Shown in pieces: positions 1 to 64,000 of a DNA stretch of 64,000 nt. The stretch lies in the NCBI RefSeq assembly GCF_013019105.1, contig NZ_BLTE01000001.1, positions 434,001-498,000 of the forward strand. The letters are read 5' to 3'. The stretch comes from Fundidesulfovibrio magnetotacticus. GTDB taxonomy: Bacteria; Desulfobacterota; Desulfovibrionia; Desulfovibrionales; Desulfovibrionaceae. How positions within the stretch are numbered: position 1 is the first letter of the stretch; every line of letters begins with the position of its first letter. The notes below the pieces were generated by a model. That model did not search any database and was not told the DNA's origin. It saw only the letters and a program-made list of their open reading frames with translations. The position numbers and the translations under genes are program-made.

Positions 1-483
1 CTGCGCCGCCTGGAAGAGGCCCTGGGACGCCCCTTGGAGATGGTGCTCGCCTCCAAGAGCGACATGGCCTTCGCCCTGCGACGCGGCTACGAAAGGCTCG
101 ATGCCCCGGACCCCGCCCAGGCCACGCCCCTGGGCGAACGCCTGGTCAAGGGCTGCGTGATCACCCCGGACCAGCTCGACGACGCCCTGCGCACCCAGCG
201 GCGCGGCTACTCCCGCCTGGGCGACATCCTCGTTCTGGAAGGTTCGCTCCCTGCCGGGAAGCTCAACAAGGCCGTGGCGGAGTTCTACAAGGGAACGGGC
301 GCTCACGGCCGTTTCGGGGACTTCCTGGTGGAGAAAGGCTACGTCACGCAGGCCCAGCTGGACGCGGCCCTGCGCATCCAGGCCAAGAGAGCACGCTTCC
401 TGGGCGACATCCTCTCCGACATGGGCGTCCCCGCCGGGGACATCGACGCTGCCCTCAACGGCAAGGGGGCGTCCCGGTGCTGA
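1..483 (+). CDS. C-terminal MshEN (c-di-GMP receptor) portion of an NfrB-like protein, 5' end outside window
   Basis: The frame is open from the left edge, so only the last 160 residues are seen. They begin with a GspE/MshE N-domain-like segment (LEEALGRPLEMVLAS) and continue with four half-motifs of the pattern LGxxLxxxGxxxxxxLxxAL, for example PLGERLVKGCVITPDQL and RFGDFLVEKGYVTQAQL. This is the two-part MshEN signature that binds cyclic di-GMP in the known family. In Escherichia coli NfrB this module ends a family-2 glycosyltransferase of the inner membrane. The gene stops inside the next one (GTGCTGA overlap), and an NfrA-like outer-membrane protein lies two genes downstream, which supports the NfrB reading. 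The catalytic part is not visible, so the identity of the whole protein is inferred. Confidence 0.7.
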   Translation: MRRLEEALGRPLEMVLASKSDMAFALRRGYERLDAPDPAQATPLGERLVKGCVITPDQLDDALRTQRRGYSRLGDILVLEGSLPAGKLNKAVAEFYKGTGAHGRFGDFLVEKGYVTQAQLDAALRIQAKRARFLGDILSDMGVPAGDIDAALNGKGASRC

Positions 484-3400
484 ACCCGGCCCGATCCTCC
501 CCCGGCCGCCTCCGACGGGGCCTGACGGTCCTGGCGGCCCTCTTCGCGCTGGCCTCCTGCCCGGCGTGGCGGGGCATGGCGCTGGCGCAGAGCGTGCCGG
601 ACTCCGTGACCCTGGAGGGCAACTGGTTCCAGCGCGAGCTCACGCGGCTCAAATCCTTCCCGCACCTGGACAAGGCGTACCGCCTGCTCGCCCAAGGCAA
701 CCGGAGCGAGGCCGTCAGGGAATTCCAGAGCTATCTGGCCCTGGTTCCCGGCGACACCAAGGTGCAGGAACTCCTGGCGGGCCTGCTGGCCGAGGAAGGC
801 CGCGCCGAGGAGGCTCTGCGCCAGGCCGAGGCCGTGCTGGCCGAGCGCCCCGGCCTGCCGCGCATGCGCCTGATCCGGGCCAACCTCCTGGTCCGCCTGG
901 GCCGCGACGACGAGGCCGCCAAAGACTTCGAACAAGCTCTCGCGGATGGCGGCCAGGACCGGGAGCTTGCCCTCCAAGCCGCCTCGGGTCTGGCCGGAAT
1001 CCGCCTGCGTCAGGGCCGTCCCGCCGAGGCCCTGGCCCTGTTGGAGGCCCTGGACAAGCCCGTTCCCGTCACCTCGCCCGTGGCAACGCTCCTGCGCGCC
1101 CAGGCCCTGGTGGCGCTGGGTCGTCCGGTCGAGGCCCAGGCCCTGCTGGCAAAGTCCCTGGAGGCTGCCGCCACGCCCCAGGACAAGGCCGAAGTGCTGG
1201 ACCTCTGGGCCAAGGCCCTCGAAGACCAGGGGGACCTGGAGGGCGCGCGCGAGCGCCTGCTGGAGAGCCTGCGCACGGCCCCGGGCAGGGCCGCCGCCCT
1301 GCGCGCCCTGGCCGAGAACGCCATCCGGCGCAAGGCCCCGGAGGAGGCCGTGGAATACGCGCGGCAAGCCGAGGCGGCAGAGGCCTCCCCGGCCGCGCGG
1401 GAGCTCGCGGCCAACGCCCTGCTCCTGGCGGGACGCCCCCGCGAGGCCGCCCAACTGCTCGAGAAGATGGCCGCCGAAACCGCCGCCCAAGTGGAGCGCG
1501 ATCGCCTGACCCTGCGCGCCGCCAACGCACTCGCCCTTGCCGGCGACGACGCGGCTGCCGCCGAAGCCTACGCGCGCGCCGCACAGAGCGGCCGCGAACC
1601 CGGCGCTCTGGAAGGGCTGGCTGCGGCCTTCGAGCGCCTGGGCCGCTTCCAGGAAGCCGCCGACGCCCTCCAGAAGGCCCTGGACGCCTTCCCCTCCGGC
1701 GAGCGTCTGCTGCGCCTGGCCGGGCTGCGCAACAAGGCGGGAGACCCCACGGCCGCCGCACGGCTGGTGGAGCGGGCCCTTGCCGGGGAGCTGGCCCAGG
1801 AGGCGCGGGCCATGGCCTTGGAGGAACTGGGTCTCCTTCAGGAAGAAGCCGGGAAGAACGCCGAGGCGGCGGAGGCATGGAAACAGGCCCTCGCCTCGCG
1901 ACCGGGCGATCCCACGCTGCTCGCCCGGCTGGCTGCCGTCAGCCAGCGCATGGGGGACATCCGGGCCGCCCTGGGCTACGCCCGGGCCGCGCGCGACGCC
2001 AAGCCGGACCTGGAGACCACTTCCTCCCTGGCCGTGCTCACGGCCCTCTCGGGCCAGCCCGGCCAGGCCGCCGAACTGCTGCGCCAGGCCCTGCCCATGG
2101 CCCAGGGCAGACCCGAAGAGCAGGCGGACATCCTGGAGCGGCTGGCTGTGTTGGAGGCCATGACCGGCCGCCACGACCTGGCCGCCCAGGATTTCGTCAA
2201 AGCCTACGACGCGCTGCCCGGCAAGGGCTCCCCGGAGCTGCTGGCCAAGGCCGCCGGGGAATGGCTGGCCGCCGGGCAGGACGGACAGGCCCGCGCCGTG
2301 CTGGAGCGCCTGTTGCGCCTGCCCGGGCTCTCGCGGGAGGTTCGCGCCCAGGCGCAGGCCCGGGAGGGGGCGCTCCTCCTGCGCCAGGGCGACATGGCCC
2401 GTGCCGCCGCGAGCCTGCGCGAGGCCCTGGGTTCCGGCGCCCTGCCGCGCCTCATGCGCCTGGACGCCCTGGCTTCCCTGGCGGCCCTGGAACAGCGCGA
2501 GGGCAACGCCGACAAGGCCGTGGAACTGCTCGAACAGGCCATGCGCGAAGGCATGGAGCCCTGGCGCGCGCGCCTCTCCATGGGCCTGGCCCTTTTCCAG
2601 GCCAAGCGCTACGCCCAGGCCCTGGAACAGCTCCAGGCCGCCCAGCGCGACCGCCCCGGACCGCGAGTCTCCCTGGCCGCGGCCCGCTGCTACGAGGCCC
2701 TGAACAAGCCTGGGCTGGCCATCCGCGCCATGCTGGAGGTGATGCCCAGGCAGTCCGGGCTCTCCGAGGAGGAGCAGCGCGAATACTTCTTCGCCCTGGG
2801 CAACCTCTACGCCCAGACCCAGGACGAACGCCGCGCCGCCGAGGCCTACCGGCAAAGCCTCGCCTACCGGGAGGTCCCGGCCGTGACCATCCGGCTGGCG
2901 CGCATGGAGCGCCTGCTGGGCAGGCCCGAGGAGGCCCTTCACCTGCTGCGCCAGGCCCAGGCCCAGGCCGGGATGCTCCCGGAACAGGCCCAGGCCCCCG
3001 GGAGCAGGCCCGTGGAGACGGCCCTGGCGGACGCCCCGCCGTCCGCCCGCGCGCCCAAGGCCGCCCCCGGGCAGCAGGGCGCTCCCGCCGCCGCTGCGCC
3101 AGGAGCCAGGACGGAGGCCCCGGCCGAGGCCAGATCGACCGGCGAGGCGCAGCGCGATCCCACTGCGTCCCCGGCGTCCGCGCCCGCCCGCGAGCAGGCT
3201 TCCGCCGCGCAAGACGGCGTCCGGCCCGTCCGGGTGATGTTCCAGCAGTCTCCCTCCGGGGACGCCGTGCTACTCAAGGGCGTGCCCGCGGACGCCCGCC
3301 CGGCCGTCGCGCTCTTCGACGCGCCCTGGAGGCTCGTGGTGGACCTGCCGGGCGAGTGGACCATCGAAACCCCCGGCGCGGCCCCGCCCGCGGGAAACAT

Positions 3401-3524
3401 CCAGCGCGTTCGCGCCGCCAGACACCCCGGCAAGCTGCGCGTGGTGCTCGACCTGGCGGAGAAACCCGGCGGACGCGCCCTGGAGTCCACGCCGGAAGGC
3501 CTGGTTGTGAGGCTCTCCAGATGA
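477..3524 (+). CDS. Periplasmic TPR-repeat protein with C-terminal AMIN domain
   Basis: The GTG start overlaps the stop of the preceding gene, pointing to translational coupling. The protein has 1015 residues. The N terminus is basic then hydrophobic; an LASC box near residue 27 could make it a lipoprotein, or cleavage could follow ALA at about residue 37. About 800 residues of degenerate TPR helices follow, rich in A, L, E and R. Then comes a Pro/Ala linker (about 830-915). A C-terminal domain of about 95 residues reads like AMIN (VLLKGVPADARPAVALFDAPW, PWRLVVDLPG, GKLRVVLDLAEK, ending VVRLSR). AMIN domains are envelope-targeting modules. Its place between NfrB-like and NfrA-like genes suggests a periplasmic scaffold that bridges the polysaccharide export machine. 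That role is inference; the domains are visible. Confidence 0.8.
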   Translation: MLNPARSSPGRLRRGLTVLAALFALASCPAWRGMALAQSVPDSVTLEGNWFQRELTRLKSFPHLDKAYRLLAQGNRSEAVREFQSYLALVPGDTKVQELLAGLLAEEGRAEEALRQAEAVLAERPGLPRMRLIRANLLVRLGRDDEAAKDFEQALADGGQDRELALQAASGLAGIRLRQGRPAEALALLEALDKPVPVTSPVATLLRAQALVALGRPVEAQALLAKSLEAAATPQDKAEVLDLWAKALEDQGDLEGARERLLESLRTAPGRAAALRALAENAIRRKAPEEAVEYARQAEAAEASPAARELAANALLLAGRPREAAQLLEKMAAETAAQVERDRLTLRAANALALAGDDAAAAEAYARAAQSGREPGALEGLAAAFERLGRFQEAADALQKALDAFPSGERLLRLAGLRNKAGDPTAAARLVERALAGELAQEARAMALEELGLLQEEAGKNAEAAEAWKQALASRPGDPTLLARLAAVSQRMGDIRAALGYARAARDAKPDLETTSSLAVLTALSGQPGQAAELLRQALPMAQGRPEEQADILERLAVLEAMTGRHDLAAQDFVKAYDALPGKGSPELLAKAAGEWLAAGQDGQARAVLERLLRLPGLSREVRAQAQAREGALLLRQGDMARAAASLREALGSGALPRLMRLDALASLAALEQREGNADKAVELLEQAMREGMEPWRARLSMGLALFQAKRYAQALEQLQAAQRDRPGPRVSLAAARCYEALNKPGLAIRAMLEVMPRQSGLSEEEQREYFFALGNLYAQTQDERRAAEAYRQSLAYREVPAVTIRLARMERLLGRPEEALHLLRQAQAQAGMLPEQAQAPGSRPVETALADAPPSARAPKAAPGQQGAPAAAAPGARTEAPAEARSTGEAQRDPTASPASAPAREQASAAQDGVRPVRVMFQQSPSGDAVLLKGVPADARPAVALFDAPWRLVVDLPGEWTIETPGAAPPAGNIQRVRAARHPGKLRVVLDLAEKPGGRALESTPEGLVVRLSR

Positions 3525-4909
3525 AACCGACCTTTCACTCCCTACGCGACGCGCCGCGCATCTTCGCGGCCCCGGCGCTTGTCCTGGCCCTGGCGGTCGT
3601 CCTGGCCCTGGGCGTCGCCCGCGCCATGACCGGCCCCGATCCCGTGCCGCCGCCCTCCGCCAAGTCCGTGCAACTCAGCCGCGACGACCAGCTGCTGCTG
3701 TACGCCGAACTCTCCAAGACCCTCATGGAGCTCAAGCGCCCCGAAGAGGCCGAGACGGCCCTCCAGGCCTCCCTGGCCTTGGAGCCCACGGCTTCGGGCT
3801 ATTCCGAGCTGGCCAAGGCCTATCAGAGCCAGGGCCGCAACGACCTGGCCGTGGAGGAATACCGCAAGGCCCTGGCCCTGCGCGAAGACCCCCAGGACCT
3901 GGCGGACCTGGGCTACTGCCTGCTGGCCCAGGGCAAGCGCAAGGACGCCCTGACCGCCTGGGACAAGGCCCTGGCACTGGAACCCGAGCGCCTGCGCCTC
4001 TGGGAGGACGCGGGCTACGCCGCCATGGTCCTGGCCCGCAACGACGCGGCCAAGCAGTACTTCAAGGCCGCCATCGACAACCAGCCCCTCTACCCCGCCC
4101 GCGACGAGGACGAGGCCCGCCGCACCCGCGAAACCGTCCACCGTCTGCGCCAGGAGGTCACCAAGCTCGACGAGAGCCTGAGCCTCACGGCCTACCTGAC
4201 CTACTACACCAGCCGGGCGGGCCAGTCCGACGCGCCCGGCGGCCAGGGCGGCATCTACCAGCCCTCCGTGAGCGGCGTGGAGGCGGCCTGGACCCCGCCC
4301 GTCATCGGCCTGCGCGACGACCGCCTCTTCCAGGTGGTGGCCCGCCTCAACTGGACCCTGGAACGCCAAAGCATGGCCTTCGACCCGGACTCGGCCCAGG
4401 GCGCGGTGGGGCTGCGCTACAAGCCCTTCAAGAGCCAGAACGTCTCCTTCGGGGCCGAACGGCTCATCAAGATCGGCAAGAACGCCGAGGACAACTGGCT
4501 CCTGCGCGCCATGGGCTCCTGGGCCGACGGCTACGGATTGGACCCCGAGCGCTCCAACTGGAACTTCAGCTACCTCTACCTGGAGGCCGACCGCTACCTG
4601 GAGAATCCCGCGCGATTCCTCTTTAACGGCGAGGTCCGCCAGGGCTGGAGCTTCAAAGTGGCGCGCAACGCCACGCTCACGCCGCACCTGGTGGCCAATG
4701 CGCGCATCTGGACGCCCGACGACAACAGGCTCTCCCTCTGGGAGGCCGGCGTAGGGCTCTCCTTCAAGTACCGCTTCAACGAGACGAAATACACCACGCC
4801 GCGCTCCTATCTGGAGGTGCTGGCGCAGTACAAGGCCGGACGCCTCTACAACAGGACCACCGACCAGGGCGTGGACGGCCTCTACCTGACCACCATCCTG
4901 CGCTATTGA
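3521..4909 (+). CDS. NfrA-like TPR outer-membrane protein (polysaccharide secretion / phage-receptor type)
   Basis: The ATG overlaps the upstream stop by four bases (ATGA). The 462-residue product starts with a signal/anchor stretch (about 13-36). TPR repeats follow (about 50-190), then a beta-rich domain from about 220 to the end with aromatic alternation (GVEAAWTPPVIGLRDDRLFQ, VGLRYKPFKSQN, FGAERLIKIGKNAEDNWLL) and a final LRY. This tail matches what is known of the C-terminal domain of the bacteriophage N4 adsorption protein A (NfrA), including the conserved block of rough form GxRxKP...ER...G...NWLLR. E. coli NfrA is much longer, so this is a compact version. The predicted place is the outer membrane, where it would export the glycan made by the NfrB-like partner. 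Confidence 0.75.
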   Translation: MKPTFHSLRDAPRIFAAPALVLALAVVLALGVARAMTGPDPVPPPSAKSVQLSRDDQLLLYAELSKTLMELKRPEEAETALQASLALEPTASGYSELAKAYQSQGRNDLAVEEYRKALALREDPQDLADLGYCLLAQGKRKDALTAWDKALALEPERLRLWEDAGYAAMVLARNDAAKQYFKAAIDNQPLYPARDEDEARRTRETVHRLRQEVTKLDESLSLTAYLTYYTSRAGQSDAPGGQGGIYQPSVSGVEAAWTPPVIGLRDDRLFQVVARLNWTLERQSMAFDPDSAQGAVGLRYKPFKSQNVSFGAERLIKIGKNAEDNWLLRAMGSWADGYGLDPERSNWNFSYLYLEADRYLENPARFLFNGEVRQGWSFKVARNATLTPHLVANARIWTPDDNRLSLWEAGVGLSFKYRFNETKYTTPRSYLEVLAQYKAGRLYNRTTDQGVDGLYLTTILRY

Positions 4910-4928
4910 CCACGAAGGCCACAACGTC

Positions 4929-5951
4929 ATGACACCGCGCCACGCCGCCCTCACCCTGGCCCTCCTCTGCCTGCTGGCCGCCGCCCTGCCCCCCGGGCAC
5001 GCCCAAGCCGGGCCGCCGCGCTTCCAGGCCACCTTCTTCCAGCCCCTGCGCGGCCACGAACAGTGGCCTCCGGAACGCTTCGAGCGCCTCTTCGACGAAC
5101 TGGCGGCCCTGGGCGTGCGGGAAGTGGTGGTGCAGTGGTGCGCCTTCGGCAGGACGCGCTTCCTGGCCGACCCCTCCGGGCGCGACGCCGAGGCCCTTCC
5201 CCTGCTGGAACGGCTCTTCCCCCTGGCCGAGGCCAGGGGCATGCGCCTGCGCCTGGGCCTCGTCCACGACCCGGAGTGGTGGGCCAAGACATCCCGCTCC
5301 CCCGACGTGGTGGAGGTCTATCTCAAGCGTCTGGAACTGGACTCCCTGGCCCTGGCCAAGGACCTGCTCGCACGTTTCGGCGGCTCCCCGGCCTTCGCCG
5401 GGTGGTATCTGCCCCAGGAACTGGACGACGTGCGCTGGAACGGGCCGCGCCGCGCCCTGCTCAGCGCCCATCTCAAGGGTCTGGCGGCGGGCCTGAAAAG
5501 CCTGGACCCGGCCCGCGACGCGGGCGTCTCGGGTTTCGTCAACGGCTTTCTGGACCCTTTGGCCCTGCGCGAATGGTTGGTGGAACTCATGAGGGAATCG
5601 GGGCTGGCGCACTTCTACCTGCAGGACGGCGTGGGCGTGCGCAAGCTCACTCTGGCGGAGCTGCCTCCCTACCTGGAGGCCGCGTCCCAGGCCGCCGCCC
5701 GGGGGGGCTGGACGCTCCATCCCGTGGTCGAGGTCTTCGAGCAGACCCACGGAGAGCCCCTCGATCAGGAGCCCTTCCAGGCCCGCCCGGCGGACATGTC
5801 CCGCGTGGCCGCCCAGCTGGCCGCGGCCGGGCGCTTCGCCCCGGAGGGCATCACGGCCTTCTCCCTGCCCGAATATGCCATGCCCGCCGACGGCCCCCTG
5901 GCGGCGGCCCTCAACGCCGCCTACCGACGCTACCTGGCCTCGGGGCGCTGA
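4929..5951 (+). CDS. Secreted DUF4434 (glycoside-hydrolase-like TIM barrel) protein
   Basis: This 340-residue protein has a clear signal peptide (residues 1-26, ending GHAQA). It continues with FQATFFQPLRGHEQW and a segment LGVREVVVQWCAFGRT, which are features of DUF4434, a family of TIM-barrel proteins related to glycosidases. Acidic residues sit where barrel catalysis would be expected, in GWYLPQELDD at about 158-167, but no catalytic pair can be assigned from sequence alone. It follows the NfrA-like gene by 19 bases and is the last gene of the operon. A role in trimming or hydrolysing the exported polysaccharide is a reasonable inference. The next 159 bases to the converging gene hold no recognised signal. 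Confidence 0.75.
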   Translation: MTPRHAALTLALLCLLAAALPPGHAQAGPPRFQATFFQPLRGHEQWPPERFERLFDELAALGVREVVVQWCAFGRTRFLADPSGRDAEALPLLERLFPLAEARGMRLRLGLVHDPEWWAKTSRSPDVVEVYLKRLELDSLALAKDLLARFGGSPAFAGWYLPQELDDVRWNGPRRALLSAHLKGLAAGLKSLDPARDAGVSGFVNGFLDPLALREWLVELMRESGLAHFYLQDGVGVRKLTLAELPPYLEAASQAAARGGWTLHPVVEVFEQTHGEPLDQEPFQARPADMSRVAAQLAAAGRFAPEGITAFSLPEYAMPADGPLAAALNAAYRRYLASGR

Positions 5952-6110
5952 AACGGACAGAGAGCACTCCCCGGCGATCTCCTAGCAGGCCGCGTCGCGG
6001 TGCATCGGCCCGAGCACGTTCGTGCCGGACTCATCGGACGAGGCTATCCCCCCGAGCCTTGCCGTGCGGCGTCCGGGCAGACGGCGGAGGGCGACGCCTC
6101 CAACCGCCCG

Positions 6111-9100
6111 TCAGGACCGGGGCTCTCCCTTATCCGGTGGGGGCGAGCCCTGCGTGACGCCGCCCGGGGCGCTCCCGGCGGGGGCTTCCCTTCCGGACGC
6201 GCCGCGCCGCCACGGCCACGAGAACACCGGCCTGCGCCAGACCCCGCCCTCGCTGTAGCACTCCCAACCCCAGCGCAGCCACCCCGACAGCGACCACGCC
6301 AGCCACATGGACCACGCGAGCATCAGCCCCCGACGCCACCAAGCGGGCACGGTGAAAGCCCCGGCGTCCGGCAGTTCGCCCGGCACGCGCCCGAAGTCCC
6401 ACGCCAGACTCCAGGGGGTGGAGCCGTTGCCCGTCACGGCCAGGGCCGGATCGCCCAGAAGTCCCGAGCGTACGGCCTCGAAGAGGCAGGCCAGCCCTGC
6501 CAGGACGGTCACCGCCAGGAGCGTCTGGAGCAGATCGAAACCGAACCTCCCCGCCGGAGCGTGGCCGCGCCGCCAGCCCAGGGCCAGAAGCCACGCCACC
6601 GCGGCGGCCGCCACCTCGGGCTGCGTCTGGGAGAGACCCAGGCCCAGGAGCAGCCAGTGGCGGAAGCGCAGAGGCGTCCAGGGGATGCGCCCCAGGAGCG
6701 TCGCCGCCAGGGCCACCCCGGCCAGCGTGCCCCAGAGCGTCACGGCCGGGGCGAAGGGTGTGTCGCCCCAGACGAAGAGAGTCAGGCGGTCGCGGGGCAG
6801 CTCCAGCTGCAGGCGCGCGTTGGCCGCCGGATGACCCAGGTCCACGGCGGGCAGGGTGGCCCGCCACAGGCCCCGCGCCTCCTGCCGCCATGAGACGCGC
6901 GGCTCCGAAGCCCCGGGCGGCAGGGTCAGGGCCAGCTCGCCGCCGGGGCCGGGCGTCCAGGACGCGGGTCTGCCGCCCAGAGTAACGCCGGTAACCTGGG
7001 CGTCCGGGGGCAGGCGCAGCACGTGGCGGCCGCCCAGGGCCGAGCGCAGGCGCAACTCCAGGACGGCCTCCTCGGAGCGCTCGCCGGGCGAGGCCTTGAG
7101 CCTGGCGGCGTCGATTGTCAGGCTCTCGCCGGGCGCGGGGGCGGGCCGCGTGACCGCGAGCGTGACCGACTCGCCGGGCCAGGGCCGCCAGAAGGGGGCG
7201 AAACGCCCCTGGGCGTCCCGGGTGGCGACCGGGACCACTCCTGCGAAGCGCACTTCCCAAACCGGCGAGGCGGAGAGCTTCCAGGACTCCACCCAGTCCA
7301 CGCCCTGGGGGGCCTTGAGTTCCAGGCTCGGGATCACGTCCAGACGCGAGCGCCAGCTCACGCGCTCCTGCCCGGCCGCCAGCACGGCCACGGCGCGGCC
7401 ATCCTCCACGCGCACGCCCTGGCCCGTCACCGTCTCGCCCGGCAGCAGGGGCACCGGAACGCTCAGGGGCTCCCCCCCTCCCGAGAGGCGGCGCACCGTG
7501 GTGACGGCGCTCCAGGTGAGCCCCAGTTCCAGGGAACGCTCCACCTCCAGGAAGGGCGGCACGGCGGAGGCCAGCGCCCCCGGCGCGTCCTTCCCGGAGG
7601 CTGCCGGATCCTGCCGCCTTGTGAAGCGCAGGCCGCCCTCCAGAGCGCCGTCGGGACCGATGCCCAGCACGCTCCAGCCCGGGGCGCGGGCCTCGGCGAG
7701 CTTGGGCGGCACGGGCGAGGAAATCGTGAAGGACGCGCCCGAGGGGGCAGGCCCGGCGAGCACCACCGTGTGCGCTCCCGGCTCCAGGAGCACGCAGGCC
7801 ACGCCGTCAAGGAAGAGCACGGCGGCGGGCCTGCCGTCCACGCTCACCTGCCGGGGCCGCCAGCCGTCCCCCGCGCCGGGCAGGGGCAGCGCCAGGCGCG
7901 CGGCCGCCCCGGCCCAGACGGTCATGGTGAGGGTCTGGGCGTCCAGGGCCACGCCGAGTCGCGAGACGCCCGCGCAGTGGGGCTGGCACTCGGCGGGCCT
8001 GAGCAGGCGCGCGCGCAACTCGTCGAGCATGTCCTTGGACGGGATGTCCCCTGCCTGGGCCGGGGAGGCCAGCAAGGCCAGGAGGCACGCCGCGACGGCT
8101 GCGGCGCGGGGCGAGGCCTTGCCGCGCACTGTCAGAAGCCCCAGGGCCGCCAGGATCAGCGCGGCGCGGGCCAGGTGCAGGAAGGCGTTGACCACGGGCG
8201 GCACGAGAACGAGCGACAGACGTTCCGAGGGCTCCACCGGCCCGGTCCAGGAGAGGCGAACCTCCCGCCAACGCCAGAGGGGAAGCCCCGGGCCGGTCTG
8301 CACCAGGCTGTTGGGGTCCTGCTCCAGTCCGGCGCGGCCACCCGGTGGGGAAGGCTTCACGGCGGGCGGGGCCGGGGGCGACGGCGCGGCGGGCTGCTCC
8401 TCGGAGGGGGCGGCTTCCTGCATGCGCAGGGCCAGGGAAGCTCCTTCCGGGCCCGATGCCTCCGGCGCCGATGCGTCCGGTTTCTGAGCGCCGGTGGCCT
8501 GGAGGGCGGGGGCGGGCGCGGGAGCCCTGGCCGGGGCCGCCTTGCGCCGCACGCCTTGGGCCTCCCAGGGCGTAGGACCGGAGAGTTCCTCCAGTTGCGG
8601 GTGCAGCCCGAAGCGCGCCTGTTCCAGGGCGAAGGGCAGCGCCGTGACCGCCAGCAGGGCCACGGCCAAGGTCTTCAGGAACCCCGCCATCCGCGCGCCG
8701 CCGGACATGCGCGCGAAGCCCCTCTCCAGGGCGAGGGCGGCCAGGAGCGGCAGCCACTGCCACACGGGCGCGCCCTGCTCGTGGAGCGACACCGCCAGGA
8801 AGGCCAGGAGCGCCCCCCCGGCCAACGGGCGGCCCAGCTTCCAGGCGCACAGGGGGATGAAGAGCGCCAGGAAGATGTCCATGAGCGACCAGCCGTCCGC
8901 CCAGGAGCCCTCGGCCCGCTCCGGGCCTGAAGCCGCAAGGAGGCTCCACCCCGGGGGCAGCTCCAGCACGGCCGAGAGCGAGGAGACGCGGGCGTCCCAT
9001 CCAGAGGCCGGGAGCGCCGCGCCGCGCCCGGGGGAGCGCGATTCGGCCGTGAGGTTCAGCTCCGCGCGCCTGAGCACCACGCCGCGCGCCACGCCGCCCT

Positions 9101-10343
9101 CGCCCCCCAGGAGCACCACGGGCTGGTCGCGCCCGTCCAGGGTGGCCCGGCCCAGCTCTCCGGGGGGCGTCATGGCCAGGGTCCAGCCCCGGTCCCCGGA
9201 GCCGCCCAGGCGTCCTTCCAGGCGGTCCTGGACGGTGAAGCCCCGGCCGTCGGGGTCCAGCCAGAGGCGGCGGGCCAGGGACGGTCCCTGGCCCTGGGCC
9301 GGGGGCTCGCCGCGCCGGGCCGTGGCCAGGACAAGGGTCGCGCCGTCCGAGGCGGCGTAGGCCTGGTGGCGCTTCCAGGCGGCGGGGAGGTCGGTGGTCT
9401 TGGGGTCCACGGGGGGCAGGCCCGAAAGCAGCGCCTCGCGCAGGGGGGCGTCCGGGGCGAAGGCCCAGACCTCGGGGCCGAAGGGCAGGCGCAGGGGGCC
9501 AACCGAGGCCGGATCGCCCGTGAAACGGCTCTCGATCTCCACCTCGTGGCGGCCCGCCCCGGCCAGCACGCTCACCCTGCCGTCCGGGCCGAAGCCCACG
9601 GGCACGGGGGAGCGCACGGCCAGGGGCTCGGTGCCGGGCAGGAGCAGGCCGTCCAGCTCCAGGGTGCGGGCGCGTCCCGACACGTCCAGTCGGGCCAGGG
9701 TGACCATGCGCACGGGCACGCCGTCGCGCAGCAGCCGCAGGACGTTCACGCGCAGGGAATCCCCGGCCGGGACGGCGGCGCTCCCCGGGGCGGCCAGCTC
9801 CAGCCTGCCGTCGCCTGAAAGCCTCGGCGCGGCCACCGGGGCCCTGTCCAGGACCAGCTCGACCAGGCCCGTGCGCGGCGGCACGTTGAGGAAGGCCGGG
9901 CGGGATTTCCAGGAGAGCCTGCCCGTCACCTGCCACTCGCCGGGTTCCAGGCGCACCCCGGGCACGCCCCCGGCGTCCAGCACGGGCACGGGCTTTCCGA
10001 ACACCTTCACGTCCTCCGGCCAGAGGCCCTGGCCCCACGGCAGGCTGACCAGCGACGGGGAGAACACCCGCCAGACCATGGAAAAACCGGCCCCCGAACC
10101 GTCCGCCGCGACGGATAGCCACGTGGGGAATAGGCACTGTCGCCTGGTGGGATCCTGGGCCAGGGGCGGGCAGAGGGCCTCGTCCTGGCCGTGGAGCGCC
10201 CAGCCCTCCCAGGGGGCCAGCTGGGCCGGGAGCCAGCGACGCTCCTGAGCCTGGGCCTGAGCCTGGGCCGACGGGGGCGTGAAGGCCAGGAGCACGAGGA
10301 CGAGAACGGCCAGGACCAATGCGAGGGGCGCTGTGCGGGGCAT
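6111..10343 (-). CDS. Very large inner-membrane/periplasmic protein of unknown function with two similar halves
   Basis: The product has 1410 residues and no family was recognised. It starts with a signal peptide (about 1-28, ending SAQA). A beta-rich region follows up to about 470, then a cluster of hydrophobic helices (about 480-580) and a low-complexity linker (about 590-700). A second helix plus signal-like segment lies near 730-770 (LLALLASPAQAG), then another beta-rich region, and a final group of helices (about 1190-1370). The two halves look related: each has a Cys pair, then a segment of the form LPxG...WxPxxVxVxGxPxxVLxxxGVxxVxLEPG. The many Trp and Pro residues and the alternation suggest large periplasmic beta domains held by membrane helices. 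It lies convergent to the Nfr-type operon and divergent from mutY, so it is a single-gene unit. Its function cannot be told from the sequence. Confidence 0.75.
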   Translation of the reverse strand: MPRTAPLALVLAVLVLVLLAFTPPSAQAQAQAQERRWLPAQLAPWEGWALHGQDEALCPPLAQDPTRRQCLFPTWLSVAADGSGAGFSMVWRVFSPSLVSLPWGQGLWPEDVKVFGKPVPVLDAGGVPGVRLEPGEWQVTGRLSWKSRPAFLNVPPRTGLVELVLDRAPVAAPRLSGDGRLELAAPGSAAVPAGDSLRVNVLRLLRDGVPVRMVTLARLDVSGRARTLELDGLLLPGTEPLAVRSPVPVGFGPDGRVSVLAGAGRHEVEIESRFTGDPASVGPLRLPFGPEVWAFAPDAPLREALLSGLPPVDPKTTDLPAAWKRHQAYAASDGATLVLATARRGEPPAQGQGPSLARRLWLDPDGRGFTVQDRLEGRLGGSGDRGWTLAMTPPGELGRATLDGRDQPVVLLGGEGGVARGVVLRRAELNLTAESRSPGRGAALPASGWDARVSSLSAVLELPPGWSLLAASGPERAEGSWADGWSLMDIFLALFIPLCAWKLGRPLAGGALLAFLAVSLHEQGAPVWQWLPLLAALALERGFARMSGGARMAGFLKTLAVALLAVTALPFALEQARFGLHPQLEELSGPTPWEAQGVRRKAAPARAPAPAPALQATGAQKPDASAPEASGPEGASLALRMQEAAPSEEQPAAPSPPAPPAVKPSPPGGRAGLEQDPNSLVQTGPGLPLWRWREVRLSWTGPVEPSERLSLVLVPPVVNAFLHLARAALILAALGLLTVRGKASPRAAAVAACLLALLASPAQAGDIPSKDMLDELRARLLRPAECQPHCAGVSRLGVALDAQTLTMTVWAGAAARLALPLPGAGDGWRPRQVSVDGRPAAVLFLDGVACVLLEPGAHTVVLAGPAPSGASFTISSPVPPKLAEARAPGWSVLGIGPDGALEGGLRFTRRQDPAASGKDAPGALASAVPPFLEVERSLELGLTWSAVTTVRRLSGGGEPLSVPVPLLPGETVTGQGVRVEDGRAVAVLAAGQERVSWRSRLDVIPSLELKAPQGVDWVESWKLSASPVWEVRFAGVVPVATRDAQGRFAPFWRPWPGESVTLAVTRPAPAPGESLTIDAARLKASPGERSEEAVLELRLRSALGGRHVLRLPPDAQVTGVTLGGRPASWTPGPGGELALTLPPGASEPRVSWRQEARGLWRATLPAVDLGHPAANARLQLELPRDRLTLFVWGDTPFAPAVTLWGTLAGVALAATLLGRIPWTPLRFRHWLLLGLGLSQTQPEVAAAAVAWLLALGWRRGHAPAGRFGFDLLQTLLAVTVLAGLACLFEAVRSGLLGDPALAVTGNGSTPWSLAWDFGRVPGELPDAGAFTVPAWWRRGLMLAWSMWLAWSLSGWLRWGWECYSEGGVWRRPVFSWPWRRGASGREAPAGSAPGGVTQGSPPPDKGEPRS

Positions 10344-10411
10344 GGGCTCTCCGTGGTCGACGGGTCGGGGCGATTGGGATATAGCGCGCTTCGCTCCTTT
10401 TGGAAACGCCC

Positions 10412-11506
10412 ATGGTCCACGATCCCCGACTCAGCGCCCCCCTGCTCCACTGGTTCGCCGCTTCCCGGCGCGCCCTGCCCTGGCGTGACGGCCACGACCC
10501 CTACCGCGTCTGGCTCTCGGAAGTGATGCTCCAGCAGACCCAGATGGAGCGCGGCGTGGACTACTTCCTGCGCTTCACCCGGCGCTTCCCGGACCTGGCC
10601 TCCCTGGCGGCGGCGGACGAGGCCGAGGTGCTCAGGCTCTGGGAGGGCCTGGGCTACTACCGACGCGCCCGCAACCTGCACCTGGCCGCCCGGCTGATGG
10701 TGGAGCGCCACGGCGGCCGCGTCCCCGACGACAGGGAAGCCCTGCGCGCCCTGCCAGGCGTTGGCGACTACACGGCCGGGGCTGTGCTGGCCATCGCCTA
10801 CAACCGCGACGAACCCGCCGTGGACGCCAACGCCGAACGCGTGCTGGCCCGGCTGCACGACGTGGCCGACTCCCCGCGCGACGCCAAGGGCCGCAGGCTC
10901 TTCCGGGAGCTGGCCCTCGGGATCACCCCGCCAGGCCGCGCGCGGGAGGCCGTGCAGGCCGTCATGGAGCTGGGCGCGCTGGTGTGCACGCCGCGCGCGC
11001 CGCGCTGCGAGGCCTGCCCCCTGTCCGGGGAGTGCCGCGCCCTGGCGGCGGGGGTGGTGCTGGAGCGCCCCGTGCTGCCCGGCCAGGCGCGCGTGACGCC
11101 CATCGGCATGGGCACGGCGGTGATCCGCCACCGGGGGCTCGTTTTCGTGCAGCGCCGCCTGGACAGGGGCGTGTGGGGCGGCCTCTGGGAGTTCCCCGGA
11201 GGACAGATGGAGCCCGGAGAGCATCCACGGGACACGGCGCGGCGCGAGGTGCGCGAGGAGACCGGCTTCGAGGTGGAGATCAGGGACAAGCTGGCGGTGA
11301 TCCGCCACGCCTACACCCGCTACCGGGTGACCATGCACGCCTTCCTGGCCGGATTTCCCGAGGACTCGGACCCGCCCGAGCCCGTGCTCACGGCAGCCCA
11401 GGAGTGGCGCTGGACGAGCCTGGAGGGACTGGCGGGCCTCACCCTGCCCGCGCCCATGCGAGAGCTGGCCCAGGCCATGGCCCGCGACCCCAGGTTCGCG
11501 GGCTGA
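10412..11506 (+). CDS. mutY: A/G-specific adenine DNA glycosylase with intact C-terminal nudix motif
   Basis: MutY removes adenine mispaired with 8-oxoguanine. The helix-hairpin-helix region reads LPGVGDYTAGAVLAIAY with the catalytic Asp in AVDANAERV. The iron-sulfur loop is complete (C-x6-C-x2-C-x5-C in VCTPRAPRCEACPLSGEC). The C-terminal domain (about 230-364) holds a full nudix box, Gx5Ex7REVxEExGF, whereas many MutY proteins have lost these residues in the same domain. The chosen ATG has a weak GGAA upstream; an in-frame TTG at 10400 would add four residues and lacks a ribosome site. The gene is monocistronic and divergent from the large membrane protein, with only 68 bases between the two starts. 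Confidence 0.95.
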   Translation: MVHDPRLSAPLLHWFAASRRALPWRDGHDPYRVWLSEVMLQQTQMERGVDYFLRFTRRFPDLASLAAADEAEVLRLWEGLGYYRRARNLHLAARLMVERHGGRVPDDREALRALPGVGDYTAGAVLAIAYNRDEPAVDANAERVLARLHDVADSPRDAKGRRLFRELALGITPPGRAREAVQAVMELGALVCTPRAPRCEACPLSGECRALAAGVVLERPVLPGQARVTPIGMGTAVIRHRGLVFVQRRLDRGVWGGLWEFPGGQMEPGEHPRDTARREVREETGFEVEIRDKLAVIRHAYTRYRVTMHAFLAGFPEDSDPPEPVLTAAQEWRWTSLEGLAGLTLPAPMRELAQAMARDPRFAG

Positions 11507-11567
11507 GCCCGCCCTGCCCGGTCGCGGACGGGCCGCCTCCCGCCGCCGCCCCGGGCGTGGACGGCTT

Positions 11568-13691
11568 CTAGGCCGTCGCCGACGGCAGCTTCACCCGGAA
11601 GAGCGCCCCCTTCCCCGGGGTCGACTCCACCGTGATGCTCCCCCGGTGATTTTCCGAGACGATGAAGTAGGCCACCGAGAGCCCCAGCCCCGTGCCCGTG
11701 CCCACGCCCTTGGTGGTGTAGAAGGGCTCGAAGACGCGCTTGCGGATCTCCTCGGGCATGCCCGGGCCGTTGTCCTCGATCTCGGCCACGGCCATGCCGT
11801 TCTCTTCCCTGGTGCGCAGGGTGATGCGCGGCCCCTCGCCCTCGTTGGGGCGGTCCCTGAAGGCCTGCGCCGCGTTGCGCAGGATGTTGAAGAACACCTG
11901 CTCGATCTCCATGGGCTGGCAGCGCGCCGTCACGGGCTGGGCGGAGTAGTCGCGCACGATCTCGATGCGCTTGAAGTCGTACTGCTTTCTGAGGTCGTAG
12001 TCGCCCCCGGCAAGTTCCACGGTGCGGTCCAGCAGATCCGAGAGGCGGCATTCGCCGTATTCTCCCGCGGACTTGCGCGCGAAGCCCAGCATGTTGCTGA
12101 CGATGCGCGCCGCGCGCACCCCTGCCTCGTTGATGGCGTCCAGGAACTCGTTCACCCCGCGTTCGCGCAGGTAGACGGCCAGGGCCGCCAGGTCGATGCC
12201 GGACCGGCCCGCCTGCTGTTCGTTGGCCGCGAGCCCGGGCTCCAAACGCCTGCGCACCACCTGCAGGGCCTGGAGGATGGAGGCCAGCGGGTTGTTGATC
12301 TCGTGGGCCATGCCCGCGGCCAGCCCGCCCACGGAGATCATCTTCTCGGTCTGGATCATCATCTCCTGGAGGCGCAGGCGTTCGGTCACATCCACCAGGG
12401 CGGCCACCGCGCCCGACGCGGCAAGGCCGGAACCCGCCACGGGCGCGGCGCTCATGGCCAGGAGCCTGCGTTCCCCGCCGGGGGACTCGTAACTCAGGGC
12501 CTGGTCCTGCACGGCGCGTCCGTCCGTCAGGGCCAGGCGCACGGGCAGGGCATCGGGATCGAGGGGCTGCCCCTCGCGGTCTCGCAAGGCGCGCGTCCAG
12601 GCGTCGCCCGGCGCGCCCTCCAGGGGGAGCCCCAGGATCTCCCGGGCGCGCTGGTTCATGTAGCGGGTGTCCCCGTGGGCATCGAAGCCCACGATGCCCA
12701 CGGGAGTGGTCTCGGCCAGGACGCGGTAGCGGTCCTCCGAGGCGCGCAGCCCGGCCACGGCCCTGCGCAGCATGGCCAGCGCGATGCCCACCAGGGCCAG
12801 CACGCCGGCCGCGATGAGCCCGTTCATGGTTGCCAGGTTCTCGGCGGGTCTGAGGAACTCGTTCTCGTCCACCACGCCGACCAGGAGCCACCCCGTGGAG
12901 GCGTTGACCTGGCCCATGCAGAGCCTGCGGCCCCATACGCCTTCGTAGCGGGCCACATGCCCGGGAGGGGCCGAGCGCAGCTCCACGGAGACGCCGTAAA
13001 CACGGTTGAACTCGCGCTCGCGCCGCCAGGAGGGCGCGGCAAGGAGTTTGCCGTCGCGATCCAGGAAAACCGCACCGCCCGACCGGCCGATGCGCACGCC
13101 GTCCAGAATCTCGCTGCCGAGCGGGGCCACGTCCGTCACCAGGATCAGCAGGCCCTCCGGGGCCTTGTCCTTGGCGGCCAGGGGCGCGGCGGCCACCACC
13201 ACGGGGCGTCCCGTGTACTTGCCCGCTTCCAGGGACTCCAGGATCACCTCGCCCTCCATGACGCGGCGGAAATAGGCGCGGTCCCCCACATAGACGTTGC
13301 CCACGGCGCGTGGGTCCGAGGAGGCGATCACGTTGCCGTCGGCCGTGGCCACGAAGGCCCGGCTGTAGCCGTGGAGCCGCACCCGATCCTCCATGCGGCG
13401 GCTGGCGGCCTCGCGGGCGGAGCGGCCCAGGTAGCTCTCGCGCAGGGCCAGCAGGAACACCTCCTCCTGGCTCCAGACGGCGGCGCTGGCCTTGATGTCC
13501 TCGGCCTTCTCGGTGAGCTCCCGGTCGATGAACCAAAGGGTCTGGGACATCTGGGCCAGGGCCATGGACTCCACGGAGCTGCGGGTGTGCACGTAGGTCA
13601 AGGCCGTGGAGAGCACCATGCCGATGAAGAGCACCGTGACGATGGGGGCCAGGTAGCGCCGGACCAGCGGAGGTTGGACGCCGGGATCCAT
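11568..13691 (-). CDS. Membrane sensor histidine kinase (double-Cache sensor, PAS, HisKA, HATPase)
   Basis: This 707-residue kinase has a first membrane helix at about 12-32, a large extracytoplasmic sensor of Cache type (about 40-275, with the YFRRVMEGE and GRPVVVAAAPL segments), and a second helix at about 285-310. A PAS domain follows (about 320-440). The H box is GMAHEINNPLASILQ, then come an N box (NILRNAAQAF), G1 (DNGPGMP) and G2 (GTGLGLSVAYF). A long segment of about 60 residues separates the H box from the next kinase helix. There is no receiver domain, and no response regulator gene is adjacent. It starts two bases after the stop of the periplasmic binding protein, so the two are cotranscribed and probably sense together. 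Confidence 0.93.
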   Translation of the reverse strand: MDPGVQPPLVRRYLAPIVTVLFIGMVLSTALTYVHTRSSVESMALAQMSQTLWFIDRELTEKAEDIKASAAVWSQEEVFLLALRESYLGRSAREAASRRMEDRVRLHGYSRAFVATADGNVIASSDPRAVGNVYVGDRAYFRRVMEGEVILESLEAGKYTGRPVVVAAAPLAAKDKAPEGLLILVTDVAPLGSEILDGVRIGRSGGAVFLDRDGKLLAAPSWRREREFNRVYGVSVELRSAPPGHVARYEGVWGRRLCMGQVNASTGWLLVGVVDENEFLRPAENLATMNGLIAAGVLALVGIALAMLRRAVAGLRASEDRYRVLAETTPVGIVGFDAHGDTRYMNQRAREILGLPLEGAPGDAWTRALRDREGQPLDPDALPVRLALTDGRAVQDQALSYESPGGERRLLAMSAAPVAGSGLAASGAVAALVDVTERLRLQEMMIQTEKMISVGGLAAGMAHEINNPLASILQALQVVRRRLEPGLAANEQQAGRSGIDLAALAVYLRERGVNEFLDAINEAGVRAARIVSNMLGFARKSAGEYGECRLSDLLDRTVELAGGDYDLRKQYDFKRIEIVRDYSAQPVTARCQPMEIEQVFFNILRNAAQAFRDRPNEGEGPRITLRTREENGMAVAEIEDNGPGMPEEIRKRVFEPFYTTKGVGTGTGLGLSVAYFIVSENHRGSITVESTPGKGALFRVKLPSATA

Positions 13692-13693
13692 GG

Positions 13694-14704
13694 CTACTCC
13701 ACCACCACGCCGGCCGCTTCGATGATCTCGAAGGGCACTGTCATGCGCAGGCGTTCCGCCGCGCGCAGGTTCACGAACACCACGCCCGTGGCGTTGCCGC
13801 GCACCGGCAGTTCGCCCGCGGCGCGCCCGGACTCCAGCACCTCGCGCGTCATGAGCCCGGCCAGGTAGCCCTGCTCGTGGGCCGACTCCAGCACGCCGCA
13901 GAGGACGCCGTGATCCGGCGTGAAGTCGGCGAAGCCCAGGGTGGGCAGCCGGTTCTCGGCGTTGGTCCAGGCCATGACCTCCTCGGGTGGGACGAGGCGG
14001 CCCGTGGCCTCGTCGCGCAGGGTGTGGTAGACGCCCAGGGCCAGGGCGTCGGACGTTTTCTGGCAGGCCGCCACTTCGGCCTTCCAGGCCTGGAAGCCGC
14101 GCACCGTGCGCACGCGCTCCAGGTCAAGGGCGTACGGGGCGTGGGCCGCGAGGTCCTCGGCAACGGAGCGCCCGGTGTCCGAATCGTCGGTCAGGAAGGC
14201 CACGGAGCGCGCCTCGGGCGCCAGACGCCTGAGCAGCTCGAAACTCTCGCGGAAATGGAAGCGCTCGCGCACGCCCGAGACGTTGGATGCCGGATAGCCG
14301 TAGGACGCCGGAGGGGCGTTGACCCCGCAAAATATCACCTGCGGGCGCTCGCGCCCGGCCAGGAAGGGGCGCACCACCCAGGCCTGGGCCGCGTCGTCGG
14401 CGGCCACCACCACGTCGGGGTCGAAGGCCCGGATGCGCTCCCACGCGGCCTTGCCCGCACGGGCCTGGACCGCCGCGTCGGCGCGCTTGGCGTCCAGGTA
14501 GAAGCTCTCGAAGGCCACGTTCAGGCCGACCAGGGCGGCGCGCAGGCCCTGGTCCACGTTCCTGGTCCAGACGTACCCTGCGTCGTAGCTGTGCAGGATG
14601 AACACGCGCCAGGGCCTGCCGGTCCCGGCGCTTTCCGAAAAGGCCGGACTCGGCAGCAGACAGACGGACAGCAGGAGCGCGGCCACGGTCTGGAGGGTCT
14701 TCAC
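13694..14704 (-). CDS. Periplasmic ABC-type substrate-binding protein paired with a sensor kinase
   Basis: The 336-residue product begins at a GTG with GAGG seven bases upstream. It has a signal peptide (about 1-22, LLPSPAFS-ES). The body resembles the ABC substrate-binding protein family of the PF04392 type: VFILHSYDAGYVWTRN, DVVVAADDAAQAW, QVIFCGVN, SVAFLTDDSDTG. No transporter permease or ATPase gene is next to it. The next gene, two bases away, is a kinase with a periplasmic sensor domain. The likely role is therefore ligand capture for signalling, as known for several binding-protein/kinase pairs. The ligand is unknown. Confidence 0.85.
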   Translation of the reverse strand: MKTLQTVAALLLSVCLLPSPAFSESAGTGRPWRVFILHSYDAGYVWTRNVDQGLRAALVGLNVAFESFYLDAKRADAAVQARAGKAAWERIRAFDPDVVVAADDAAQAWVVRPFLAGRERPQVIFCGVNAPPASYGYPASNVSGVRERFHFRESFELLRRLAPEARSVAFLTDDSDTGRSVAEDLAAHAPYALDLERVRTVRGFQAWKAEVAACQKTSDALALGVYHTLRDEATGRLVPPEEVMAWTNAENRLPTLGFADFTPDHGVLCGVLESAHEQGYLAGLMTREVLESGRAAGELPVRGNATGVVFVNLRAAERLRMTVPFEIIEAAGVVVE

Positions 14705-14736
14705 GGCCGCCTCGCGTGTCCTGCAGGGCGCGGCCG

Positions 14737-15651
14737 TCAGCCGACGGCCAGGCTGCCCCGGAAGGTCGAAAGGTCGGTGATGCCCAGGGCCTGGGCGGCC
14801 AGGGGCAGTTCCTCGGCCAGTCGGAAGGAGAAATCCGGCCGCAGGAAGTTGGCCGTGCCCACCTGCACGGCGCCGGCCCCCACCAGGATGAATTCCAGGG
14901 CGTCCGTGGCCGAACTGATGCCGCCCATGCCCACCACGGGAATGGACACCGCTCGGCTCACCTGCCACACGCAGCGCAGGGCCACCGGCTTGATGGCCGG
15001 CCCCGACAGGCCGCCCACCACGTTGGCCAGGCGGGGCTTGCGGGTGCGCACGTCCACGGCCATGCCCGTGAGCGTGTTGATGAGCGAGATCGCGTCCGCC
15101 CCCGCGCCCTCCACGGCCTTGGCCACGGCCACGATGTCCGTGACGTTGGGCGAGAGCTTCACCATCACGGGCTTGGACCCCGCGCGCGCCTTCACCGCCT
15201 CGGTGACGCGCGCCGCCAGGGCCGGATCCTGCCCGAAGAGCACGCCGCCCGCCTGCACGTTGGGGCAGGAGATGTTCACCTCCAGGGCCGCCACGCCCTC
15301 GGCGGAGGCCAGGAGCCCGGCCAATTCGGCGAACTCCAGGGTGTCGCAGGCGTAGAGGTTGGCCACCACGGGGGTCTCGCGCCAGGGCAGCCCCGGCAGC
15401 ATCGACTTGAGGAAGCGCTCGGCCCCGCAGTTCTGCAGGCCGATGGCGTTGAGCATGCCCGAGGGGGTCTCGGCCAGGCGCGGCACGGGGTTGCCCTCGC
15501 GGGGCTTGAGCGAAAGCCCCTTGACCACGATGCCCCCCAGGGAGCGCAGGTCGCCGTAGGGGGCGAACTCCAGGCCGTAGCCGAAGGTGCCCGAGGCGGT
15601 CATGACGGGGTTCTTGAGGGTCAGCCCCCCCAGGTCCACGCGAAGATCCAT
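14737..15651 (-). CDS. pyrD: Dihydroorotate dehydrogenase, catalytic subunit (class 1B)
   Basis: PyrD oxidises dihydroorotate to orotate in pyrimidine synthesis, with FMN. The 304-residue protein has the family landmarks MTASGTFGYG, KGLSLKPREGNP, NISCPN and the glycine-rich phosphate site GMGGISSATDALEF. The catalytic base of class 1B enzymes is a Cys, and the NISCPN segment carries it. The gene follows pyrK by 94 bases on the same strand, as expected for the NAD-linked heterotetrameric type. The start is supported by GGAG six bases upstream. Confidence 0.95.
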   Translation of the reverse strand: MDLRVDLGGLTLKNPVMTASGTFGYGLEFAPYGDLRSLGGIVVKGLSLKPREGNPVPRLAETPSGMLNAIGLQNCGAERFLKSMLPGLPWRETPVVANLYACDTLEFAELAGLLASAEGVAALEVNISCPNVQAGGVLFGQDPALAARVTEAVKARAGSKPVMVKLSPNVTDIVAVAKAVEGAGADAISLINTLTGMAVDVRTRKPRLANVVGGLSGPAIKPVALRCVWQVSRAVSIPVVGMGGISSATDALEFILVGAGAVQVGTANFLRPDFSFRLAEELPLAAQALGITDLSTFRGSLAVG

Positions 15652-15745
15652 CGAAAACTCCGGTCGGCGGCGGCGCTCGGGCCGCGCCGGTGCGTCACGT
15701 TGTTGGCGCTTGGCGCCGGGAGGCCCCGCAAAGGCCCGGCCCAGC

Positions 15746-16525
15746 CTAGAGCGTCACCTTGTCGGCCCAGAACACCGGCCCCTTCACGCAGGTCTGCACG
15801 CGGTGTCCCTCGGGGTTCTCCGCCACGCAGCCCAGGCACGCGCCCACGCCGCAGGCCATGCGGTTCTCCAGCGACACCTGGGCGCGCACGCCGTGCTTGT
15901 CCGCCAGGTTCTTCACCGAGCGCAGAAGCGGCGTGGGGCCGCAAGCCAGCACCAGTCCCCCGGCGTGTTCCGCGATGCGCTTCTCCAGCAGCTCCACGAA
16001 GCGCGGGATGTCCTCGGGGGTTTTGTCCTGGAAGGACTCCACGGCGATCATGGCCCCCAGTTCGTCGTAGGGATAGCAGGAGCGCGGCGGACGGTGCCCG
16101 AAGAGCAGCGCGAGCTTCCCCGGGGTGGGGTGCGTGGCCGCATATTCCACGAAAGGCGCGATGCCGATGCCGCCGCCCACCAACAGTGTTGGCGCGCCGG
16201 GCTCCACGGCGAAGCCCTGGCCCAGAGGCCCCCACACCGTGACGGGCTCGCCCGGGGCGAGGCGCGTGAAGGCCGCCGTGCCGCGCCCGGCCACGAGGAA
16301 GTGGAAGACGATGCGGTCGTCCAGGGCTCGGGAGATGGAAAGGGGCCTGGCCCAGAGGGGGTCAAACCCCCAGGCGGGCGGACGCAGCATGGCGAACTGG
16401 CCGGGTTTAACCCCCGTGAATCCGGGGTTTTCCAGTTCCAGTCGCCAAAGCCCGTTGGCCAGGCCCTCCGGCCCGGCTGGTGCGACGGCCAGCACGGGCA
16501 CGTCGCGGCAGTGTCGATGCGGCAT
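15746..16525 (-). CDS. pyrK: Dihydroorotate dehydrogenase electron-transfer subunit
   Basis: PyrK carries FAD and a [2Fe-2S] cluster and passes electrons from PyrD to NAD. The FAD motif is RPLSIS, the nucleotide-binding loop is LLVGGGIGIAPF, and the cluster ligands are in CGVGACLGC plus a later Cys (VQTC). The ATG at 16525 is preferred because AGGAG lies six bases before it. An in-frame ATG at 16543 would add six residues but has no such site. It is the first gene of the pyrK-pyrD unit and is divergent from the CRP-FliG-like gene. Confidence 0.93.
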   Translation of the reverse strand: MPHRHCRDVPVLAVAPAGPEGLANGLWRLELENPGFTGVKPGQFAMLRPPAWGFDPLWARPLSISRALDDRIVFHFLVAGRGTAAFTRLAPGEPVTVWGPLGQGFAVEPGAPTLLVGGGIGIAPFVEYAATHPTPGKLALLFGHRPPRSCYPYDELGAMIAVESFQDKTPEDIPRFVELLEKRIAEHAGGLVLACGPTPLLRSVKNLADKHGVRAQVSLENRMACGVGACLGCVAENPEGHRVQTCVKGPVFWADKVTL

Positions 16526-16531
16526 GTTTCG

Positions 16532-16536
16532 CTCCT
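16532..16536 (-). promoter_or_regulatory. Ribosome binding site that decides the pyrK start
   Basis: On the minus strand this is AGGAG, followed by six bases and the ATG at 16525. It favours the internal ATG over the upstream ATG at 16543. Confidence 0.7.
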
Positions 16537-16599
16537 GCACCATACCTTAGCCCCCCGTAAGGCCGTTGTAAATGTTTTCTCCCCGAAGCGCGCTCCGCC

Positions 16600-16628
16600 T
16601 TGTTTTCCCGGGACTTTACGTATAAGAT
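16600..16628 (+). promoter_or_regulatory. Candidate sigma-70 promoter of the CRP-FliG-like/motAB operon
   Basis: TTGTTT (16600-16605) and TAAGAT (16623-16628) are separated by 17 bases in an AT-richer pocket of the 197-base gap between divergent genes. No sigma-28 or sigma-54 type flagellar promoter was recognised here. Transcription start is untested. Confidence 0.4.
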
Positions 16629-16723
16629 TGACAAGAGAGGGGAAACCGCGCCTTCCGCCCGGCAGGCCGGGTTCGCGGCGTCTCCACGGGGCCGTCGCGG
16701 CCTCCAGGAAGTGCGGAGCATCC

Positions 16724-17920
16724 ATGATGAAGAAAGCGGACGTGGGGGACAAGACCAAGACCTTCCACAAGGGACAGGCCATCTACAAGGAGGGCCAGTC
16801 CAGCGGAGAGGCCTACATCATCACCCAGGGGGCCGTCGGGCTCTACAGGCTCGCTGGCAACAAGCGCGTGACCCTGGCGCTTTTGCGCCCTGGCCAGATC
16901 TTCGGCGAGATGGGCGTGATCACCGGCGAGAAGCGCACCTCCGAGGCCCTGGCCCTGGACTATACCGAGGTCATCGTCCTGGATCAGACGCTCTTGCACA
17001 CGCTGCTGCTCAAGAGCCCCCGGCCGGTGCAGATCATCACCTCCTACCTGGTGGAGCGCGTGCGCGCCCTCAACGCCCTGGTGCCGGAGCGTTCCAGCTC
17101 CAACACCTTCGCCTCGGTGTGTTCCGTCATCCTCCTGGCCTGGCGCGCCGCGGCCAGGAGCGGACCCAAGAGCGAGGCCGCCCAGATATCCACCGTGGAG
17201 CTCTCGCGCACCATCAAGGACATCCTGCTCATCACCCAGACCGAGATCGACGAGGTGCTCGAAAAGCTCGCGCGCGTGCACATCGTGGACATCGTGGACG
17301 TGAAAGGCACCTACTACCGCACCGATCCGCTCCTGGGCACCAAGAAGAAGTCCGGCGAGTTCGTCAAGGAGCGCCTGCTCTCCATCCCCGACGCCGAACG
17401 CTTCGCCCGCGTCTCGCGCAACATGGCCCAGGACAACCCCGACGCCAACGGCGCGGAGCTCGAATTCATCGACCTGGACGACTTCGCCCGGGCAGTGGAC
17501 GCCCAGCCCGAGACCATCCTCAAAAAGATCGCCTACGGCGAGGTTCCGCCCGCGCTCTTCCACTTCCACAAGCGCCAGGCCCTGGCCTTCGCCGCTTCCA
17601 AGGGGCAGGACTACTTCCAGCGCGCCAAGCGCCCGCGCCTGAAGGTGGAGGACCTCCAAAACGTCGACGACGTGGTCGGCGTGGACAACGCCACCCTGGA
17701 GGAGGCTCTCTCGCGCCTGGGCTTCTACAAGGTGGGCGTGCTGGCGGCCCTGGCTGGGGACGAGGCCCGCCAGAAGATCTACGCCAACCTCTCCAAGAAG
17801 ATCGCCTCCGTGGTCAGGGAGGAGGTCCAGCGCATGCCCGAGCCCGATCCGGGCGAAGCCTCCGACATCGAGGACGAACTCATCGGGCTCATCAAATCCA
17901 TCAAGGGGATCAGCGGGTGA
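16724..17920 (+). CDS. CRP-like cyclic-nucleotide-binding protein with FliG-like C-terminal domain
   Basis: The 398-residue protein has a cyclic-nucleotide-binding fold at about 10-120, with the phosphate-binding cassette FGEMGVITGEKRTSEALA (60-77) including the conserved Arg. A winged-helix-like segment at about 155-195 (ELSRTIKDILLITQTEID, then LARVHIVDIVDVKGTYY) resembles the DNA-binding part of CRP proteins. The C-terminal 100 residues look like the FliG motor-switch domain: LKVEDLQNVDDV, EEALSRLGFYKVGVLAALAG, EARQKIYANLSKKIASVVREE, IEDELIGLIKSIK. FliG normally reads close to KIFKNMSKRAAALLKDE in the third of these. GGAG lies five bases before the first ATG. The stop overlaps the motA start by four bases. 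A nucleotide-gated rotor or stator regulator is the natural inference; a plain transcription factor is the alternative. Confidence 0.75.
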   Translation: MMKKADVGDKTKTFHKGQAIYKEGQSSGEAYIITQGAVGLYRLAGNKRVTLALLRPGQIFGEMGVITGEKRTSEALALDYTEVIVLDQTLLHTLLLKSPRPVQIITSYLVERVRALNALVPERSSSNTFASVCSVILLAWRAAARSGPKSEAAQISTVELSRTIKDILLITQTEIDEVLEKLARVHIVDIVDVKGTYYRTDPLLGTKKKSGEFVKERLLSIPDAERFARVSRNMAQDNPDANGAELEFIDLDDFARAVDAQPETILKKIAYGEVPPALFHFHKRQALAFAASKGQDYFQRAKRPRLKVEDLQNVDDVVGVDNATLEEALSRLGFYKVGVLAALAGDEARQKIYANLSKKIASVVREEVQRMPEPDPGEASDIEDELIGLIKSIKGISG

Positions 17921-18696
17921 ACGTCGCCACCGTCATCGGGTTCGTAGCCGGCATCATCATCCTGGGCACGGCCACCTATTTCGCCACGGACTCCGCCCGG
18001 GTGTTCCTGAACCTTCCGGGCCTGGCCATCGTGCTGGGCGGCACGCTGGCCTCCACCTTCATCTGCTTCCCGCTCAAGGAAGTGGCCCGCGTGTTCAGCA
18101 TCTTCCTCACGGCCCTCAAGCGCGAGGAGCTGCCCATCGGCAACTACATCGAGTCCATCGTGGACATCGCCCGCGAGGCCTCCATGCGCGGCAAGGTCCA
18201 CCTGGAGAAGACCCTGCCCGGCATCGAGAACGAATTCCTCCAGAACGCCCTGCAGATGCTCGTGGACGGCTACTCCCGCGAGGAGATGAAGGAGATTCTG
18301 GAAACGCGCATCGAGCAGACCTACCAGCAGGAGCTCTCCAGCGCGGGCATCTACCGCACCATGGCCAAGCTCTCGCCCGCCTACGGGCTGATCGGCACGC
18401 TCATCGGCTTCATCGGCCTCATGCAGGCCATGGGCGGCGGCCAGCTTGCCTCCCTGGGCCAGCACATGGCCGTGGCCCTCACCACCACGCTCTACGGCAT
18501 CCTGCTCTCCAACCTCTTCTTCCTGCCCATCGCCGTGAAGGTGGAAAAGCGCATCGAGGAACGGGTGCTGCTCATGTGCGTCATCCGCGACGGCGTGCTC
18601 TTCATCAAGGACAAGACCCCCGCCGCCATTGTCTACGACAAGCTCAAGGCCTACCTGCCGCCCAGGCGCTGGGCCTCCATCGGCATCCGCCCCTAG
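17917..18696 (+). CDS. motA: Flagellar motor stator protein MotA
   Basis: MotA and MotB form the ion-conducting stator of the flagellar motor. The 259-residue product has four membrane helices (about 3-20, 32-50, 148-168, 182-204). The first pair is followed by a large cytoplasmic loop containing GYSREEMKEILETRI. The conserved prolines are present in helix 3 (LSPAYGLIGTLIGF) and at the end of helix 4 (FFLPIAVKVEKRIEE). The GTG start overlaps the upstream TGA (GTGA), so it is coupled to the CRP-FliG-like gene. Confidence 0.95.
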   Translation: MNVATVIGFVAGIIILGTATYFATDSARVFLNLPGLAIVLGGTLASTFICFPLKEVARVFSIFLTALKREELPIGNYIESIVDIAREASMRGKVHLEKTLPGIENEFLQNALQMLVDGYSREEMKEILETRIEQTYQQELSSAGIYRTMAKLSPAYGLIGTLIGFIGLMQAMGGGQLASLGQHMAVALTTTLYGILLSNLFFLPIAVKVEKRIEERVLLMCVIRDGVLFIKDKTPAAIVYDKLKAYLPPRRWASIGIRP

Positions 18697-18705
18697 GCAG
18701 CCGCC

Positions 18706-19542
18706 ATGCTCATGTTCCAGAAACTGCGCGGCCGCTTCAAGGACGAGGACGAGGGCACCTGGTTCATCTCCCTGGCCGACCTGCTCACCCTGCTCCTATG
18801 CTTCTTCGTGGTGATGCTCTCGGTCTCCAGCGTGGACCAGGACCGCTACCGCAAGGTGGCCCAGTCCATGGAAGCCGCCCTGGCCGCCGAAAAGGCCAAG
18901 CGCCAGGCCCTGGCGGAGCGCCAGCCCGACCGCCCCATGGGCAGTTCCCTGCACCCGGAGCCCGTGCCCGACGGGCAGTACTATCCCGTGATCCAGCCGC
19001 CCCTGCCGCCCCAGGTCTACCAGTCCGTGGGCGACCCCGTGGCCGGTCCCGGGCAAGGCGACGGCCCCGGACCCACCGCCCGCCTGAAAACCCTGGACGA
19101 AATCGAATCCGAGATGTCCGTGCGCTTCGCCAAGGACCCCGCGGGCATCCAGGTGGAGAAGCGCCAGGGCGGCGTGGCCATCACCCTCAAGGGCGCGGTG
19201 CTCTTCCAGAGCGGCAGCGCCGACCTCGCGCCCTCGTCGCGCCCCTACCTGGACTCCATCGCCCAGTCGCTGCGCGCCACGCCCTACCGCGTCACGGTGG
19301 AGGGCCACACGGACAACCTGCCCATCCAGTCGTTCCTGTTCCCCTCCAACTGGGAGCTTTCGGCGGCGCGGGCCTCCCGCGTGGCCCGCTACCTCATCGA
19401 CCACGGCGTGCCCCGCGATCGCATCCAGATCGCGGGGTTCGCCGAAACGCGCCCCGTGGCCCCCAACGAGAACGCCCAGGGTCAGCCCCTGCCCGACAAC
19501 CAGGCCCGCAATCGCCGCGTGGTCGTGCAGATCAACCCTTGA
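18706..19542 (+). CDS. motB: Flagellar motor stator protein MotB
   Basis: The single membrane helix (about 21-41) holds the essential ion-binding Asp in SLADLLTLLLCFFVVMLS (Asp25). A linker rich in Pro and Gly (about 65-125) leads to the OmpA/MotB peptidoglycan-binding domain (about 150-275: VLFQSGSADL, VEGHTDNLPI, NWELSAARA, NRRVVVQI). It starts nine bases after motA. The TTGA overlap at its end leads into the TPR gene. Ion type (proton or sodium) cannot be read safely from the sequence. Confidence 0.95.
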   Translation: MLMFQKLRGRFKDEDEGTWFISLADLLTLLLCFFVVMLSVSSVDQDRYRKVAQSMEAALAAEKAKRQALAERQPDRPMGSSLHPEPVPDGQYYPVIQPPLPPQVYQSVGDPVAGPGQGDGPGPTARLKTLDEIESEMSVRFAKDPAGIQVEKRQGGVAITLKGAVLFQSGSADLAPSSRPYLDSIAQSLRATPYRVTVEGHTDNLPIQSFLFPSNWELSAARASRVARYLIDHGVPRDRIQIAGFAETRPVAPNENAQGQPLPDNQARNRRVVVQINP

Positions 19543-20351
19543 ACGCCTGCTCCGACACTCTCGACTGCGGGCCGGAAACCGCCCCGCCCAAGCTCAGGGG
19601 CATCTTTTCCACGCCCGGCATACCGGGCGACCCGGCCAGCGGCGAGGCCAAGCGCTTCTGGTTCGCCCGCGAACAGGAGGACGGCGTGATCAGCGCCCAG
19701 CTCCTGGACGAACACCACCTGCCCACCCAGCGACAAATCATCGAACCGCGCGAGAGCTTCCTGGAACGCTTCACCCTGGAGCCGGACCTGGGCTACCGCC
19801 TGCTCACCCAGCGAGTGCTCATCGGCGACCACTTCCGCAACCAGGGCAAGAACGTCGAGGCCAAGATCGAGTACCAGAAGGTGCTGCGCATCGACGAGGA
19901 GAACATCCGGGGCACCTTCGGCCTGGGTCTGGCTTATCTGGCCCTCAACCAGCTCGAAAAGGGCCGCTACGCCTTCGAGAAGCTCGTGAAGCTCGACGAG
20001 AGCTTCGCCGCCGAACACAAGCACCTCTTCAACGACTTCGGCATCGCCCTGCGCAAGCGCGGCCTCTTCGAGGAGGCCCTGGCCTTCTACCACCGGGCCA
20101 AGGCCCTGTGCGCCGACGACGAACACCTGCTCCTGAACATCGCCCGGGCCTGGTTCGAGAAGGGCGACACGGAACACGCCTACCGGGAACTCGGCAACTG
20201 CCTGGACCTGGACCCGCACTTCCGCGAGGCCCTGGCCTTCCTCCACTATCTGCGCAAGAACAACATCCTCCCCAAAGACCCGGAGCTGCGCGCCCACTTC
20301 GACCGCGAAGCCCTCAAACGCAGCGAACTGGCTGGCCTGGCCGGGGAGTGA
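19539..20351 (+). CDS. TPR-repeat protein, last gene of the motAB operon
   Basis: The frame opens at a TTG that overlaps the motB stop (TTGA), giving 270 residues by coupled initiation. An internal GTG at 19686 is a weaker alternative. Residues about 85-245 form TPR helices (QGKNVEAKIEYQKVLRID, FNDFGIALRKRGLFEEALA, DDEHLLLNIARAWFEKGD). The N-terminal 80 residues include an FWFAREQEDGVISAQLLDEH motif that I do not recognise. There is no signal peptide, so it is cytoplasmic. The repeat region is clearly related to the receiver/TPR protein at 23733-24833. It is probably a partner for the CRP-FliG-like protein or the stator, but this is inference. Confidence 0.8.
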   Translation: MNACSDTLDCGPETAPPKLRGIFSTPGIPGDPASGEAKRFWFAREQEDGVISAQLLDEHHLPTQRQIIEPRESFLERFTLEPDLGYRLLTQRVLIGDHFRNQGKNVEAKIEYQKVLRIDEENIRGTFGLGLAYLALNQLEKGRYAFEKLVKLDESFAAEHKHLFNDFGIALRKRGLFEEALAFYHRAKALCADDEHLLLNIARAWFEKGDTEHAYRELGNCLDLDPHFREALAFLHYLRKNNILPKDPELRAHFDREALKRSELAGLAGE

Positions 20352-20579
20352 AGGCGTGATCCGCTACGCCATGCGCCACGAGGATTGCGTCGGAGTCTCC
20401 CCCGCCCCGACGACCGCGACGTCCACGGCCACATGCCGGGGCTTGGCGACGTGGCGGGCACTCGCAAATACCTATGTCCCCCGCTCGGATATGGATTCCT
20501 CCTTCCTGAAAGATGGAGCAGGTCACCGTGGAATACGGACGGTTGGACGGCAAGCCCAAACGTTTGCAGTGGAGCGGTC

Positions 20580-21857
20580 TCACTTTTCGGCGGCTTGCCA
20601 AGATGGATTCACTATACCACTCGCGATCAGCCTGTCGGACATATGTCCAGCGATAACACTTGCGAACCATGCCGTATAGTGACAGTGATCGACATATATA
20701 TTGCGTTTTATATCGCGCTGAATGTCGGCAAGGGAGAACACGTCATCGAATGAATGCTCGACTGAGGCCAGCTCATTCAACAGCATAGGATATCCGTCCC
20801 CAGCCCTGTCTTGGCCCATAAACCCACCCGAATGCTTAAGCATCCGAAATGGTTCATGGTATTGCAAATCGTATCCGTACGTCGGTACGGGCTGAATAAA
20901 AAATGAAACCTTGACCCCGAAGACTGTTGAAACAGCACGGATCTCCTGATGATTGTGAAGTAACTCATCGACAATCATTCTATTAGTAGCAGCTGAATTT
21001 TTTACATTGTCGCAGTGGCTCTCGCCGGTCGAACTTATATTTTCATAATAAGAAAGCATCAATGAGGCCAAGCGAAAAAGCGGGAGGGTCGTAAAAAATT
21101 TTCTCAAAGCACCCCATTGCGGAGAAGCAGCCTGCGCATTATTTAACATCTCACGGGCGATACGATTCTTTTCGAGCAATGCAAGATGAAAACAACCGCG
21201 CGTTACAGGCTGCCTGTCATAAAAGTAAAAATCATTCAATCCATGAAAAAAGATTGCCAGGTCGGGACGATGCCCCTTTAGCAACAGTGTGGAGTGCAGG
21301 ATTTTTTCTTGAGTTGAAAAATATGCCGAACGTCCAAAATTGTAAACACAAACATTCTTTTCAAGCTTCTCTGACAATAGACCTTGCAAGTAACTCGCGA
21401 CACTGTGCGAATCTGCACCCGGGTGAATCGTCGTCGACCCCCCGTAAATAAATATATTGAAGTTTGCGGGGTCCAAAGGCCAAGGACCCTGATTACTGAC
21501 ATGACGAAAGCCGTGCTCAGACATGTTGTAATACTTACCAGAAGCTGGAGCATGCTTGAATTCGGTAAAAGACTCGTAAACCGTGTCGAGAGCGCGTCGA
21601 TCCTGTTCTTCCATGTATTCTGCATACTCATCACGAGACATCGAATACCACCTGGAGGCACTTTCACGAAACTGCTCTTCGCGATACAAGTTATAATACC
21701 TGTAATCTGTCTTTTTTTTCAACAAACAAGACTGTACATATCCAAATACATAAAAAGCTGCCAAGTTCAGCAACACAAACAACAAAGACAGATTTACAGC
21801 ATAGAGAGACACCTCTGAGAACAGCGCATAGTAGGCCTGCAGCATGTCACTGTGCAT
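20580..21857 (-). CDS. Membrane-anchored SGNH/GDSL-like hydrolase
   Basis: The 425-residue protein has one or two N-terminal hydrophobic helices (about 10-45), then a domain with SGNH landmarks. These are GGSTT (Ser131) for block I, NFGRSAYFS (Gly165) for block II, GLND (Asn198) for block III, and DHCHYT near the C terminus for the Asp/His pair. SGNH enzymes act as esterases or as O-acetyl transferases/esterases on glycans. The start at ATG 21857 is chosen because an upstream frame (to 21989) would cover the preceding small gene and its ribosome site. It is the last gene of the island operon and its codon use is AT-rich. Modification of a surface glycan is plausible; the substrate is unknown. 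Confidence 0.7.
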   Translation of the reverse strand: MHSDMLQAYYALFSEVSLYAVNLSLLFVLLNLAAFYVFGYVQSCLLKKKTDYRYYNLYREEQFRESASRWYSMSRDEYAEYMEEQDRRALDTVYESFTEFKHAPASGKYYNMSEHGFRHVSNQGPWPLDPANFNIFIYGGSTTIHPGADSHSVASYLQGLLSEKLEKNVCVYNFGRSAYFSTQEKILHSTLLLKGHRPDLAIFFHGLNDFYFYDRQPVTRGCFHLALLEKNRIAREMLNNAQAASPQWGALRKFFTTLPLFRLASLMLSYYENISSTGESHCDNVKNSAATNRMIVDELLHNHQEIRAVSTVFGVKVSFFIQPVPTYGYDLQYHEPFRMLKHSGGFMGQDRAGDGYPMLLNELASVEHSFDDVFSLADIQRDIKRNIYVDHCHYTAWFASVIAGHMSDRLIASGIVNPSWQAAEK

Positions 21858-21861
21858 CGCA

Positions 21862-21975
21862 TCACCAGAGAGGGTAAATTTTGGATGGATCGTCGGCCTT
21901 CTTCTTTTTGTTATTCGAATAGGCAGCAATGCAAACAACGCCCAGGACCACAACAAGCCCGACCACGTATAACAT
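21862..21975 (-). CDS. Small membrane protein, 37 residues
   Basis: This short gene begins at an ATG with AAGGAG five bases upstream, one of the best ribosome sites in the island. The product is MLYVVGLVVVLGVVCIAAY followed by SNNKKKKADDPSK and ends with YPLW. It has one membrane helix (about 2-19), then a tetra-lysine cytoplasmic edge, as in many true small membrane proteins. It sits between the methyltransferase fusion (37 bases upstream) and the SGNH gene (four bases downstream). Function is unknown; it may be a partner of the SGNH protein. Confidence 0.6.
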   Translation of the reverse strand: MLYVVGLVVVLGVVCIAAYSNNKKKKADDPSKIYPLW

Positions 21976-21980
21976 AGCAA

Positions 21981-21986
21981 CTCCTT
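21981..21986 (-). promoter_or_regulatory. Ribosome binding site of the 37-residue gene
   Basis: The minus strand reads AAGGAG, five bases before ATG 21975. It decides that the small frame, and not the longer overlapping frame of the SGNH gene, is started here. Confidence 0.65.
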
Positions 21987-22012
21987 CAAAAAAAATTATC
22001 GACCGGGGCTTG

Positions 22013-23137
22013 TCATTGCTTAGAAAAGATCAAGCATGCCACATCGTGCTCCTCGGAAATTGACACCGGCACGACCGGAAATGCCGCCACTGACTGATTG
22101 CAATAATCGCTACCCCAGACATTGAAGTACTCTTCAGCCACAAGGCGCCAGCCGTCATTGCTTATCCACCTGTCTACATCAACCCTTGCAAATATTCGGG
22201 TCAACGCTCCGGGCCAAGGCAAATCACCACCGCAATGCTCGTAAATATTATTTACAGGACAGTTGTCGCTATACGGGAAAGTTACAATCAAATGTCCGCC
22301 ACTGCGAAGCAACCTGTACATATTCGACATGGCCGCGTCACAGTCGAAAATGTGTTCCAGCGTGCTAACACAGACAACAATATCAAACTGTGTATCGAAT
22401 TTCTTCGTAACGATATCCCCAAGCTCCACATAAAAACATGTGTTGAATTGCTCGCTCGCGTCCAAGGCGACAACTTCAAAACCACATGCATGCAACAAAT
22501 TAGGCAAGGATGTGCGTGACGTGCCGACATCCAGCAAGCGACGCCCGGGAATCGTCCTTAGCTTATTCATCACAAACGAATACTCAGCAAGCCGTTCTGA
22601 CGGTTCAATTTGCTTACTACTCTCACGTTTAAGGTACATCTCTTTGAAAGACGCGAAAAAATCTTTCAACATCGCATAGCTTTCTTCTCGAATCAGTGGA
22701 TTCTTCAAATACTGAACATCCTCGGCGTCTGTGTACATATAGGCAATTGAACACATCCCGTTGCCAGGAGTAAAGTAACTTGACACAATAGCAGCATAAT
22801 GCTTGGGAGCCGTAGCGATGAACACCAAATCAACACCAGCAAATGCATTTTTATGGAGAGGATTGATATACGGTATGCGGTCCATTGGCGTGCTTGGAGC
22901 CCTCGTGTCCGCGACCCCAACCACTTGAATGCCCTCACACTCCCTAAGAAGACTGTATGCAATATGCCCACTCCCCCCCGCTCCATAGATACAAATCCTG
23001 ACAGGCGAAGCGAGTTCCTGCGTTACGTTATGCGCAAATCCCTCGAACAACTTCCGGGCACGATCAATATTACCCAGAAAGTCAATTGCTATATTTTCAA
23101 ACCATTCATACGGAATACCGACACAATAAGTACCCAT
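22013..23137 (-). CDS. Rossmann domain fused to a class I SAM-dependent methyltransferase
   Basis: The 374-residue protein has two parts. Residues about 45-165 form a nucleotide-binding fold beginning ICIYGAGGSGHIAYSLL, with VVGVADTRAP after the second strand, like NAD- or sugar-nucleotide-handling domains. Residues about 185-350 are a methyltransferase: GRRLLDVGTSRTSLPNLL (motif I), VVALDAS, FDIVVCVSTLEHIFD and a GGHLIVTFPYSD strand. The ATG has GGAGG seven bases upstream. It is the first gene of the island operon. Fusion proteins of this style occur in surface-glycan gene clusters, so sugar methylation is a fair inference. Acceptor and direction of use are not known. Confidence 0.75.
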   Translation of the reverse strand: MGTYCVGIPYEWFENIAIDFLGNIDRARKLFEGFAHNVTQELASPVRICIYGAGGSGHIAYSLLRECEGIQVVGVADTRAPSTPMDRIPYINPLHKNAFAGVDLVFIATAPKHYAAIVSSYFTPGNGMCSIAYMYTDAEDVQYLKNPLIREESYAMLKDFFASFKEMYLKRESSKQIEPSERLAEYSFVMNKLRTIPGRRLLDVGTSRTSLPNLLHACGFEVVALDASEQFNTCFYVELGDIVTKKFDTQFDIVVCVSTLEHIFDCDAAMSNMYRLLRSGGHLIVTFPYSDNCPVNNIYEHCGGDLPWPGALTRIFARVDVDRWISNDGWRLVAEEYFNVWGSDYCNQSVAAFPVVPVSISEEHDVACLIFSKQ

Positions 23138-23732
23138 CTGGTCCTCCAGCTCTTTATGATATTACACCACCAAGGCCTTCATTCCGAAGCAACCATGAAA
23201 AATATGAAAATTCAGCTGATCGAGGAGGCTCGCGACGTCGTACGCTGGTTTCTGCTCTCATCCATGTCAATTCCGCACTTTAACGGGGCGTGTCAGTATT
23301 GGAACCGACAAACGCCGACGAGGTCTCAACAAGCTGTCCGCCATCATCCTAGCCGCATATAGGACGTAGCTGTCGCCTTCGCAAGGACGTTGCAACTGCT
23401 TGGCATAACACCACATTGCCAGTTGTTTAACCGTTCGCATTCCGAGGACGACCGATTCGTCCTCCAAGATGGAGTCAGCCCCGTGATATGCTCGGCTCTG
23501 TTCGGACCAGGTGGAACTAAGAAAGGTGGCTCCCGACGACGGATGAGGGCCATTGGGAAATCATGATTCCTGGATGAGCAGATCATGGGCATCCTGCGTA
23601 AAACTGAACGCTAATCGAAGTCTCAGGCAAACCGTCGGTTAGCCGGACATGGCATACGAAGCGGCTGCCCTGTAATCAAAGGACATCCTTGTGCCAACAT
23701 GGGGCAACTTCCTCCCTCGGAGCATAGCCCGC
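23138..23732. other. 595-base stretch without a convincing gene (island edge)
   Basis: Both strands were read. Only short frames without ribosome sites are present. One frame on the minus strand (23267-23467) encodes about 66 residues with no recognised motif and may be a worn gene fragment. GC rises gradually toward the resident genome on the right. The promoter of the island operon should lie in the AT-rich first 80 bases, but no clear -35/-10 pair was singled out. Confidence 0.5.
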
Positions 23733-24833
23733 TCAAATATCCTGCATGCTGTCCAGCGTGCCCGTTGAGGGCGGGCCGCCGGTCATGCCCGCGCCCTTGG
23801 GGGCCTTGAACTCGCGGTTGAAGATCTTCAGGTGGAGCTTCAGCCCTTCGGTGAAGTTGGGGTTGATCCACAGGGCCTTCAAGAGCGAATCCTGCGCGCC
23901 TTTGGCGTCGCCCATGAAGTGCATGGCCTTGGCCATGTTGAAGTGGATGTTCTCGTCGTCGGGCGTCAGCTCCAGGGCCTGGCGGTAGGCGTGCAGCGCC
24001 CCGGGCAGGTCGCCCGCCTTGCGCAGCCGCACGCCCAGCGAGTTGAAGGGGTTGGGGCTCGCGGCGTCGTACTTGAGCACCTCGATGAACAGCTCCTTGG
24101 TCTCCTCCAGGCGGTTGAAGTGCGCGAAGGTCTCGGCCGCGCGCTGCAGGTAGGTCTTGTAGCCCTCCAGATCGCCCTTGCCCTTGTAGGCCTCGGCAAG
24201 CCCCTTGTAGGCCTCCGCGAAGAGTTCGTTGATCTTCACGGCCTTCTTGAACGAGAGGATCGCCTGACCGTACTTCTGCTTCATCAGGTACTTGCAGCCC
24301 ATGTCGTAGTACTTCTGGGCCTGGTTGTCCTCGCTGACCAGCTCCTCGAAGGCCTCGATGGCGTCCTCGAAATGCCCGGCGGCCAGCAGACGCTTGCCCT
24401 CCTGCAACTGGGCCGTCTCGATCTCCACCAGCTTGTCCACCTTGAGCGCGCGCAGCATGTGCCGCTGGAACGTCTCCAGCGAATAGGGGCGCAGCACGTA
24501 GCCGTCCACGCCCGCCGCGATGGCCTCCAGCACCCTGTCCTTCTGGCCCTCCTGCGTCACCATCACCACGGGCGTGTCCTTGAGGTTCATGTTCAGGCGC
24601 ATGAGCCGCAGGAACTTGAGCCCGTCCATGTCGGAAAGGGCGGTGTCGAGCACCACGAGGTCCACGTCCTGGACGCCCAGGAAGTCGATGGCCTCGGAAC
24701 CGGACGTGAAGGACTGGATCATGGACGCCTTGAGCTGCTTCAGGCACTGCCTGTCGCGGCGGGCGTTCTCCTCGTTGCCGGAGACGATCACGGTCACGTT
24801 CAGTCGGACGGGGGAAGGCGCGCTCTGGGCCAC
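23733..24833 (-). CDS. Degenerate receiver domain fused to TPR repeats
   Basis: The 366-residue product starts at a GTG with GGAG upstream. Residues about 12-130 form a CheY-like receiver: the phosphorylatable Asp is in LVVLDTALSDMDG and the switch Thr in VVMVTQEG. The acidic pair is missing (SGNEENARRD), and the usual Lys-Pro reads Arg-Pro (YVLRPYS). Residues about 150-340 are TPR helices (KYYDMGCKYLMKQKYGQA, LFAEAYKGLAEAYKGKGD, FNSLGVRLRKAGDLPGALHA). The repeat block resembles that of the TPR protein at 19539-20351, including FN-x2-G-x2-LRK and DDE-x4-N-x-A. It may work as a phosphorylation-poor scaffold in the motility system. The gene is followed closely upstream by an HD-domain gene (39-base gap, same strand). 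Confidence 0.85.
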   Translation of the reverse strand: MAQSAPSPVRLNVTVIVSGNEENARRDRQCLKQLKASMIQSFTSGSEAIDFLGVQDVDLVVLDTALSDMDGLKFLRLMRLNMNLKDTPVVMVTQEGQKDRVLEAIAAGVDGYVLRPYSLETFQRHMLRALKVDKLVEIETAQLQEGKRLLAAGHFEDAIEAFEELVSEDNQAQKYYDMGCKYLMKQKYGQAILSFKKAVKINELFAEAYKGLAEAYKGKGDLEGYKTYLQRAAETFAHFNRLEETKELFIEVLKYDAASPNPFNSLGVRLRKAGDLPGALHAYRQALELTPDDENIHFNMAKAMHFMGDAKGAQDSLLKALWINPNFTEGLKLHLKIFNREFKAPKGAGMTGGPPSTGTLDSMQDI

Positions 24834-24872
24834 GCGGGCTCCGGGGGATGAAGGGTTGGACCGGGGAATAGT

Positions 24873-25631
24873 CTACGTGTCCAGGACAGTATAAATCCTG
24901 TCGCGCAGGGGCGTCAACCGGGGGTCCCGAGGGAGGAGCCCCAAAAGCTCGTCCGCGTGGCCGCGCAAACGGAAGGCCCGGCGTGAAGCGGCGAAGTTGA
25001 GGTCGTGCACCCAGCTGAGCAGCAGGAGCACGAAGTCGTTGCAGGTGCGCATGGCCGAGTAGTCCCCGATGCGCCCGGCCATGATCTGCTCCACGATGGC
25101 GGGGGAGAAGCGCTCGGGGTCCTCCTCCAGGTGGAGCACCACCACGTCGGAGCGCTGGCCGCCGGGGCGCAGGTGGTCGAGCATGATGCGCACGATGTCG
25201 AGCTTGTCGGCGTCGCGCACGATGCGCGCCAGCAGCGCCAGTTCCGGGGACGCGAAGGGGGGCAGCGCCCGCCGGTTGTGCAGGGCCACCGCGCCGCGCA
25301 CCAGGGCGCGGACGCGCGCGTCCCGCACGTCCGGGACGCCCTCGACGCGCAATGTGCGTGCGCCCAGGAGCCCGTGGTCCACGCTCTGGGAGTCGCGAAA
25401 GGTCTTGTAGGCGCGGTACTGGGGGAAGCGCCCGGCGTCGTGCAGGAGCGCCGCCAGGTGCGCGGCGCGCTCCGCGGCCGCATCCAGGCCGAGGGTGGGC
25501 GTGATGGCCCGGGCCTCGTCCAGCACCTTCAGGGAGTGCTCGCGCTTGAGTTGCAGGTGGTGGTCGTCCTCGGGGTTCCCGGTCAGGAACCCGGCGACGT
25601 ACTCCTCGAACCAGCGGATGTGGGCGTGCAT
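24873..25631 (-). CDS. HD-domain phosphohydrolase
   Basis: The 252-residue protein carries an HD metal site: REHSLKV for the first His, LLHDAGRFPQY for the His-Asp pair, and a later Asp in RDADKLDIVRI. Such proteins hydrolyse nucleotides or phospho-esters. The cassette is the plain HD type, not HD-GYP, because no GYP motif is present. It is soluble with no other domain. Substrate unknown. It sits head-to-head with the CheY-like gene (129-base gap) and runs in the same direction as the receiver/TPR gene. Confidence 0.85.
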   Translation of the reverse strand: MHAHIRWFEEYVAGFLTGNPEDDHHLQLKREHSLKVLDEARAITPTLGLDAAAERAAHLAALLHDAGRFPQYRAYKTFRDSQSVDHGLLGARTLRVEGVPDVRDARVRALVRGAVALHNRRALPPFASPELALLARIVRDADKLDIVRIMLDHLRPGGQRSDVVVLHLEEDPERFSPAIVEQIMAGRIGDYSAMRTCNDFVLLLLSWVHDLNFAASRRAFRLRGHADELLGLLPRDPRLTPLRDRIYTVLDT

Positions 25632-25760
25632 CCCGAGACCTCCAGCGCGCGGGGCGCGTCCGGTTCGTGCCCTACGAGCGCCGTGGAATCAAGCATTATC
25701 CCTTGTCTCCTCGTTGCATTGGGACTAAAAGAGAGGAAAGTCCTGATTTGGAGGTTCTCA

Positions 25761-26159
25761 ATGAAGGCGCTCGTGGTGGAAGACGATTTCGCAAGCAGGA
25801 AACTGTTGCAAAAAATACTCGCCCCGTACGGTGATGCCGACATCGCCGTGAACGGCCTGGAAGCCATCGACGCCTTCAAAAGGGCTCTCGATGAGGAAGC
25901 CCCCTACGACCTCATCTGCATGGACATCATGATGCCCGAAATGGACGGCCAGGAGGCCCTGAAGAAGATTCGCGCCATCGAACGCGAACGCAAGATCCCT
26001 CCGCTGCAGGAAGCCAAGGTGATCATGACCACGGCACTGGACGACCCCAAGAACGTGGTGGAGGCCTACTACAAGGGCGGGGCCACATCCTACGTGCCCA
26101 AACCCATCGACAAACAAATGCTCCTGCACCTGCTCAAGAACCTCGGGCTGATCTGCTGA
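25761..26159 (+). CDS. Single-domain CheY-like response regulator
   Basis: The 132-residue product is a complete receiver: acidic pair in VVEDD, phosphorylation site in CMDIMMPEMDG, switch Thr in IMTTAL and Lys in VPKPID. There is no output domain. The ATG has GGAGG seven bases upstream. A candidate promoter TTGTCT-17-TAAAAG lies before it at about 25702-25730. Its stop overlaps the next start by one base. With no kinase adjacent, its partner may be one of the orphan kinases elsewhere in the window. Confidence 0.93.
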   Translation: MKALVVEDDFASRKLLQKILAPYGDADIAVNGLEAIDAFKRALDEEAPYDLICMDIMMPEMDGQEALKKIRAIERERKIPPLQEAKVIMTTALDDPKNVVEAYYKGGATSYVPKPIDKQMLLHLLKNLGLIC

Positions 26160-26860
26160 TGGACCTCCTCCCGCTCCTCGGCGCGTTTCCGGCCCAGGCT
26201 GCGCAGGACGTGCTGGGCCAGCAGCCCTCCCGGGCCCTGATGGGCCTTCTGGACGTCATCTTCATCGCTCTGGCGGGCTGGGTGGCCTGGCGGGTGATCT
26301 CCAACCTCTCCAAGCGCCGCCCCCCCGACGAAGACAACACCTACGACGTCACCCCCCGTGACGACGAAGGCGATTCCGGCATGGACCAGCGCAGCCGCCG
26401 CGCCCAGGCGGCCTGGGAATACCTGACCGGCCAGCAGGGGCGCGACCTGCGCCAGCCCCCCGCCCAGGACGAACCCCACGAGCCCGACGCCCCCGGGACC
26501 TTCAACCAGGCCGAATTCCTGCGCGGGGCCAAGGTGATGTTCGGGCGCATCAAGCAGTCCTGGGCCATGCGCAACCTCTCGGACCTGCGCCAGTTCGCGG
26601 CCCCGGACATGATGGCCCGCTTCGAGCGCTGGGCCGCCGAGCGTCCGGACCGTCAGGCCGTCTCGGTGCTGCTGGTGGAGGCCCAGGTGCTGGAGGTGCA
26701 ACGCGAGGCGGGACGCACCGTGGTGGAAGTGGCCTACCAGGCCACCGTGGCCGACGACCCCAGCGCCAGCCGCCAGGTGAACGAGGTGTGGCGCTTCTCC
26801 CGAGAGGAGAACGTGGCCGACGCCAAGTGGCTCCTGGAAGACATGGCCCAGCGCCAGTAA
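26159..26860 (+). CDS. Tim44-like domain membrane protein
   Basis: The 233-residue protein has one membrane helix at about 27-47 (RALMGLLDVIFIALAGWVAW). A charged linker follows, then a Tim44-like alpha/beta fold (about 115-230: FNQAEFLRGAKVMFGRIKQSW, DLRQFAAPDMMARF, VEVAYQATVAD, EVWRFSREEN). The family is known from mitochondrial import and from bacterial membrane proteins of unclear function. It is coupled to the response regulator through a TGATG overlap. Confidence 0.85.
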   Translation: MDLLPLLGAFPAQAAQDVLGQQPSRALMGLLDVIFIALAGWVAWRVISNLSKRRPPDEDNTYDVTPRDDEGDSGMDQRSRRAQAAWEYLTGQQGRDLRQPPAQDEPHEPDAPGTFNQAEFLRGAKVMFGRIKQSWAMRNLSDLRQFAAPDMMARFERWAAERPDRQAVSVLLVEAQVLEVQREAGRTVVEVAYQATVADDPSASRQVNEVWRFSREENVADAKWLLEDMAQRQ

Positions 26861-26903
26861 GCGCCCGCGCCCGGACGCCTCCGTCCCTACGGCTTGGAAG
26901 CGT

Positions 26904-26932
26904 TCCGGGCCGCCATCAGGCTGCGGCCCGGA
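26904..26932. terminator. Hairpin between convergent genes
   Basis: A 10-base stem (TCCGGGCCGC / GCGGCCCGGA) closes a nine-base loop between the Tim44-like gene and the RDD gene. There is no clear run of T on either side, so termination is likely but not certain. Confidence 0.45.
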
Positions 26933-26963
26933 TTCTCAACGCGCCCCCTTTCCGGCCCGACGC

Positions 26964-27587
26964 CTAGCGGTAGACCACGAGGGTGGACGCCATCTTGTCG
27001 TGCAGGCCCTGTTTTTTCGCGGTGAAGATGATCATGATGTATCCGAACAGCAGCAGCAAAGCGGAAAGCATCTTCGAGAAATAGCGGCCGGTCGCCTGAC
27101 CGAAAGAGATCCTCCGACCCTGCAGATCGGTGACCATGACGCCCACGGCCCGTTTGCCGAAAGTGCCCTGGGACGACGAACTTTCCTGCAGTGCGAAGTA
27201 GAGCCAAGAAAGAACTATGGACAGCAGGGTCAGGAAGTTCTCGTTGTCGCCATTGGAGACAACCGCGCTCAGCACTCCCAACGCGACCATCGCCACACTG
27301 CATATGAGCACGTCGATCAGGTAGGCCCCGATCCTGATCCAGGATGCATAGCGAGGCTGCCCACCGGTCTGTCCCGAAACCCCGGCTGCTGGACCGGGGC
27401 TCCCGGCAGGCTGCCGCGTGACGCCGACATTGACCGATGCCTGGGCCGTGACACCCACCCCACCCGGGGGCCGACCTGGAACTCCCACCCCCCCGACCGG
27501 CTGGGCGGAACTGCCCAGCGGTTGGCCGCAGGCCTGGCAGTACTTAGACAAATCGACGTTGTTCTTGCCGCACTTCGCACAAACCAT
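26964..27587 (-). CDS. RDD-family membrane protein with N-terminal zinc ribbon
   Basis: The 207-residue product starts with a zinc ribbon (CAKCG...CQACG, residues 3-21). A Gly/Val/Pro-rich linker (about 25-78) follows, then an RDD domain (about 79-205) with three hydrophobic helices and the family features WIRIGAYLIDVLI, GTFGKRAVGVMVTD and KKQGLHDKMASTLVV. AAGGAG lies eight bases before the ATG. RDD proteins are often linked to transport; the actual role is unknown. A second, broken copy lies just upstream at 27846-28124. Confidence 0.9.
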   Translation of the reverse strand: MVCAKCGKNNVDLSKYCQACGQPLGSSAQPVGGVGVPGRPPGGVGVTAQASVNVGVTRQPAGSPGPAAGVSGQTGGQPRYASWIRIGAYLIDVLICSVAMVALGVLSAVVSNGDNENFLTLLSIVLSWLYFALQESSSSQGTFGKRAVGVMVTDLQGRRISFGQATGRYFSKMLSALLLLFGYIMIIFTAKKQGLHDKMASTLVVYR

Positions 27588-27845
27588 TTCCCTTTCTCCT
27601 TTTGCACTCCGCCCCCGCGCACAAAAGGCACCATGCCCTCAGGCAACAGGAAGCACGGGACCTGCCAAGTCAGGTTAGCGAAATCATAAGGACGAGTCCA
27701 TACAGAACCATCGTGATCAATGACGAATCCACGACAGCTCCGTCTGCCCGGATACTGAAGGCAGGAGGGAACAGGCGTCGGCCGCACTAGCGGACGCCTT
27801 GCGCGGCAACGTTCCGATTGGCTGCGGCCAACGGTCACGAAACCC

Positions 27846-28124
27846 TCAACGACAAACCACCACGGTCCCGGCCAGCAGGTCGTGCAGGCCCTGGCGCTTC
27901 TTCGTGAAGAGGATCATGGCGTAGCCCAGCAGGAGCAGCCCGCCCGAGAGCAGCTTGGCGGCGTAGCGCCCCGTGGCCCGGCCGAAGCTGATGCGGCGGC
28001 CCTCCAGGTCCATCACCTTGAGGCCCATGATCCGCTTGCCCAGGGTGGCCTGGACCGGGGAACTCTCCTGGAGCGCGTAATAGAGCCAGACCACCGCGTT
28101 GGCCATGAGCGCCGCCACCGCGTC
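27846..28124 (-). pseudogene. 5'-truncated RDD-domain gene
   Basis: The last 93 residues closely parallel the intact RDD neighbour (VVWLYYALQESSPVQATLGK against WLYFALQESSSSQGTFGK, and KKRQGLHDLLAGTVVV at the end). The zinc ribbon, the linker and the first helix with its Arg-Asp motif are missing. The frame is open up to 28253, but the extra 43 residues are unlike any RDD start and overlap the terminator of the next operon. A deletion of the 5' half is the simplest reading. The 258 bases between the two RDD genes hold nothing recognised. Confidence 0.6.
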
Positions 28125-28224
28125 GCCTGACCCGCCGCGCGGCCGGGAACTTCCCGGACTCTGCCGTGCGCTAGCAGAGCCCCCGTGCGAAGTCCATCGG
28201 CCGTGCGCGGAGCGCGGAGCCCGG

Positions 28225-28268
28225 AAAATGAAAACGGCCGGACAGGGACCCATGCCCCCGTCCGGCCG
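28225..28268 (-). terminator. Rho-independent terminator of the ABC-F/nudix/metF/asd/aminotransferase operon
   Basis: Nine-base arms CGGCCGGAC / GTCCGGCCG (28260-28268 with 28235-28243) are followed on the minus strand by TTTTCATTTT. It begins 16 bases past the stop of the aminotransferase gene. Confidence 0.8.
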
Positions 28269-28283
28269 ACGCGATGCGGTCGT

Positions 28284-29222
28284 CTAGAGGGACACGCCGT
28301 TTTGGGCCAGGTCCTTCTTCAAGAGTTCCAGGAGCCTGCGGCTCACCGGTCCGGGAGTTCCGCCGCCCACGGGGCGGCCGTCGTACTCCACGATGGAGAG
28401 GCACTGGGCCGTGGTGCCCAGGATGAGCATCTCCCGGGCCTCGCGGATGTCGTCCTCGGTGATGGACTTGTAACAGTGGCTGATTTCGCCCCGGGCCAGC
28501 TCCAGCACGCGCAGGAGCGTGGTGCCCGAGAGGGCGTTGTCCAGCCTGGGCACGGTGATGCAGCCGTCCTTGTCCACCAGGGCCACGTTCTCGGTGGCCC
28601 CCTCGGCCAGGAAGCCGCGCGCGTCGAAGCACACGGGGAAGTCCTTGCCTTTGGCCAGGGCCTCCTTCTTCATGAGCACGTTGGGCAGATAGTCGATGCT
28701 CTTGATGGTGGCCAGGTAGCTCTGCTTGGCCGGGATGGACGTGCGGAAGGCCGTGACGCCCTTCTGGTAGAAGGCGTCGGGCTTGGGCGCATACTCGTAG
28801 GCCGCCACGTAGAGGCTGGGCTCGGGGCACTCGGAGGGGTCCAGCCCGAAGCCGCCGGGGCCGCGCCCAAGGAGCATGCGGAAGAGCCCGTTGGGCGTGC
28901 CCGCCGCGCGCCCGGTGGCCAGCACGATCTCGCGCACCGCCTCCCAGGGGCAGGGGGGCTCGAGCCCGATGGCCTGGCCGGAGCGGCCCATGCGGGCCAG
29001 GTGCTCGTCCAGGAGGTAGACCTTGGAGTCCACCCACTTGATGGTCTCGAAGACGCCGTCGCCCCGGTGGACCAGATGGTCGTCCCAGGGCATGAGCATG
29101 AGGGCCGGGTCCTTGCAGACGGCCCCCACGCGGTGTTCGTAGAAGGCCAGCACCTGGCCGGAGCCGGGGCGCGGGGCCGCGAGCATCCGGTCCAGGTAGG
29201 CCTTGGAGTCGAGGATATCCAC
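28284..29222 (-). CDS. Class IV PLP aminotransferase (branched-chain or D-amino-acid type)
   Basis: The 312-residue enzyme shows the class IV landmarks: HRGDGVFETIKW, the PLP lysine in SYLATIKSIDYLPN, EGATENVALV and LSGTTLLRV. Branched-chain aminotransferases, D-amino-acid transaminases and 4-amino-4-deoxychorismate lyases share this fold, and the exact substrate cannot be fixed. The GTG start lies one base after the asd stop. In this amino-acid operon a branched-chain or related role is likely, but D-alanine type activity is possible. Confidence 0.85.
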   Translation of the reverse strand: MDILDSKAYLDRMLAAPRPGSGQVLAFYEHRVGAVCKDPALMLMPWDDHLVHRGDGVFETIKWVDSKVYLLDEHLARMGRSGQAIGLEPPCPWEAVREIVLATGRAAGTPNGLFRMLLGRGPGGFGLDPSECPEPSLYVAAYEYAPKPDAFYQKGVTAFRTSIPAKQSYLATIKSIDYLPNVLMKKEALAKGKDFPVCFDARGFLAEGATENVALVDKDGCITVPRLDNALSGTTLLRVLELARGEISHCYKSITEDDIREAREMLILGTTAQCLSIVEYDGRPVGGGTPGPVSRRLLELLKKDLAQNGVSL

Positions 29223-29223
29223 G

Positions 29224-30243
29224 CTAGACCTTCAGCTTGCCCTTTTTGAGCAGCAGTTCGGCGATCTGCACGGCGTTGAGCGCCGCGCCCTTGCGGATGT
29301 TGTCGGCCACGATCCACAGGTTCAGGCCGTTGTCCACGGTGTCGTCCTGGCGGATGCGGCCCACGAACACCTCGTCCTCCCCGGCGGCCATGATGGGCAT
29401 GGGGTACATCTTCTCGCCCGGGTTGTCGTACACCTGCACGCCGGGGGCCTGGCTCAGCACGGCGCGGGCCTCGCCCGCCGTCACGGGCTTTTCGAACTCC
29501 ACGTTCACGGACTCGGAATGGCCGTAGAACACCGGCACGCGCACCGTGGTGGCCGTGACCTTGATGGACTCGTCGCCCATGATCTTGGCCGTCTCCTTGA
29601 TCATCTTGATCTCCTCGAAGGTGTAGTCCCCCAGGGAGAACACGTCGATCTGCGGCAGGCAGTTGAAGGCGATGCGGTGCGGATAGACCTTCACTTCGGG
29701 GTCGATGCCGTTGAACATCTGGCGCACCTGGCGGTCCAGCTCCTCGATGGCCTTCTGGCCCGTGCCGGACACGGCCTGGTAGGTGGAGACCACCACGCGC
29801 TTGATGGTCCAGGCGTCGTGCAGGGGCTTCAGGGCCACCACCATCTGGATGGTGGAGCAGTTGGGGTTGGCGATGATGCCGGTGTGCCAGTCCACGTCGT
29901 CGGGGTTCACCTCGGGCACCACCAGGGGCACCTTGGGGTCCATGCGCCAGGCGCTGGAGTTGTCCACCACCACGCAGCCGCTGGCCACGGCGTGGGGGGC
30001 GAAGGTCTTGGAGGTGGCGCCGCCGGCGGAGAAGAGGGCCAGATCCACGCCCTTGAAGCTTTCGGGAGTCATCTCGCGCACGGTGAGTTCGCCGTCTTTG
30101 AAGGGCACTTTGGTCCCGGCGGAACGGGAAGAGGCCAGGGCGATCACTTCGGAGGCGGGGAAGTCCCGCTGCTCCAGGGTCTTGAGCATCTCGCGGCCAA
30201 CGGCCCCGGTTGCTCCCGCGACGGCGACGACAGGCTTGGACAT
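29224..30243 (-). CDS. asd: Aspartate-semialdehyde dehydrogenase
   Basis: The enzyme reduces aspartyl phosphate to aspartate semialdehyde for lysine, threonine, methionine and cell-wall diaminopimelate. The 339-residue protein has the NADP loop VAGATGAVG, the catalytic Cys in IANPNCSTIQ, the catalytic His in the GHSESVNVEF region and the substrate Arg near VTATTVRVPV. AGGAG is eight bases upstream of the ATG. It follows metF by 39 bases. Confidence 0.96.
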   Translation of the reverse strand: MSKPVVAVAGATGAVGREMLKTLEQRDFPASEVIALASSRSAGTKVPFKDGELTVREMTPESFKGVDLALFSAGGATSKTFAPHAVASGCVVVDNSSAWRMDPKVPLVVPEVNPDDVDWHTGIIANPNCSTIQMVVALKPLHDAWTIKRVVVSTYQAVSGTGQKAIEELDRQVRQMFNGIDPEVKVYPHRIAFNCLPQIDVFSLGDYTFEEIKMIKETAKIMGDESIKVTATTVRVPVFYGHSESVNVEFEKPVTAGEARAVLSQAPGVQVYDNPGEKMYPMPIMAAGEDEVFVGRIRQDDTVDNGLNLWIVADNIRKGAALNAVQIAELLLKKGKLKV

Positions 30244-30282
30244 GACAGTGGCTCCTATGGGTTTGAGGGGGACGGCCCGGCG

Positions 30283-31158
30283 CTAGCCGAGCTTCAAATC
30301 CCCAGCGATGTCGAGGCAGGCCTGGGCCTTGTTGAGCGTGTAGAGGTGCACGCCCGGCGCGCCGCGCTCCAGGAGGTCGCGGCACTGCGCCCTGGCGTAG
30401 GCCACTCCCTCGGCACGCACGGCCTCGGCCCCGCCGCTGGCGTTGGCCGCTTCCAGGCGGGCCAGGTAGTCCGGCGGCAGGGTTGCGCCGCACATGGAGA
30501 GGATGCGTTTGATGGAGGCCAGGTTGAGGATCGGCAGGACGCCCGGAATGACGGGCGCGTCGATTCCCCTGGCGCGGCACCGCTCGACGAAGCGGAAGTA
30601 GTGGTCGTTGTCGAAGAAGAGCTGGGTGATGACGAAGTTGCCGCCCTTCTCGATCTTCAACTTGAGGAAGTCGATGTCGGCGTCCAGACTTTCGGCCTGG
30701 GGGTGCTTCTCGGGGTAGCCCGCCACGCCGATGCACAGGTCCGGGTAGGCCTGGCGGATGAACCCGGCCAGGTCCGAGCCGTGCTGGAAGGCCTGGCCCT
30801 CCAGGGTGAAGTCCGGCTGGTTCTGGGGCGGGTCGCCGCGAAGGGCCAGCACGTTGTCCACGCCTGCGGCCTTCAGGGCGTCCATGAAGGAGCGCAGCGA
30901 CTCCTCGGAGGCCCCCACGCAGGTGAGGTGCGCCATGGGGTTCTGCCCCAGGTCGCGCGAGAAGCGCGTGACCAGCTCCAGGGTGTTGGCCTGGGTGGAA
31001 CCGCCCGCGCCGTAGGTGACGGACACGAACAGGGGCTTGAGGACCGAGAGGCGTCCGGCCTCGTAGAAGAAGGCGGGCCAGGCGTCCTTTTCCTTGGGAG
31101 GGAAGAATTCCAGGGAGATGAACTGCTTGCCCCTGGAGAGCAGATCGTCGATGCGCAA
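30283..31158 (-). CDS. metF: 5,10-methylenetetrahydrofolate reductase
   Basis: MetF makes 5-methyltetrahydrofolate with FAD. The 291-residue product shows SLEFFPPKEKDAW, VSVTYGAGGST, HLTCVGAS, NVLALRGDPP and FVITQLFFDND. The start codon is TTG with GGAG six bases upstream. It lies 23 bases after the nudix gene, so no separate riboswitch or long leader is present. It joins methionine synthesis with the asd gene downstream. Confidence 0.95.
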   Translation of the reverse strand: MRIDDLLSRGKQFISLEFFPPKEKDAWPAFFYEAGRLSVLKPLFVSVTYGAGGSTQANTLELVTRFSRDLGQNPMAHLTCVGASEESLRSFMDALKAAGVDNVLALRGDPPQNQPDFTLEGQAFQHGSDLAGFIRQAYPDLCIGVAGYPEKHPQAESLDADIDFLKLKIEKGGNFVITQLFFDNDHYFRFVERCRARGIDAPVIPGVLPILNLASIKRILSMCGATLPPDYLARLEAANASGGAEAVRAEGVAYARAQCRDLLERGAPGVHLYTLNKAQACLDIAGDLKLG

Positions 31159-31181
31159 GACGTGCTCCGTGCGTTGGATGG

Positions 31182-31574
31182 TCAGGGGGCGTCCGGCGGC
31201 TGGGCGAGCGCCTCCACGATGTCCCTGTCCGCCTCCAGGAATGGCAGTTCCCGGGCCTGAGCCGGCGTCAGCCAGCGCAGTCCTTGGCCTTCGAGGGGAC
31301 GGGGAACCCCTTTGAAATCACGGATATGAAAAAAAGACAAGCGGACGATGCCGCCGGGATACTCGTGAATTTTTTCCCGCCAGTAACGGGGCTCGCGCGC
31401 CTCGATCCCGAGTTCCTCGCGCAGCTCGCGCACCAGGGCCTGAGCCGGGTCTTCGCCCGCCTCCACCTTGCCGCCGGGGAACTCCCACAGGCCCGCGTGG
31501 GCCTTGCCCTCGGGACGCCGGACGCCGAGACAGAGGCCGTCGCGCCAGAGGATGCCCGCCACCACGTGGATCAT
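31182..31574 (-). CDS. Nudix (MutT-like) hydrolase
   Basis: The 130-residue protein has a complete nudix box (GGKVEAGEDPAQALVRELRE then ELGIE) after GLWEFPGG, close to MutT-type (deoxy)nucleoside triphosphate pyrophosphohydrolases. It probably cleanses oxidised nucleotides. The ATG overlaps the stop of the ABC-F gene by four bases. Confidence 0.9.
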   Translation of the reverse strand: MIHVVAGILWRDGLCLGVRRPEGKAHAGLWEFPGGKVEAGEDPAQALVRELREELGIEAREPRYWREKIHEYPGGIVRLSFFHIRDFKGVPRPLEGQGLRWLTPAQARELPFLEADRDIVEALAQPPDAP

Positions 31575-33544
31575 AGGGCCTCCCGCCGCGCTTCCAGCTC
31601 CCCGATGCGCTCCTCCAGGTCCGCCAGCTCCAGCACCAGGGCGTCGCCCTGCTCCTTGAGCCCGTGGTATTCCTTGGAAAGCTCCGAGAACTTCGCCGCG
31701 TCGGCGTAGGTCTCGGGCATCGCCAGCACCTGCTCCACGTCGTGCTGGCGGGTCATGGCTTGTTCAAGCTCCCCTTCAAGTTGCGCGTAGCGCTCCCTGA
31801 GGGGTTTGAGCTGGCGCGAAAGGGCGTTGCGTTCCTCGGCCTGGCGGCGCTTGGCGGCCTGGCGCTCCTCGCGAGACTCCTTGGCCATGGCCTTGTCGCG
31901 CCCGCCCGTGGAGAGGGCGCAGGCGGCGCTGGCCTGCGCCTTCAGGTGCGCCTCGTAGGCCTCGTAGCCGCCCAGGAACTCCGAGAGCCCCTCCGGTCCA
32001 ACGGTCCAGATCACCTCGGCCGCCTCGGCCAGGAGATGACGGTCGTGCGCCACGAAGAGGATCGCGCCCTCGTAGTCGGCCAGGGCGTTCACCAGGGCCT
32101 CGCGGCTCTCCAGGTCCAGGTGGTTGGTGGGCTCGTCCAGCACCAGGAAGTTGGCCCGCGCCAGGAACAGGCTGGCCAGCACCAGGCGCGATTTCTCGCC
32201 GCCGGAGAGGTCGCGCACGAAGCGCTCGAAGTACTCCTCGCCCAGCATGAACAGGCCCAGCACCGAGCACAGCTCCTCCGTGGAGGAGCGCGGGTCCGAC
32301 AGGCGGCGGATCTCGCCCATCACCGTCTCGTTGGCGCGCAGAATCTCGGTCTGGTGCTGGCTGAAATACCCCATGCGAACCTGCGACCCCATGCGGATCG
32401 TGCCGCCGGAGGGCTTCAGCTCGCCCGTCAGGCACTTGAGCAGCGTGGTCTTGCCCGCCCCGTTGGGACCGGCCAGCGCCACCTTCTGGCCACGGTACAG
32501 GTTGAACGTGAGCCGGGGCCAAAGGGACCTTCCCCCAGGGAAGGCGAACTCCAGATCGGCCACGGAAAGAATGTTCTTGTCGGCCCGGGCGGGCTCGGGA
32601 AGCTTGAAATCGAGCGTCTTGCGCCTGCGCTCGATGTTGCCCGCCACGCCCGACAGCTCCTTCTGGAGCTTGTCCACGGCCTTGAGCTTGCTCTGGGCCT
32701 GGCGCGCCTTGGTGGCCTTGTAGCGGAAGCGGCTCACGAAGGCCATCTGGCGGCCGATGGCCCCGGAAAGCTGAGCGGCCTTGGCCTCCATCTGCTGCTG
32801 CGTCTGAGCGCGCCACTCCAGAAACTCGCTGAACGTGCCCTGGCGCAGCGCGGGCTTGTCGCCGCCCAGGAAGAGCACGTGGGTGCCCACGCGGTCCAGG
32901 AACACCCGGTCGTGCGCCACGAAGATGAGCACGCCGTTGAAGCAGAGCAGATACTGCTCCAGCCACTCCACGGCCTCGATGTCCAGGTGGTTGGTGGGCT
33001 CGTCCAAAAGCAGCACGTCGGCCCCGGCCACCAGCACCCGCGCCAGCTTGGCCCGCTCGCGCCAGCCGCCCGAGAGGAGCTTCACGGGATGGGGCCAGGC
33101 CTTCTCCTCGAACCCCAGGCCCGAGAGGATCGCCTTGGCCCGGTGCTCCGGATTGTAGCCCAGCGAGTGCTCCATCTCGGCCTGGCGCGCGCTCAGGGAC
33201 TCCAACGCCCGCTCGTCGCGCTCGAGGCTCGCGCGTTCCCACTCGCGCCAGAACTCCTTCCAGGAGGGGAGCGCGCTCATCACCCAGGCCAGCAGCGGCT
33301 CCTCCAGGTCGGACGATCCCAGCTCCTGCGCCACGTAGCCCAGCCGCGCCCCCGGCGGCAGCAGCACGCGCCCGGAGTCCGGCTCGGCCTCGCCCGCCAT
33401 CAGGCGCAAAAAGGTGGACTTGCCGCAACCGTTGGGCCCCGTGACCGCCAAACGCATGCCCGAGACGGCCTCCATGCTGAAGCCCGACATGAGATCCCGG
33501 CCGCCAAGGGACTTGGAAAGATTCTGGATGGTGATCTTGGACAT
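31571..33544 (-). CDS. ABC-F family ATPase
   Basis: This 657-residue protein has two ATPase domains without membrane segments. Walker A is GPNGCGKST in the first and GPNGAGKTT in the second. The signatures are LSGGWRERAKLA and LSGGEKSRLVLA, each followed by LLLDEPTNHLD or VLDEPTNHLD. A long helical linker lies between (about 240-310). The C-terminal tail is a coiled coil (about 545-655). ABC-F proteins act on the ribosome (EttA, Uup and related) or in antibiotic resistance. The coiled-coil tail and length resemble Uup/YheS-type members; the subgroup is not certain. Confidence 0.92.
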   Translation of the reverse strand: MSKITIQNLSKSLGGRDLMSGFSMEAVSGMRLAVTGPNGCGKSTFLRLMAGEAEPDSGRVLLPPGARLGYVAQELGSSDLEEPLLAWVMSALPSWKEFWREWERASLERDERALESLSARQAEMEHSLGYNPEHRAKAILSGLGFEEKAWPHPVKLLSGGWRERAKLARVLVAGADVLLLDEPTNHLDIEAVEWLEQYLLCFNGVLIFVAHDRVFLDRVGTHVLFLGGDKPALRQGTFSEFLEWRAQTQQQMEAKAAQLSGAIGRQMAFVSRFRYKATKARQAQSKLKAVDKLQKELSGVAGNIERRRKTLDFKLPEPARADKNILSVADLEFAFPGGRSLWPRLTFNLYRGQKVALAGPNGAGKTTLLKCLTGELKPSGGTIRMGSQVRMGYFSQHQTEILRANETVMGEIRRLSDPRSSTEELCSVLGLFMLGEEYFERFVRDLSGGEKSRLVLASLFLARANFLVLDEPTNHLDLESREALVNALADYEGAILFVAHDRHLLAEAAEVIWTVGPEGLSEFLGGYEAYEAHLKAQASAACALSTGGRDKAMAKESREERQAAKRRQAEERNALSRQLKPLRERYAQLEGELEQAMTRQHDVEQVLAMPETYADAAKFSELSKEYHGLKEQGDALVLELADLEERIGELEARREAL

Positions 33545-33618
33545 AGGAAAAATCGCGGCGGACTATGCTCCCTCGCCGCGCGCGTGTCAAATGGCGGCCG
33601 GGGCTCCGCCCAGCCGCC

Positions 33619-34626
<1,008 letters not shown>

Positions 34627-34731
34627 GGGGTGCTCCTTGGAGTCCGGGGACGCGGCCCCGGAGGTGTTTGCCCAGGCTTATGCCCGGCGCGCCCCCGAAG
34701 CAAGCGGCGTCAAAATCCCACGTCGATCCAT

Positions 34732-34752
34732 TGATGTTGATTCTCAATTTCA
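34732..34752 (+). promoter_or_regulatory. Candidate Fur box upstream of the DUF2325 gene
   Basis: The 21 bases starting TGATGTTGATT match the classic Fur box consensus at 16 of 21 positions (counted by eye). They form an AT-rich pocket in a high-GC gap, 36 bases before the DUF2325 start. They could also affect the divergent aldo/keto reductase. Confidence 0.5.
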
Positions 34753-34775
34753 CTAAAGCCCGTGCCATGCACACC

Positions 34776-34781
34776 AAGGAG
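34776..34781 (+). promoter_or_regulatory. Ribosome binding site that decides the DUF2325 start
   Basis: AAGGAG sits six bases before ATG 34788. An upstream in-frame ATG at 34767 would place this site inside the gene and has no site of its own. Confidence 0.7.
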
Positions 34782-34787
34782 AAAAAC

Positions 34788-35975
34788 ATGACCGTCCCCG
34801 CGCGCCGCAAGCTCTGGGAACACGAGGACTACCAATGCCCCATCCTGGGAACCTGCCTGTCCATGGCCGAGTTGCGCAAGCTGGCCCGTCGCCTGGAACT
34901 GACCGTGCTCCCGCACGCGTCCGACTACGAACTCCACGGCTACTTCGTGCGTGAAAGCCGCCGCGAAGGCCGCATCGCCCAGACCGTGAACCGCTGCCTG
35001 GACAAGAAATACCGCAAGGAAATCCGTCTGTTCGCCAAGGCGGCCGACGAGGCGGCCCTGGAGGCCCTGTGGAAGCAGTCCCTGGCCGCCGGGGATGTGC
35101 CCGGACCCTTCTGGGCGGTGATGAGCCACCCGGTGGCCGGCATGCGCCTGTTGAACAAGGTGTTCGGGGAGGTGCACATGCTCTCCCACCTGCTGGGCGC
35201 GGCCAACCGGGCGGACCTGAAGCGCCTCTCCCGGCTGGAAACACGCGTGGACCAGCTCTCCCAGGCCCTGTCGCGCGTGCAGGCTGCACGGCGCGCCCGC
35301 AATCTGGAATGGGCCGTGCGCGTCAAGGACCTGGAGGATCGCCTGGGCGCCGAACGCCTGGAACGTCTCAAACTCTCAAGACAGGTGCGCGAGACCGCCC
35401 TGCCCCGCCCCATGGGCCGGGAGGACGAGGTGCGCGCCCTGCGCGAACAGCTGGAAGCCGCCAGCCGGGAGACGCGCCGCCAGGCGGCTGTGATCGAGGA
35501 ACTCTACCGCGACAACCTGATCCTGCGCGAGCAGGCGGAGGACGTGAGCGCCGACCTGGAGCGCGCCGAACAGGAGCTGGTGCGCGCGCTGCCCTGCGCC
35601 GAGGGCGGAGGCTGCGGCCCCGGAGGCGGCTGCCCGGCCGAAGAGGCGGGCCAATTGCCCGGCATGGAGGGCAAGACCGTGCTCTACGTGGGCGGACGCT
35701 GCAACCTGGTGCGCCATTACCGCGAGCTGGTGGAACGCCGGGGCGGCCGCTTCCACCACCACGACGGGGGCATGGAAAACTCGGCATCGGAGTTGCACGG
35801 CAAGCTGGCGTCGGCCGATGTGGTGCTCTGCCCCGTGGATTGTGTGAGCCACGAGGCGTGTCTGGCCGTGAAAAAGGCGTGCAGGAACTGCATGAAGCCT
35901 TTCCATCCGCTCAGAAGTTCTGGACTTTCCGCTCTGGCGCGCTCCCTGGAGAGCCTGGCCGGAAATGCCAACTGA
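34788..35975 (+). CDS. DUF2325-domain protein with coiled coil and Cys/Gly cluster
   Basis: The 395-residue protein has an unassigned N-terminal region (about 1-135), a long charged coiled coil (about 140-275), a short cluster with three Cys (CAEGGGCGPGGGC, about 285-297), and a C-terminal DUF2325 domain. That domain shows VLYVGGRCNLVRHYRELVE, RFHHHDGG, SADVVLCPVDCVSHEACL and KKACRN. The His and Cys residues look like metal ligands, and the upstream Fur-like box suggests iron control. Family function is not established, so a metal-related role is inference. The gene stands alone. Confidence 0.85.
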   Translation: MTVPARRKLWEHEDYQCPILGTCLSMAELRKLARRLELTVLPHASDYELHGYFVRESRREGRIAQTVNRCLDKKYRKEIRLFAKAADEAALEALWKQSLAAGDVPGPFWAVMSHPVAGMRLLNKVFGEVHMLSHLLGAANRADLKRLSRLETRVDQLSQALSRVQAARRARNLEWAVRVKDLEDRLGAERLERLKLSRQVRETALPRPMGREDEVRALREQLEAASRETRRQAAVIEELYRDNLILREQAEDVSADLERAEQELVRALPCAEGGGCGPGGGCPAEEAGQLPGMEGKTVLYVGGRCNLVRHYRELVERRGGRFHHHDGGMENSASELHGKLASADVVLCPVDCVSHEACLAVKKACRNCMKPFHPLRSSGLSALARSLESLAGNAN

Positions 35976-36027
35976 TCCGGAACAGGCCCATGCGGGTCCC
36001 TGCGCCGGGGCCGCCCCCCCGTCACAC

Positions 36028-36045
36028 TTGACGCGCAAGCGTCAA
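36028..36045. promoter_or_regulatory. Small palindrome TTGACGC-GCAA-GCGTCAA
   Basis: A seven-base perfect inverted repeat with a four-base spacer is followed by a run of A. It is not a terminator for the upstream gene because no T run follows. It lies 76 bases before the start of the next gene and could be an operator. A weaker -10-like TATACC lies near 36075. Confidence 0.3.
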
Positions 36046-36121
36046 AAAAAGGATTGCATCGGGCGCGCCTTGGCTATACCTCTTGCCTGGACGGCGGTTT
36101 CCTCGCCTAGTGGAGGTTTTC

Positions 36122-36496
36122 GTGCGCTCAGCATTTGCTACCGCATTGATCGTTACGCTTCTGCATCTTGCATCGCCCTCCTGGGCCGGCCGTTTCGACG
36201 GCGTCTACGAGGGGGAATTCCTGGGTGAATTCACCGGCCGCATCTCCATCGTGGTGCGCGGCGAGGAAGTCCAGGGCGAGATGAGCAACAAACACGGCTT
36301 CTCCGGCACCATCGCCGGCAAGGTCGATCCCGAGACCGGGCGCATCGCGTGCGACCTCACGGGCAAGTTCCTGTTCCTCAAGTTCAACGGCATCGCCGCT
36401 GGCGCCCTCCAGGGCGAAGGGGCCCAGGGAGAATGGGCCGCCCAAGGCATGCGCAAGGACAAGGGGACCTGGTACGTGGTGCTGGCCCAGCGTTAG
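36122..36496 (+). CDS. Small secreted protein, stand-alone copy of the RFDGxYxGEF domain
   Basis: The 124-residue product starts at a GTG with GGAGG six bases upstream. A signal peptide (about 1-25, ending PSWAG) is followed by one domain of about 95 residues: RFDGVYEGEFLGEF, VVRGEEVQGEMSNKHGFSG, DPETGRIACDLTGKFLF, GAQGEWAAQG, KGTWYVVLAQ. The same domain forms the C terminus of the lipoprotein at 37266-38468. I know no name for it. Two such proteins flank a secreted phosphatase, which suggests an envelope function. It may be a small beta-barrel or sandwich, judged from the alternating strands. Confidence 0.8.
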   Translation: MRSAFATALIVTLLHLASPSWAGRFDGVYEGEFLGEFTGRISIVVRGEEVQGEMSNKHGFSGTIAGKVDPETGRIACDLTGKFLFLKFNGIAAGALQGEGAQGEWAAQGMRKDKGTWYVVLAQR

Positions 36497-36549
36497 CTTC
36501 CCGACCGCCGTGGGCTGACATTCCCGGCTGAATACAGTAGACAGGAGGC

Positions 36550-37242
36550 ATGTTCCAAAAACGCCTCCTCGTCTGTTTTGTCAGCCTCGTCCTCCTTGCC
36601 GGACTGGCCCTCGCCAGCGACGGACCTACCTATCTGCCTCCGGGCCAGCCGGATTTGATACGCCTGCTGCCCCCGCCGCCCTCCGCCGTGCAAAGCGTGG
36701 CGGAGATCAATGAACTGCTGACGCTCCAGCACTCCCGCACGCAGGATCAGGCGGCCTTCGCCCGCGAGGATGCCGAGCGCTCCCCGCTACGTTTCGCGGA
36801 CGTGCTGGGTGCGGGCTTTCGCAAGGACGCCCTGCCCCTGACGCTGACGCTCTTCAAGCACGTGCTCAAGGATTCCAACACCGTGCTGGACGCGGCCAAG
36901 AAGCACTGGGACAGACCGAGGCCCTTCAAACTCTCGGAGTCCCTTCGTCCCTGCCTGGACAGGCCCGTCAGCGCCTCCTACCCCAGCGGCCACAGCACCT
37001 ACGGCCACCTTGCCGCCATCCTGCTCTCCTGGGCCGTGCCCGAGAAGGCCCCGGAACTCTTCGCCCGGGGCGATTTGTTCGCCAGGCAGCGCCTGGTGGG
37101 CGGCGTGCACTACCCGAGCGACGTGGAGGCCGGAAAGCTCTGCGCCGTGGCCATCGCCCAGGTCATGTCCCAGAACCCGCGTTTCCGGGAGGAGTTCGCC
37201 AAAGCGCGCATCGAAATCCGAACCGCGCTGGGTCTGCCCTGA
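36550..37242 (+). CDS. Secreted class A acid phosphatase (PAP2 superfamily)
   Basis: The 230-residue protein has a signal peptide (about 1-22) and the phosphatase signature of the class A/PAP2 family: KKHWDRPRPF for motif 1, SYPSGHSTYG for motif 2 and RLVGGVHYPSDVEAG for motif 3. All catalytic residues (Lys, Arg, Ser-Gly-His, Arg, His, Asp) are present. Such enzymes hydrolyse phosphomonoesters in the periplasm. The AGGAGG site is only one base from the ATG, so the exact start is slightly uncertain. It sits 53 bases after the small secreted gene. Confidence 0.9.
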   Translation: MFQKRLLVCFVSLVLLAGLALASDGPTYLPPGQPDLIRLLPPPPSAVQSVAEINELLTLQHSRTQDQAAFAREDAERSPLRFADVLGAGFRKDALPLTLTLFKHVLKDSNTVLDAAKKHWDRPRPFKLSESLRPCLDRPVSASYPSGHSTYGHLAAILLSWAVPEKAPELFARGDLFARQRLVGGVHYPSDVEAGKLCAVAIAQVMSQNPRFREEFAKARIEIRTALGLP

Positions 37243-37265
37243 CCCCGGCGCAAGGAGGCTCCGCC

Positions 37266-38468
37266 ATGAGCCGGTCCGCCAGACGGATCCTCGCCGTCTT
37301 GTGCCTTTCGTGCTGCCTCGCCGCCTGCAAGTCCGCCAGCAAGAGCGCCCACGAGCTGGCGGACCAGGCCCTCTACCAGCCCATCGCCTACGCCAACGCC
37401 TCCGTGCCGGGACCGGCCGTGGTGGTGCTCCCCGGGACCATGCAAGGCGCCACGGCAGCCTTCCGCCAGCGCGTGGACTCCGGGAACCTGGCCGACGCGG
37501 GCGAAATGGAAATGTCCAAGGCCGGTTTCACCGTGCTCGACCGCGCCAACCTGGACGAGATCGTCCAGGAGATCGGCCTGGCCGCCAACCTGGGCGACGC
37601 CAAGGCCCTCAAGGTGTTCCGCAAGGGCAAGTTCGCCCAGGCCCGCTTCCTGGTGCGCTTCGACGTGGCCAAGGCCGAGCGCCTGGACATCCAGCGCAAG
37701 GACTTCGACGGCACGCTCCTGGGCATCCTGGTGGGGGGCGTGGTGGCGGGGGTCACCCAGGACTCCGGGGTGGGCACTGCCGCAGGAACGGCCGTGGCCT
37801 CCATCAAGTCCGGCGACGAGAAGAGCACCTGGAAGGCCGGGCTGCGCTACACCGTCATCGACGCCGACACGGGCCAGCAGGTGGCCGCAGGGCTCATGGA
37901 GGACACCTTCGTGGTGCACAGCCAGCTCAAGGGCTTCCTGGGCTCCACCGAGGAGACGCGCACGGGCCTGACCATGGACACAATGGCCATCCGCCTGGTG
38001 CAGATGGCCGTGTCCGAGATCGACGCGCGGCACAAGGAGGCCCTGAACCAGGCCCCCGCGCCAGCGCCAGCCAAGGACCGCGTGGACGAGGCGGCCGTGC
38101 GCAAGCAGTACGACGCCATCAAGGAGCAGCAGCGCAAGGAGCGCGAGGAGGCCGCACGGCTCGCCCGCTTCGACGGCACCTACATCGGGGAGTTCGCCGG
38201 GGGCACCAAGGGCAAGGTGCGTCTCACCGTGGACGGAAAGGGCGTGGAGGGCGAGGTGTCCAACACCGACGGCCTGCACGGCCGCTTCATCGGCACGCTG
38301 GACCAGCAAACGGGCACGTTCGACTCCGAACTGAACGGCAAGATCGCGTTCATCACGTTCAAGGGCTCCGTCTCCGGGACGCTCTCCGAGGACGGCACGG
38401 CCCAGGGGGCATGGCGCGCCTCGGGCTGGGGCACGGAACAGGGCGCCTGGGCCGCCAAGCGGCAGTAG
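37266..38468 (+). CDS. CsgG-like lipoprotein fused to the RFDGxYxGEF domain
   Basis: The 400-residue product is a lipoprotein by its LAAC box at about residues 18-21 (CCLAACKSASK). The middle part (about 45-265) resembles CsgG-like periplasmic/outer-membrane assembly proteins: FTVLDRANLDEIVQEIGLAA, ARFLVRFDV, LRYTVIDADTGQQVAAG. A charged coiled coil (about 275-300) joins it to a C-terminal copy of the domain seen at 36122-36496 (RFDGTYIGEFAGG, GVEGEVSNTDGLHG). CsgG proper forms the curli secretion channel; here no curli genes are near. A perfect terminator follows. Confidence 0.8.
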   Translation: MSRSARRILAVLCLSCCLAACKSASKSAHELADQALYQPIAYANASVPGPAVVVLPGTMQGATAAFRQRVDSGNLADAGEMEMSKAGFTVLDRANLDEIVQEIGLAANLGDAKALKVFRKGKFAQARFLVRFDVAKAERLDIQRKDFDGTLLGILVGGVVAGVTQDSGVGTAAGTAVASIKSGDEKSTWKAGLRYTVIDADTGQQVAAGLMEDTFVVHSQLKGFLGSTEETRTGLTMDTMAIRLVQMAVSEIDARHKEALNQAPAPAPAKDRVDEAAVRKQYDAIKEQQRKEREEAARLARFDGTYIGEFAGGTKGKVRLTVDGKGVEGEVSNTDGLHGRFIGTLDQQTGTFDSELNGKIAFITFKGSVSGTLSEDGTAQGAWRASGWGTEQGAWAAKRQ

Positions 38469-38492
38469 CCCCGCGCCCCCCCGGAAACGCAT

Positions 38493-38520
38493 GCGGCCGG
38501 AGGCGCAAGCCTCCGGCCGC
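38493..38520. terminator. Bidirectional hairpin between the CsgG-like gene and gap
   Basis: A perfect 12-base stem GCGGCCGGAGGC / GCCTCCGGCCGC with a GCAA loop lies 24 bases after the lipoprotein stop. A shorter related hairpin, GGAGGC-CTGC-GCCTCC, follows at 38583-38598 near the end of gap. Confidence 0.7.
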
Positions 38521-38632
38521 TTCAATCGCTTCGCTGGGGGCCCCGTGCGCAACGCCGCACGGGACGGCGTACATGCGGGAACGGAGGCCTGCGCCTCCGG
38601 CCGCTCGGCCTTTCCTTCAACCCGGGCGGACG

Positions 38633-39649
38633 CTAGAGCCCCTTGCCCGCCATGTAGGTGATCAAATCGCCCACGCGGCAGGAGTAGCCCCATTCGTTGT
38701 CATACCAGGCCACCAGCTTGGCCAGCACGCCGTCCTGGACCATGGTGAACTCCGCCTCCACCACGCCGGAACGGGGGTCGCCCTTGAAGTCCGAAGAGAC
38801 CAGGGGCTCCTCGCAATAGCCCATGATGCCCTTGAGAGGCCCCTCGGCCGCCGCCTTGAGCGTGGCGCGCAGCGTTTCGGTGTCCGTGGGCTTCTCCAGC
38901 ACGGCCGCGAAGTCCACCACGGAGACGGCCGGGGTGGGCACGCGCAGGGAATAGCCGCTGAAGCGGCCCTTGAGCTCCGGGATCACCAGGGCCACGGCCT
39001 TGGCCGCGCCCGTGGACGTGGGGATGATGTTGCAGGCCGCCGCGCGCGCCCGGCGCAGGTCCTTGTGGGGCAGGTCCAGGATGCGCTGGTCGTTGGTGTA
39101 GGAGTGGATGGTGCACATCACGCCGGAGCGGATGCCGAAGGCCGCGTGCACCACCTTGGCCACGGGGGCCAGGCAGTTGGTGGTGCAGGAGGCGTTGGAG
39201 AGGATGTGGTGCTTCGCGGGGTCGTAGCGGTCCTCGTTGACGCCCATGACGATGGTGATGTCCTCGTCCTTGGCGGGCGCGGAAATGATCACCTTCTTCG
39301 CGCCGGACTCCATGTGCATGGCCGCCTGGGGGCCGGTGCGGAAGATGCCCGTGGATTCCACCACCACGTCCACGCCATGCCTGGCCCAGGGGATGTTCTT
39401 GGGGTCGCGTTCCTTGGTGCAGGTCACGCGCCAGGAGCCCACCACCATGTCGTCGCCGTCCGTGGAGACGGGGATGGGGCAGCGCCCGTAGTTGGTGTCG
39501 TAGGCGAGCAGGTGGGCGTTGGTGTGGGTGTCGAAGAGGTCGTTGACGGCCACCACCTCGATGCGCTCGCCGTGCTGCTCGTACATGGCCTTGAGCACCT
39601 GGCGGCCGATGCGTCCGAATCCGTTGATGCCGACCTTGATCTTTTGCAT
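38633..39649 (-). CDS. gap: Glyceraldehyde-3-phosphate dehydrogenase
   Basis: The 338-residue enzyme has the NAD loop [12 protein letters not shown], the catalytic Cys in [10 protein letters not shown] and the phosphate-binding segments [10 protein letters not shown] and WYDNEWGYS. It catalyses the central phosphorylating oxidation of glyceraldehyde-3-phosphate in glycolysis or gluconeogenesis. It follows the GAF-domain gene by 11 bases on the same strand, so both are made from one message. Confidence 0.96.
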
Positions 39650-39660
39650 GGGGCGCCTCG

Positions 39661-40224
39661 CTAGTCCTCGAAGGTTTGGTATTGGAAGGCGGTCAGCAAC
39701 TCGTAGTCGGACTTGAGCGCCTGGTGCAGCCGCGCGTTCTCGATGGCGATGGCCGAGAGGTTGGCCATGATGGAAAGGAACTCCACCTCGGACTCGCAGA
39801 AATCCCGCTTCGCCCCGGTGTAGACGCGCATGACGCCGATGATCTTCTCCTCCACCCGCAGGGGCACAACGAGCACCGAAACCAGCCCCTCGGCCTTGGC
39901 GGCCTCCTGGTACTGGAAGCGTTCGTCGTTGGCGGCGTCGGCCACGTACACGGAGTCTCCGGCCAGGGCGAACTTGTCGAGCCTGCTCTTGGCCACCTCC
40001 ACCTTGCCCTTGCGCAGGTAGCCCTTGGAGAGCCCGAAAGACGCTCCGGGAAGAAGGTTCAGCCCCGCGCGGTCCAACAGGCGCAGGGAGCAGGCCTTCA
40101 CGTTCAGCGCTTTCGCGGTCTGTTCCGCGATGCGCCCGAGAAGCTCCATGGGCTCCAGGCTCGAATTGATGACCTTGATGGCCTCGTAGAGGGTTCTATA
40201 GTAGTTGCGTTCGCAGTCGGACAT
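39661..40224 (-). CDS. GAF-domain sensor protein cotranscribed with gap
   Basis: The 187-residue product is almost entirely one GAF domain (about 20-170): [88 protein letters not shown]. There is no output domain. AAGGAG is seven bases before the ATG at 40224. GAF domains bind small molecules or sense redox state. Placed directly before gap, it probably monitors a central metabolic signal, which is inference. Confidence 0.88.
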
Positions 40225-40486
40225 GGGTCTCTCCTTGATGGATCGGGCTTTCCGGCATCTTGAGGCGCAAAGGTGATTGGTTGTCCACTCGGACCGCGCC
40301 CCGGAACGACGCCGGGGCGTTGCAACATGATCCGCCGCGCATTGTCTCCCGCGAAAGGAGGCTTTGCTGTGCCAGGACCGGCATACAACACGCCCTGACA
40401 CGAAAGGAACAAGCGGTCAAACGGAAAGCACCGATGGGAACGCCGCAGGGTTGCCGCGCGCGTCGATGGGCTGGGGCCTCCCGCGG

Positions 40487-40585
40487 CCAGGGCTCCGCCC
40501 TGGACCCGCTGGAGAGGGCGCTGCCCTCTCCAGACCTCACCCGCCAGTGGGGAGCCCCCTCTGGACCCGGCGGTTGCTTCGCGAC
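40487..40585 (-). repeat. Mosaic hairpin repeat, copy A
   Basis: Read on the minus strand, the element begins GAAGCAACCGCCGGGTCCAG. It carries three consecutive self-complementary blocks, the clearest being CTGGAGAGGGC with its mirror GCCCTCTCCAG. Related copies lie at 42397-42465, 52537-52612 and 62510-62770. Confidence 0.75.
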
Positions 40586-40689
40586 GGCGGGAGGTGCTGC
40601 CGGGCAGTGCGGCAAGGGCGACAGGAAAGTGACTGCCCTTGTCCAGGTGACCGCCGCGCGGCGGCCAAGCGGCAACGTGTGAAGAGGCT

Positions 40690-40732
40690 ATAACGAAAAG
40701 AAACCCCTCACGGCCGGGCCGGGAGGGGTTTC
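40690..40732 (-). terminator. Rho-independent terminator of leuB
   Basis: Minus-strand arms GAAACCCCTC / GAGGGGTTTC (40700-40732) are followed by TTTCTTTTC. It lies about 25 bases past the leuB stop. Confidence 0.85.
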
Positions 40733-40756
40733 GGGAGAGCGCGGGGCCGTGAGGGC

Positions 40757-41830
40757 CTAGAGGCGTTCGGCCACCAGGTCGCCCATCTTGGCGCAGCCCA
40801 CCTGGGTCTTGCCCGGCTCCATGATGTCGCCGGTGCGGTAGCCCTCCTGGAGGATGGCGGACACGGCGTCCTCGATCACCTGGGCCTCCTGGACCATGGC
40901 GAACTGGTAGCGCAGCATCATGGCCACGGAGAGGATGGTGGCCAGGGGGTTGGCCAGGTCCTTGCCCGCGATGTCCGGGGCCGAGCCGTGGATGGGCTCG
41001 TAGAGTCCGGGGCCGGAAGCGCCCAGCGAGGCCGAAGGCAGCATGCCGATGGAGCCGGTGATCACCGCCGCCTCGTCGGAGAGGATGTCGCCGAAGAGGT
41101 TTTCGGTGACGATGGTGTCGAACTGCCCGGGGTTGCGCACCAGCTGCATGGCGGCGTTGTCCACGTACATGTGGGTGAGTTCAACGTCGGGGTAGTCCTT
41201 GGCCACTTCCAGCACCACCTCGCGCCAGAGCTGGGACACGTCGAGCACGTTGGCCTTGTCCACCGAGCAGAGCTTCTTGCCGCGCTTGCGGGCGGTCTCG
41301 AAGCCCACCTTGGCGATGCGGCGAATCTCGGACTCGGAATAGATCATGTTGTTGTAGGCCACGCGCTCGCCGTCGCGCACTTCCTGGCCCTTGGGCGTGC
41401 CGAAATAGGCCCCGCCGGTGAGCTCGCGGATCACCATCACGTCCAGGCCCTGGCCCACGATGTCCGGGCGCAGGCAGCAGGCGTCCTTGAGCTCGGGGAA
41501 GAGCTTGGCGGGGCGCAGGTTGGCGAAGAGCCCCAACTCCTTGCGGATGGCCAGGAGCCCGCGCTCGGGCCGGATGGACTTCTCGATGGCGTCCCACTTG
41601 GGGCCGCCCACCGCGCCCAGCAGCACGGCGTCGGCCTGCTTGCAGGCGTCCACGGTCTCTTGGGGCAGGGGGGTGTTGCAGGCGTCGATGGCCGCGCCGC
41701 CGATCAGGTGGTAGCTGGTCTTGAACTGATGGCCGAAGCGCTCCCCGATCTTTTTCAGGGTCTTCTCGGCCTGGGCCATGATCTCGGGGCCGATGCCGTC
41801 CCCGGGCAGAATGACGATGTTCTTGGTCAT
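40757..41830 (-). CDS. leuB: 3-isopropylmalate dehydrogenase
   Basis: LeuB oxidises and decarboxylates 3-isopropylmalate in leucine synthesis. The 357-residue protein has the NAD/substrate residues in AVGGPKWD and [16 protein letters not shown], the Arg segment [12 protein letters not shown], and the family signature around [19 protein letters not shown]. It ends the leu cluster (after leuD, 60-base gap) and is followed by a strong terminator. Confidence 0.96.
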
Positions 41831-41890
41831 GAGCGTCTCATAAGCCGCTTGAGCGCCCGGGTCCGGGCGCGCGGCGTCTTGGCCGGGCGT

Positions 41891-42382
41891 TTACGCCTCC
41901 AGCCGGTCCTTCACGTAGTGCACCAGGCCGCCCTTGGAGAGGATCTCCTGCATGAAGGGGGGCACGGGGGCCGTCTTGATCGCCTCGCCGGTGGTGAGGT
42001 TCTTGATCTCGCCCTTCTCGGCGTCCACTTCCAGCTGGTCGCCGTCGTTGATCTTGGCCGCGTCGTCGCCCACTTCCAGGAGCACCAGGCCCATGTTGAA
42101 GCCGTTGCGGTAGAAGATGCGGGCGAAGCTGTGGGCCACCACCACGGGGATGCCCGCGCCGAGGAGCGCAAGGGGCGCGTGCTCGCGCGAACTGCCGCAG
42201 CCGAAGTTCTCACCGGCCACCATGATGTCGCCCTTGCTCACCCGCTTCACCCAGCCGGCCTCCAGGCCCTCCATGCAGTTGGCCCCCAGCTCGGCCGTGT
42301 CCGTGGTCACCAGGAACCGGGCCGGGATGATGGCGTCCGTATCGATGTGTGCGCCTACCTTGTGCGCGCGTCCTTTGTACAT
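41891..42382 (-). CDS. leuD: 3-isopropylmalate dehydratase, small subunit
   Basis: The 163-residue small subunit has the swivel-domain features [30 protein letters not shown] and [18 protein letters not shown]. The length fits the short archaeal/deltaproteobacterial type. AAGGAG lies eight bases before the ATG. It follows leuC after an unusually long 215-base gap that contains hairpin repeats. Confidence 0.95.
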
Positions 42383-42396
42383 GATGCTTCTCCTTG

Positions 42397-42465
42397 GCGG
42401 GGGCTCCGCCCCCGCACCCCCGCCAGGGCGCTGCCCTGGACCCGCCAGGGGGATGATCCCCCTGG
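42397..42465 (-). repeat. Mosaic hairpin repeat, copy B (inside the leu operon)
   Basis: Three adjacent palindromes occur: a GCGGGGGC-type hairpin at 42397-42415, CCAGGGC-GCT-GCCCTGG at 42423-42439 and a CCAGGGGG-type hairpin at 42445-42465. They lie in the leuC-leuD gap. Confidence 0.7.
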
Positions 42466-42547
42466 ACCCTCAACGGGGGGTTCGGTTCGCCGTCGGCCTC
42501 GCGGGCAGACCCGCGAAGCCCACTAAAGTTTTTTGGAAGGGGGGTCC

Positions 42548-42583
42548 GGGGGGAAACCTTTTGTTCACAAAAGGTTTCCCCCC
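42548..42583 (-). terminator. Perfect 17-base palindrome in the leuC-leuD gap
   Basis: GGGGGGAAACCTTTTGT is mirrored exactly after a two-base spacer. In the minus-strand message it begins 14 bases past the leuC stop. It could act as an attenuator, a partial terminator or an RNA-protecting hairpin. A run AAAAAACTTT lies beyond it but no T run. Confidence 0.45.
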
Positions 42584-42597
42584 GGTTCTCCTCCCTC

Positions 42598-43857
42598 CTA
42601 CACCGACTCGGGGTGGACGATCTCGCCCGCGATGGCGGACGCGGCGGCCACGGCCGGGTTGGAGAGGTACACTTCGGACTCCAGGGAGCCCATGCGGCCC
42701 TTGAAGTTGCGGTTGGTGGTGGCGATGGAGCGTTCCCCGGCGGCCAGGATGCCCATGTGTCCGCCCAGGCAGGGGCCGCAGGTGGGGGGGCCCACGATGC
42801 AACCGGAATCCATGAAGATCTCCAGCAGGCCTTCCTTGAGGGCCTGCTTCCAGATCCTGGGGGTGGCGGGCAGCACGATGCAGCGCACGTGATTGGCCAC
42901 CTTGCGTCCCTTGAGCACCTGGGCGGCCTCGCGCATGTCCTCGATGCGCCCGTTGGTGCAGGAGCCGATGACGGACTGGTCGAGGCGGATGCCCTTGCAC
43001 TCGGCGACGGGCTTCACGTTGTCGGGCAGGTGGGGGCAGGCCACGCGGGGAGTCATGGCGGAGCAGTCGATGGTAAGGGTCTGCTCGTAGAAAGCGCCTT
43101 CGTCGGCGTGGATTTCCTTGTCGCCGGAGCGTCCTGCGGCCTTGGCGTAGGCCAGGGTCTTGGCGTCGGCGGGAAAGAGCCCGGCCTTGCCTCCGGCCTC
43201 GATGGCCATGTTGGCCATGGTCAGGCGCTGTTCCACTGAGAGCCCGGCCAGGGCGGCGCCGCCGAATTCCAGGGCCTTGTAGAGCGCGCCGGAGACGCCG
43301 ATGCGCCCGATCACTTCCAGGATGAGGTCCTTGCCGCCCACCCAGGGGGCCAGGGTCCCTTCCAGGAGCACGCGGATGGTGGGGGGCACCTTGAACCACG
43401 TCTCGCCCAGGACCATGGCCCCGGCGATGTCGGTGGAGCCCATGCCCGTGGCGAACGCGCCCAGGCCGCCGTAGGTGCAGGTGTGGGAGTCCGCGCCCAC
43501 CACCACGTCGCCGGGGCCGACCAGGCCCATTTCGGGCAGCAGGGCGTGTTCCACGCCGCAGTCGCCGCCTTCGTAGTAGTGGGTGATGTTCTTCTCGCGG
43601 GCGAACTCGCGCACCACCTTGACCTGCTCGGCGGAGTCGATGTCCTTGTTGGGCGTGAAGTGGTCGCAGACGAGGGCGATCTTGTCCTTGTCGAAGACCT
43701 TGTCCGCGCCCATGCGCCGGAAGCTCTTGATGGCCAGCGGCGCGGTGATGTCGTTGGCCAGGACGAGGTCCACCCGGCAGCGGACGATCTGTCCGTCCTG
43801 GGTGATGGTCTCGTCGGTGCGGCCCTGCAGTATTTTCTGGGCTAAAGTCTGGCGCAT
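42598..43857 (-). CDS. leuC: 3-isopropylmalate dehydratase, large subunit
   Basis: LeuC carries the [4Fe-4S] cluster of the isomerase that converts 2- to 3-isopropylmalate. The 419-residue product shows the cluster Cys in VIGSCTNG and PPTCGPCLGGH, together with VVGADSHTCTYGGLGAFATG. The ATG overlaps the end of leuA by 16 bases, with GGAGG just before it inside leuA. Its length fits the HacA/LeuC-like short type found in archaea and deltaproteobacteria. Confidence 0.95.
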   Translation of the reverse strand: MRQTLAQKILQGRTDETITQDGQIVRCRVDLVLANDITAPLAIKSFRRMGADKVFDKDKIALVCDHFTPNKDIDSAEQVKVVREFAREKNITHYYEGGDCGVEHALLPEMGLVGPGDVVVGADSHTCTYGGLGAFATGMGSTDIAGAMVLGETWFKVPPTIRVLLEGTLAPWVGGKDLILEVIGRIGVSGALYKALEFGGAALAGLSVEQRLTMANMAIEAGGKAGLFPADAKTLAYAKAAGRSGDKEIHADEGAFYEQTLTIDCSAMTPRVACPHLPDNVKPVAECKGIRLDQSVIGSCTNGRIEDMREAAQVLKGRKVANHVRCIVLPATPRIWKQALKEGLLEIFMDSGCIVGPPTCGPCLGGHMGILAAGERSIATTNRNFKGRMGSLESEVYLSNPAVAAASAIAGEIVHPESV

Positions 43858-45377
43858 TCCCTTTCCTCCTCCTTTTTGGCCAACCGGTTGAGAGCGTTCA
43901 CGAAGGCCTTGGCGCTGGCCACGATCACGTCGGGATCGGAGCCGCGGCCCACGGACTTGTGCCCGCCCTCTTCCAGGCGCACGGTCACCTCGCCTTGGGC
44001 GTCCGTGCCGCTGGTGACGGCGTTGACCGCGTACTGCTTGAGCACCGGGTTGCGTCCCGTGAGTTGGCTGATGGTGTTGAACACGGCGTCCACCGGGCCG
44101 ACGCCGAAATGAGAGAGCTTTTCCTCGCGGCCCTCGATCTCCATGACCACGGCGGCCACGGGCGAGACGCCCATGTTGCCCGAGAGCACGGAGAGCTTCT
44201 TCAGCCGGTACCTGTCCGGCAGGCGGTAGATCTCCTCCAGGACCAGGGCCTCCACGTCCTCGGAGAAGATGTTCTTCTTTTTGTCGGCCAGGTTCTTCAC
44301 GGCCTCGGTCATCTGGGTGACCTGCTCCTCGGTGAGGGAGAAGCCCAGCTCCTCCAGGCGCGACTTCACGGCGTTGCGGCCCGAGTGCTTGCCCAGCACC
44401 AGCTCGGTGCCCGCGCGGCCCACGGACTTGGGCGTCATGATCTCGTAGGTCTCGGGACACTTGAGCACGCCCGCCTGATGGATGCCGGACTCGTGGGCGA
44501 AGGCGTTGGCCCCGATGATGGGCTTGTAGGGCGGGATGGGCTGGCCGATGATCATGGAAAGCAGGCGCGACGAGGGGTAGAGCTGCTCGGTCTTGATGCC
44601 GGTTTCCAGGTTGTAGAGGCAGGCGCGGGTCTTGAGGGCCATGGTCACCTCTTCGAGGGAGGCGTTGCCCGCGCGCTCGCCGATGCCGCAGAGGGTCACC
44701 TCGGCCTGGCGCGCGCCAGCGGCCAGGGCGGCCAGGGTGTTGGCGGTGGCCAGGCCCAGGTCGTTGTGGCAGTGCACGCTGAAAACGGCCTTGGAGGCGT
44801 TGGGCACGCGCTCCAGGAGGAAGCGGATGAGGTCGTGGAACTCCTGGGGCTGGGCGTAGCCCACGGTGTCGGGGATGTTGATGGTGGTGGCCCCGCGCGC
44901 GATGGCCAGCTCCACGGCCGTGGCCAGGAAGTCCCGCTCGGAGCGGGAGGCGTCCTCGCAGGAGAACTCCACGTCCCGGGTGAGCGAGGAGGCCAGGGAG
45001 ACGGCTGCCTCGATCATCCCCAGCACCTGTTGGGGCTCCTTGCCGAGCTTGTGCTTCATGTGCAGGGGGGAGGTGGCCAGAAAGGTGTGGATGCGCGGAT
45101 GTTTGGCTTCCTTGATGGCCTCGTGGCAGCGCCGGATGTCGGATTCGAGGGCGCGGCACAGGCCCGCCACGCGCACGTCGCGCACGGCCTTGGCGATGGC
45201 GCGCACGGCCTGGAAGTCCCCCTCGCTGGCGGCCGGGAAGCCGGCCTCGATCACGTCCACCCCCAGGTGTTCCAGCTGCTGGGCGAGCCGGACCTTCTCT
45301 TCCTGGTTCATGGTCGCGCCGGGAGACTGCTCGCCGTCGCGCAGGGTGGTGTCGAAAATGACGACACGCTCTGACAT
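43842..45377 (-). CDS. leuA: 2-isopropylmalate synthase
   Basis: LeuA condenses acetyl-CoA with 2-oxoisovalerate, the first leucine-specific step. The 511-residue protein has the TIM-barrel signatures DTTLRDGEQSPGA and VHCHNDLGLATANTLAA. It ends with the regulatory LeuA-dimer domain (about 390-505), so leucine feedback is expected. It starts the leuA-leuC-leuD-leuB unit. The 113 bases before it, after pssA, contain no recognised leader peptide or T-box. Confidence 0.96.
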   Translation of the reverse strand: MSERVVIFDTTLRDGEQSPGATMNQEEKVRLAQQLEHLGVDVIEAGFPAASEGDFQAVRAIAKAVRDVRVAGLCRALESDIRRCHEAIKEAKHPRIHTFLATSPLHMKHKLGKEPQQVLGMIEAAVSLASSLTRDVEFSCEDASRSERDFLATAVELAIARGATTINIPDTVGYAQPQEFHDLIRFLLERVPNASKAVFSVHCHNDLGLATANTLAALAAGARQAEVTLCGIGERAGNASLEEVTMALKTRACLYNLETGIKTEQLYPSSRLLSMIIGQPIPPYKPIIGANAFAHESGIHQAGVLKCPETYEIMTPKSVGRAGTELVLGKHSGRNAVKSRLEELGFSLTEEQVTQMTEAVKNLADKKKNIFSEDVEALVLEEIYRLPDRYRLKKLSVLSGNMGVSPVAAVVMEIEGREEKLSHFGVGPVDAVFNTISQLTGRNPVLKQYAVNAVTSGTDAQGEVTVRLEEGGHKSVGRGSDPDVIVASAKAFVNALNRLAKKEEERECARL

Positions 45378-45490
45378 GGTGTTCCTCCGCAGGGAATGCA
45401 ATGCGGTGAGATCGGTGGCCGGAGACGGCTTGTTAGCCCAAGTCGCTTCCGGTTGACAATTGCCTTTTTTGGCAGAAAGAGGGGGTAATG

Positions 45491-46252
45491 TTAGGATGAG
45501 AGCTCTTCGGAGGGCTCTCGTAGCGAGGAACGGCGGGGCAGGATCACGTAGGTGTAGAAGATCCCGGAGAGAATGTACCCCGCGAAAATCACGAAGCCCA
45601 GGAGCTTGGGCTGGGAGGCCACCAGCACGAAGAGCAGGATGGCCGTGACCATCATCGAGAAGGGATGGGCCTTGATGAGCCCGTATTCCTTGAAGGAGGC
45701 GTAGCGCACGCGGCTGACCATGAGGAAGGAGAGCACGTAGACCATGCCCAGGCAGACCTTGGGCATCCAGGCCTGCATGGCGGGCGGCAGGTACTGGGCG
45801 AAGAGGTAGAACGTGGCCACGGTGCAGGCCTGGGCAGGAATGGGCAGGCCCACGAAGAACTTCTTGTTGGAGGTCTTGGTGATCACGTTGAAGCGCGCCA
45901 GCCGGAGCGCCCCGCAGGCCACCAGGAGGAAGGAGGCCATGAGGCCCAGGTGGCCGAAGCGCGAAAGCTCCCACTGGTAGACCATGATGGCCGGGGTGAC
46001 GCCGAAGGCCACGAGGTCGCACAGGGAGTCGTACTGGACGCCGAAATCGGAGCTGGTGCCGGTGAGGCGGGCCACCTTGCCGTCGAGCCCGTCGAAGACG
46101 CAGCTGACCAGGATGGCCACGGAGCACAACTCGAACTGCCCGGAGATGGCCCACAGGATGCCCATGAACCCCGAGAACAGGCTCGCGGTGGTGAGCAGGT
46201 TCGGGAGGATGTACACCCCTCTGGCGGGCGGCTTGCGGGCGGGTTCTTCCAT
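45491..46252 (-). CDS. pssA: CDP-diacylglycerol-serine O-phosphatidyltransferase
   Basis: PssA makes phosphatidylserine. The 253-residue membrane protein has the CDP-alcohol phosphatidyltransferase motif DGLDGKVARL followed by DFGVQYDSLCD, and six or more hydrophobic helices. The next step, psd, is coded two genes upstream on the same strand, so phosphatidylethanolamine synthesis is grouped here. Confidence 0.93.
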   Translation of the reverse strand: MEEPARKPPARGVYILPNLLTTASLFSGFMGILWAISGQFELCSVAILVSCVFDGLDGKVARLTGTSSDFGVQYDSLCDLVAFGVTPAIMVYQWELSRFGHLGLMASFLLVACGALRLARFNVITKTSNKKFFVGLPIPAQACTVATFYLFAQYLPPAMQAWMPKVCLGMVYVLSFLMVSRVRYASFKEYGLIKAHPFSMMVTAILLFVLVASQPKLLGFVIFAGYILSGIFYTYVILPRRSSLREPSEELSS

Positions 46253-46391
46253 GGCGTCCTGGGCCGGAGCGCGGCCTGGGGAGATGCTAGCGCTTTTCGG
46301 GCGAAGGTCAAGGGGTATTGTCGCCCCCCGGTCTGGCGGCCCGCCGACAGCATGCCCTCCGGCCGCGGGAACCTCCCTGCGCAGCGGGCCG

Positions 46392-46844
46392 CTAGATGCG
46401 GTCCACTTCTTCCTGCACCCGCCGCCGGAAGGCCAGGGGGTCCGCGATGCGGTGGAAGGGCTCGCGCGTGCCGCCCGTGCCGCTGACCACGATGGTGCCG
46501 TAACCCAGGATGCGCCCCAGGATGCCCTGGTCCACCTGGATGCCCTCCACCTTCTTCAGCAGCACCTCGAAGGAGGTGCGGCGGATGAAGCCCACCTTCA
46601 CCAGCACGCGCTTGTCGGTGAGCGCGAACTCCGAGGTGGCGTAGCGGATGTAGGCACCCAGCCCCGTGAACGCCGCCAGCGCCAGCGCGGCCAGCCCCGC
46701 CGCCCGGGCCTCCTGCACGGGGCCGGTGAAGAGCGCGGCCGCAAGGGCCAGCCACAGGCCAGGCCAGGCGAAGACGACCCAATGCACATTGGCGCGGTAG
46801 ACGATGCTCTCACCGGCCAGGAGATTCTTCTCCACGTATCCCAA
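46392..46844 (-). CDS. Bacterial PH-domain membrane protein
   Basis: The product (about 150 residues) has two membrane helices (about 20-60) and a PH-like domain (about 65-150: ATSEFALTDKRVLVKVGFI, TSFEVLLKKVEGIQVDQ, VVSGTGGTREPFHRI). The TTG at 46844 is preferred because GGGAGG precedes it and the sequence then starts GYVEKNLLAGE, as usual for the family. An ATG at 46871 would add nine unrelated residues. It lies between psd and pssA, so a role in membrane lipid homeostasis is possible. Confidence 0.8.
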   Translation of the reverse strand: MGYVEKNLLAGESIVYRANVHWVVFAWPGLWLALAAALFTGPVQEARAAGLAALALAAFTGLGAYIRYATSEFALTDKRVLVKVGFIRRTSFEVLLKKVEGIQVDQGILGRILGYGTIVVSGTGGTREPFHRIADPLAFRRRVQEEVDRI

Positions 46845-46983
46845 GCTGCCTCCCCCGGCGTGCGGCCGCATCGCCGTTCATGCCATAGCGTCAATGGAAC
46901 CGGACTGCCAACCCAAGAGGGACATCCCCTGTATCGCGACGTCGCGCAAGCATCCCCCCGCGTTCTGTCCCGCCCGTGCGAGG

Positions 46984-47625
46984 CTACGCCTTTTTGGCGA
47001 TCACCGTCTGCCCGGCCGCCGTGCGCGCGCCCTTCTCCACCGCGGGCTCCCAGCCCTCGGGCAGGTACACGTCCACGCGCGAGCCGAACTTGATCATGCC
47101 GTAGCGCTGGCCGCGCTTCAGGTGGTCGCCCGTTTCGGCCCAGGGGATGATGCGCCGCGCGATGAGCCCGGCGATCTGCACCATGGTCCAGCGGTCGCCG
47201 GATTCGTCGGCCAGCTGCACGCCCAGGCGCTCGTTGTCCTCGGAGGCCTTGTCGAAGCTCGCGTTGATGAACTTGCCCTCCCAGTAGCGCATGGCGCTCA
47301 CGCGCCCGGCCACGCAGGCCCTGTTCACGTGCACGTTGAACACGTTCATGAAGATGCACACCACCGTGCGCTCCTCGCCGCTCAGGGGGTCCGCGGCGCG
47401 GGTCACCTTGATCACGCGGCCGTCGGCCGGGGCCACGGCCACGCCCGGGTCGGCGGGGACGAAGCGCTCGGGGTCGCGGAAAAAGTTCAGCAGCAGCGCC
47501 AGGACCGCCAGGCCCAGCACGGCGGGCACGGCCCAGCCCAGCAGGGCGAAGACCAGGGTGGCCGATCCGGCCAGGAGAATGGAGGGCCAGCCCTCGGGCG
47601 TGAGCGATACGGAAGGTTTGCGCAT
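46984..47625 (-). CDS. psd: Phosphatidylserine decarboxylase (short, self-processing type)
   Basis: The 213-residue protein has two N-terminal helices (about 12-45) and the conserved blocks FFRDPERFVP, VAPADGRVI, IFMNVFNVHVNRA and MIKFGSRVDVYLP. The Gly-Ser in the last block is the self-cleavage site that makes the pyruvoyl cofactor. It converts phosphatidylserine to phosphatidylethanolamine. The short form is common in deltaproteobacteria. It follows the HAD gene by 28 bases. Confidence 0.93.
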   Translation of the reverse strand: MRKPSVSLTPEGWPSILLAGSATLVFALLGWAVPAVLGLAVLALLLNFFRDPERFVPADPGVAVAPADGRVIKVTRAADPLSGEERTVVCIFMNVFNVHVNRACVAGRVSAMRYWEGKFINASFDKASEDNERLGVQLADESGDRWTMVQIAGLIARRIIPWAETGDHLKRGQRYGMIKFGSRVDVYLPEGWEPAVEKGARTAAGQTVIAKKA

Positions 47626-47653
47626 GATCGTCGTGATCCTTTGATGGTCTTGT

Positions 47654-48274
47654 TCAGTCCAGGAGCCCGGGGCAGTAGGCCGCAAGCTCGCGCTCGAAGC
47701 CCGGCTGGTCCACGTAGAGGATGGCCCCCATGCCCAGGGCGCGGGCGCGCTCCACGTTGCCGGGATTGTCGTCCACGAAGAGCGTCCGGCCCGGCTCCGC
47801 GCCAAGGCGCTCCAGGGCCAGCAGGAAATAGGCGGGCTCCTGCTTGGTCATGCCGTGCCGCCAGCTGTTGAACACGGCGTCGAAATGCCGGGAGAAGCCC
47901 TGAGCGGCGTCCAGGCGCTCCAGCCAGTCGGTCTGGTCGGAGAGCACGGCCGCCGTGCGCCCCTGGGCGCGGAAGCGGTCTGCCAGCTCCAGCATGCGCG
48001 GGCGCACCACGAAGCGCGAGAGGATGTCCTCGCGCCAGCGGGCCTCGTCGCCATCGAGCCCGGAGCGCTCCTTGAAGAGCCTCCAGAAATCGGCCTCACC
48101 GGCGCGGCCGGTCACGTAGCCCGAGTCCCATACGGCGCGCAGGCCTTCGCGCCAGAGGTGGGCCTCGTCGCGCTCCAGTTCGCGCGCCAGGGCGCGAAGC
48201 CCCAGCGCGAAGCCCTCTTCGGCCACCACGCCGCCATAGTCCAGCAGAAGCCAACGGATACGGCACTCGCCCAT
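47654..48274 (-). CDS. HAD-superfamily hydrolase
   Basis: The 206-residue protein has the HAD motifs LLLDYGGVV (nucleophile Asp), AVLSDQTD (motif II), a Lys in TKQEPAYF (motif III) and LFVDDNPGNVE (motif IV). The second Asp of motif I is replaced by Gly, as in the YihX/epoxide-hydrolase-N branch. It probably acts on a small phosphorylated metabolite. It is the first gene before psd. Confidence 0.88.
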   Translation of the reverse strand: MGECRIRWLLLDYGGVVAEEGFALGLRALARELERDEAHLWREGLRAVWDSGYVTGRAGEADFWRLFKERSGLDGDEARWREDILSRFVVRPRMLELADRFRAQGRTAAVLSDQTDWLERLDAAQGFSRHFDAVFNSWRHGMTKQEPAYFLLALERLGAEPGRTLFVDDNPGNVERARALGMGAILYVDQPGFERELAAYCPGLLD

Positions 48275-48351
48275 GTCGTCTTTCCCATCTCCACGAAATA
48301 CGGTAAGCCAGCGTCAGTAGCCTCTTCCACCCGTCAACGCAAGGAGACCCC

Positions 48352-49506
48352 ATGGCCTTTCTCCCCCCGCCGCAGGACCGGCTGCGCCAGTTCCGCGAAC
48401 TCCTGGGCCTCTCCGACACGCCCGAGGCCAACCCCCTCACGCGGTGGGCCGACATCTTCCTGCCGCGCACCGCCGAACTGGCGGACAAGGTGGAGGGCTT
48501 CGTGCGCTCCCGCGCCCAGTTGCGCATCATCCTGGAAAACCAGCCCACCGGCAAGCTCAACGCCAACTGGCGCAGCTGGTTCGGCATCCTTTTCACCTCC
48601 GGGGTGGGCGAGGACTTCATGGCCCACGTCTGGAAGAGCGGCCAGGCCCACGTGATCCACAACATCGATCACCGCTACGTCACCCTGGCCTACAACATCG
48701 CCCGGGCCTTCCTGCACGAGATCGCCGTCACGGCCCTGCCCCTGGAGGAGCGCACCACCGCCCTCACCGCCCTGGACCGCGCCGTGGACTTCTCCATGCT
48801 CGTGGAGACCGACGCCTTCGTCACCTACGCCACCCAGTGCGAGCTGGAGGTGATCCAGGGCATCTCCCACCAGGTGCGCAACCCCGTCTCCGTGATCGGC
48901 GGCGCGGCCCGCAAGCTCCTGCGCCTGCACCCGGAGGACGGGCCGGAGCGCGAGGCAGCCGGGACCATCCTCGCCGAGGCCCAGCGCCTGGAGCGCATGG
49001 CCAAAAACGTGAACGCCTACATGGACATCACCACCCAGCAGGCCTCGTTCCGCCGCGCGGAACTGGACGCCGTGCTGGACCGCGCCCTGGAAAAGCTCGC
49101 CGCCGCCAGCACCCTGCCCCTGGCGCCCCTCGCGCGAGAGATCGACCCCGCCGCCGCCGTGCTCTCGGGCGACCCCATGGAACTCTGCGTGCTCTTCGCC
49201 TGCCTGCTGGACAACGCCTTCCAGTACGCCGACCGCCACGACCCGCGCGTGGCCGTGAAAGCCTACCCCGCCCAGGCCCAGGGCGGTTTCGCCACCGTCG
49301 TCATCACCAACAACGGCATCCGCTTCGACCAGTCCAAGACGGGCCAGGCCTTCAGCCCCTTCCACTCCACCCAGCCCACGGCCACGGGCTTCGGGCTGCC
49401 CATGGCCCGCGTGATCGCCAGCAAGTACTTCGGCAACGTCACCCTGGCCCCCCTGGAGGACGAGGGCACGCGCTGCGTGGTCACCCTGCCCCTTTTCGCG
49501 GGCTGA
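48352..49506 (+). CDS. Globin-coupled sensor histidine kinase
   Basis: The 384-residue protein has no membrane helix. Residues about 15-165 resemble the protoglobin sensor domain: ELADKVEGFVRSRAQLR, WRSWFGILFTSG, and GQAHVIHNIDHRYVTLAY, with His100 as the likely proximal haem ligand. The kinase part has the H box ISHQVRNPVSVIGG (His173), N box LLDNAFQYADR and G2 FGLPMARVI. G1 reads TNNGIRF, without the usual Asp. The catalytic domain may therefore be weak. It probably senses oxygen or another gas. AAGGAG is five bases before the ATG. No partner is adjacent. Confidence 0.75.
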   Translation: MAFLPPPQDRLRQFRELLGLSDTPEANPLTRWADIFLPRTAELADKVEGFVRSRAQLRIILENQPTGKLNANWRSWFGILFTSGVGEDFMAHVWKSGQAHVIHNIDHRYVTLAYNIARAFLHEIAVTALPLEERTTALTALDRAVDFSMLVETDAFVTYATQCELEVIQGISHQVRNPVSVIGGAARKLLRLHPEDGPEREAAGTILAEAQRLERMAKNVNAYMDITTQQASFRRAELDAVLDRALEKLAAASTLPLAPLAREIDPAAAVLSGDPMELCVLFACLLDNAFQYADRHDPRVAVKAYPAQAQGGFATVVITNNGIRFDQSKTGQAFSPFHSTQPTATGFGLPMARVIASKYFGNVTLAPLEDEGTRCVVTLPLFAG

Positions 49507-49602
49507 GCGCGCGCGGCTCCCGCAAACCCCGCAACGGGGCTTGTCGGACGCCGAGGCCCCTCGCGGGAGGCGGCCCCCGTCATCAGCCCGCGCGCGTCCG
49601 GG

Positions 49603-51096
49603 CTACTCCCTGGCCCAGCCCTTGGCCCGTTCCACGGCGCGCCGCCATTCGCCCACCAGGGCGTCGCGCCCGGCCCGGGACATGGCGGGCTCGAAGCGCC
49701 TGTCGAGCCGCCACAGAGATTCCAACTCTTCAAGATCGCTCCAGAAGCCCACGGCCAGCCCGGCCAGGAAGGCCGCGCCCAGGGCCGTGGTCTCCGTCAC
49801 GCGGGGGCGCTCCACCGGCGCGCCCAGCACGTCGGCCTGAAGCTGCATGAGCAGGTTGTTGCGGCTCGCGCCGCCGTCCACACGCAGCGCGTGCAGCGTT
49901 ACGCCCGCGTCCTTCTCCATGCATTCCATGATGTCCAGGGTCTGCAGGGCGATGGACTCCAGGGCGGCGCGCGCCACGTGGGCCTTGGTGGCCCCGCGCG
50001 TGAGCCCGACCATGGCCCCCCGGGCGTACTGGTCCCAGTGGGGCGCGCCCAGCCCCGCGAAGGCGGGGACAAGCACCACGCCGCCGTTGTCCGGCACGGA
50101 GAGCGCCAGCTCCTCCACCTCGCGGGCCTCCCGGAGGATGCCCAGGCCGTCGCGCAGCCACTGCACCACCGCGCCCGCCATGAACACGCTGCCCTCCAGG
50201 GCGTAGGAGCGCCCCCCGGAGAGAGACCATGCCGTGGTGGTGAGCAGGTTGTTCCCGCTGCGCCGGGCGTTGTCGCCGGTGTTGAGCAGCATGAAGCAGC
50301 CCGTGCCGTAGGTGTTCTTGGCCATGCCCGCCCGGAGACAGGCGTTGCCGAACGTGGCGGCCTGCTGGTCCCCGGCCATGCCCGCGATGGGCAGGGGCCT
50401 GCCCAGGAACTCCGGGTGCGCCTCGCCCACCACCTCGGAGGAACGCGCCACCCGGGGCAGCATGGAGGCGGGCACGCCCAGGATGTCCAGCAGCTCCTCG
50501 TCCCACGCGCCCGCGCGGATGTCGAAGAGCAGCGTCCGGCTGGCGTTGGACTCGTCCGTGACGTGCGCCGCCCCCTTGGTCAGGTTCCAGACGAGCCAGG
50601 AGTCCACCGTGCCGAAGGCCAGCCCGCCCTCTTGCGCCCTGGCCCTGGCCCCGGGCACGTTGTCCAGGATCCAGCGGACCTTGGTCCCCGAGAAGTAGGC
50701 GTCGAGCACCAGGCCCGTCTTGTCCCGGAACACCCCGTCGAGCCCGCGCGCCTTGAGCTCGTCGCAGAACCCAGCCGTGCGCCTGTCCTGCCAGACGATG
50801 GCGTTGTGCACGGGCGCGCCGGTCGCCCTGTCCCAGACCACGGTGGTCTCGCGCTGGTTGGTTATGCCCAGGGCGGCCACCTCCCCGGCCCCCACACCGG
50901 CCTGGCGCAGGCACTCGGCCATCACCCAGGCCTGGGTGTCGAAAAGCTCGTAGGGATTGTGCTCCACCCGGCCGGGCTGCGGGTAGATCTGGGTGAACTC
51001 CCTGGCCGTGATCTGGCGGATGTCCCCCTCGCGGTTGAAGAGGATGGCCCGGGAACTGGTGGTGCCCTGGTCGAGTGCGAGGACGTATTCGCTCAT
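49603..51096 (-). CDS. glpK: Glycerol kinase
   Basis: GlpK phosphorylates glycerol to glycerol-3-phosphate. The 497-residue protein shows [24 protein letters not shown], the substrate segment [23 protein letters not shown] and [13 protein letters not shown]. No glpF or glpD is adjacent. It is a single-gene unit divergent from the DUF523 gene. The 96 bases between it and the globin kinase hold only weak hairpins. Confidence 0.95.
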
Positions 51097-51233
51097 GCGG
51101 CTCCTCCTGCTGGATCGGCGGCGCGACGCCGCCCGCGCAGTGAGCCACGAAATCGGCTTCGCCGCAACCTTTCTCCCGCTTTGGCGCTCCCGACGTTCGA
51201 CATCGCGCCCCGACGGCGCTAGAGTGCCCGGTC

Positions 51234-52223
51234 ATGAAGACCACCAACTCCACTCCCGCTCCCGCCGCCGTCCGCGCCGAGGCCCCCATGCGCCTGGGCG
51301 TCAGCTCCTGCCTGCTGGGCAACCCCGTGCGCTTCGACGGCGGCCACAAGCACGACCGCTGGATCACCGGCGAACTGGGACGCTACGTGGAATTCGTGCC
51401 CGTGTGCCCCGAGGTGGAGGCGGGCTTCGGCACGCCCCGCGAGGCCATGCGCTTGGTGGGAGACCCCGCCGCGCCCCGGCTCGTGACCATCCGCTCCGGA
51501 CGCGACCTCACGGAGACCATGCGCGCCTGGGCCGCGCGCCGCGTGGAGGAACTGGCCGGGGAAAACCTCTGCGGCTTCGTCTTCAAGAGCCGCTCGCCCT
51601 CCTCCGGCATGGCGCGGGTGAAGGTCTACCCGGAAAAGGGAGGCATGCCCGCGCACACAGGCGTCGGCCTCTTCGCCAGGGCCTTCATGGAACGCTTCCC
51701 CCTGATTCCCGTGGAGGAGGAAGGCCGCCTGAGCGACCCCAGGCTGCGCGAAAACTTCATCGAACGCCTCTTCGTGCTGCGCGCCTGGCGCGACACCCTG
51801 GCCCGCGGCGCGGACACCGCAGCCCTGATCGACTTCCACGCCCGCCACAAGCTCCTGGCCATGGCCCACTCCCCCGCCCTGGCCAAGGACATGGGACGGC
51901 TCGTGGCCCAGGCCGCCTCCCTGCCCGACGCCCCCGACCGCTACGAAGCCATGCTCCTGGCCGCCATGGCCAAACCCGCCACCGTGGCCCGCCACGTGAA
52001 CGTGCTCCAGCACATGGCCGGATACTTCCGCAAAACCACCACCCAGGACGAACGACAGGAACTGGCGGAAGTCATCGAGGACTACCGCCGGGGCCTCACG
52101 CCCCTCATCGTCCCCGTCACCCTCATCAACCACCACGTGCGCCGCCACGGCGTGGAATACCTCGCCCGCCAGACCTACCTGCGCCCGCACCCCCTGGAAC
52201 TCAAGCTGCGCAACTACTACTAG
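51234..52223 (+). CDS. DUF523-DUF1722 fusion protein (TudS/YbgA-like)
   Basis: The 329-residue protein has an N-terminal DUF523 domain (about 18-160: RLGVSSCLLGNPVRFDGGHK, VCPEVEAGFGTPRE, FKSRSPSSG). The Cys pattern is like that of thiouracil desulfidases (TudS), which carry an iron-sulfur cluster. The C-terminal DUF1722 domain (about 185-325) resembles E. coli YbgA. Desulfuration of thionucleobases is a reasonable guess for the first part. It is preceded by 137 bases shared with divergent glpK. Confidence 0.85.
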   Translation: MKTTNSTPAPAAVRAEAPMRLGVSSCLLGNPVRFDGGHKHDRWITGELGRYVEFVPVCPEVEAGFGTPREAMRLVGDPAAPRLVTIRSGRDLTETMRAWAARRVEELAGENLCGFVFKSRSPSSGMARVKVYPEKGGMPAHTGVGLFARAFMERFPLIPVEEEGRLSDPRLRENFIERLFVLRAWRDTLARGADTAALIDFHARHKLLAMAHSPALAKDMGRLVAQAASLPDAPDRYEAMLLAAMAKPATVARHVNVLQHMAGYFRKTTTQDERQELAEVIEDYRRGLTPLIVPVTLINHHVRRHGVEYLARQTYLRPHPLELKLRNYY

Positions 52224-52399
52224 CGGCCGCTCGCCCGCGTGGCGGCGCGAAGGCGTGGGCTGTCGGAGAATATGCCTCCGGCGGCCAAAGGGCTGCGCCC
52301 TTTGGAATCCCTTTCCGCTTCGCGACGGCGTGCGATCCGGCAGGGATGAGCGCTGCTTTGAGCGCGTTCCCGGCGGGTGTCTGCTGCTGTGCGGGCGTT

Positions 52400-52491
52400 C
52401 CGGCCCTGTGTGCCCCTGCGCGCGACCTCTCGCCGGACCGATTGGAAGACGATCCGCCGAGAGGTGCGCGCGCAGGGGCACACAGGGCCGG
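52400..52491. repeat. Large near-perfect inverted repeat, about 38-bp arms
   Basis: The arm 52400-52437 (starting CCGGCCCTGTGTGCCCCTGC) matches the reverse complement of 52453-52491 with only a one-base indel and one mismatch. The loop has 15 bases. It lies in the 423-base gap (52224-52646) between the DUF523 gene and the M16 peptidase. The rest of that gap holds a short CCAAAGGGC-type hairpin (about 52279) and the mosaic repeat copy C. Confidence 0.8.
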
Positions 52492-52536
52492 GACACGACG
52501 GCATACCCGGTGAAGCCCGCGAAGCAATTGCCGGGT

Positions 52537-52612
52537 CCAGGGGGGGCTCCCCCCTGGCGGGAGAGGTCTGGAGAGGGCAGCGCCCTCTCCAGGGTGCAGG
52601 GCGGAGCCCTGC
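52537..52612 (+). repeat. Mosaic hairpin repeat, copy C
   Basis: The element is preceded by GAAGCAATTGCCGGGTCCAG. It has a CCAGGGGGGG-type hairpin, then CTGGAGAGGGC with its mirror, then GCAGGGC-GGA-GCCCTGC. It follows the large inverted repeat. Confidence 0.75.
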
Positions 52613-52646
52613 CTGGCTTCGTCCTGGCCGCGCGGCCCCTGCGACC

Positions 52647-55448
52647 TCAGGGTTCGATGACCAGCAGGCGGGCTTTCTCCGGGTCGAGCACCTGGGCGGC
52701 GAGTTTGCGCACGTCTTCGGGACCCAGTTGGCGCGCCTTGGCGAGCAGTTCGCGCTCGTAGTCGAGCGGCAGTCCGAAGGCCAGGTTTCCGGCGGCTTCG
52801 TGGCTGCGGCTGGAGAGGCTTTGGCGGTCCTGGTAGTAGTCTCCTTCCAGGGAGTTCATGGCGCGTTGCAGCAGTTCGAGGGGCAGGGGTTGCGCGGCGA
52901 TGTCGCGTGCGATGCGGTCGAAGCCGTCGAGGGCCTGCTGGCGTTTCTCCGGGGTGGTGCCGATGTAGAAGGCCAGGAAGCCGGTCTCCTGGGCCTGCCA
53001 GAGGAAGGCGGTGACGGAGTAGCCCAGGCCCTGGTTGTCGCGCAGGTCCTTGAAGAGCAGCCCGCCCTGCCCGGCCAGGGCGGTCTTGAGCAGTTCCAGG
53101 GCCGGGGAGTCGGGGCTGGTTCTGCCGGGCACGGGGTAGACGCGCAGGATGTGCGTCTGGTTGCGTCCCGGGAGGTTGAGCGCGAGCTGTTTTTCGCCGG
53201 TCCAGGCGGGCTGGGTAAAGCCGGGGGCGGCGGTGGCGGGGGTGGCGCCAATTCGTTGGGCCAGTTCGAGGATTTCCTGGCGGTCGAAGACGCCGCAGAC
53301 GGCCATGGTCCAGGGCAGCGCGCGCTGGGCCTCCCAGTAGGCGCGGGCGTCTTCCGGGGTGAAGGCGGCCACGGCCTCGGGGGTTCCCGCGCGCAGGTAG
53401 CCGTAGTGGCTCCCCGGGTAGAGGTAGGGGAAGAGGTGGCGGAAGGCCAGGCTCATGGGGCGGTCCTGGGCCTGAGCGATCTGGGCGAGCTGGAGTTTGG
53501 CGGCGCGTTCGATCTCGTCCGGCGCGAAGGCGGGTTCCAGAATGGCTTCCGCCAGGATTTCCAGCACGTCCTTGGAGAAGCGCGCGGGGTAGCTGGCGCT
53601 CACTGTGAAGCCGTCGCGGCCGGAGGTGGCGGCGAGGCTGGCGGCGCGGTCGGCCAGGTCGTCTTCCAGCTGGTGGGTGGAGCGTTTGAGGGTGGAGCGC
53701 GTGAGGGCCTTGGCCGTGAGTTCGCCCAGACCCTGCTGCCCGGGCGTGAGCAGGGCGTCTCCGCCGCGCCAGGAGAGGGCCACGGAGGCGTAGGGCATGG
53801 TGGGGTCGGGCAGGAGCACGAGGGTGCGGCCCTGCCCCAGTTCGATCACCTCGACGCCTGTCGACTTGGCGTCGGGGTCCTTGGCGGCGGCCGGGGCGGG
53901 CTTGGGCCAGGCGGCGGCCAGGGCTGCGACGAAGCGTTGGGCCGCTTCGCGGGCCTCGCCCTGGTCCTTTCCGGGCAGGAGCAGCGAGAGGCTGGCGTTG
54001 GCGGGGTTGAGGTAGGTGTCGATGAGTCCCTGGAGTTCGGCGGGATCGGTGTTGCGCACGGCGTAGACGGCGTTGGCCTCGCCGGGGTCTCCGAAGCCGA
54101 AGAAGTGGTAGTAGGCGAGCTTGCTGGCAAGGCCGGAGAGGGTTTCGCGGGCGCGCAGGAGGGAATCCTCGATGCCCAGGCGGGCGCGGTCCATTTCCTC
54201 CGCCGTGAAGTCGGAGGCCTTCAGGGCGGCCAGCTCGGTCACGAGGGCCCGCCAGAATTCGGGGAGCTTGGCGGGGTCCAGGGTGGCGTCCACGGAGAGC
54301 ATGCCGCCGCGCTCCAGGGTGATGGCCCCCACGCTCACGGAGTCGGCGAGCTGGAGGTCGTAGACGAGCTTGCGGTGCAGCCGCGACGTGCGCCCGCCGC
54401 CCAGGATGTCGCAGAGCACTTCCAGTGGGCCGTCCTTGGCGGAGTGCATGCCGGGCACGGCGAAGCTCAGGCGCAGGCTGGCTTTGCGCAGGTCCAAGGC
54501 GGCGGCGTTGGAGGTGGGTCCTGCGGCGTTGGGGGGCATGTCGGCGGTGGGGGGCGGGAGGGCGTCGCGGTCGTTGGCCTGCGTTCCGAAGAGCCGGGCG
54601 GCCTCGCTGTAGGCCTCGCGGGCGTCCACGTCGCCCACCACCACCAGGAGCATGGACTGGGGCTGGTAGAGGCGGCGCACATAGGCGCGCAGGCTCTCGG
54701 GCGTGGCGGCCTGGACGGTTTCGCGCGTGCCGATGATGGGATGGGCGTAGCCCATGCCCTTCCAGACCTGTGCCTGGCTCATCTGGAAAAGGCGCTGGCC
54801 GGGTTCGTCCTGTCCCCGCTCCAGTTCGGCGATCACCACCTTCTTTTCCTGTTCCAGTTCCTCGGGGTTGAAGGCGGCGTTCCAGACCATGTCCTGGAGC
54901 ACGTCCAGGCCCATCTTCCAGGCGGCGGCCGGGAGGTTGGCCATGTACTGGGTGTAGTCGAAACTGGTGGCGGCGTTGGCGTCGCCCCCGGCGGCTTCGA
55001 TGTCCCGGGCCGCGCCGCCCTTGGGGCGCTTGCCGGTGGAGTTGAAGGCCATGTGTTCGAGGAGGTGGCTCAGGCCTTCCTGGCCGGGGGTTTCGTAGGC
55101 GGACCCGGCGCGCACGTAGAGGCGCTGGGCCACCAGGGGGAAGCGGTGGTCCTCCTGGATGAGCACGGTGAGCCCGTTGGGCAGTTTGGCCAGGATGCGG
55201 CCGTCGACCACGGGGGGGATGTCCGGGGCCGCAAGCGCCGGGACGGGCGCGGCGTCCGCCTGTGCGGCGGGAGGCGAGGCTGGGGCTTCGGCCGGGACCA
55301 GAGAGGCCGGAGCCTGGGGGGCGGGAGCGGGCGCGGCCTGCTCCTGCGGCGGCGTGGTCGCCGGTGTCCGCTGGAGCCGGTCGTGGAGCACGAAACCTGC
55401 GGCCACGGCGACCGCCACGAAAAGCACGACGAAGAGCCTGCGCATCAT
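52647..55448 (-). CDS. M16 family metallopeptidase (two-domain insulinase type)
   Basis: The 933-residue protein has a signal anchor (about 4-20) and a Pro/Ala-rich linker (about 28-78). The N-terminal peptidase half carries the inverted zinc motif HLLEH (128-132) with the downstream Glu region EKKVVIAELERGQDEP. A second half (about 500-930) has the same fold without the zinc motif, as in other M16 pairs. It probably acts in the periplasm on peptides. AGGGAG precedes the first ATG of an ATG-ATG pair. Confidence 0.93.
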   Translation of the reverse strand: MMRRLFVVLFVAVAVAAGFVLHDRLQRTPATTPPQEQAAPAPAPQAPASLVPAEAPASPPAAQADAAPVPALAAPDIPPVVDGRILAKLPNGLTVLIQEDHRFPLVAQRLYVRAGSAYETPGQEGLSHLLEHMAFNSTGKRPKGGAARDIEAAGGDANAATSFDYTQYMANLPAAAWKMGLDVLQDMVWNAAFNPEELEQEKKVVIAELERGQDEPGQRLFQMSQAQVWKGMGYAHPIIGTRETVQAATPESLRAYVRRLYQPQSMLLVVVGDVDAREAYSEAARLFGTQANDRDALPPPTADMPPNAAGPTSNAAALDLRKASLRLSFAVPGMHSAKDGPLEVLCDILGGGRTSRLHRKLVYDLQLADSVSVGAITLERGGMLSVDATLDPAKLPEFWRALVTELAALKASDFTAEEMDRARLGIEDSLLRARETLSGLASKLAYYHFFGFGDPGEANAVYAVRNTDPAELQGLIDTYLNPANASLSLLLPGKDQGEAREAAQRFVAALAAAWPKPAPAAAKDPDAKSTGVEVIELGQGRTLVLLPDPTMPYASVALSWRGGDALLTPGQQGLGELTAKALTRSTLKRSTHQLEDDLADRAASLAATSGRDGFTVSASYPARFSKDVLEILAEAILEPAFAPDEIERAAKLQLAQIAQAQDRPMSLAFRHLFPYLYPGSHYGYLRAGTPEAVAAFTPEDARAYWEAQRALPWTMAVCGVFDRQEILELAQRIGATPATAAPGFTQPAWTGEKQLALNLPGRNQTHILRVYPVPGRTSPDSPALELLKTALAGQGGLLFKDLRDNQGLGYSVTAFLWQAQETGFLAFYIGTTPEKRQQALDGFDRIARDIAAQPLPLELLQRAMNSLEGDYYQDRQSLSSRSHEAAGNLAFGLPLDYERELLAKARQLGPEDVRKLAAQVLDPEKARLLVIEP

Positions 55449-55609
55449 GGGAACTCCCTGGGGGGACGGGTAGCGGCGCATTGCCGCCCCATCCCCATAC
55501 CCCAAAGCCGCCCGCGCCGCCAGGGAATCGACGGATCGATGGTCCCTTCCGCGCCCGGCCTTGATCATTTTCCGCTCGTCGCGTAGCCTAGTAAGACTTG
55601 GAGTCGTCC

Positions 55610-57916
55610 GTGGCGAATCCATCTCAACCGGGCCGGGCCATGCTGCGTTACAAGCCGCCGCTTTCGCGACTGATCAGCCTCACGCTGTTCTCCGTGGTCA
55701 CCACGGTGCTCGTGTCCGTGGGCGCGGCGGACTACCTCGCCCAGCGCAACACGCACCTGCGCGGGCTGCGCGAATCGGTGGAGTCCACGGCGCGCCAGCT
55801 GGCCTCGGCCCTGGCCCTGCCCATCTGGAACTTCCAGGAGGACCTCACCCGAAAGATCGTGGACAACGCCCTGCAGGACCGGGCCGTGGTCGCGGTGGCG
55901 GTGCACGATTCGGTCACCGGGAGCGCGGTGGTGGTGCGACGCCGCGACGCCCAGGGCGAGCTGCGGGACGCCTCCGGAGACGAACCGCCCCTGGGCGAGA
56001 TACACGTTTTCCAGCCCATCACCTACAACGGGCGCCTCATCGGCAGCGTGGACGTCCACGCCACGGACACCCACGTGATCGAGACGTTGCGCGGGCTCAT
56101 GCTCAAGATGCTCCTGGGCATCGTGCTCATGAACCTGCTCGTGGTGGGTCTTTTGCACATCGTGCTGGACCGGCTGGTGGTGCGCCCGCTCAAGGCCGTG
56201 GAGAACTACGCCGCGCACGTGAGCTCCAGCGAGGACGCCGACGCCCTGCCGCCCGTTGGCGCGCTGCCGCGCGAGGTGGAAAGCCTCTCGAGCTCCATCG
56301 TGGTGATGGTGCGCAAGCTGCGCGAGCGCTATGAGGCCCTGGCCGCCTCCCGGCATGGACTGGCCGAGGCCGAAAGCCGCTACCGCGACCTCTACGAGAA
56401 CGCCCTGGCGGGCATCTTCCGTTCCCTGCCCGACGGACGCCTCATCTCGGCCAACTCGGCCATGGCACGCATCCTGGGCTACGAGTCGCCCGACGACCTG
56501 GTGGCCTCCATCACCGACCTGGGCTCCCAAATGTACCTGCGCGCCTGCGACCGCGACCGGCTCCTGAACGCCGTGGCCCGGCTGGGCCAGGTCTCCAACT
56601 TCCGTTTCCCCTTCCGCCGCGCCGACGGCGACGTGCGCCAGGGCCTGATCCACGTGCGCGCCGCCCAGGACGGGCACGGCCGGTTCCTGCACTACGACGG
56701 CATCCTGGAGGACATCACCGAGCGCACCCGCGCCGAGGAGCGCCTGCTGGCAGCGCACGCCTTCATCCAGAACATCCTGGACTCCATGCCCTCGGTGGTG
56801 ATCGGCGTGGACGAGGCGCTGCACGTCACCCACTGCAACAAGGGCGCGCTGGCCGCCACGGGCCTGCCCGCCGAGTCCCTGCTGGGCAGGCGCTTCGATG
56901 AGGTTCTGCCGCGCCTGGGAGCGCACCTGGAGGCCGTGCGCACCGCCATGCGCGAGAACAAGCCCGTCTCCCTGGACAGCCAGGCCTACGAACACGATGG
57001 CGAACAGCGCCAGGAAGACGTGCTGGTGTTCCCCGCCTCCACCGGCTCAACGCCCGGCGCGGTGATCCGCCTCGACGACGTGACAGCCAAGACGCGCATG
57101 GAAAAGCTCATCCTCCAAACCGAGAAGATGATGTCCCTGGGCGGTCTGGCGGCGGGCATGGCCCACGAGATCAACAACCCCCTGGCAGGGGTGCTCCAGG
57201 GCGTGCAGAACATCTCCCGACGCCTCTCGCCGGACCTTCCGGCCAACCAGGCGGCCGCCCGGAAGGCCGGGTGCCCCCTGGAGGCCGTGCGGCGCTACGT
57301 GGAAGACAGGGAAATCCTCGATTTCCTGACGGGCATCCGGGAATCAGGCGAGCGCGCGGCGCGCATCGTGGCCAACATGCTCTCCTTCACCCGGCGCGCC
57401 CAGGAGCAGTCCACCCCCGTGAACCTGACGGAACTGCTGGACCGCAGCTTGGAACTGGCCTCCACCGACTACGACCTCAAGCGCAAATTCGACTTCAAGC
57501 AGGTGGAGATCGTGCGCGACTACGCCCCCGGCGTGCCTCCCACGCCCTGCTCGCCCATGGAGATCGAGCAGGTGGTGGTGAACCTGTTGCGCAACGCGGC
57601 CCAGGCGATCTTCGCCCACCCCCCGGCGGACGGACAACCGCGCATCCGCCTGGGACTTCGCCGCGAGGGCGGCCACGCCGTCATCGAAGTGGAGGACAAC
57701 GGCCCCGGTATCGACCCGGCCAACCTGCGCAAGGTGTTCGAACCCTTCTTCACCACCAAGCCCCCCGGAGAAGGCACTGGGCTCGGGCTCTCGGTCTCCT
57801 ACTTCATCGTCACGCGCAACCACGGCGGCACCATCCGCGTGGAGAACGCCGAGAAGGGCGGAGCGCGTTTCGTCATCGCCCTGCCGCTGGCCAGGGAAAC
57901 CGCCTGCCTTGACTGA
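55610..57916 (+). CDS. Membrane sensor histidine kinase with HAMP-like region and two PAS domains
   Basis: The 768-residue kinase starts at GTG with GGAG six bases upstream; a TTG at 55598 is a poorer option. Helix 1 is at about 22-42, a periplasmic domain at about 45-155, helix 2 at about 160-185, then a linker of HAMP type. Two PAS domains follow (about 255-375 and 385-500). The core has GMAHEINNPLAGVLQG, NLLRNAAQAI, DNGPGIDP and GTGLGLSVSYF. From the H box onward it is a close relative of the kinase at 11568-13691, including the same long insert after the H box. No response regulator is adjacent. Confidence 0.92.
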   Translation: MANPSQPGRAMLRYKPPLSRLISLTLFSVVTTVLVSVGAADYLAQRNTHLRGLRESVESTARQLASALALPIWNFQEDLTRKIVDNALQDRAVVAVAVHDSVTGSAVVVRRRDAQGELRDASGDEPPLGEIHVFQPITYNGRLIGSVDVHATDTHVIETLRGLMLKMLLGIVLMNLLVVGLLHIVLDRLVVRPLKAVENYAAHVSSSEDADALPPVGALPREVESLSSSIVVMVRKLRERYEALAASRHGLAEAESRYRDLYENALAGIFRSLPDGRLISANSAMARILGYESPDDLVASITDLGSQMYLRACDRDRLLNAVARLGQVSNFRFPFRRADGDVRQGLIHVRAAQDGHGRFLHYDGILEDITERTRAEERLLAAHAFIQNILDSMPSVVIGVDEALHVTHCNKGALAATGLPAESLLGRRFDEVLPRLGAHLEAVRTAMRENKPVSLDSQAYEHDGEQRQEDVLVFPASTGSTPGAVIRLDDVTAKTRMEKLILQTEKMMSLGGLAAGMAHEINNPLAGVLQGVQNISRRLSPDLPANQAAARKAGCPLEAVRRYVEDREILDFLTGIRESGERAARIVANMLSFTRRAQEQSTPVNLTELLDRSLELASTDYDLKRKFDFKQVEIVRDYAPGVPPTPCSPMEIEQVVVNLLRNAAQAIFAHPPADGQPRIRLGLRREGGHAVIEVEDNGPGIDPANLRKVFEPFFTTKPPGEGTGLGLSVSYFIVTRNHGGTIRVENAEKGGARFVIALPLARETACLD

Positions 57917-57974
57917 AGCCCCCCGGGACCGCGCGCCCAGCTCCCCGCGGGATCCGGCAGCCTCCTGGCGCGCG

Positions 57975-60599
57975 TCAGCCCCGGGACAGGGGGGCGTCCG
58001 GCCCCTCGAAGATCTGGCGCACCTTGGTGAGCGAGAAGTCCTTGAGCGAGAGCCCCTCGTTCACCGCGCACACCAGCTTGAGGGGGCTCGCGTAGCGGTT
58101 GTCGCGCCAGGAGAAGACGATGGACAGTTCCGCGTCCTGACGCTCGGTGAGACCCGTCACCAGGGGGCGGATGTCCATGGTGCGCGCGCCGCGCTTGGTC
58201 ACGCTGTACCAGGGGAAGTGTCCGGCAGCCAGGAAGTCCCGCCACTGGGCCACGCGCGTTGCCCGCTCCGCCTCGGGCAGGTGGTAGGCCAGACGGAATT
58301 CCTCGGCCACGGGCTGGGCCACCTTCTTGCCCATGCCCAGCGGATCGGTCCGCAGGATCTTGAGTCCCTCGGGCAGCGCGGCCCCGAGCTTTTCCGACAC
58401 GGCGCCTGGCAGCGCGGGCTCACGCAGGAAGAGCGCGAACCACTCCTCCCGGCTCTCCACGCCCACGGGCAGGGCCCAGCCGAAGGTGATCATGGGCATG
58501 GGGTGGAACCCCGCCGAGAACGACGGCTTGAGCCCCGAGCGCCTGAGCGCGCGCTCCAGCACGCTGGCCAGCTCCAGCTGGCTCAGGTATGCCGCCGGGC
58601 CGGTCTTGGAGAACCACACGCGGTAGTGGGCCGCGCGCCGCGTGAGCTCCTCGCGCGCCTGGGGCCTGGGGGAGGCCGCGTTCCCGCCGCCCTCCTGCGC
58701 ACCCGCGGACGCATCCGGGGCGTCCTCCCGGGGCTCTCCGGCAGGTTCCTCGCGGGATTGCTCCATGGAAGCCTTCCACTCGGGCTCGCCCCGGTTGAGC
58801 CTTGGGCGCACGCCCGAGGCGTCCTGCTCGTCGCCGCAGAGGGATGGGCAGGCCCCGCAGCGCACGCAGTCGCCGTAGCGGCAGTCCGGCGTGGCCTTTT
58901 CCGCCAGGGCGCGCTCGCGCTCGCCCAGCAGGTGACGCCGGGTGACGCCGCAGCCCAGGTGGTCCCACGGCAGGGGGGCGTCCAGGGGGCGGGCGTCCAG
59001 GTAAGCGCCCGCGTCGATGCCGCATTCCCGGAAGGCCTGTTCCCAGGGGTCCAGGTCCAGGTGCTCCACCCAGCTGGAGAAGGTCGCGCCCAGGGCGTAG
59101 GCGCGCTCCACGGCCGGGGCCAGCTCGCGCCCGCCCCGGGAGAACACGCCCTCAAGCCAGCTCATGCGCGGCTCGTGCCATTTTATGGAGATGCGCTTGT
59201 AGGGCGCGATGCGCGCCTTGATGAGCCCCAGGCGGCGCTCGGTCTCCTCGCGCCCGATCTGGGCCTCCCACTGGAAGGGCGTGTGGGCCTTGGGCACGAA
59301 GGTGGAGACGGCCACCGTCACCTGGAGGCGCTTGGCCCCGCGCGGGGCGCGGCCGAGCACCTTCACGGCCAGGTCGGCCAGGGCTTCCAGGTCCTCGTCG
59401 GTCTCGGTGGGCAGGCCGATCATGAAATAGAGTTTCACCGACTGCCACCCGGCCGCGAAGAGCCGTTCGGCGTGCGCCAGGATGTCTTCCTCGGTGATGC
59501 CCTTGTTGATCACGCGGCGCAGGCGCTCGCTGCCCGCCTCGGGGGCCACCGTGGCGCCGGTGCGCCGCAGCTTCGCCATGAGCCCCAGCATGCGCGGCGA
59601 GAGCGTGCCCGCGCGCAGGGAGGGCAGGCTGATGGCCACCTGGTCGGCCAGGCAGCGCTGGGCCGACTGCTCGAAGAGGCTCTCCAGGGCCGAGAAATCC
59701 CCCGTGGAGAGCGAAAGGAAGGACAATTCCTCGTAGCCGGAGGCCGCCAGCCCTTCCCCGGCGATGCGCCCGAGTTCCGGCAGGCTGCGCTCGCGCACGG
59801 GGCGGTAGATCATGCCCGCCTGGCAGAAACGGCAGCCGCGCGTGCAGCCCCGGGCGATCTCCAGGCTCATGCGGTCGTGCACGGCCTGGCCGCAGGACAC
59901 GGCGGGCAGCAGCGGGAACGGGGCCTGGTCCAGGTCGGCCACCACGGCCTTCTCCACGCGCCCGTAGCCCTCCACTAGGGGCTTGGAGCCCTCGAAGAAC
60001 GCGGGCACGTAGACGCCCCGGACGGCGCGCAGCGCGTGCAGGAGGCCCAGGCGGTCCAGCCCCTGCTCCCTGGCCCGGCCGATGGCTTCCAGCACCTCGG
60101 GCAGTGCCTCCTCGCCGTCGCCCAGGACCATGGCGTCCACGAAGGGGGCCAGGGGCTCGGCGTTGAAGGCGCAGCCGCCGCCCGCCAGGATCAGCGGATG
60201 CTCCGCCCCGCGCTGGTCCGCGCGCAGGGGGATGCCCGCGAGGTCCAGCATGTAGAGCACGTTGGTGTAGCACAGCTCGTGCGTGATGTGGAACGCCACG
60301 GCGTCCAGCTCCGCCAGGGGCGTGTCGGACTCCAGGGTGCACAGGGGCTCGGCGTGCTCGCGCAGCACCTGTGCCGCCTCCCGCGAGGGGGCGTAGACGC
60401 GCTCGGCCCAGAGGCGCGGGCGGCGGTTCACGGCCTCGGAGAGGATCTTCTGGCCCAGGTAGCTCATGCCCACCTCGTACATGTCGGGGAAGGCGAGGGC
60501 CACGCGGACCGAGACGGAGGCAGGGTCCTTGCGGACCGCGCCCCACTCGGCCCCGGCGAAATGGCTGGGCTTGGGGAGAAGGCGCAGGATGCGTCGCAT
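57975..60599 (-). CDS. B12-binding-like/radical SAM protein fused to DUF2344 domain (TIGR03960-TIGR03936 type)
   Basis: The 874-residue protein starts with an N-terminal segment typical of the TIGR03960 family (ALAFPDMYEVGMSYLGQKIL). It has the radical SAM cluster CTRGCRFC at about 250 and the SAM-related GSERLRRVINKGIT. A cysteine-rich patch at about 625-645 (CRYGDCVRCGACPSLC) could hold a second cluster. A poor-complexity linker (about 650-700) leads to the DUF2344 part (about 700-870: YRVWFSKTGPAAYLSQLEL). In other bacteria the two parts are often fused or adjacent. The reaction is unknown. Confidence 0.9.
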   Translation of the reverse strand: MRRILRLLPKPSHFAGAEWGAVRKDPASVSVRVALAFPDMYEVGMSYLGQKILSEAVNRRPRLWAERVYAPSREAAQVLREHAEPLCTLESDTPLAELDAVAFHITHELCYTNVLYMLDLAGIPLRADQRGAEHPLILAGGGCAFNAEPLAPFVDAMVLGDGEEALPEVLEAIGRAREQGLDRLGLLHALRAVRGVYVPAFFEGSKPLVEGYGRVEKAVVADLDQAPFPLLPAVSCGQAVHDRMSLEIARGCTRGCRFCQAGMIYRPVRERSLPELGRIAGEGLAASGYEELSFLSLSTGDFSALESLFEQSAQRCLADQVAISLPSLRAGTLSPRMLGLMAKLRRTGATVAPEAGSERLRRVINKGITEEDILAHAERLFAAGWQSVKLYFMIGLPTETDEDLEALADLAVKVLGRAPRGAKRLQVTVAVSTFVPKAHTPFQWEAQIGREETERRLGLIKARIAPYKRISIKWHEPRMSWLEGVFSRGGRELAPAVERAYALGATFSSWVEHLDLDPWEQAFRECGIDAGAYLDARPLDAPLPWDHLGCGVTRRHLLGERERALAEKATPDCRYGDCVRCGACPSLCGDEQDASGVRPRLNRGEPEWKASMEQSREEPAGEPREDAPDASAGAQEGGGNAASPRPQAREELTRRAAHYRVWFSKTGPAAYLSQLELASVLERALRRSGLKPSFSAGFHPMPMITFGWALPVGVESREEWFALFLREPALPGAVSEKLGAALPEGLKILRTDPLGMGKKVAQPVAEEFRLAYHLPEAERATRVAQWRDFLAAGHFPWYSVTKRGARTMDIRPLVTGLTERQDAELSIVFSWRDNRYASPLKLVCAVNEGLSLKDFSLTKVRQIFEGPDAPLSRG

Positions 60600-60909
60600 G
60601 ATGGATGGTCGCCGGGAAGGCCCGGCCTTGGTTGAGAGGGTTGGCGTCCCGGGAGCGGACGATCGGCGCGATGGTGGGCCGGACGGCGCCCGGCACGGAG
60701 CTGAACTCCCCGGCGCGACGCGCTCTCCGGCGGGTTGCCGCGCGCGGGAACCCGCCGGAGAGCGCTGGGGCCATCCGGTCGACGGACGGGGAAAACAAGT
60801 CCGGAGATTCCCGTCTCGGGGCGTTGCGGCGGCCAAGGCCGCATCAAAAACACCCCCGGGCCGGACGCCCAAAAAAGCTGGGGAACGCTGCGCGCCCCCC
60901 GCTCGGGAA
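60600..60909. other. 310-base leader region of the radical SAM gene
   Basis: No gene seen. A perfect 16-base hairpin (CGCTCTCCGGCGGGTT at 60721-60736 with its mirror at 60749-60764) and a GCGGCC-TT-GGCCGC hairpin near 60828 lie here. A GC block followed on the minus strand by TTTTTGATG near 60845-60860 may terminate the small upstream gene. Confidence 0.55.
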
Positions 60910-61260
60910 CTACTTCAGGATCAGCCCGGAGCCGCTCTTGCCGCCCGCGGGGGCCATCTTGTTGAGCATGTTCAGGTCGCGGGCCGAGGAGATGGTCAGG
61001 TTGGAGGTGGCCTCCAGGTACTTGTTCTTGAGTTCCTCGGGGAACGTCTTGAAATTGTAGAGGATGTGCTCTCCCTTCACGGCCCCGCCGATCTCGGTCT
61101 CGAAGGGATAGCCGAAGGGCAGGAGCAGCATCTGCACGCCCTGCTGGGTGGGCACGGACTGGAGGATGGCCACGTCCTTCAGGCCCTGGGTCTCTTCGTC
61201 GTACTTGCCGAGCACGGTCTCGCCGTTGATGAGCTTCACGAGGCGGATGTCGTACGCCAT
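60910..61260 (-). CDS. Small LSm/Sm-like-fold candidate protein, unknown
   Basis: The 116-residue soluble product begins MAYDIRLVKLINGETVLGKY, a pattern of strands seen in LSm/Sm-like small folds (LxNGExVxGxY). A segment LLLPFGYPFETEIGG and an acidic-hydrophobic helix (EELKNKYLEATSN) follow. No named family is certain. GGAG is seven bases before the ATG. It may bind RNA, but that is inference from fold resemblance only. Confidence 0.65.
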   Translation of the reverse strand: MAYDIRLVKLINGETVLGKYDEETQGLKDVAILQSVPTQQGVQMLLLPFGYPFETEIGGAVKGEHILYNFKTFPEELKNKYLEATSNLTISSARDLNMLNKMAPAGGKSGSGLILK

Positions 61261-61361
61261 ATGGGGGACTCCTTTGGAGAATGATGCGTTGGGGGATGGA
61301 ATCGTGCGCGAACAGGCCTAATTATGACCCCGCTCCTGCCGTGTCAAGCCGCGCGCGCCGC

Positions 61362-62492
61362 TCACGACCCCAGGAGGGGCAGCTCCAGCACGCGCCCGTA
61401 CGCCTCCAGCGCCACCCCGGCTGCGGCGTCCCAGCTGAAGCGGGCCGCCTGCGCCTCGCCCCGGCGCGAAAGCTCCCGGCGCAGCACCTCGTCGGACTCC
61501 AGGCGCGCCATGGCCGCCGCAATGGACCCGGCGTCCAGCGGGTCCACCAGCAGCGCCGCGTCCCCCGCCACCTCCGGCAGGCTCGACACCCCCGACGTGA
61601 TCACCGGCGCGCCCAGGCTCATGGCCTCCAGCACCGGCAACCCGAACCCCTCGAACAACGAAGGGTACACGAACCCGAAACAGTTGGCGTAGAGCCACGC
61701 CAGCTCCGCGTCGTCCACATACCCCGTAAGCTTCACCCGCGAGGCCAGGCCCAGGGCGTTCACCTTGCGGCCCATCTCGTCCATCAGCCAGCCACGGCCG
61801 CCCGCCAGCACCAACGGCCGCTTCCCGCCCAGGCGCGCCAAGGCCTCGAAGAGCCGCTCCTGGTTCTTGCGCGGCTCAATGGTGCCCACGCACAGCCAGA
61901 ACTTCCCAGGCTCCACGCCCTTCAGGCGCGCCGGGACACGCATGGCGCTCCCGAGACCGAACCGGCTCGCAAGATGCATCACCGACGTGCGCTCCCGGGG
62001 ATAGTGCGGGAACACCCGCAGAAAATGTTCCAGGCTCGCCCGCGAGATCGAAACGATCCAGTCCGCGCGCAGGCTCGCCCCAAACACCCCGTCCAGGCAC
62101 CCCACCCGGTTCTGCTCCGTGGTCCAGCCCGGGTTCTCCAGGAACGACAGGTCGTACAACGTATAAACCTGCCGCGCTCGCTTCAACCCCACGGGACAAA
62201 AGAAATTGTTGGAATGCACCACGTCCGGCCCGCCCAGGCGCGCCTCGAAATCCTCGGGCGGTTCGCGCCAGAAACGCTTGCTGCGCTCGAACCAGCGGAA
62301 CGTCGGACCACGCCGCCCCTCGCCAGGACACGAACACGCCCCGGGCCGGGGCTCCCAGTAGAGGTCCCCGAAGTGCGGATAGAACACGAAACGCACCCCG
62401 CGCGCCGCCAAGGCGTGCACCAGCCCGTGCGCCAGGTAACCGCAACCGGCCTTGCCCGCACCCGTCTGGCTGACGTCGAAGCCTACCAGCAT
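61362..62492 (-). CDS. Glycosyltransferase family 4 (GT-B fold)
   Basis: The 376-residue protein has the GT-B pattern: GAGKAGCGYLAHGLVHAL near the N terminus, CVGTIEPRKNQERLFEALA, LTGYVDDAELAWLYANC, and the donor-site motif PSLFEGFGLPVLEAMSLGAP. It transfers a sugar from a nucleotide donor. It belongs with the family-2 enzyme at 62797 in a surface-glycan cluster. The ribosome site is weak (GGGGG). Confidence 0.9.
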   Translation of the reverse strand: MLVGFDVSQTGAGKAGCGYLAHGLVHALAARGVRFVFYPHFGDLYWEPRPGACSCPGEGRRGPTFRWFERSKRFWREPPEDFEARLGGPDVVHSNNFFCPVGLKRARQVYTLYDLSFLENPGWTTEQNRVGCLDGVFGASLRADWIVSISRASLEHFLRVFPHYPRERTSVMHLASRFGLGSAMRVPARLKGVEPGKFWLCVGTIEPRKNQERLFEALARLGGKRPLVLAGGRGWLMDEMGRKVNALGLASRVKLTGYVDDAELAWLYANCFGFVYPSLFEGFGLPVLEAMSLGAPVITSGVSSLPEVAGDAALLVDPLDAGSIAAAMARLESDEVLRRELSRRGEAQAARFSWDAAAGVALEAYGRVLELPLLGS

Positions 62493-62509
62493 GCGCGCCC
62501 CCGGAGAAC

Positions 62510-62770
62510 GGGGCTCCGCCCCGGACCCCGCCGGGCTCCGCCCGGACCCGGCAGGGCGCTGCCCTGCACCCGCCAGGGCTCCGCCCTGCACCCGCCAGGG
62601 GGGGGCCCCCCCTGGACCCGCAATTGCTGCGCGGGCTTCACCAGGCACGCCGGAGACGACCAGGCGCAAGCAGCAGACAGCCGCCGACGCGAAGCAACCG
62701 CCGGGTCCAGGGGGAGGCTCTCCCCCTGGCGGGAGAGTGCAGAGAGGGCGGAGCCCTCTTTGCCCGCCGG
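62510..62770 (+). repeat. Mosaic hairpin repeat, copy D (extended, fills the 304-base gap)
   Basis: The gap 62493-62796 is almost wholly made of small palindromes: GGGCTCCGCCC types at 62511-62545, GCAGGGC-GCT-GCCCTGC near 62552, a CCAGGGGGGG type at 62596, then GAAGCAACCGCCGGGTCCAG with its hairpins at 62691-62770. No gene is present. It is the longest member of the family in the window. Confidence 0.75.
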
Positions 62771-62796
62771 AGGCCTCTTCTCCCTTCTTCTCGCGC

Positions 62797-63645
62797 TCAC
62801 AACCACGACTTCACCGTCCGCCACAGGCTGGCGGGGATCGTCCGGTTCCAGCGCAGGCTGGCGCCCAGCGCCGCCGCAGCGATGAGGGCGGTGGTGTACC
62901 GCCTGGCGGGGTCGAAGCCCATGGTGTCGCGCAGGAGGGTGTGGGCCCAGTTGCAGAGCCAGCGGTCGGGGACCCGGCCAAGGGTGTCGGCGAGCATACG
63001 GTTGATTTCGGTGTGCACGGGGAGGCGCTGGCCCAGGGTCTTGGTGTCGGGGTAGAAGCGCGAGCCCGCGAGCTTCACGGGCAGGTGGTGGAAGCGCGCC
63101 CCGGCCAGGCCCAGGCGCAGCCAGAATTCGTAGTCCATGCAATAGCGCAGGTTCACGTCGGGGAGCCCGAAGCGGCCGACGACGCGGCGTCGGAAGAAGA
63201 GCGCGGGCTGGCAGATGATGCAGCGCTCCTCCAGGGCCGTGAGGTCGAAGGGTTCGACGGGATATTCCTCGATGAAGGCGTCGTGCTCGTCGATGTGGTC
63301 GGCCTGGCCGTAGAGCACGTCGCACTCGGGGTGCGCGGCGAAGTGGTCCAGCACGGCGCGCAGCGCGCCGGGGTAGTACACGTCGTCGGAGTTGAGCCAG
63401 CCGATGATCTCGCCGGAGGTGACGGCGATGCCCTTGTTGAGGGCGTCGGTCTGGCCCTTGTCGCGTTCGGAGACGAAAAGGAGGCGTCCTTCGTAGGCCC
63501 TGGCCACGTCGGCGGTCTCGTCGCAGGAGCCGCCGTCCATGATCACGTATTCCAGGTCCACGCCCTGGGAGAGCACGGAGTCGATGGTGCGGCCGATGAA
63601 GCGGCCCTGGTTGAAACTGGGGGTGACGACGCTCAGGGTCGGCAT
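62797..63645 (-). CDS. Family 2 glycosyltransferase
   Basis: The 282-residue GT-A enzyme has LSVVTPSFNQGRFIGRTIDS at the start, VIMDGGSCDETADV, GEIIGWLNSDDVYYPGA with the DxD-like metal site, and YCMDYEFWLRLGL as the acceptor-side motif. GGAG is seven bases before the ATG. Its start overlaps the preceding gene by 13 bases. Confidence 0.92.
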   Translation of the reverse strand: MPTLSVVTPSFNQGRFIGRTIDSVLSQGVDLEYVIMDGGSCDETADVARAYEGRLLFVSERDKGQTDALNKGIAVTSGEIIGWLNSDDVYYPGALRAVLDHFAAHPECDVLYGQADHIDEHDAFIEEYPVEPFDLTALEERCIICQPALFFRRRVVGRFGLPDVNLRYCMDYEFWLRLGLAGARFHHLPVKLAGSRFYPDTKTLGQRLPVHTEINRMLADTLGRVPDRWLCNWAHTLLRDTMGFDPARRYTTALIAAAALGASLRWNRTIPASLWRTVKSWL

Positions 63646-64000
63646 GGGGTCTCCAGGAGATCGAGGGGATGGGACCCGGCGAGGGCCAGGCGATCGCAGC
63701 GCACGTCGCGGGGGTTCTCGAAGGCGATGTCCAGGCAGCCGCCGTAGGGGCTGGCGAGGCGGCGGATGTCCAGGCTCGCGCCGGGCGCGAGGGTCGCGGG
63801 GACGGGCAGGGGCTTGCCGTCCAGGCTGGCGCGCACGGCCACGGGCTCGGGGCCGTGGTTGACGAAGCGCGCCTCGATCCACTGTCTGCCGGAGGCGGGG
63901 CCGAAGGCGGCGAAGACGGGGCCGCTGACCCGCCCGCCGGCGATGCCGTCCAGGGCGTGGCTCTGCGCACCCAGGCCGCGCAGGGCCTCGTCCAGGAGGT
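63633..64000 (-). CDS. C-terminal part of an unidentified glycan-cluster protein, 5' end outside window
   Basis: The frame is open to the right edge. The visible 121 residues include QWIEARFVNHGPEPVAVRAS, LAPGASLDIRRLASPYGG and FENPRDVRCDRLAL, suggesting a beta-sandwich domain at the end of a larger protein. No family was recognised. It overlaps the family-2 glycosyltransferase gene by 13 bases, so it is part of the same operon. Confidence 0.7.
   Translation of the reverse strand, partial: LLDEALRGLGAQSHALDGIAGGRVSGPVFAAFGPASGRQWIEARFVNHGPEPVAVRASLDGKPLPVPATLAPGASLDIRRLASPYGGCLDIAFENPRDVRCDRLALAGSHPLDLLETPCRP

Follow-up and report, generated by a model that had tools for sequence, protein, structure and literature searches.

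What does a short stretch of deviant composition encode beside the motor genes of Fundidesulfovibrio magnetotacticus, and how did it come to lie there? The window analysed here is a stretch of 64,000 nucleotides, in which an initial annotation had marked a low-GC island of three genes at 20460–23720, proposing an insertion that may have split a motility neighbourhood. The compositional change is real: in 500-base windows, GC content falls to 0.43–0.50 across ~20500–23500, against 0.60–0.73 in the flanks (14000–20500 and 23750–30000). The annotated coordinates fit, the coding part covering only 20580–23137 between a left non-coding junction (20352–20579; GC 0.64 overall, ~0.53–0.57 nearing the island) and a right one (23138–23732; GC 0.53). 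The three genes form one operon, all on the minus strand. Its first gene (22013–23137) encodes a 374-aa fusion of an N-terminus that matches PglD_N below cut-off with a class I SAM methyltransferase. A membrane microprotein of 37 aa follows (21862–21975), composed of a transmembrane (TM) segment, a basic stem and the C-terminal tail KIYPLW; its gene ends 4 bases upstream of the start of the last, which encodes an SGNH-fold enzyme of 425 aa (20580–21857) with an N-terminal TM helix and intact GGST, GLND and DxxH catalytic motifs. Ribosome-binding sites of the GGAGG/AAGGAG type precede the methyltransferase and microprotein genes.

GC content at third codon positions (GC3) is 0.496 in the methyltransferase gene, 0.579 in the microprotein gene and 0.477 in the SGNH gene, that is, 0.48–0.58 against ~0.92 elsewhere in the window; overall GC is 0.468 and 0.449 in the methyltransferase and SGNH genes. 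A first background of 40 window genes longer than 450 bases gave a GC3 of 0.927 ± 0.025 (minimum 0.848), placing the island genes 17–18 sd away. This caller favours G/C at third positions and omits the island genes, so the control was repeated with amino-acid scoring only. Both long island genes were then called, and they fall ~11 sd under the mean of the second background (39 genes; 0.923 ± 0.039, minimum 0.755). The codon adaptation index, trained on the first, third-position-biased gene set, is 0.15–0.22 for the island genes against a background mean of 0.70.

The flanking genes define the slot that the operon occupies. To its left lie a gene that we take to encode MotA (17917–18696), the plus-strand gene for MotB (18706–19542; MotB_plug and OmpA in Pfam) and, after these motor genes, a plus-strand gene for a TPR protein (19539–20351) that is 71–75% identical in all six congeners. 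To its right, on the minus strand, lies the gene for a response regulator–TPR protein (23733–24833), 81–87% identical in the same six. The two TPR proteins are related, as first annotated, with 35% identity over 97 aa. The proposed split of a motility neighbourhood was not supported, the TPR genes being already apart in all six congeners, with an azoreductase-like gene between them and, in five of the six, further genes too. The name azoreductase and the identities of its neighbours in the congeners are presumed by us; Pfam places the L042 copy in Flavodoxin_2. In another genus (L048), the matched parts of both TPR genes lie ~120 bases apart. Since the congeners already keep genes there, we read the island as the latest filling of a variable slot between two convergent genes, not as a fresh break in a motility neighbourhood. 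The azoreductase-like gene itself is lost from the F. magnetotacticus genome, where its best match is 37% over 54 aa and where the island gap holds no remnant of it at E ≤ 1.

None of the six congeners has a methyltransferase or SGNH match at E ≤ 1e-8; at E ≤ 1e-3, only short generic methyltransferase matches appear, in two of them. Their gaps and the island gap have no DNA in common (E ≤ 1e-3). Composition and the lack of close copies in six of six congeners thus uphold the idea of a foreign insertion, and horizontal acquisition of the three-gene operon is supported at the sequence level. The converse, an operon ancestral to the genus and lost from six congeners, its low GC a local oddity, appears highly improbable: only one genome of the genus among those sampled has the genes, and counting alone leaves loss possible, but against it stand the GC3 deficit under the fairer control, the azoreductase-like gene common to all six congeners at the slot, and an SGNH paralogue in the same genome (on C13) that has native GC.

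No mobility gene or attachment site explaining the arrival of the operon was found. The 64-kb window contains no tRNA, repeats within 20340–23760 amount only to imperfect pairs of 12–15 nt, and Pfam reveals no integrase or transposase among the three genes. A stretch near 23565, reminiscent of the start of an IS3 OrfA, was rejected as an insertion-sequence remnant, seven fragments of the two non-coding ends (with X at stops) matching no Pfam transposase family. The right junction has no plasmid DNA match and, beyond itself, only 17–25 base matches at E ≥ 0.1 in its own genome. A phage origin is unsupported, as the SGNH and methyltransferase proteins have no relatives in viral_contigs, and so is a plasmid origin: matches in plasmids are partial, one to the SGNH protein (33%) and seven to the methyltransferase. 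Across 18000–26000, Rfam gave no match at gathering score, and promoter and terminator scans remained at chance level.

The methyltransferase assignment comes from PF13489 (44 bits, cut-off 27); its structure was modelled with little confidence (pLDDT 69, pTM 0.51), so that its fold matches tell only ‘methyltransferase’. The SGNH protein belongs to the SGNH/GDSL hydrolase superfamily by its catalytic residues and fold match: all 38 aligned rows keep the catalytic Ser, Gly, Asn and His and the Asp-x-x-His block unchanged, and PF13472 scores 27.7 bits, under its cut-off of 32.9. Both proteins are rare, with matches at E ≤ 1e-8 in five (methyltransferase) and six (SGNH) of 347 sampled genomes of the order, own genome counted. 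Among solved structures, the SGNH model (pLDDT 88.5) comes closest to CgnD, a hydrolase of crocagin biosynthesis, with Z 24.7 over 265 residues. This closest fold nevertheless shares only 18% identity, and CgnD releases a peptide core; we know of no microprotein partner of CgnD. CgnD hydrolyses slowly, within a peptide pathway (PMC10070186), and is not an acyltransferase, which counts against acyl transfer by the island enzyme. After CgnD come mostly carbohydrate esterases with Z up to 16.6, the esterase folds matched including acetyl xylan esterases, a CE3 esterase and a sialic acid esterase (Z 13.6). PatB and DltD are among the Foldseek matches and outside the best 50 rows of a second comparison, an absence that is no evidence against kinship.

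Across the 347 genomes, the microprotein was found only upstream of the island SGNH subfamily and accompanies every member of it (7/7, in five genomes). Its profile yields seven strong matches (65–74 bits), exactly the seven SGNH partners, and the next match has 21 bits; because these seven built the profile, the meaningful part is the lack of an eighth, and because seven pairs from five genomes share descent, they are not seven independent cases. A partial SGNH match in G587 (E 1.2e-11), outside the seven, has no microprotein match. A small-ORF scan of 71 sources with a widened tail pattern also returned two minus-strand ORFs, in L106 and L125, which were discarded as chance. L102 and L169 are the same record and were counted once. 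The SGNH–microprotein pairing is, on sequence evidence, well supported. Two microproteins searched in Pfam gave weak FeoB_associated matches below cut-off (0.025 and 0.005), which we took as TM-lysine likeness and not as identity. A search of the open-access literature found no published description of the microprotein and no paper on DUF5989, a family considered below; the pairing is new here.

The microproteins end in the tail [IL]YPx[FW]. All seven have Tyr at −3, a final F or W (position 0) and, at −5, D, N or K but never F; the rest of the sequence diverges. Tail columns show 67% pairwise identity against 20% in TM columns, a value reached by six random gap-free columns in 0 of 5000 draws. 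The available part of a 2025 account gives FXYXXF as the acyl-shuttle hexapeptide of DltX and PatA, in the form FIYANF in PatA, and knows a shuttle on a microprotein of its own from the Dlt system alone (PMC12148441). The island tail keeps the register of this motif and departs from its strict definition. The DltX/DltD pair of teichoic acid D-alanylation is similar in that a small protein with a single TM segment accompanies one of SGNH fold, and in the Tyr at −3 and the aromatic C-terminal residue. It differs in its DltB-type MBOAT, of which none was found near the island, and in the −5 residue, which is not F here; the island family is moreover Gram-negative and its context one of glycan clusters. 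The DltX tail lies outside the cytoplasm, whereas the island charges predict the opposite orientation: by a rule-of-thumb count, K/R are more numerous after the TM segment than before it in all seven SGNHs and all seven microproteins, although by one residue only in two SGNHs, which suggests that the microprotein tail is cytoplasmic.

PatA/PatB and other MBOAT–SGNH O-acetyltransferases have the catalytic residues of SGNH enzymes in common with the island, as well as a hexapeptide with tyrosine at a C-terminus, but the island-type tail sits on a separate protein of 37–50 aa with no adjacent MBOAT. A further likeness is to DUF5989 (PF19451): microproteins ending in FIY[TSA][LF]F lie near SGNH relatives in nine loci, and the one tested (L105) matches DUF5989 at 5e-26. 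Neither the island microprotein (E ≤ 1) nor that of G614 (0.01) has a DUF5989 match in Pfam, and the charge pattern of the DUF5989 microproteins is opposite to that of the island. Seven of the nine DUF5989-type loci contain a carbamoyltransferase gene, which was found in none of the Desulfovibrionaceae loci searched; L101 and L103 have that gene (L103 a part of it) and no FIY[TSA][LF]F-type microprotein, so the two are not always paired.

By analogy with these systems, our hypothesis is that the microprotein tail carries an acyl group. SGNH and microprotein would form one membrane unit, the conserved tail entering the SGNH active site, and, in the least certain step, its tyrosine would hand an acyl group on to the serine of the SGNH enzyme, in the manner of DltX–DltD and PatA–PatB. 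Transfer would proceed without a neighbouring MBOAT and, going by the charges, on the cytoplasmic face. With four MBOATs of the same genome as tblastn queries (E ≤ 1e-5), none was found in the window or in 23 loci (L084, L166, L168, L169 and L170 among them), a search that diverged MBOATs or those more than ~10 kb distant would escape. One of these four genes, encoded elsewhere in the genome, might load the microprotein in trans, with a DltX-like tail outside the cytoplasm and a misleading charge topology, and the MBOAT on C17, which has no C-terminal motif, would suit that role. We consider this improbable, given the K/R counts, the 82-aa ORF ending TEVYYAQF that adjoins the C17 gene, and the tails of the other three (FIYFQF, FIYFSF and FIYAQF), each followed by AlgX-type or DUF459/GDSL genes. 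Alternatively, the SGNH enzyme could be an O-acyl esterase that removes acyl groups from a glycan, the microprotein a membrane tether or stabiliser whose tail docks while its tyrosine is never acylated. Such an enzyme would suit the esterases that follow CgnD among the nearest folds, the lack of an MBOAT nearby and the predicted cytoplasmic orientation, but a tether has no obvious need for Tyr at −3, which together with the C-terminal aromatic keeps exact register in all seven, and PatB and DltD also appear among the Foldseek matches; on balance this is possible, if rather unlikely.

The company that relatives of these genes keep points to the role of the operon. A glycan cluster in G575 contains an SGNH gene (46%), a homologous methyltransferase gene and two microprotein–SGNH pairs; there the methyltransferase gene follows the SGNH gene, the methyltransferase-first order of the island being unseen in the other loci read. 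The SGNH paralogue on C13 (38%), itself part of an SGNH–microprotein pair, has an MptE-like gene next to it, along with genes for epimerases, methyltransferases and a radical SAM protein, and related loci include CTP_transf_3, DegT, TylF, formyltransferase/GNAT and UDP-galactopyranose mutase genes. These glycan clusters bear out the surface-modification type first assigned to the island; the three genes probably decorate surface sugars, and the methyltransferase would methylate a sugar or sugar-bound group.

The flagellar half of the suggested glycan or flagellar role fared less well. Flagellin glycosylation islands (Maf, CMP-nonulosonate) resemble our loci in two respects: the C13 pair neighbours an MptE-like gene, presumed to be Maf-like because this domain is associated with Maf proteins, and one related locus carries CTP_transf_3 and DegT genes. 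Maf-type enzymes glycosylate flagellin on the cytoplasmic face. The island itself differs in having no Maf/nonulosonate, sugar-synthesis or glycosyltransferase gene, and none of the genes called in L166–L172 is MptE-like, C13 being alone in this among the glycan loci. The C13 MptE-like gene and the motor-gene neighbours are weak pointers, which leave a flagellar target as no more than a possibility.

Collectively, we favour an acquired operon that decorates a cell-surface glycan from within a variable slot and includes a probable SGNH–microprotein membrane unit, its tail tentatively proposed to bear an acyl group, to which we give a probability of roughly 0.55. A bolder version, which we regard as doubtful, posits an MBOAT-free acyl relay in Desulfovibrionaceae: the inward microprotein tail would receive its acyl group from some other loader, and the SGNH transferase would act in the cytoplasm, decorating sugars in activated or lipid-linked form that later reach the flagellum or surface, DUF5989 being an outward cousin, possibly for carbamoyl groups. 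At its most modest, the finding is that one genus has a variable slot by the motor genes and, in it, a cassette for glycan decoration whose composition is foreign. Tyrosine acyl-shuttle chemistry operates in the D-alanylation of teichoic acids and the acetylation of peptidoglycan; if the acyl-carrying tail is real, glycan clusters with no MBOAT nearby would use that chemistry too, on stand-alone microproteins, and unannotated ORFs of 37–50 aa, as well as DUF5989, would gain a testable role.

GC content falls sharply to ~0.43–0.50 across about positions 20500–23500, against 0.60–0.73 in the flanks, bearing out the abrupt low-GC stretch beside the motility genes described in the initial annotation. 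This island carries a single minus-strand operon encoding a methyltransferase (MT; 22013–23137, 374 aa), a small membrane protein (the microprotein; 21862–21975, 37 aa) and an SGNH-fold enzyme (20580–21857, 425 aa), with non-coding ends at 20352–20579 and 23138–23732. Per-gene composition and codon adaptation agree with the GC profile. Third-position GC (GC3) is 0.50 in MT, 0.58 in the microprotein and 0.48 in SGNH, against a window background of 0.927 ± 0.025 (40 genes, from a gene caller biased towards G/C at third positions) or, in a second control, 0.923 ± 0.039 with a lowest value of 0.755 (39 genes, from a caller scoring amino acids only). The codon adaptation index, trained on window genes, is 0.15–0.22 in the island versus a mean of 0.70.

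The genes directly bordering the island on both sides are conserved among the congeners. To the left lie motor genes, including MotB, identified by Pfam, and a gene that we take by eye to be MotA, together with a TPR gene of 71–75% identity in all six congeners; to the right lies a response regulator with TPRs (81–87% identity, 6/6). In every congener these two genes bracket a gene of ~208 aa, for which "azoreductase-like" (azoR) is our own name; the copy at locus L042 belongs to the Pfam family Flavodoxin_2. In G004 azoR stands alone. Beside it we presume, by eye, an alpha/beta-hydrolase-like gene in G001 and G003, a histidine kinase-like gene in G005 and a protein with a PEP-CTERM-like end in G002 and G006. 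The latter protein looks secreted (L043:9684–10409, L047:10055–10828), and the same two slots contain part of another azoR copy (L043:9015–9083; L047:9450–9524). Near-palindromes of 33–38 nt (GGGCCTCTTGAA...TTCAAGAGGCCC) also occur in these two slots (L043:8181–8218, 9159–9196; L047:8479–8511, 9570–9602).

Slot DNA from all six congeners showed no similarity to the island at E ≤ 1e-3, and the F. magnetotacticus genome yielded no azoR elsewhere except a match of 37% over 54 aa. In G011, which belongs to a different genus, only ~120 bases separate the aligned portions of both TPR genes, and azoR is absent. On these comparisons, the space where the two genes converge is a variable slot, of which the island is the occupant in F. 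magnetotacticus. The proposed search of the flanks for attachment sites returned only imperfect 12–15 nt repeat pairs; no tRNA was found in the window, and no transposase was recognisable in the non-coding ends.

At E ≤ 1e-8, MT was matched in five and SGNH in six of 347 sampled genomes of the order, this genome included, and neither in the six congeners (0/6 each). A looser search (E ≤ 1e-3, 39 relatives) matched MT in 15 genomes, where, besides itself, only short or generic methyltransferase stretches were recovered. The closest genome, G575, encodes an SGNH of 46% identity in a cluster that also holds another SGNH and an MT homologue. We place the probability that the island is a foreign operon occupying a variable slot at about 0.9; this figure and the gradings below are judgements rather than computed values.

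A second SGNH of F. magnetotacticus, on contig C13, has native GC and 38% identity to the island enzyme, and no counterpart was found in the six congeners. A GTDB genome scan with an 8-row alignment as query recovered 55 loci of SGNH relatives, 23–38% identical, across many phyla. A maximum-likelihood tree built from 38 SGNHs unites the seven members of the island's family in one group (support 99/95) and, inside it, joins the island enzyme to one of G575's two copies (100/98). Locus L102, labelled Desulfovibrio sp., is identical to the G650 locus over 2 kb, and we therefore infer that the family is one of Desulfovibrionaceae.

All seven family members (five genomes) have a small transmembrane (TM) protein encoded 1–171 bases upstream of SGNH, composed of a TM helix, a basic stem and a C-terminal [KDN][IL]YP[LVF][FW] (n=7). 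Across 347 genomes, the microprotein profile scored these partners at 65–74 bits; since it was built from the same seven sequences, their own scores prove nothing, and what is informative is that an eighth copy, distant from any SGNH, did not turn up. The 14 other matches listed, one per further genome, reached 18.8–20.9 bits, mostly over the TM part only. Nor did these genomes yield a subfamily SGNH lacking the microprotein; G587 has a weaker, partial SGNH match without one. Pairwise identity is 67% over the last six columns versus 20% over the TM part, a value reached by 0/5000 random sets of six gap-free columns. SGNH and the microprotein probably act as a pair.

The tail invites comparison with MBOAT–SGNH systems, in which, according to PMC12148441, the Tyr of a C-terminal hexapeptide FXYXXF transfers an acyl group from MBOAT to the SGNH serine; there the authors place the hexapeptide on a separate microprotein, DltX, in the Dlt pathway and describe other MBOAT pathways as lacking one. 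The island-type tail shares Ile/Leu at −4, Tyr at −3 and Phe/Trp at 0 but differs at −5 (D, N or K). Several observations argue against a DltX-like role. The DNA searched around the Desulfovibrionaceae pairs yielded no MBOAT. Lys/Arg residues are also more numerous after the TM helix than before it in 7/7 microproteins and 7/7 SGNHs (the margin is a single residue in the SGNHs of G576 and G650), a distribution predicting that the tail and the SGNH domain both lie in the cytoplasm; the pattern is mixed in the other 31 SGNHs. An acyl-carrying Tyr tail is a possible reading, though less likely than not.

Ordinary MBOAT–SGNH pairs occur elsewhere in the genome: FIYFQF, FIYFSF and FIYAQF are the C-termini of three of its four MBOATs (L197, L198 and L199; contigs C15, C3 and C6), with AlgX-type or DUF459/GDSL genes coming next. 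The remaining MBOAT, without a tail, adjoins an AMP-ligase, a 74-aa ORF, a 422-aa gene and an 82-aa ORF ending in TEVYYAQF, a Dlt-like locus in a Gram-negative genome (contig C17; L200:270–518 and 4265–5482). The 82-aa ORF could be the DltX of this MBOAT and the 74-aa ORF may encode a carrier protein; the latter and the 422-aa gene had no Pfam match. Near SGNH relatives in nine other loci (L105:6795–6953; L106, L110, L116, L141, L147, L148, L152, L153), microproteins end in FIY[TSA][LF]F, an exact FXYXXF; the L105 protein, the sole one tested, is DUF5989 by Pfam. Seven of the nine loci carry a carbamoyltransferase gene (in one of them cut by a contig end), the Pfam family being confirmed for two; L101 and L103 have this gene without the microprotein. 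The DUF5989-type proteins are possibly an outward-facing carbamoyl or acyl shuttle.

A further point against a DltX-like role is the best match of the predicted SGNH model (pLDDT 88.5): CgnD (Z 24.7), described in PMC10070186 as a slow peptide-releasing hydrolase. Carbohydrate esterases rank next (Z up to 16.6); the Foldseek list includes PatB and DltD. As the catalytic residues are invariant in 38/38 aligned sequences, SGNH is likely an active enzyme, either an esterase or a transferase.

At C13, an MptE-like gene lies directly upstream of the microprotein–SGNH pair; the locus also encodes two epimerases, a radical SAM/SPASM protein and several methyltransferases. Related loci add CTP_transf_3, DegT, TylF, radical SAM-B12, formyltransferase-GNAT, FkbM, PfkB-CTP_transf and UDP-galactopyranose mutase genes. 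Because the MptE-like gene occurs at C13 only among the loci read, flagellin is a possible, though not a likely, target. These loci look like glycan-building clusters, some of whose genes would suit nonulosonic acids, and the island operon probably serves glycan decoration.
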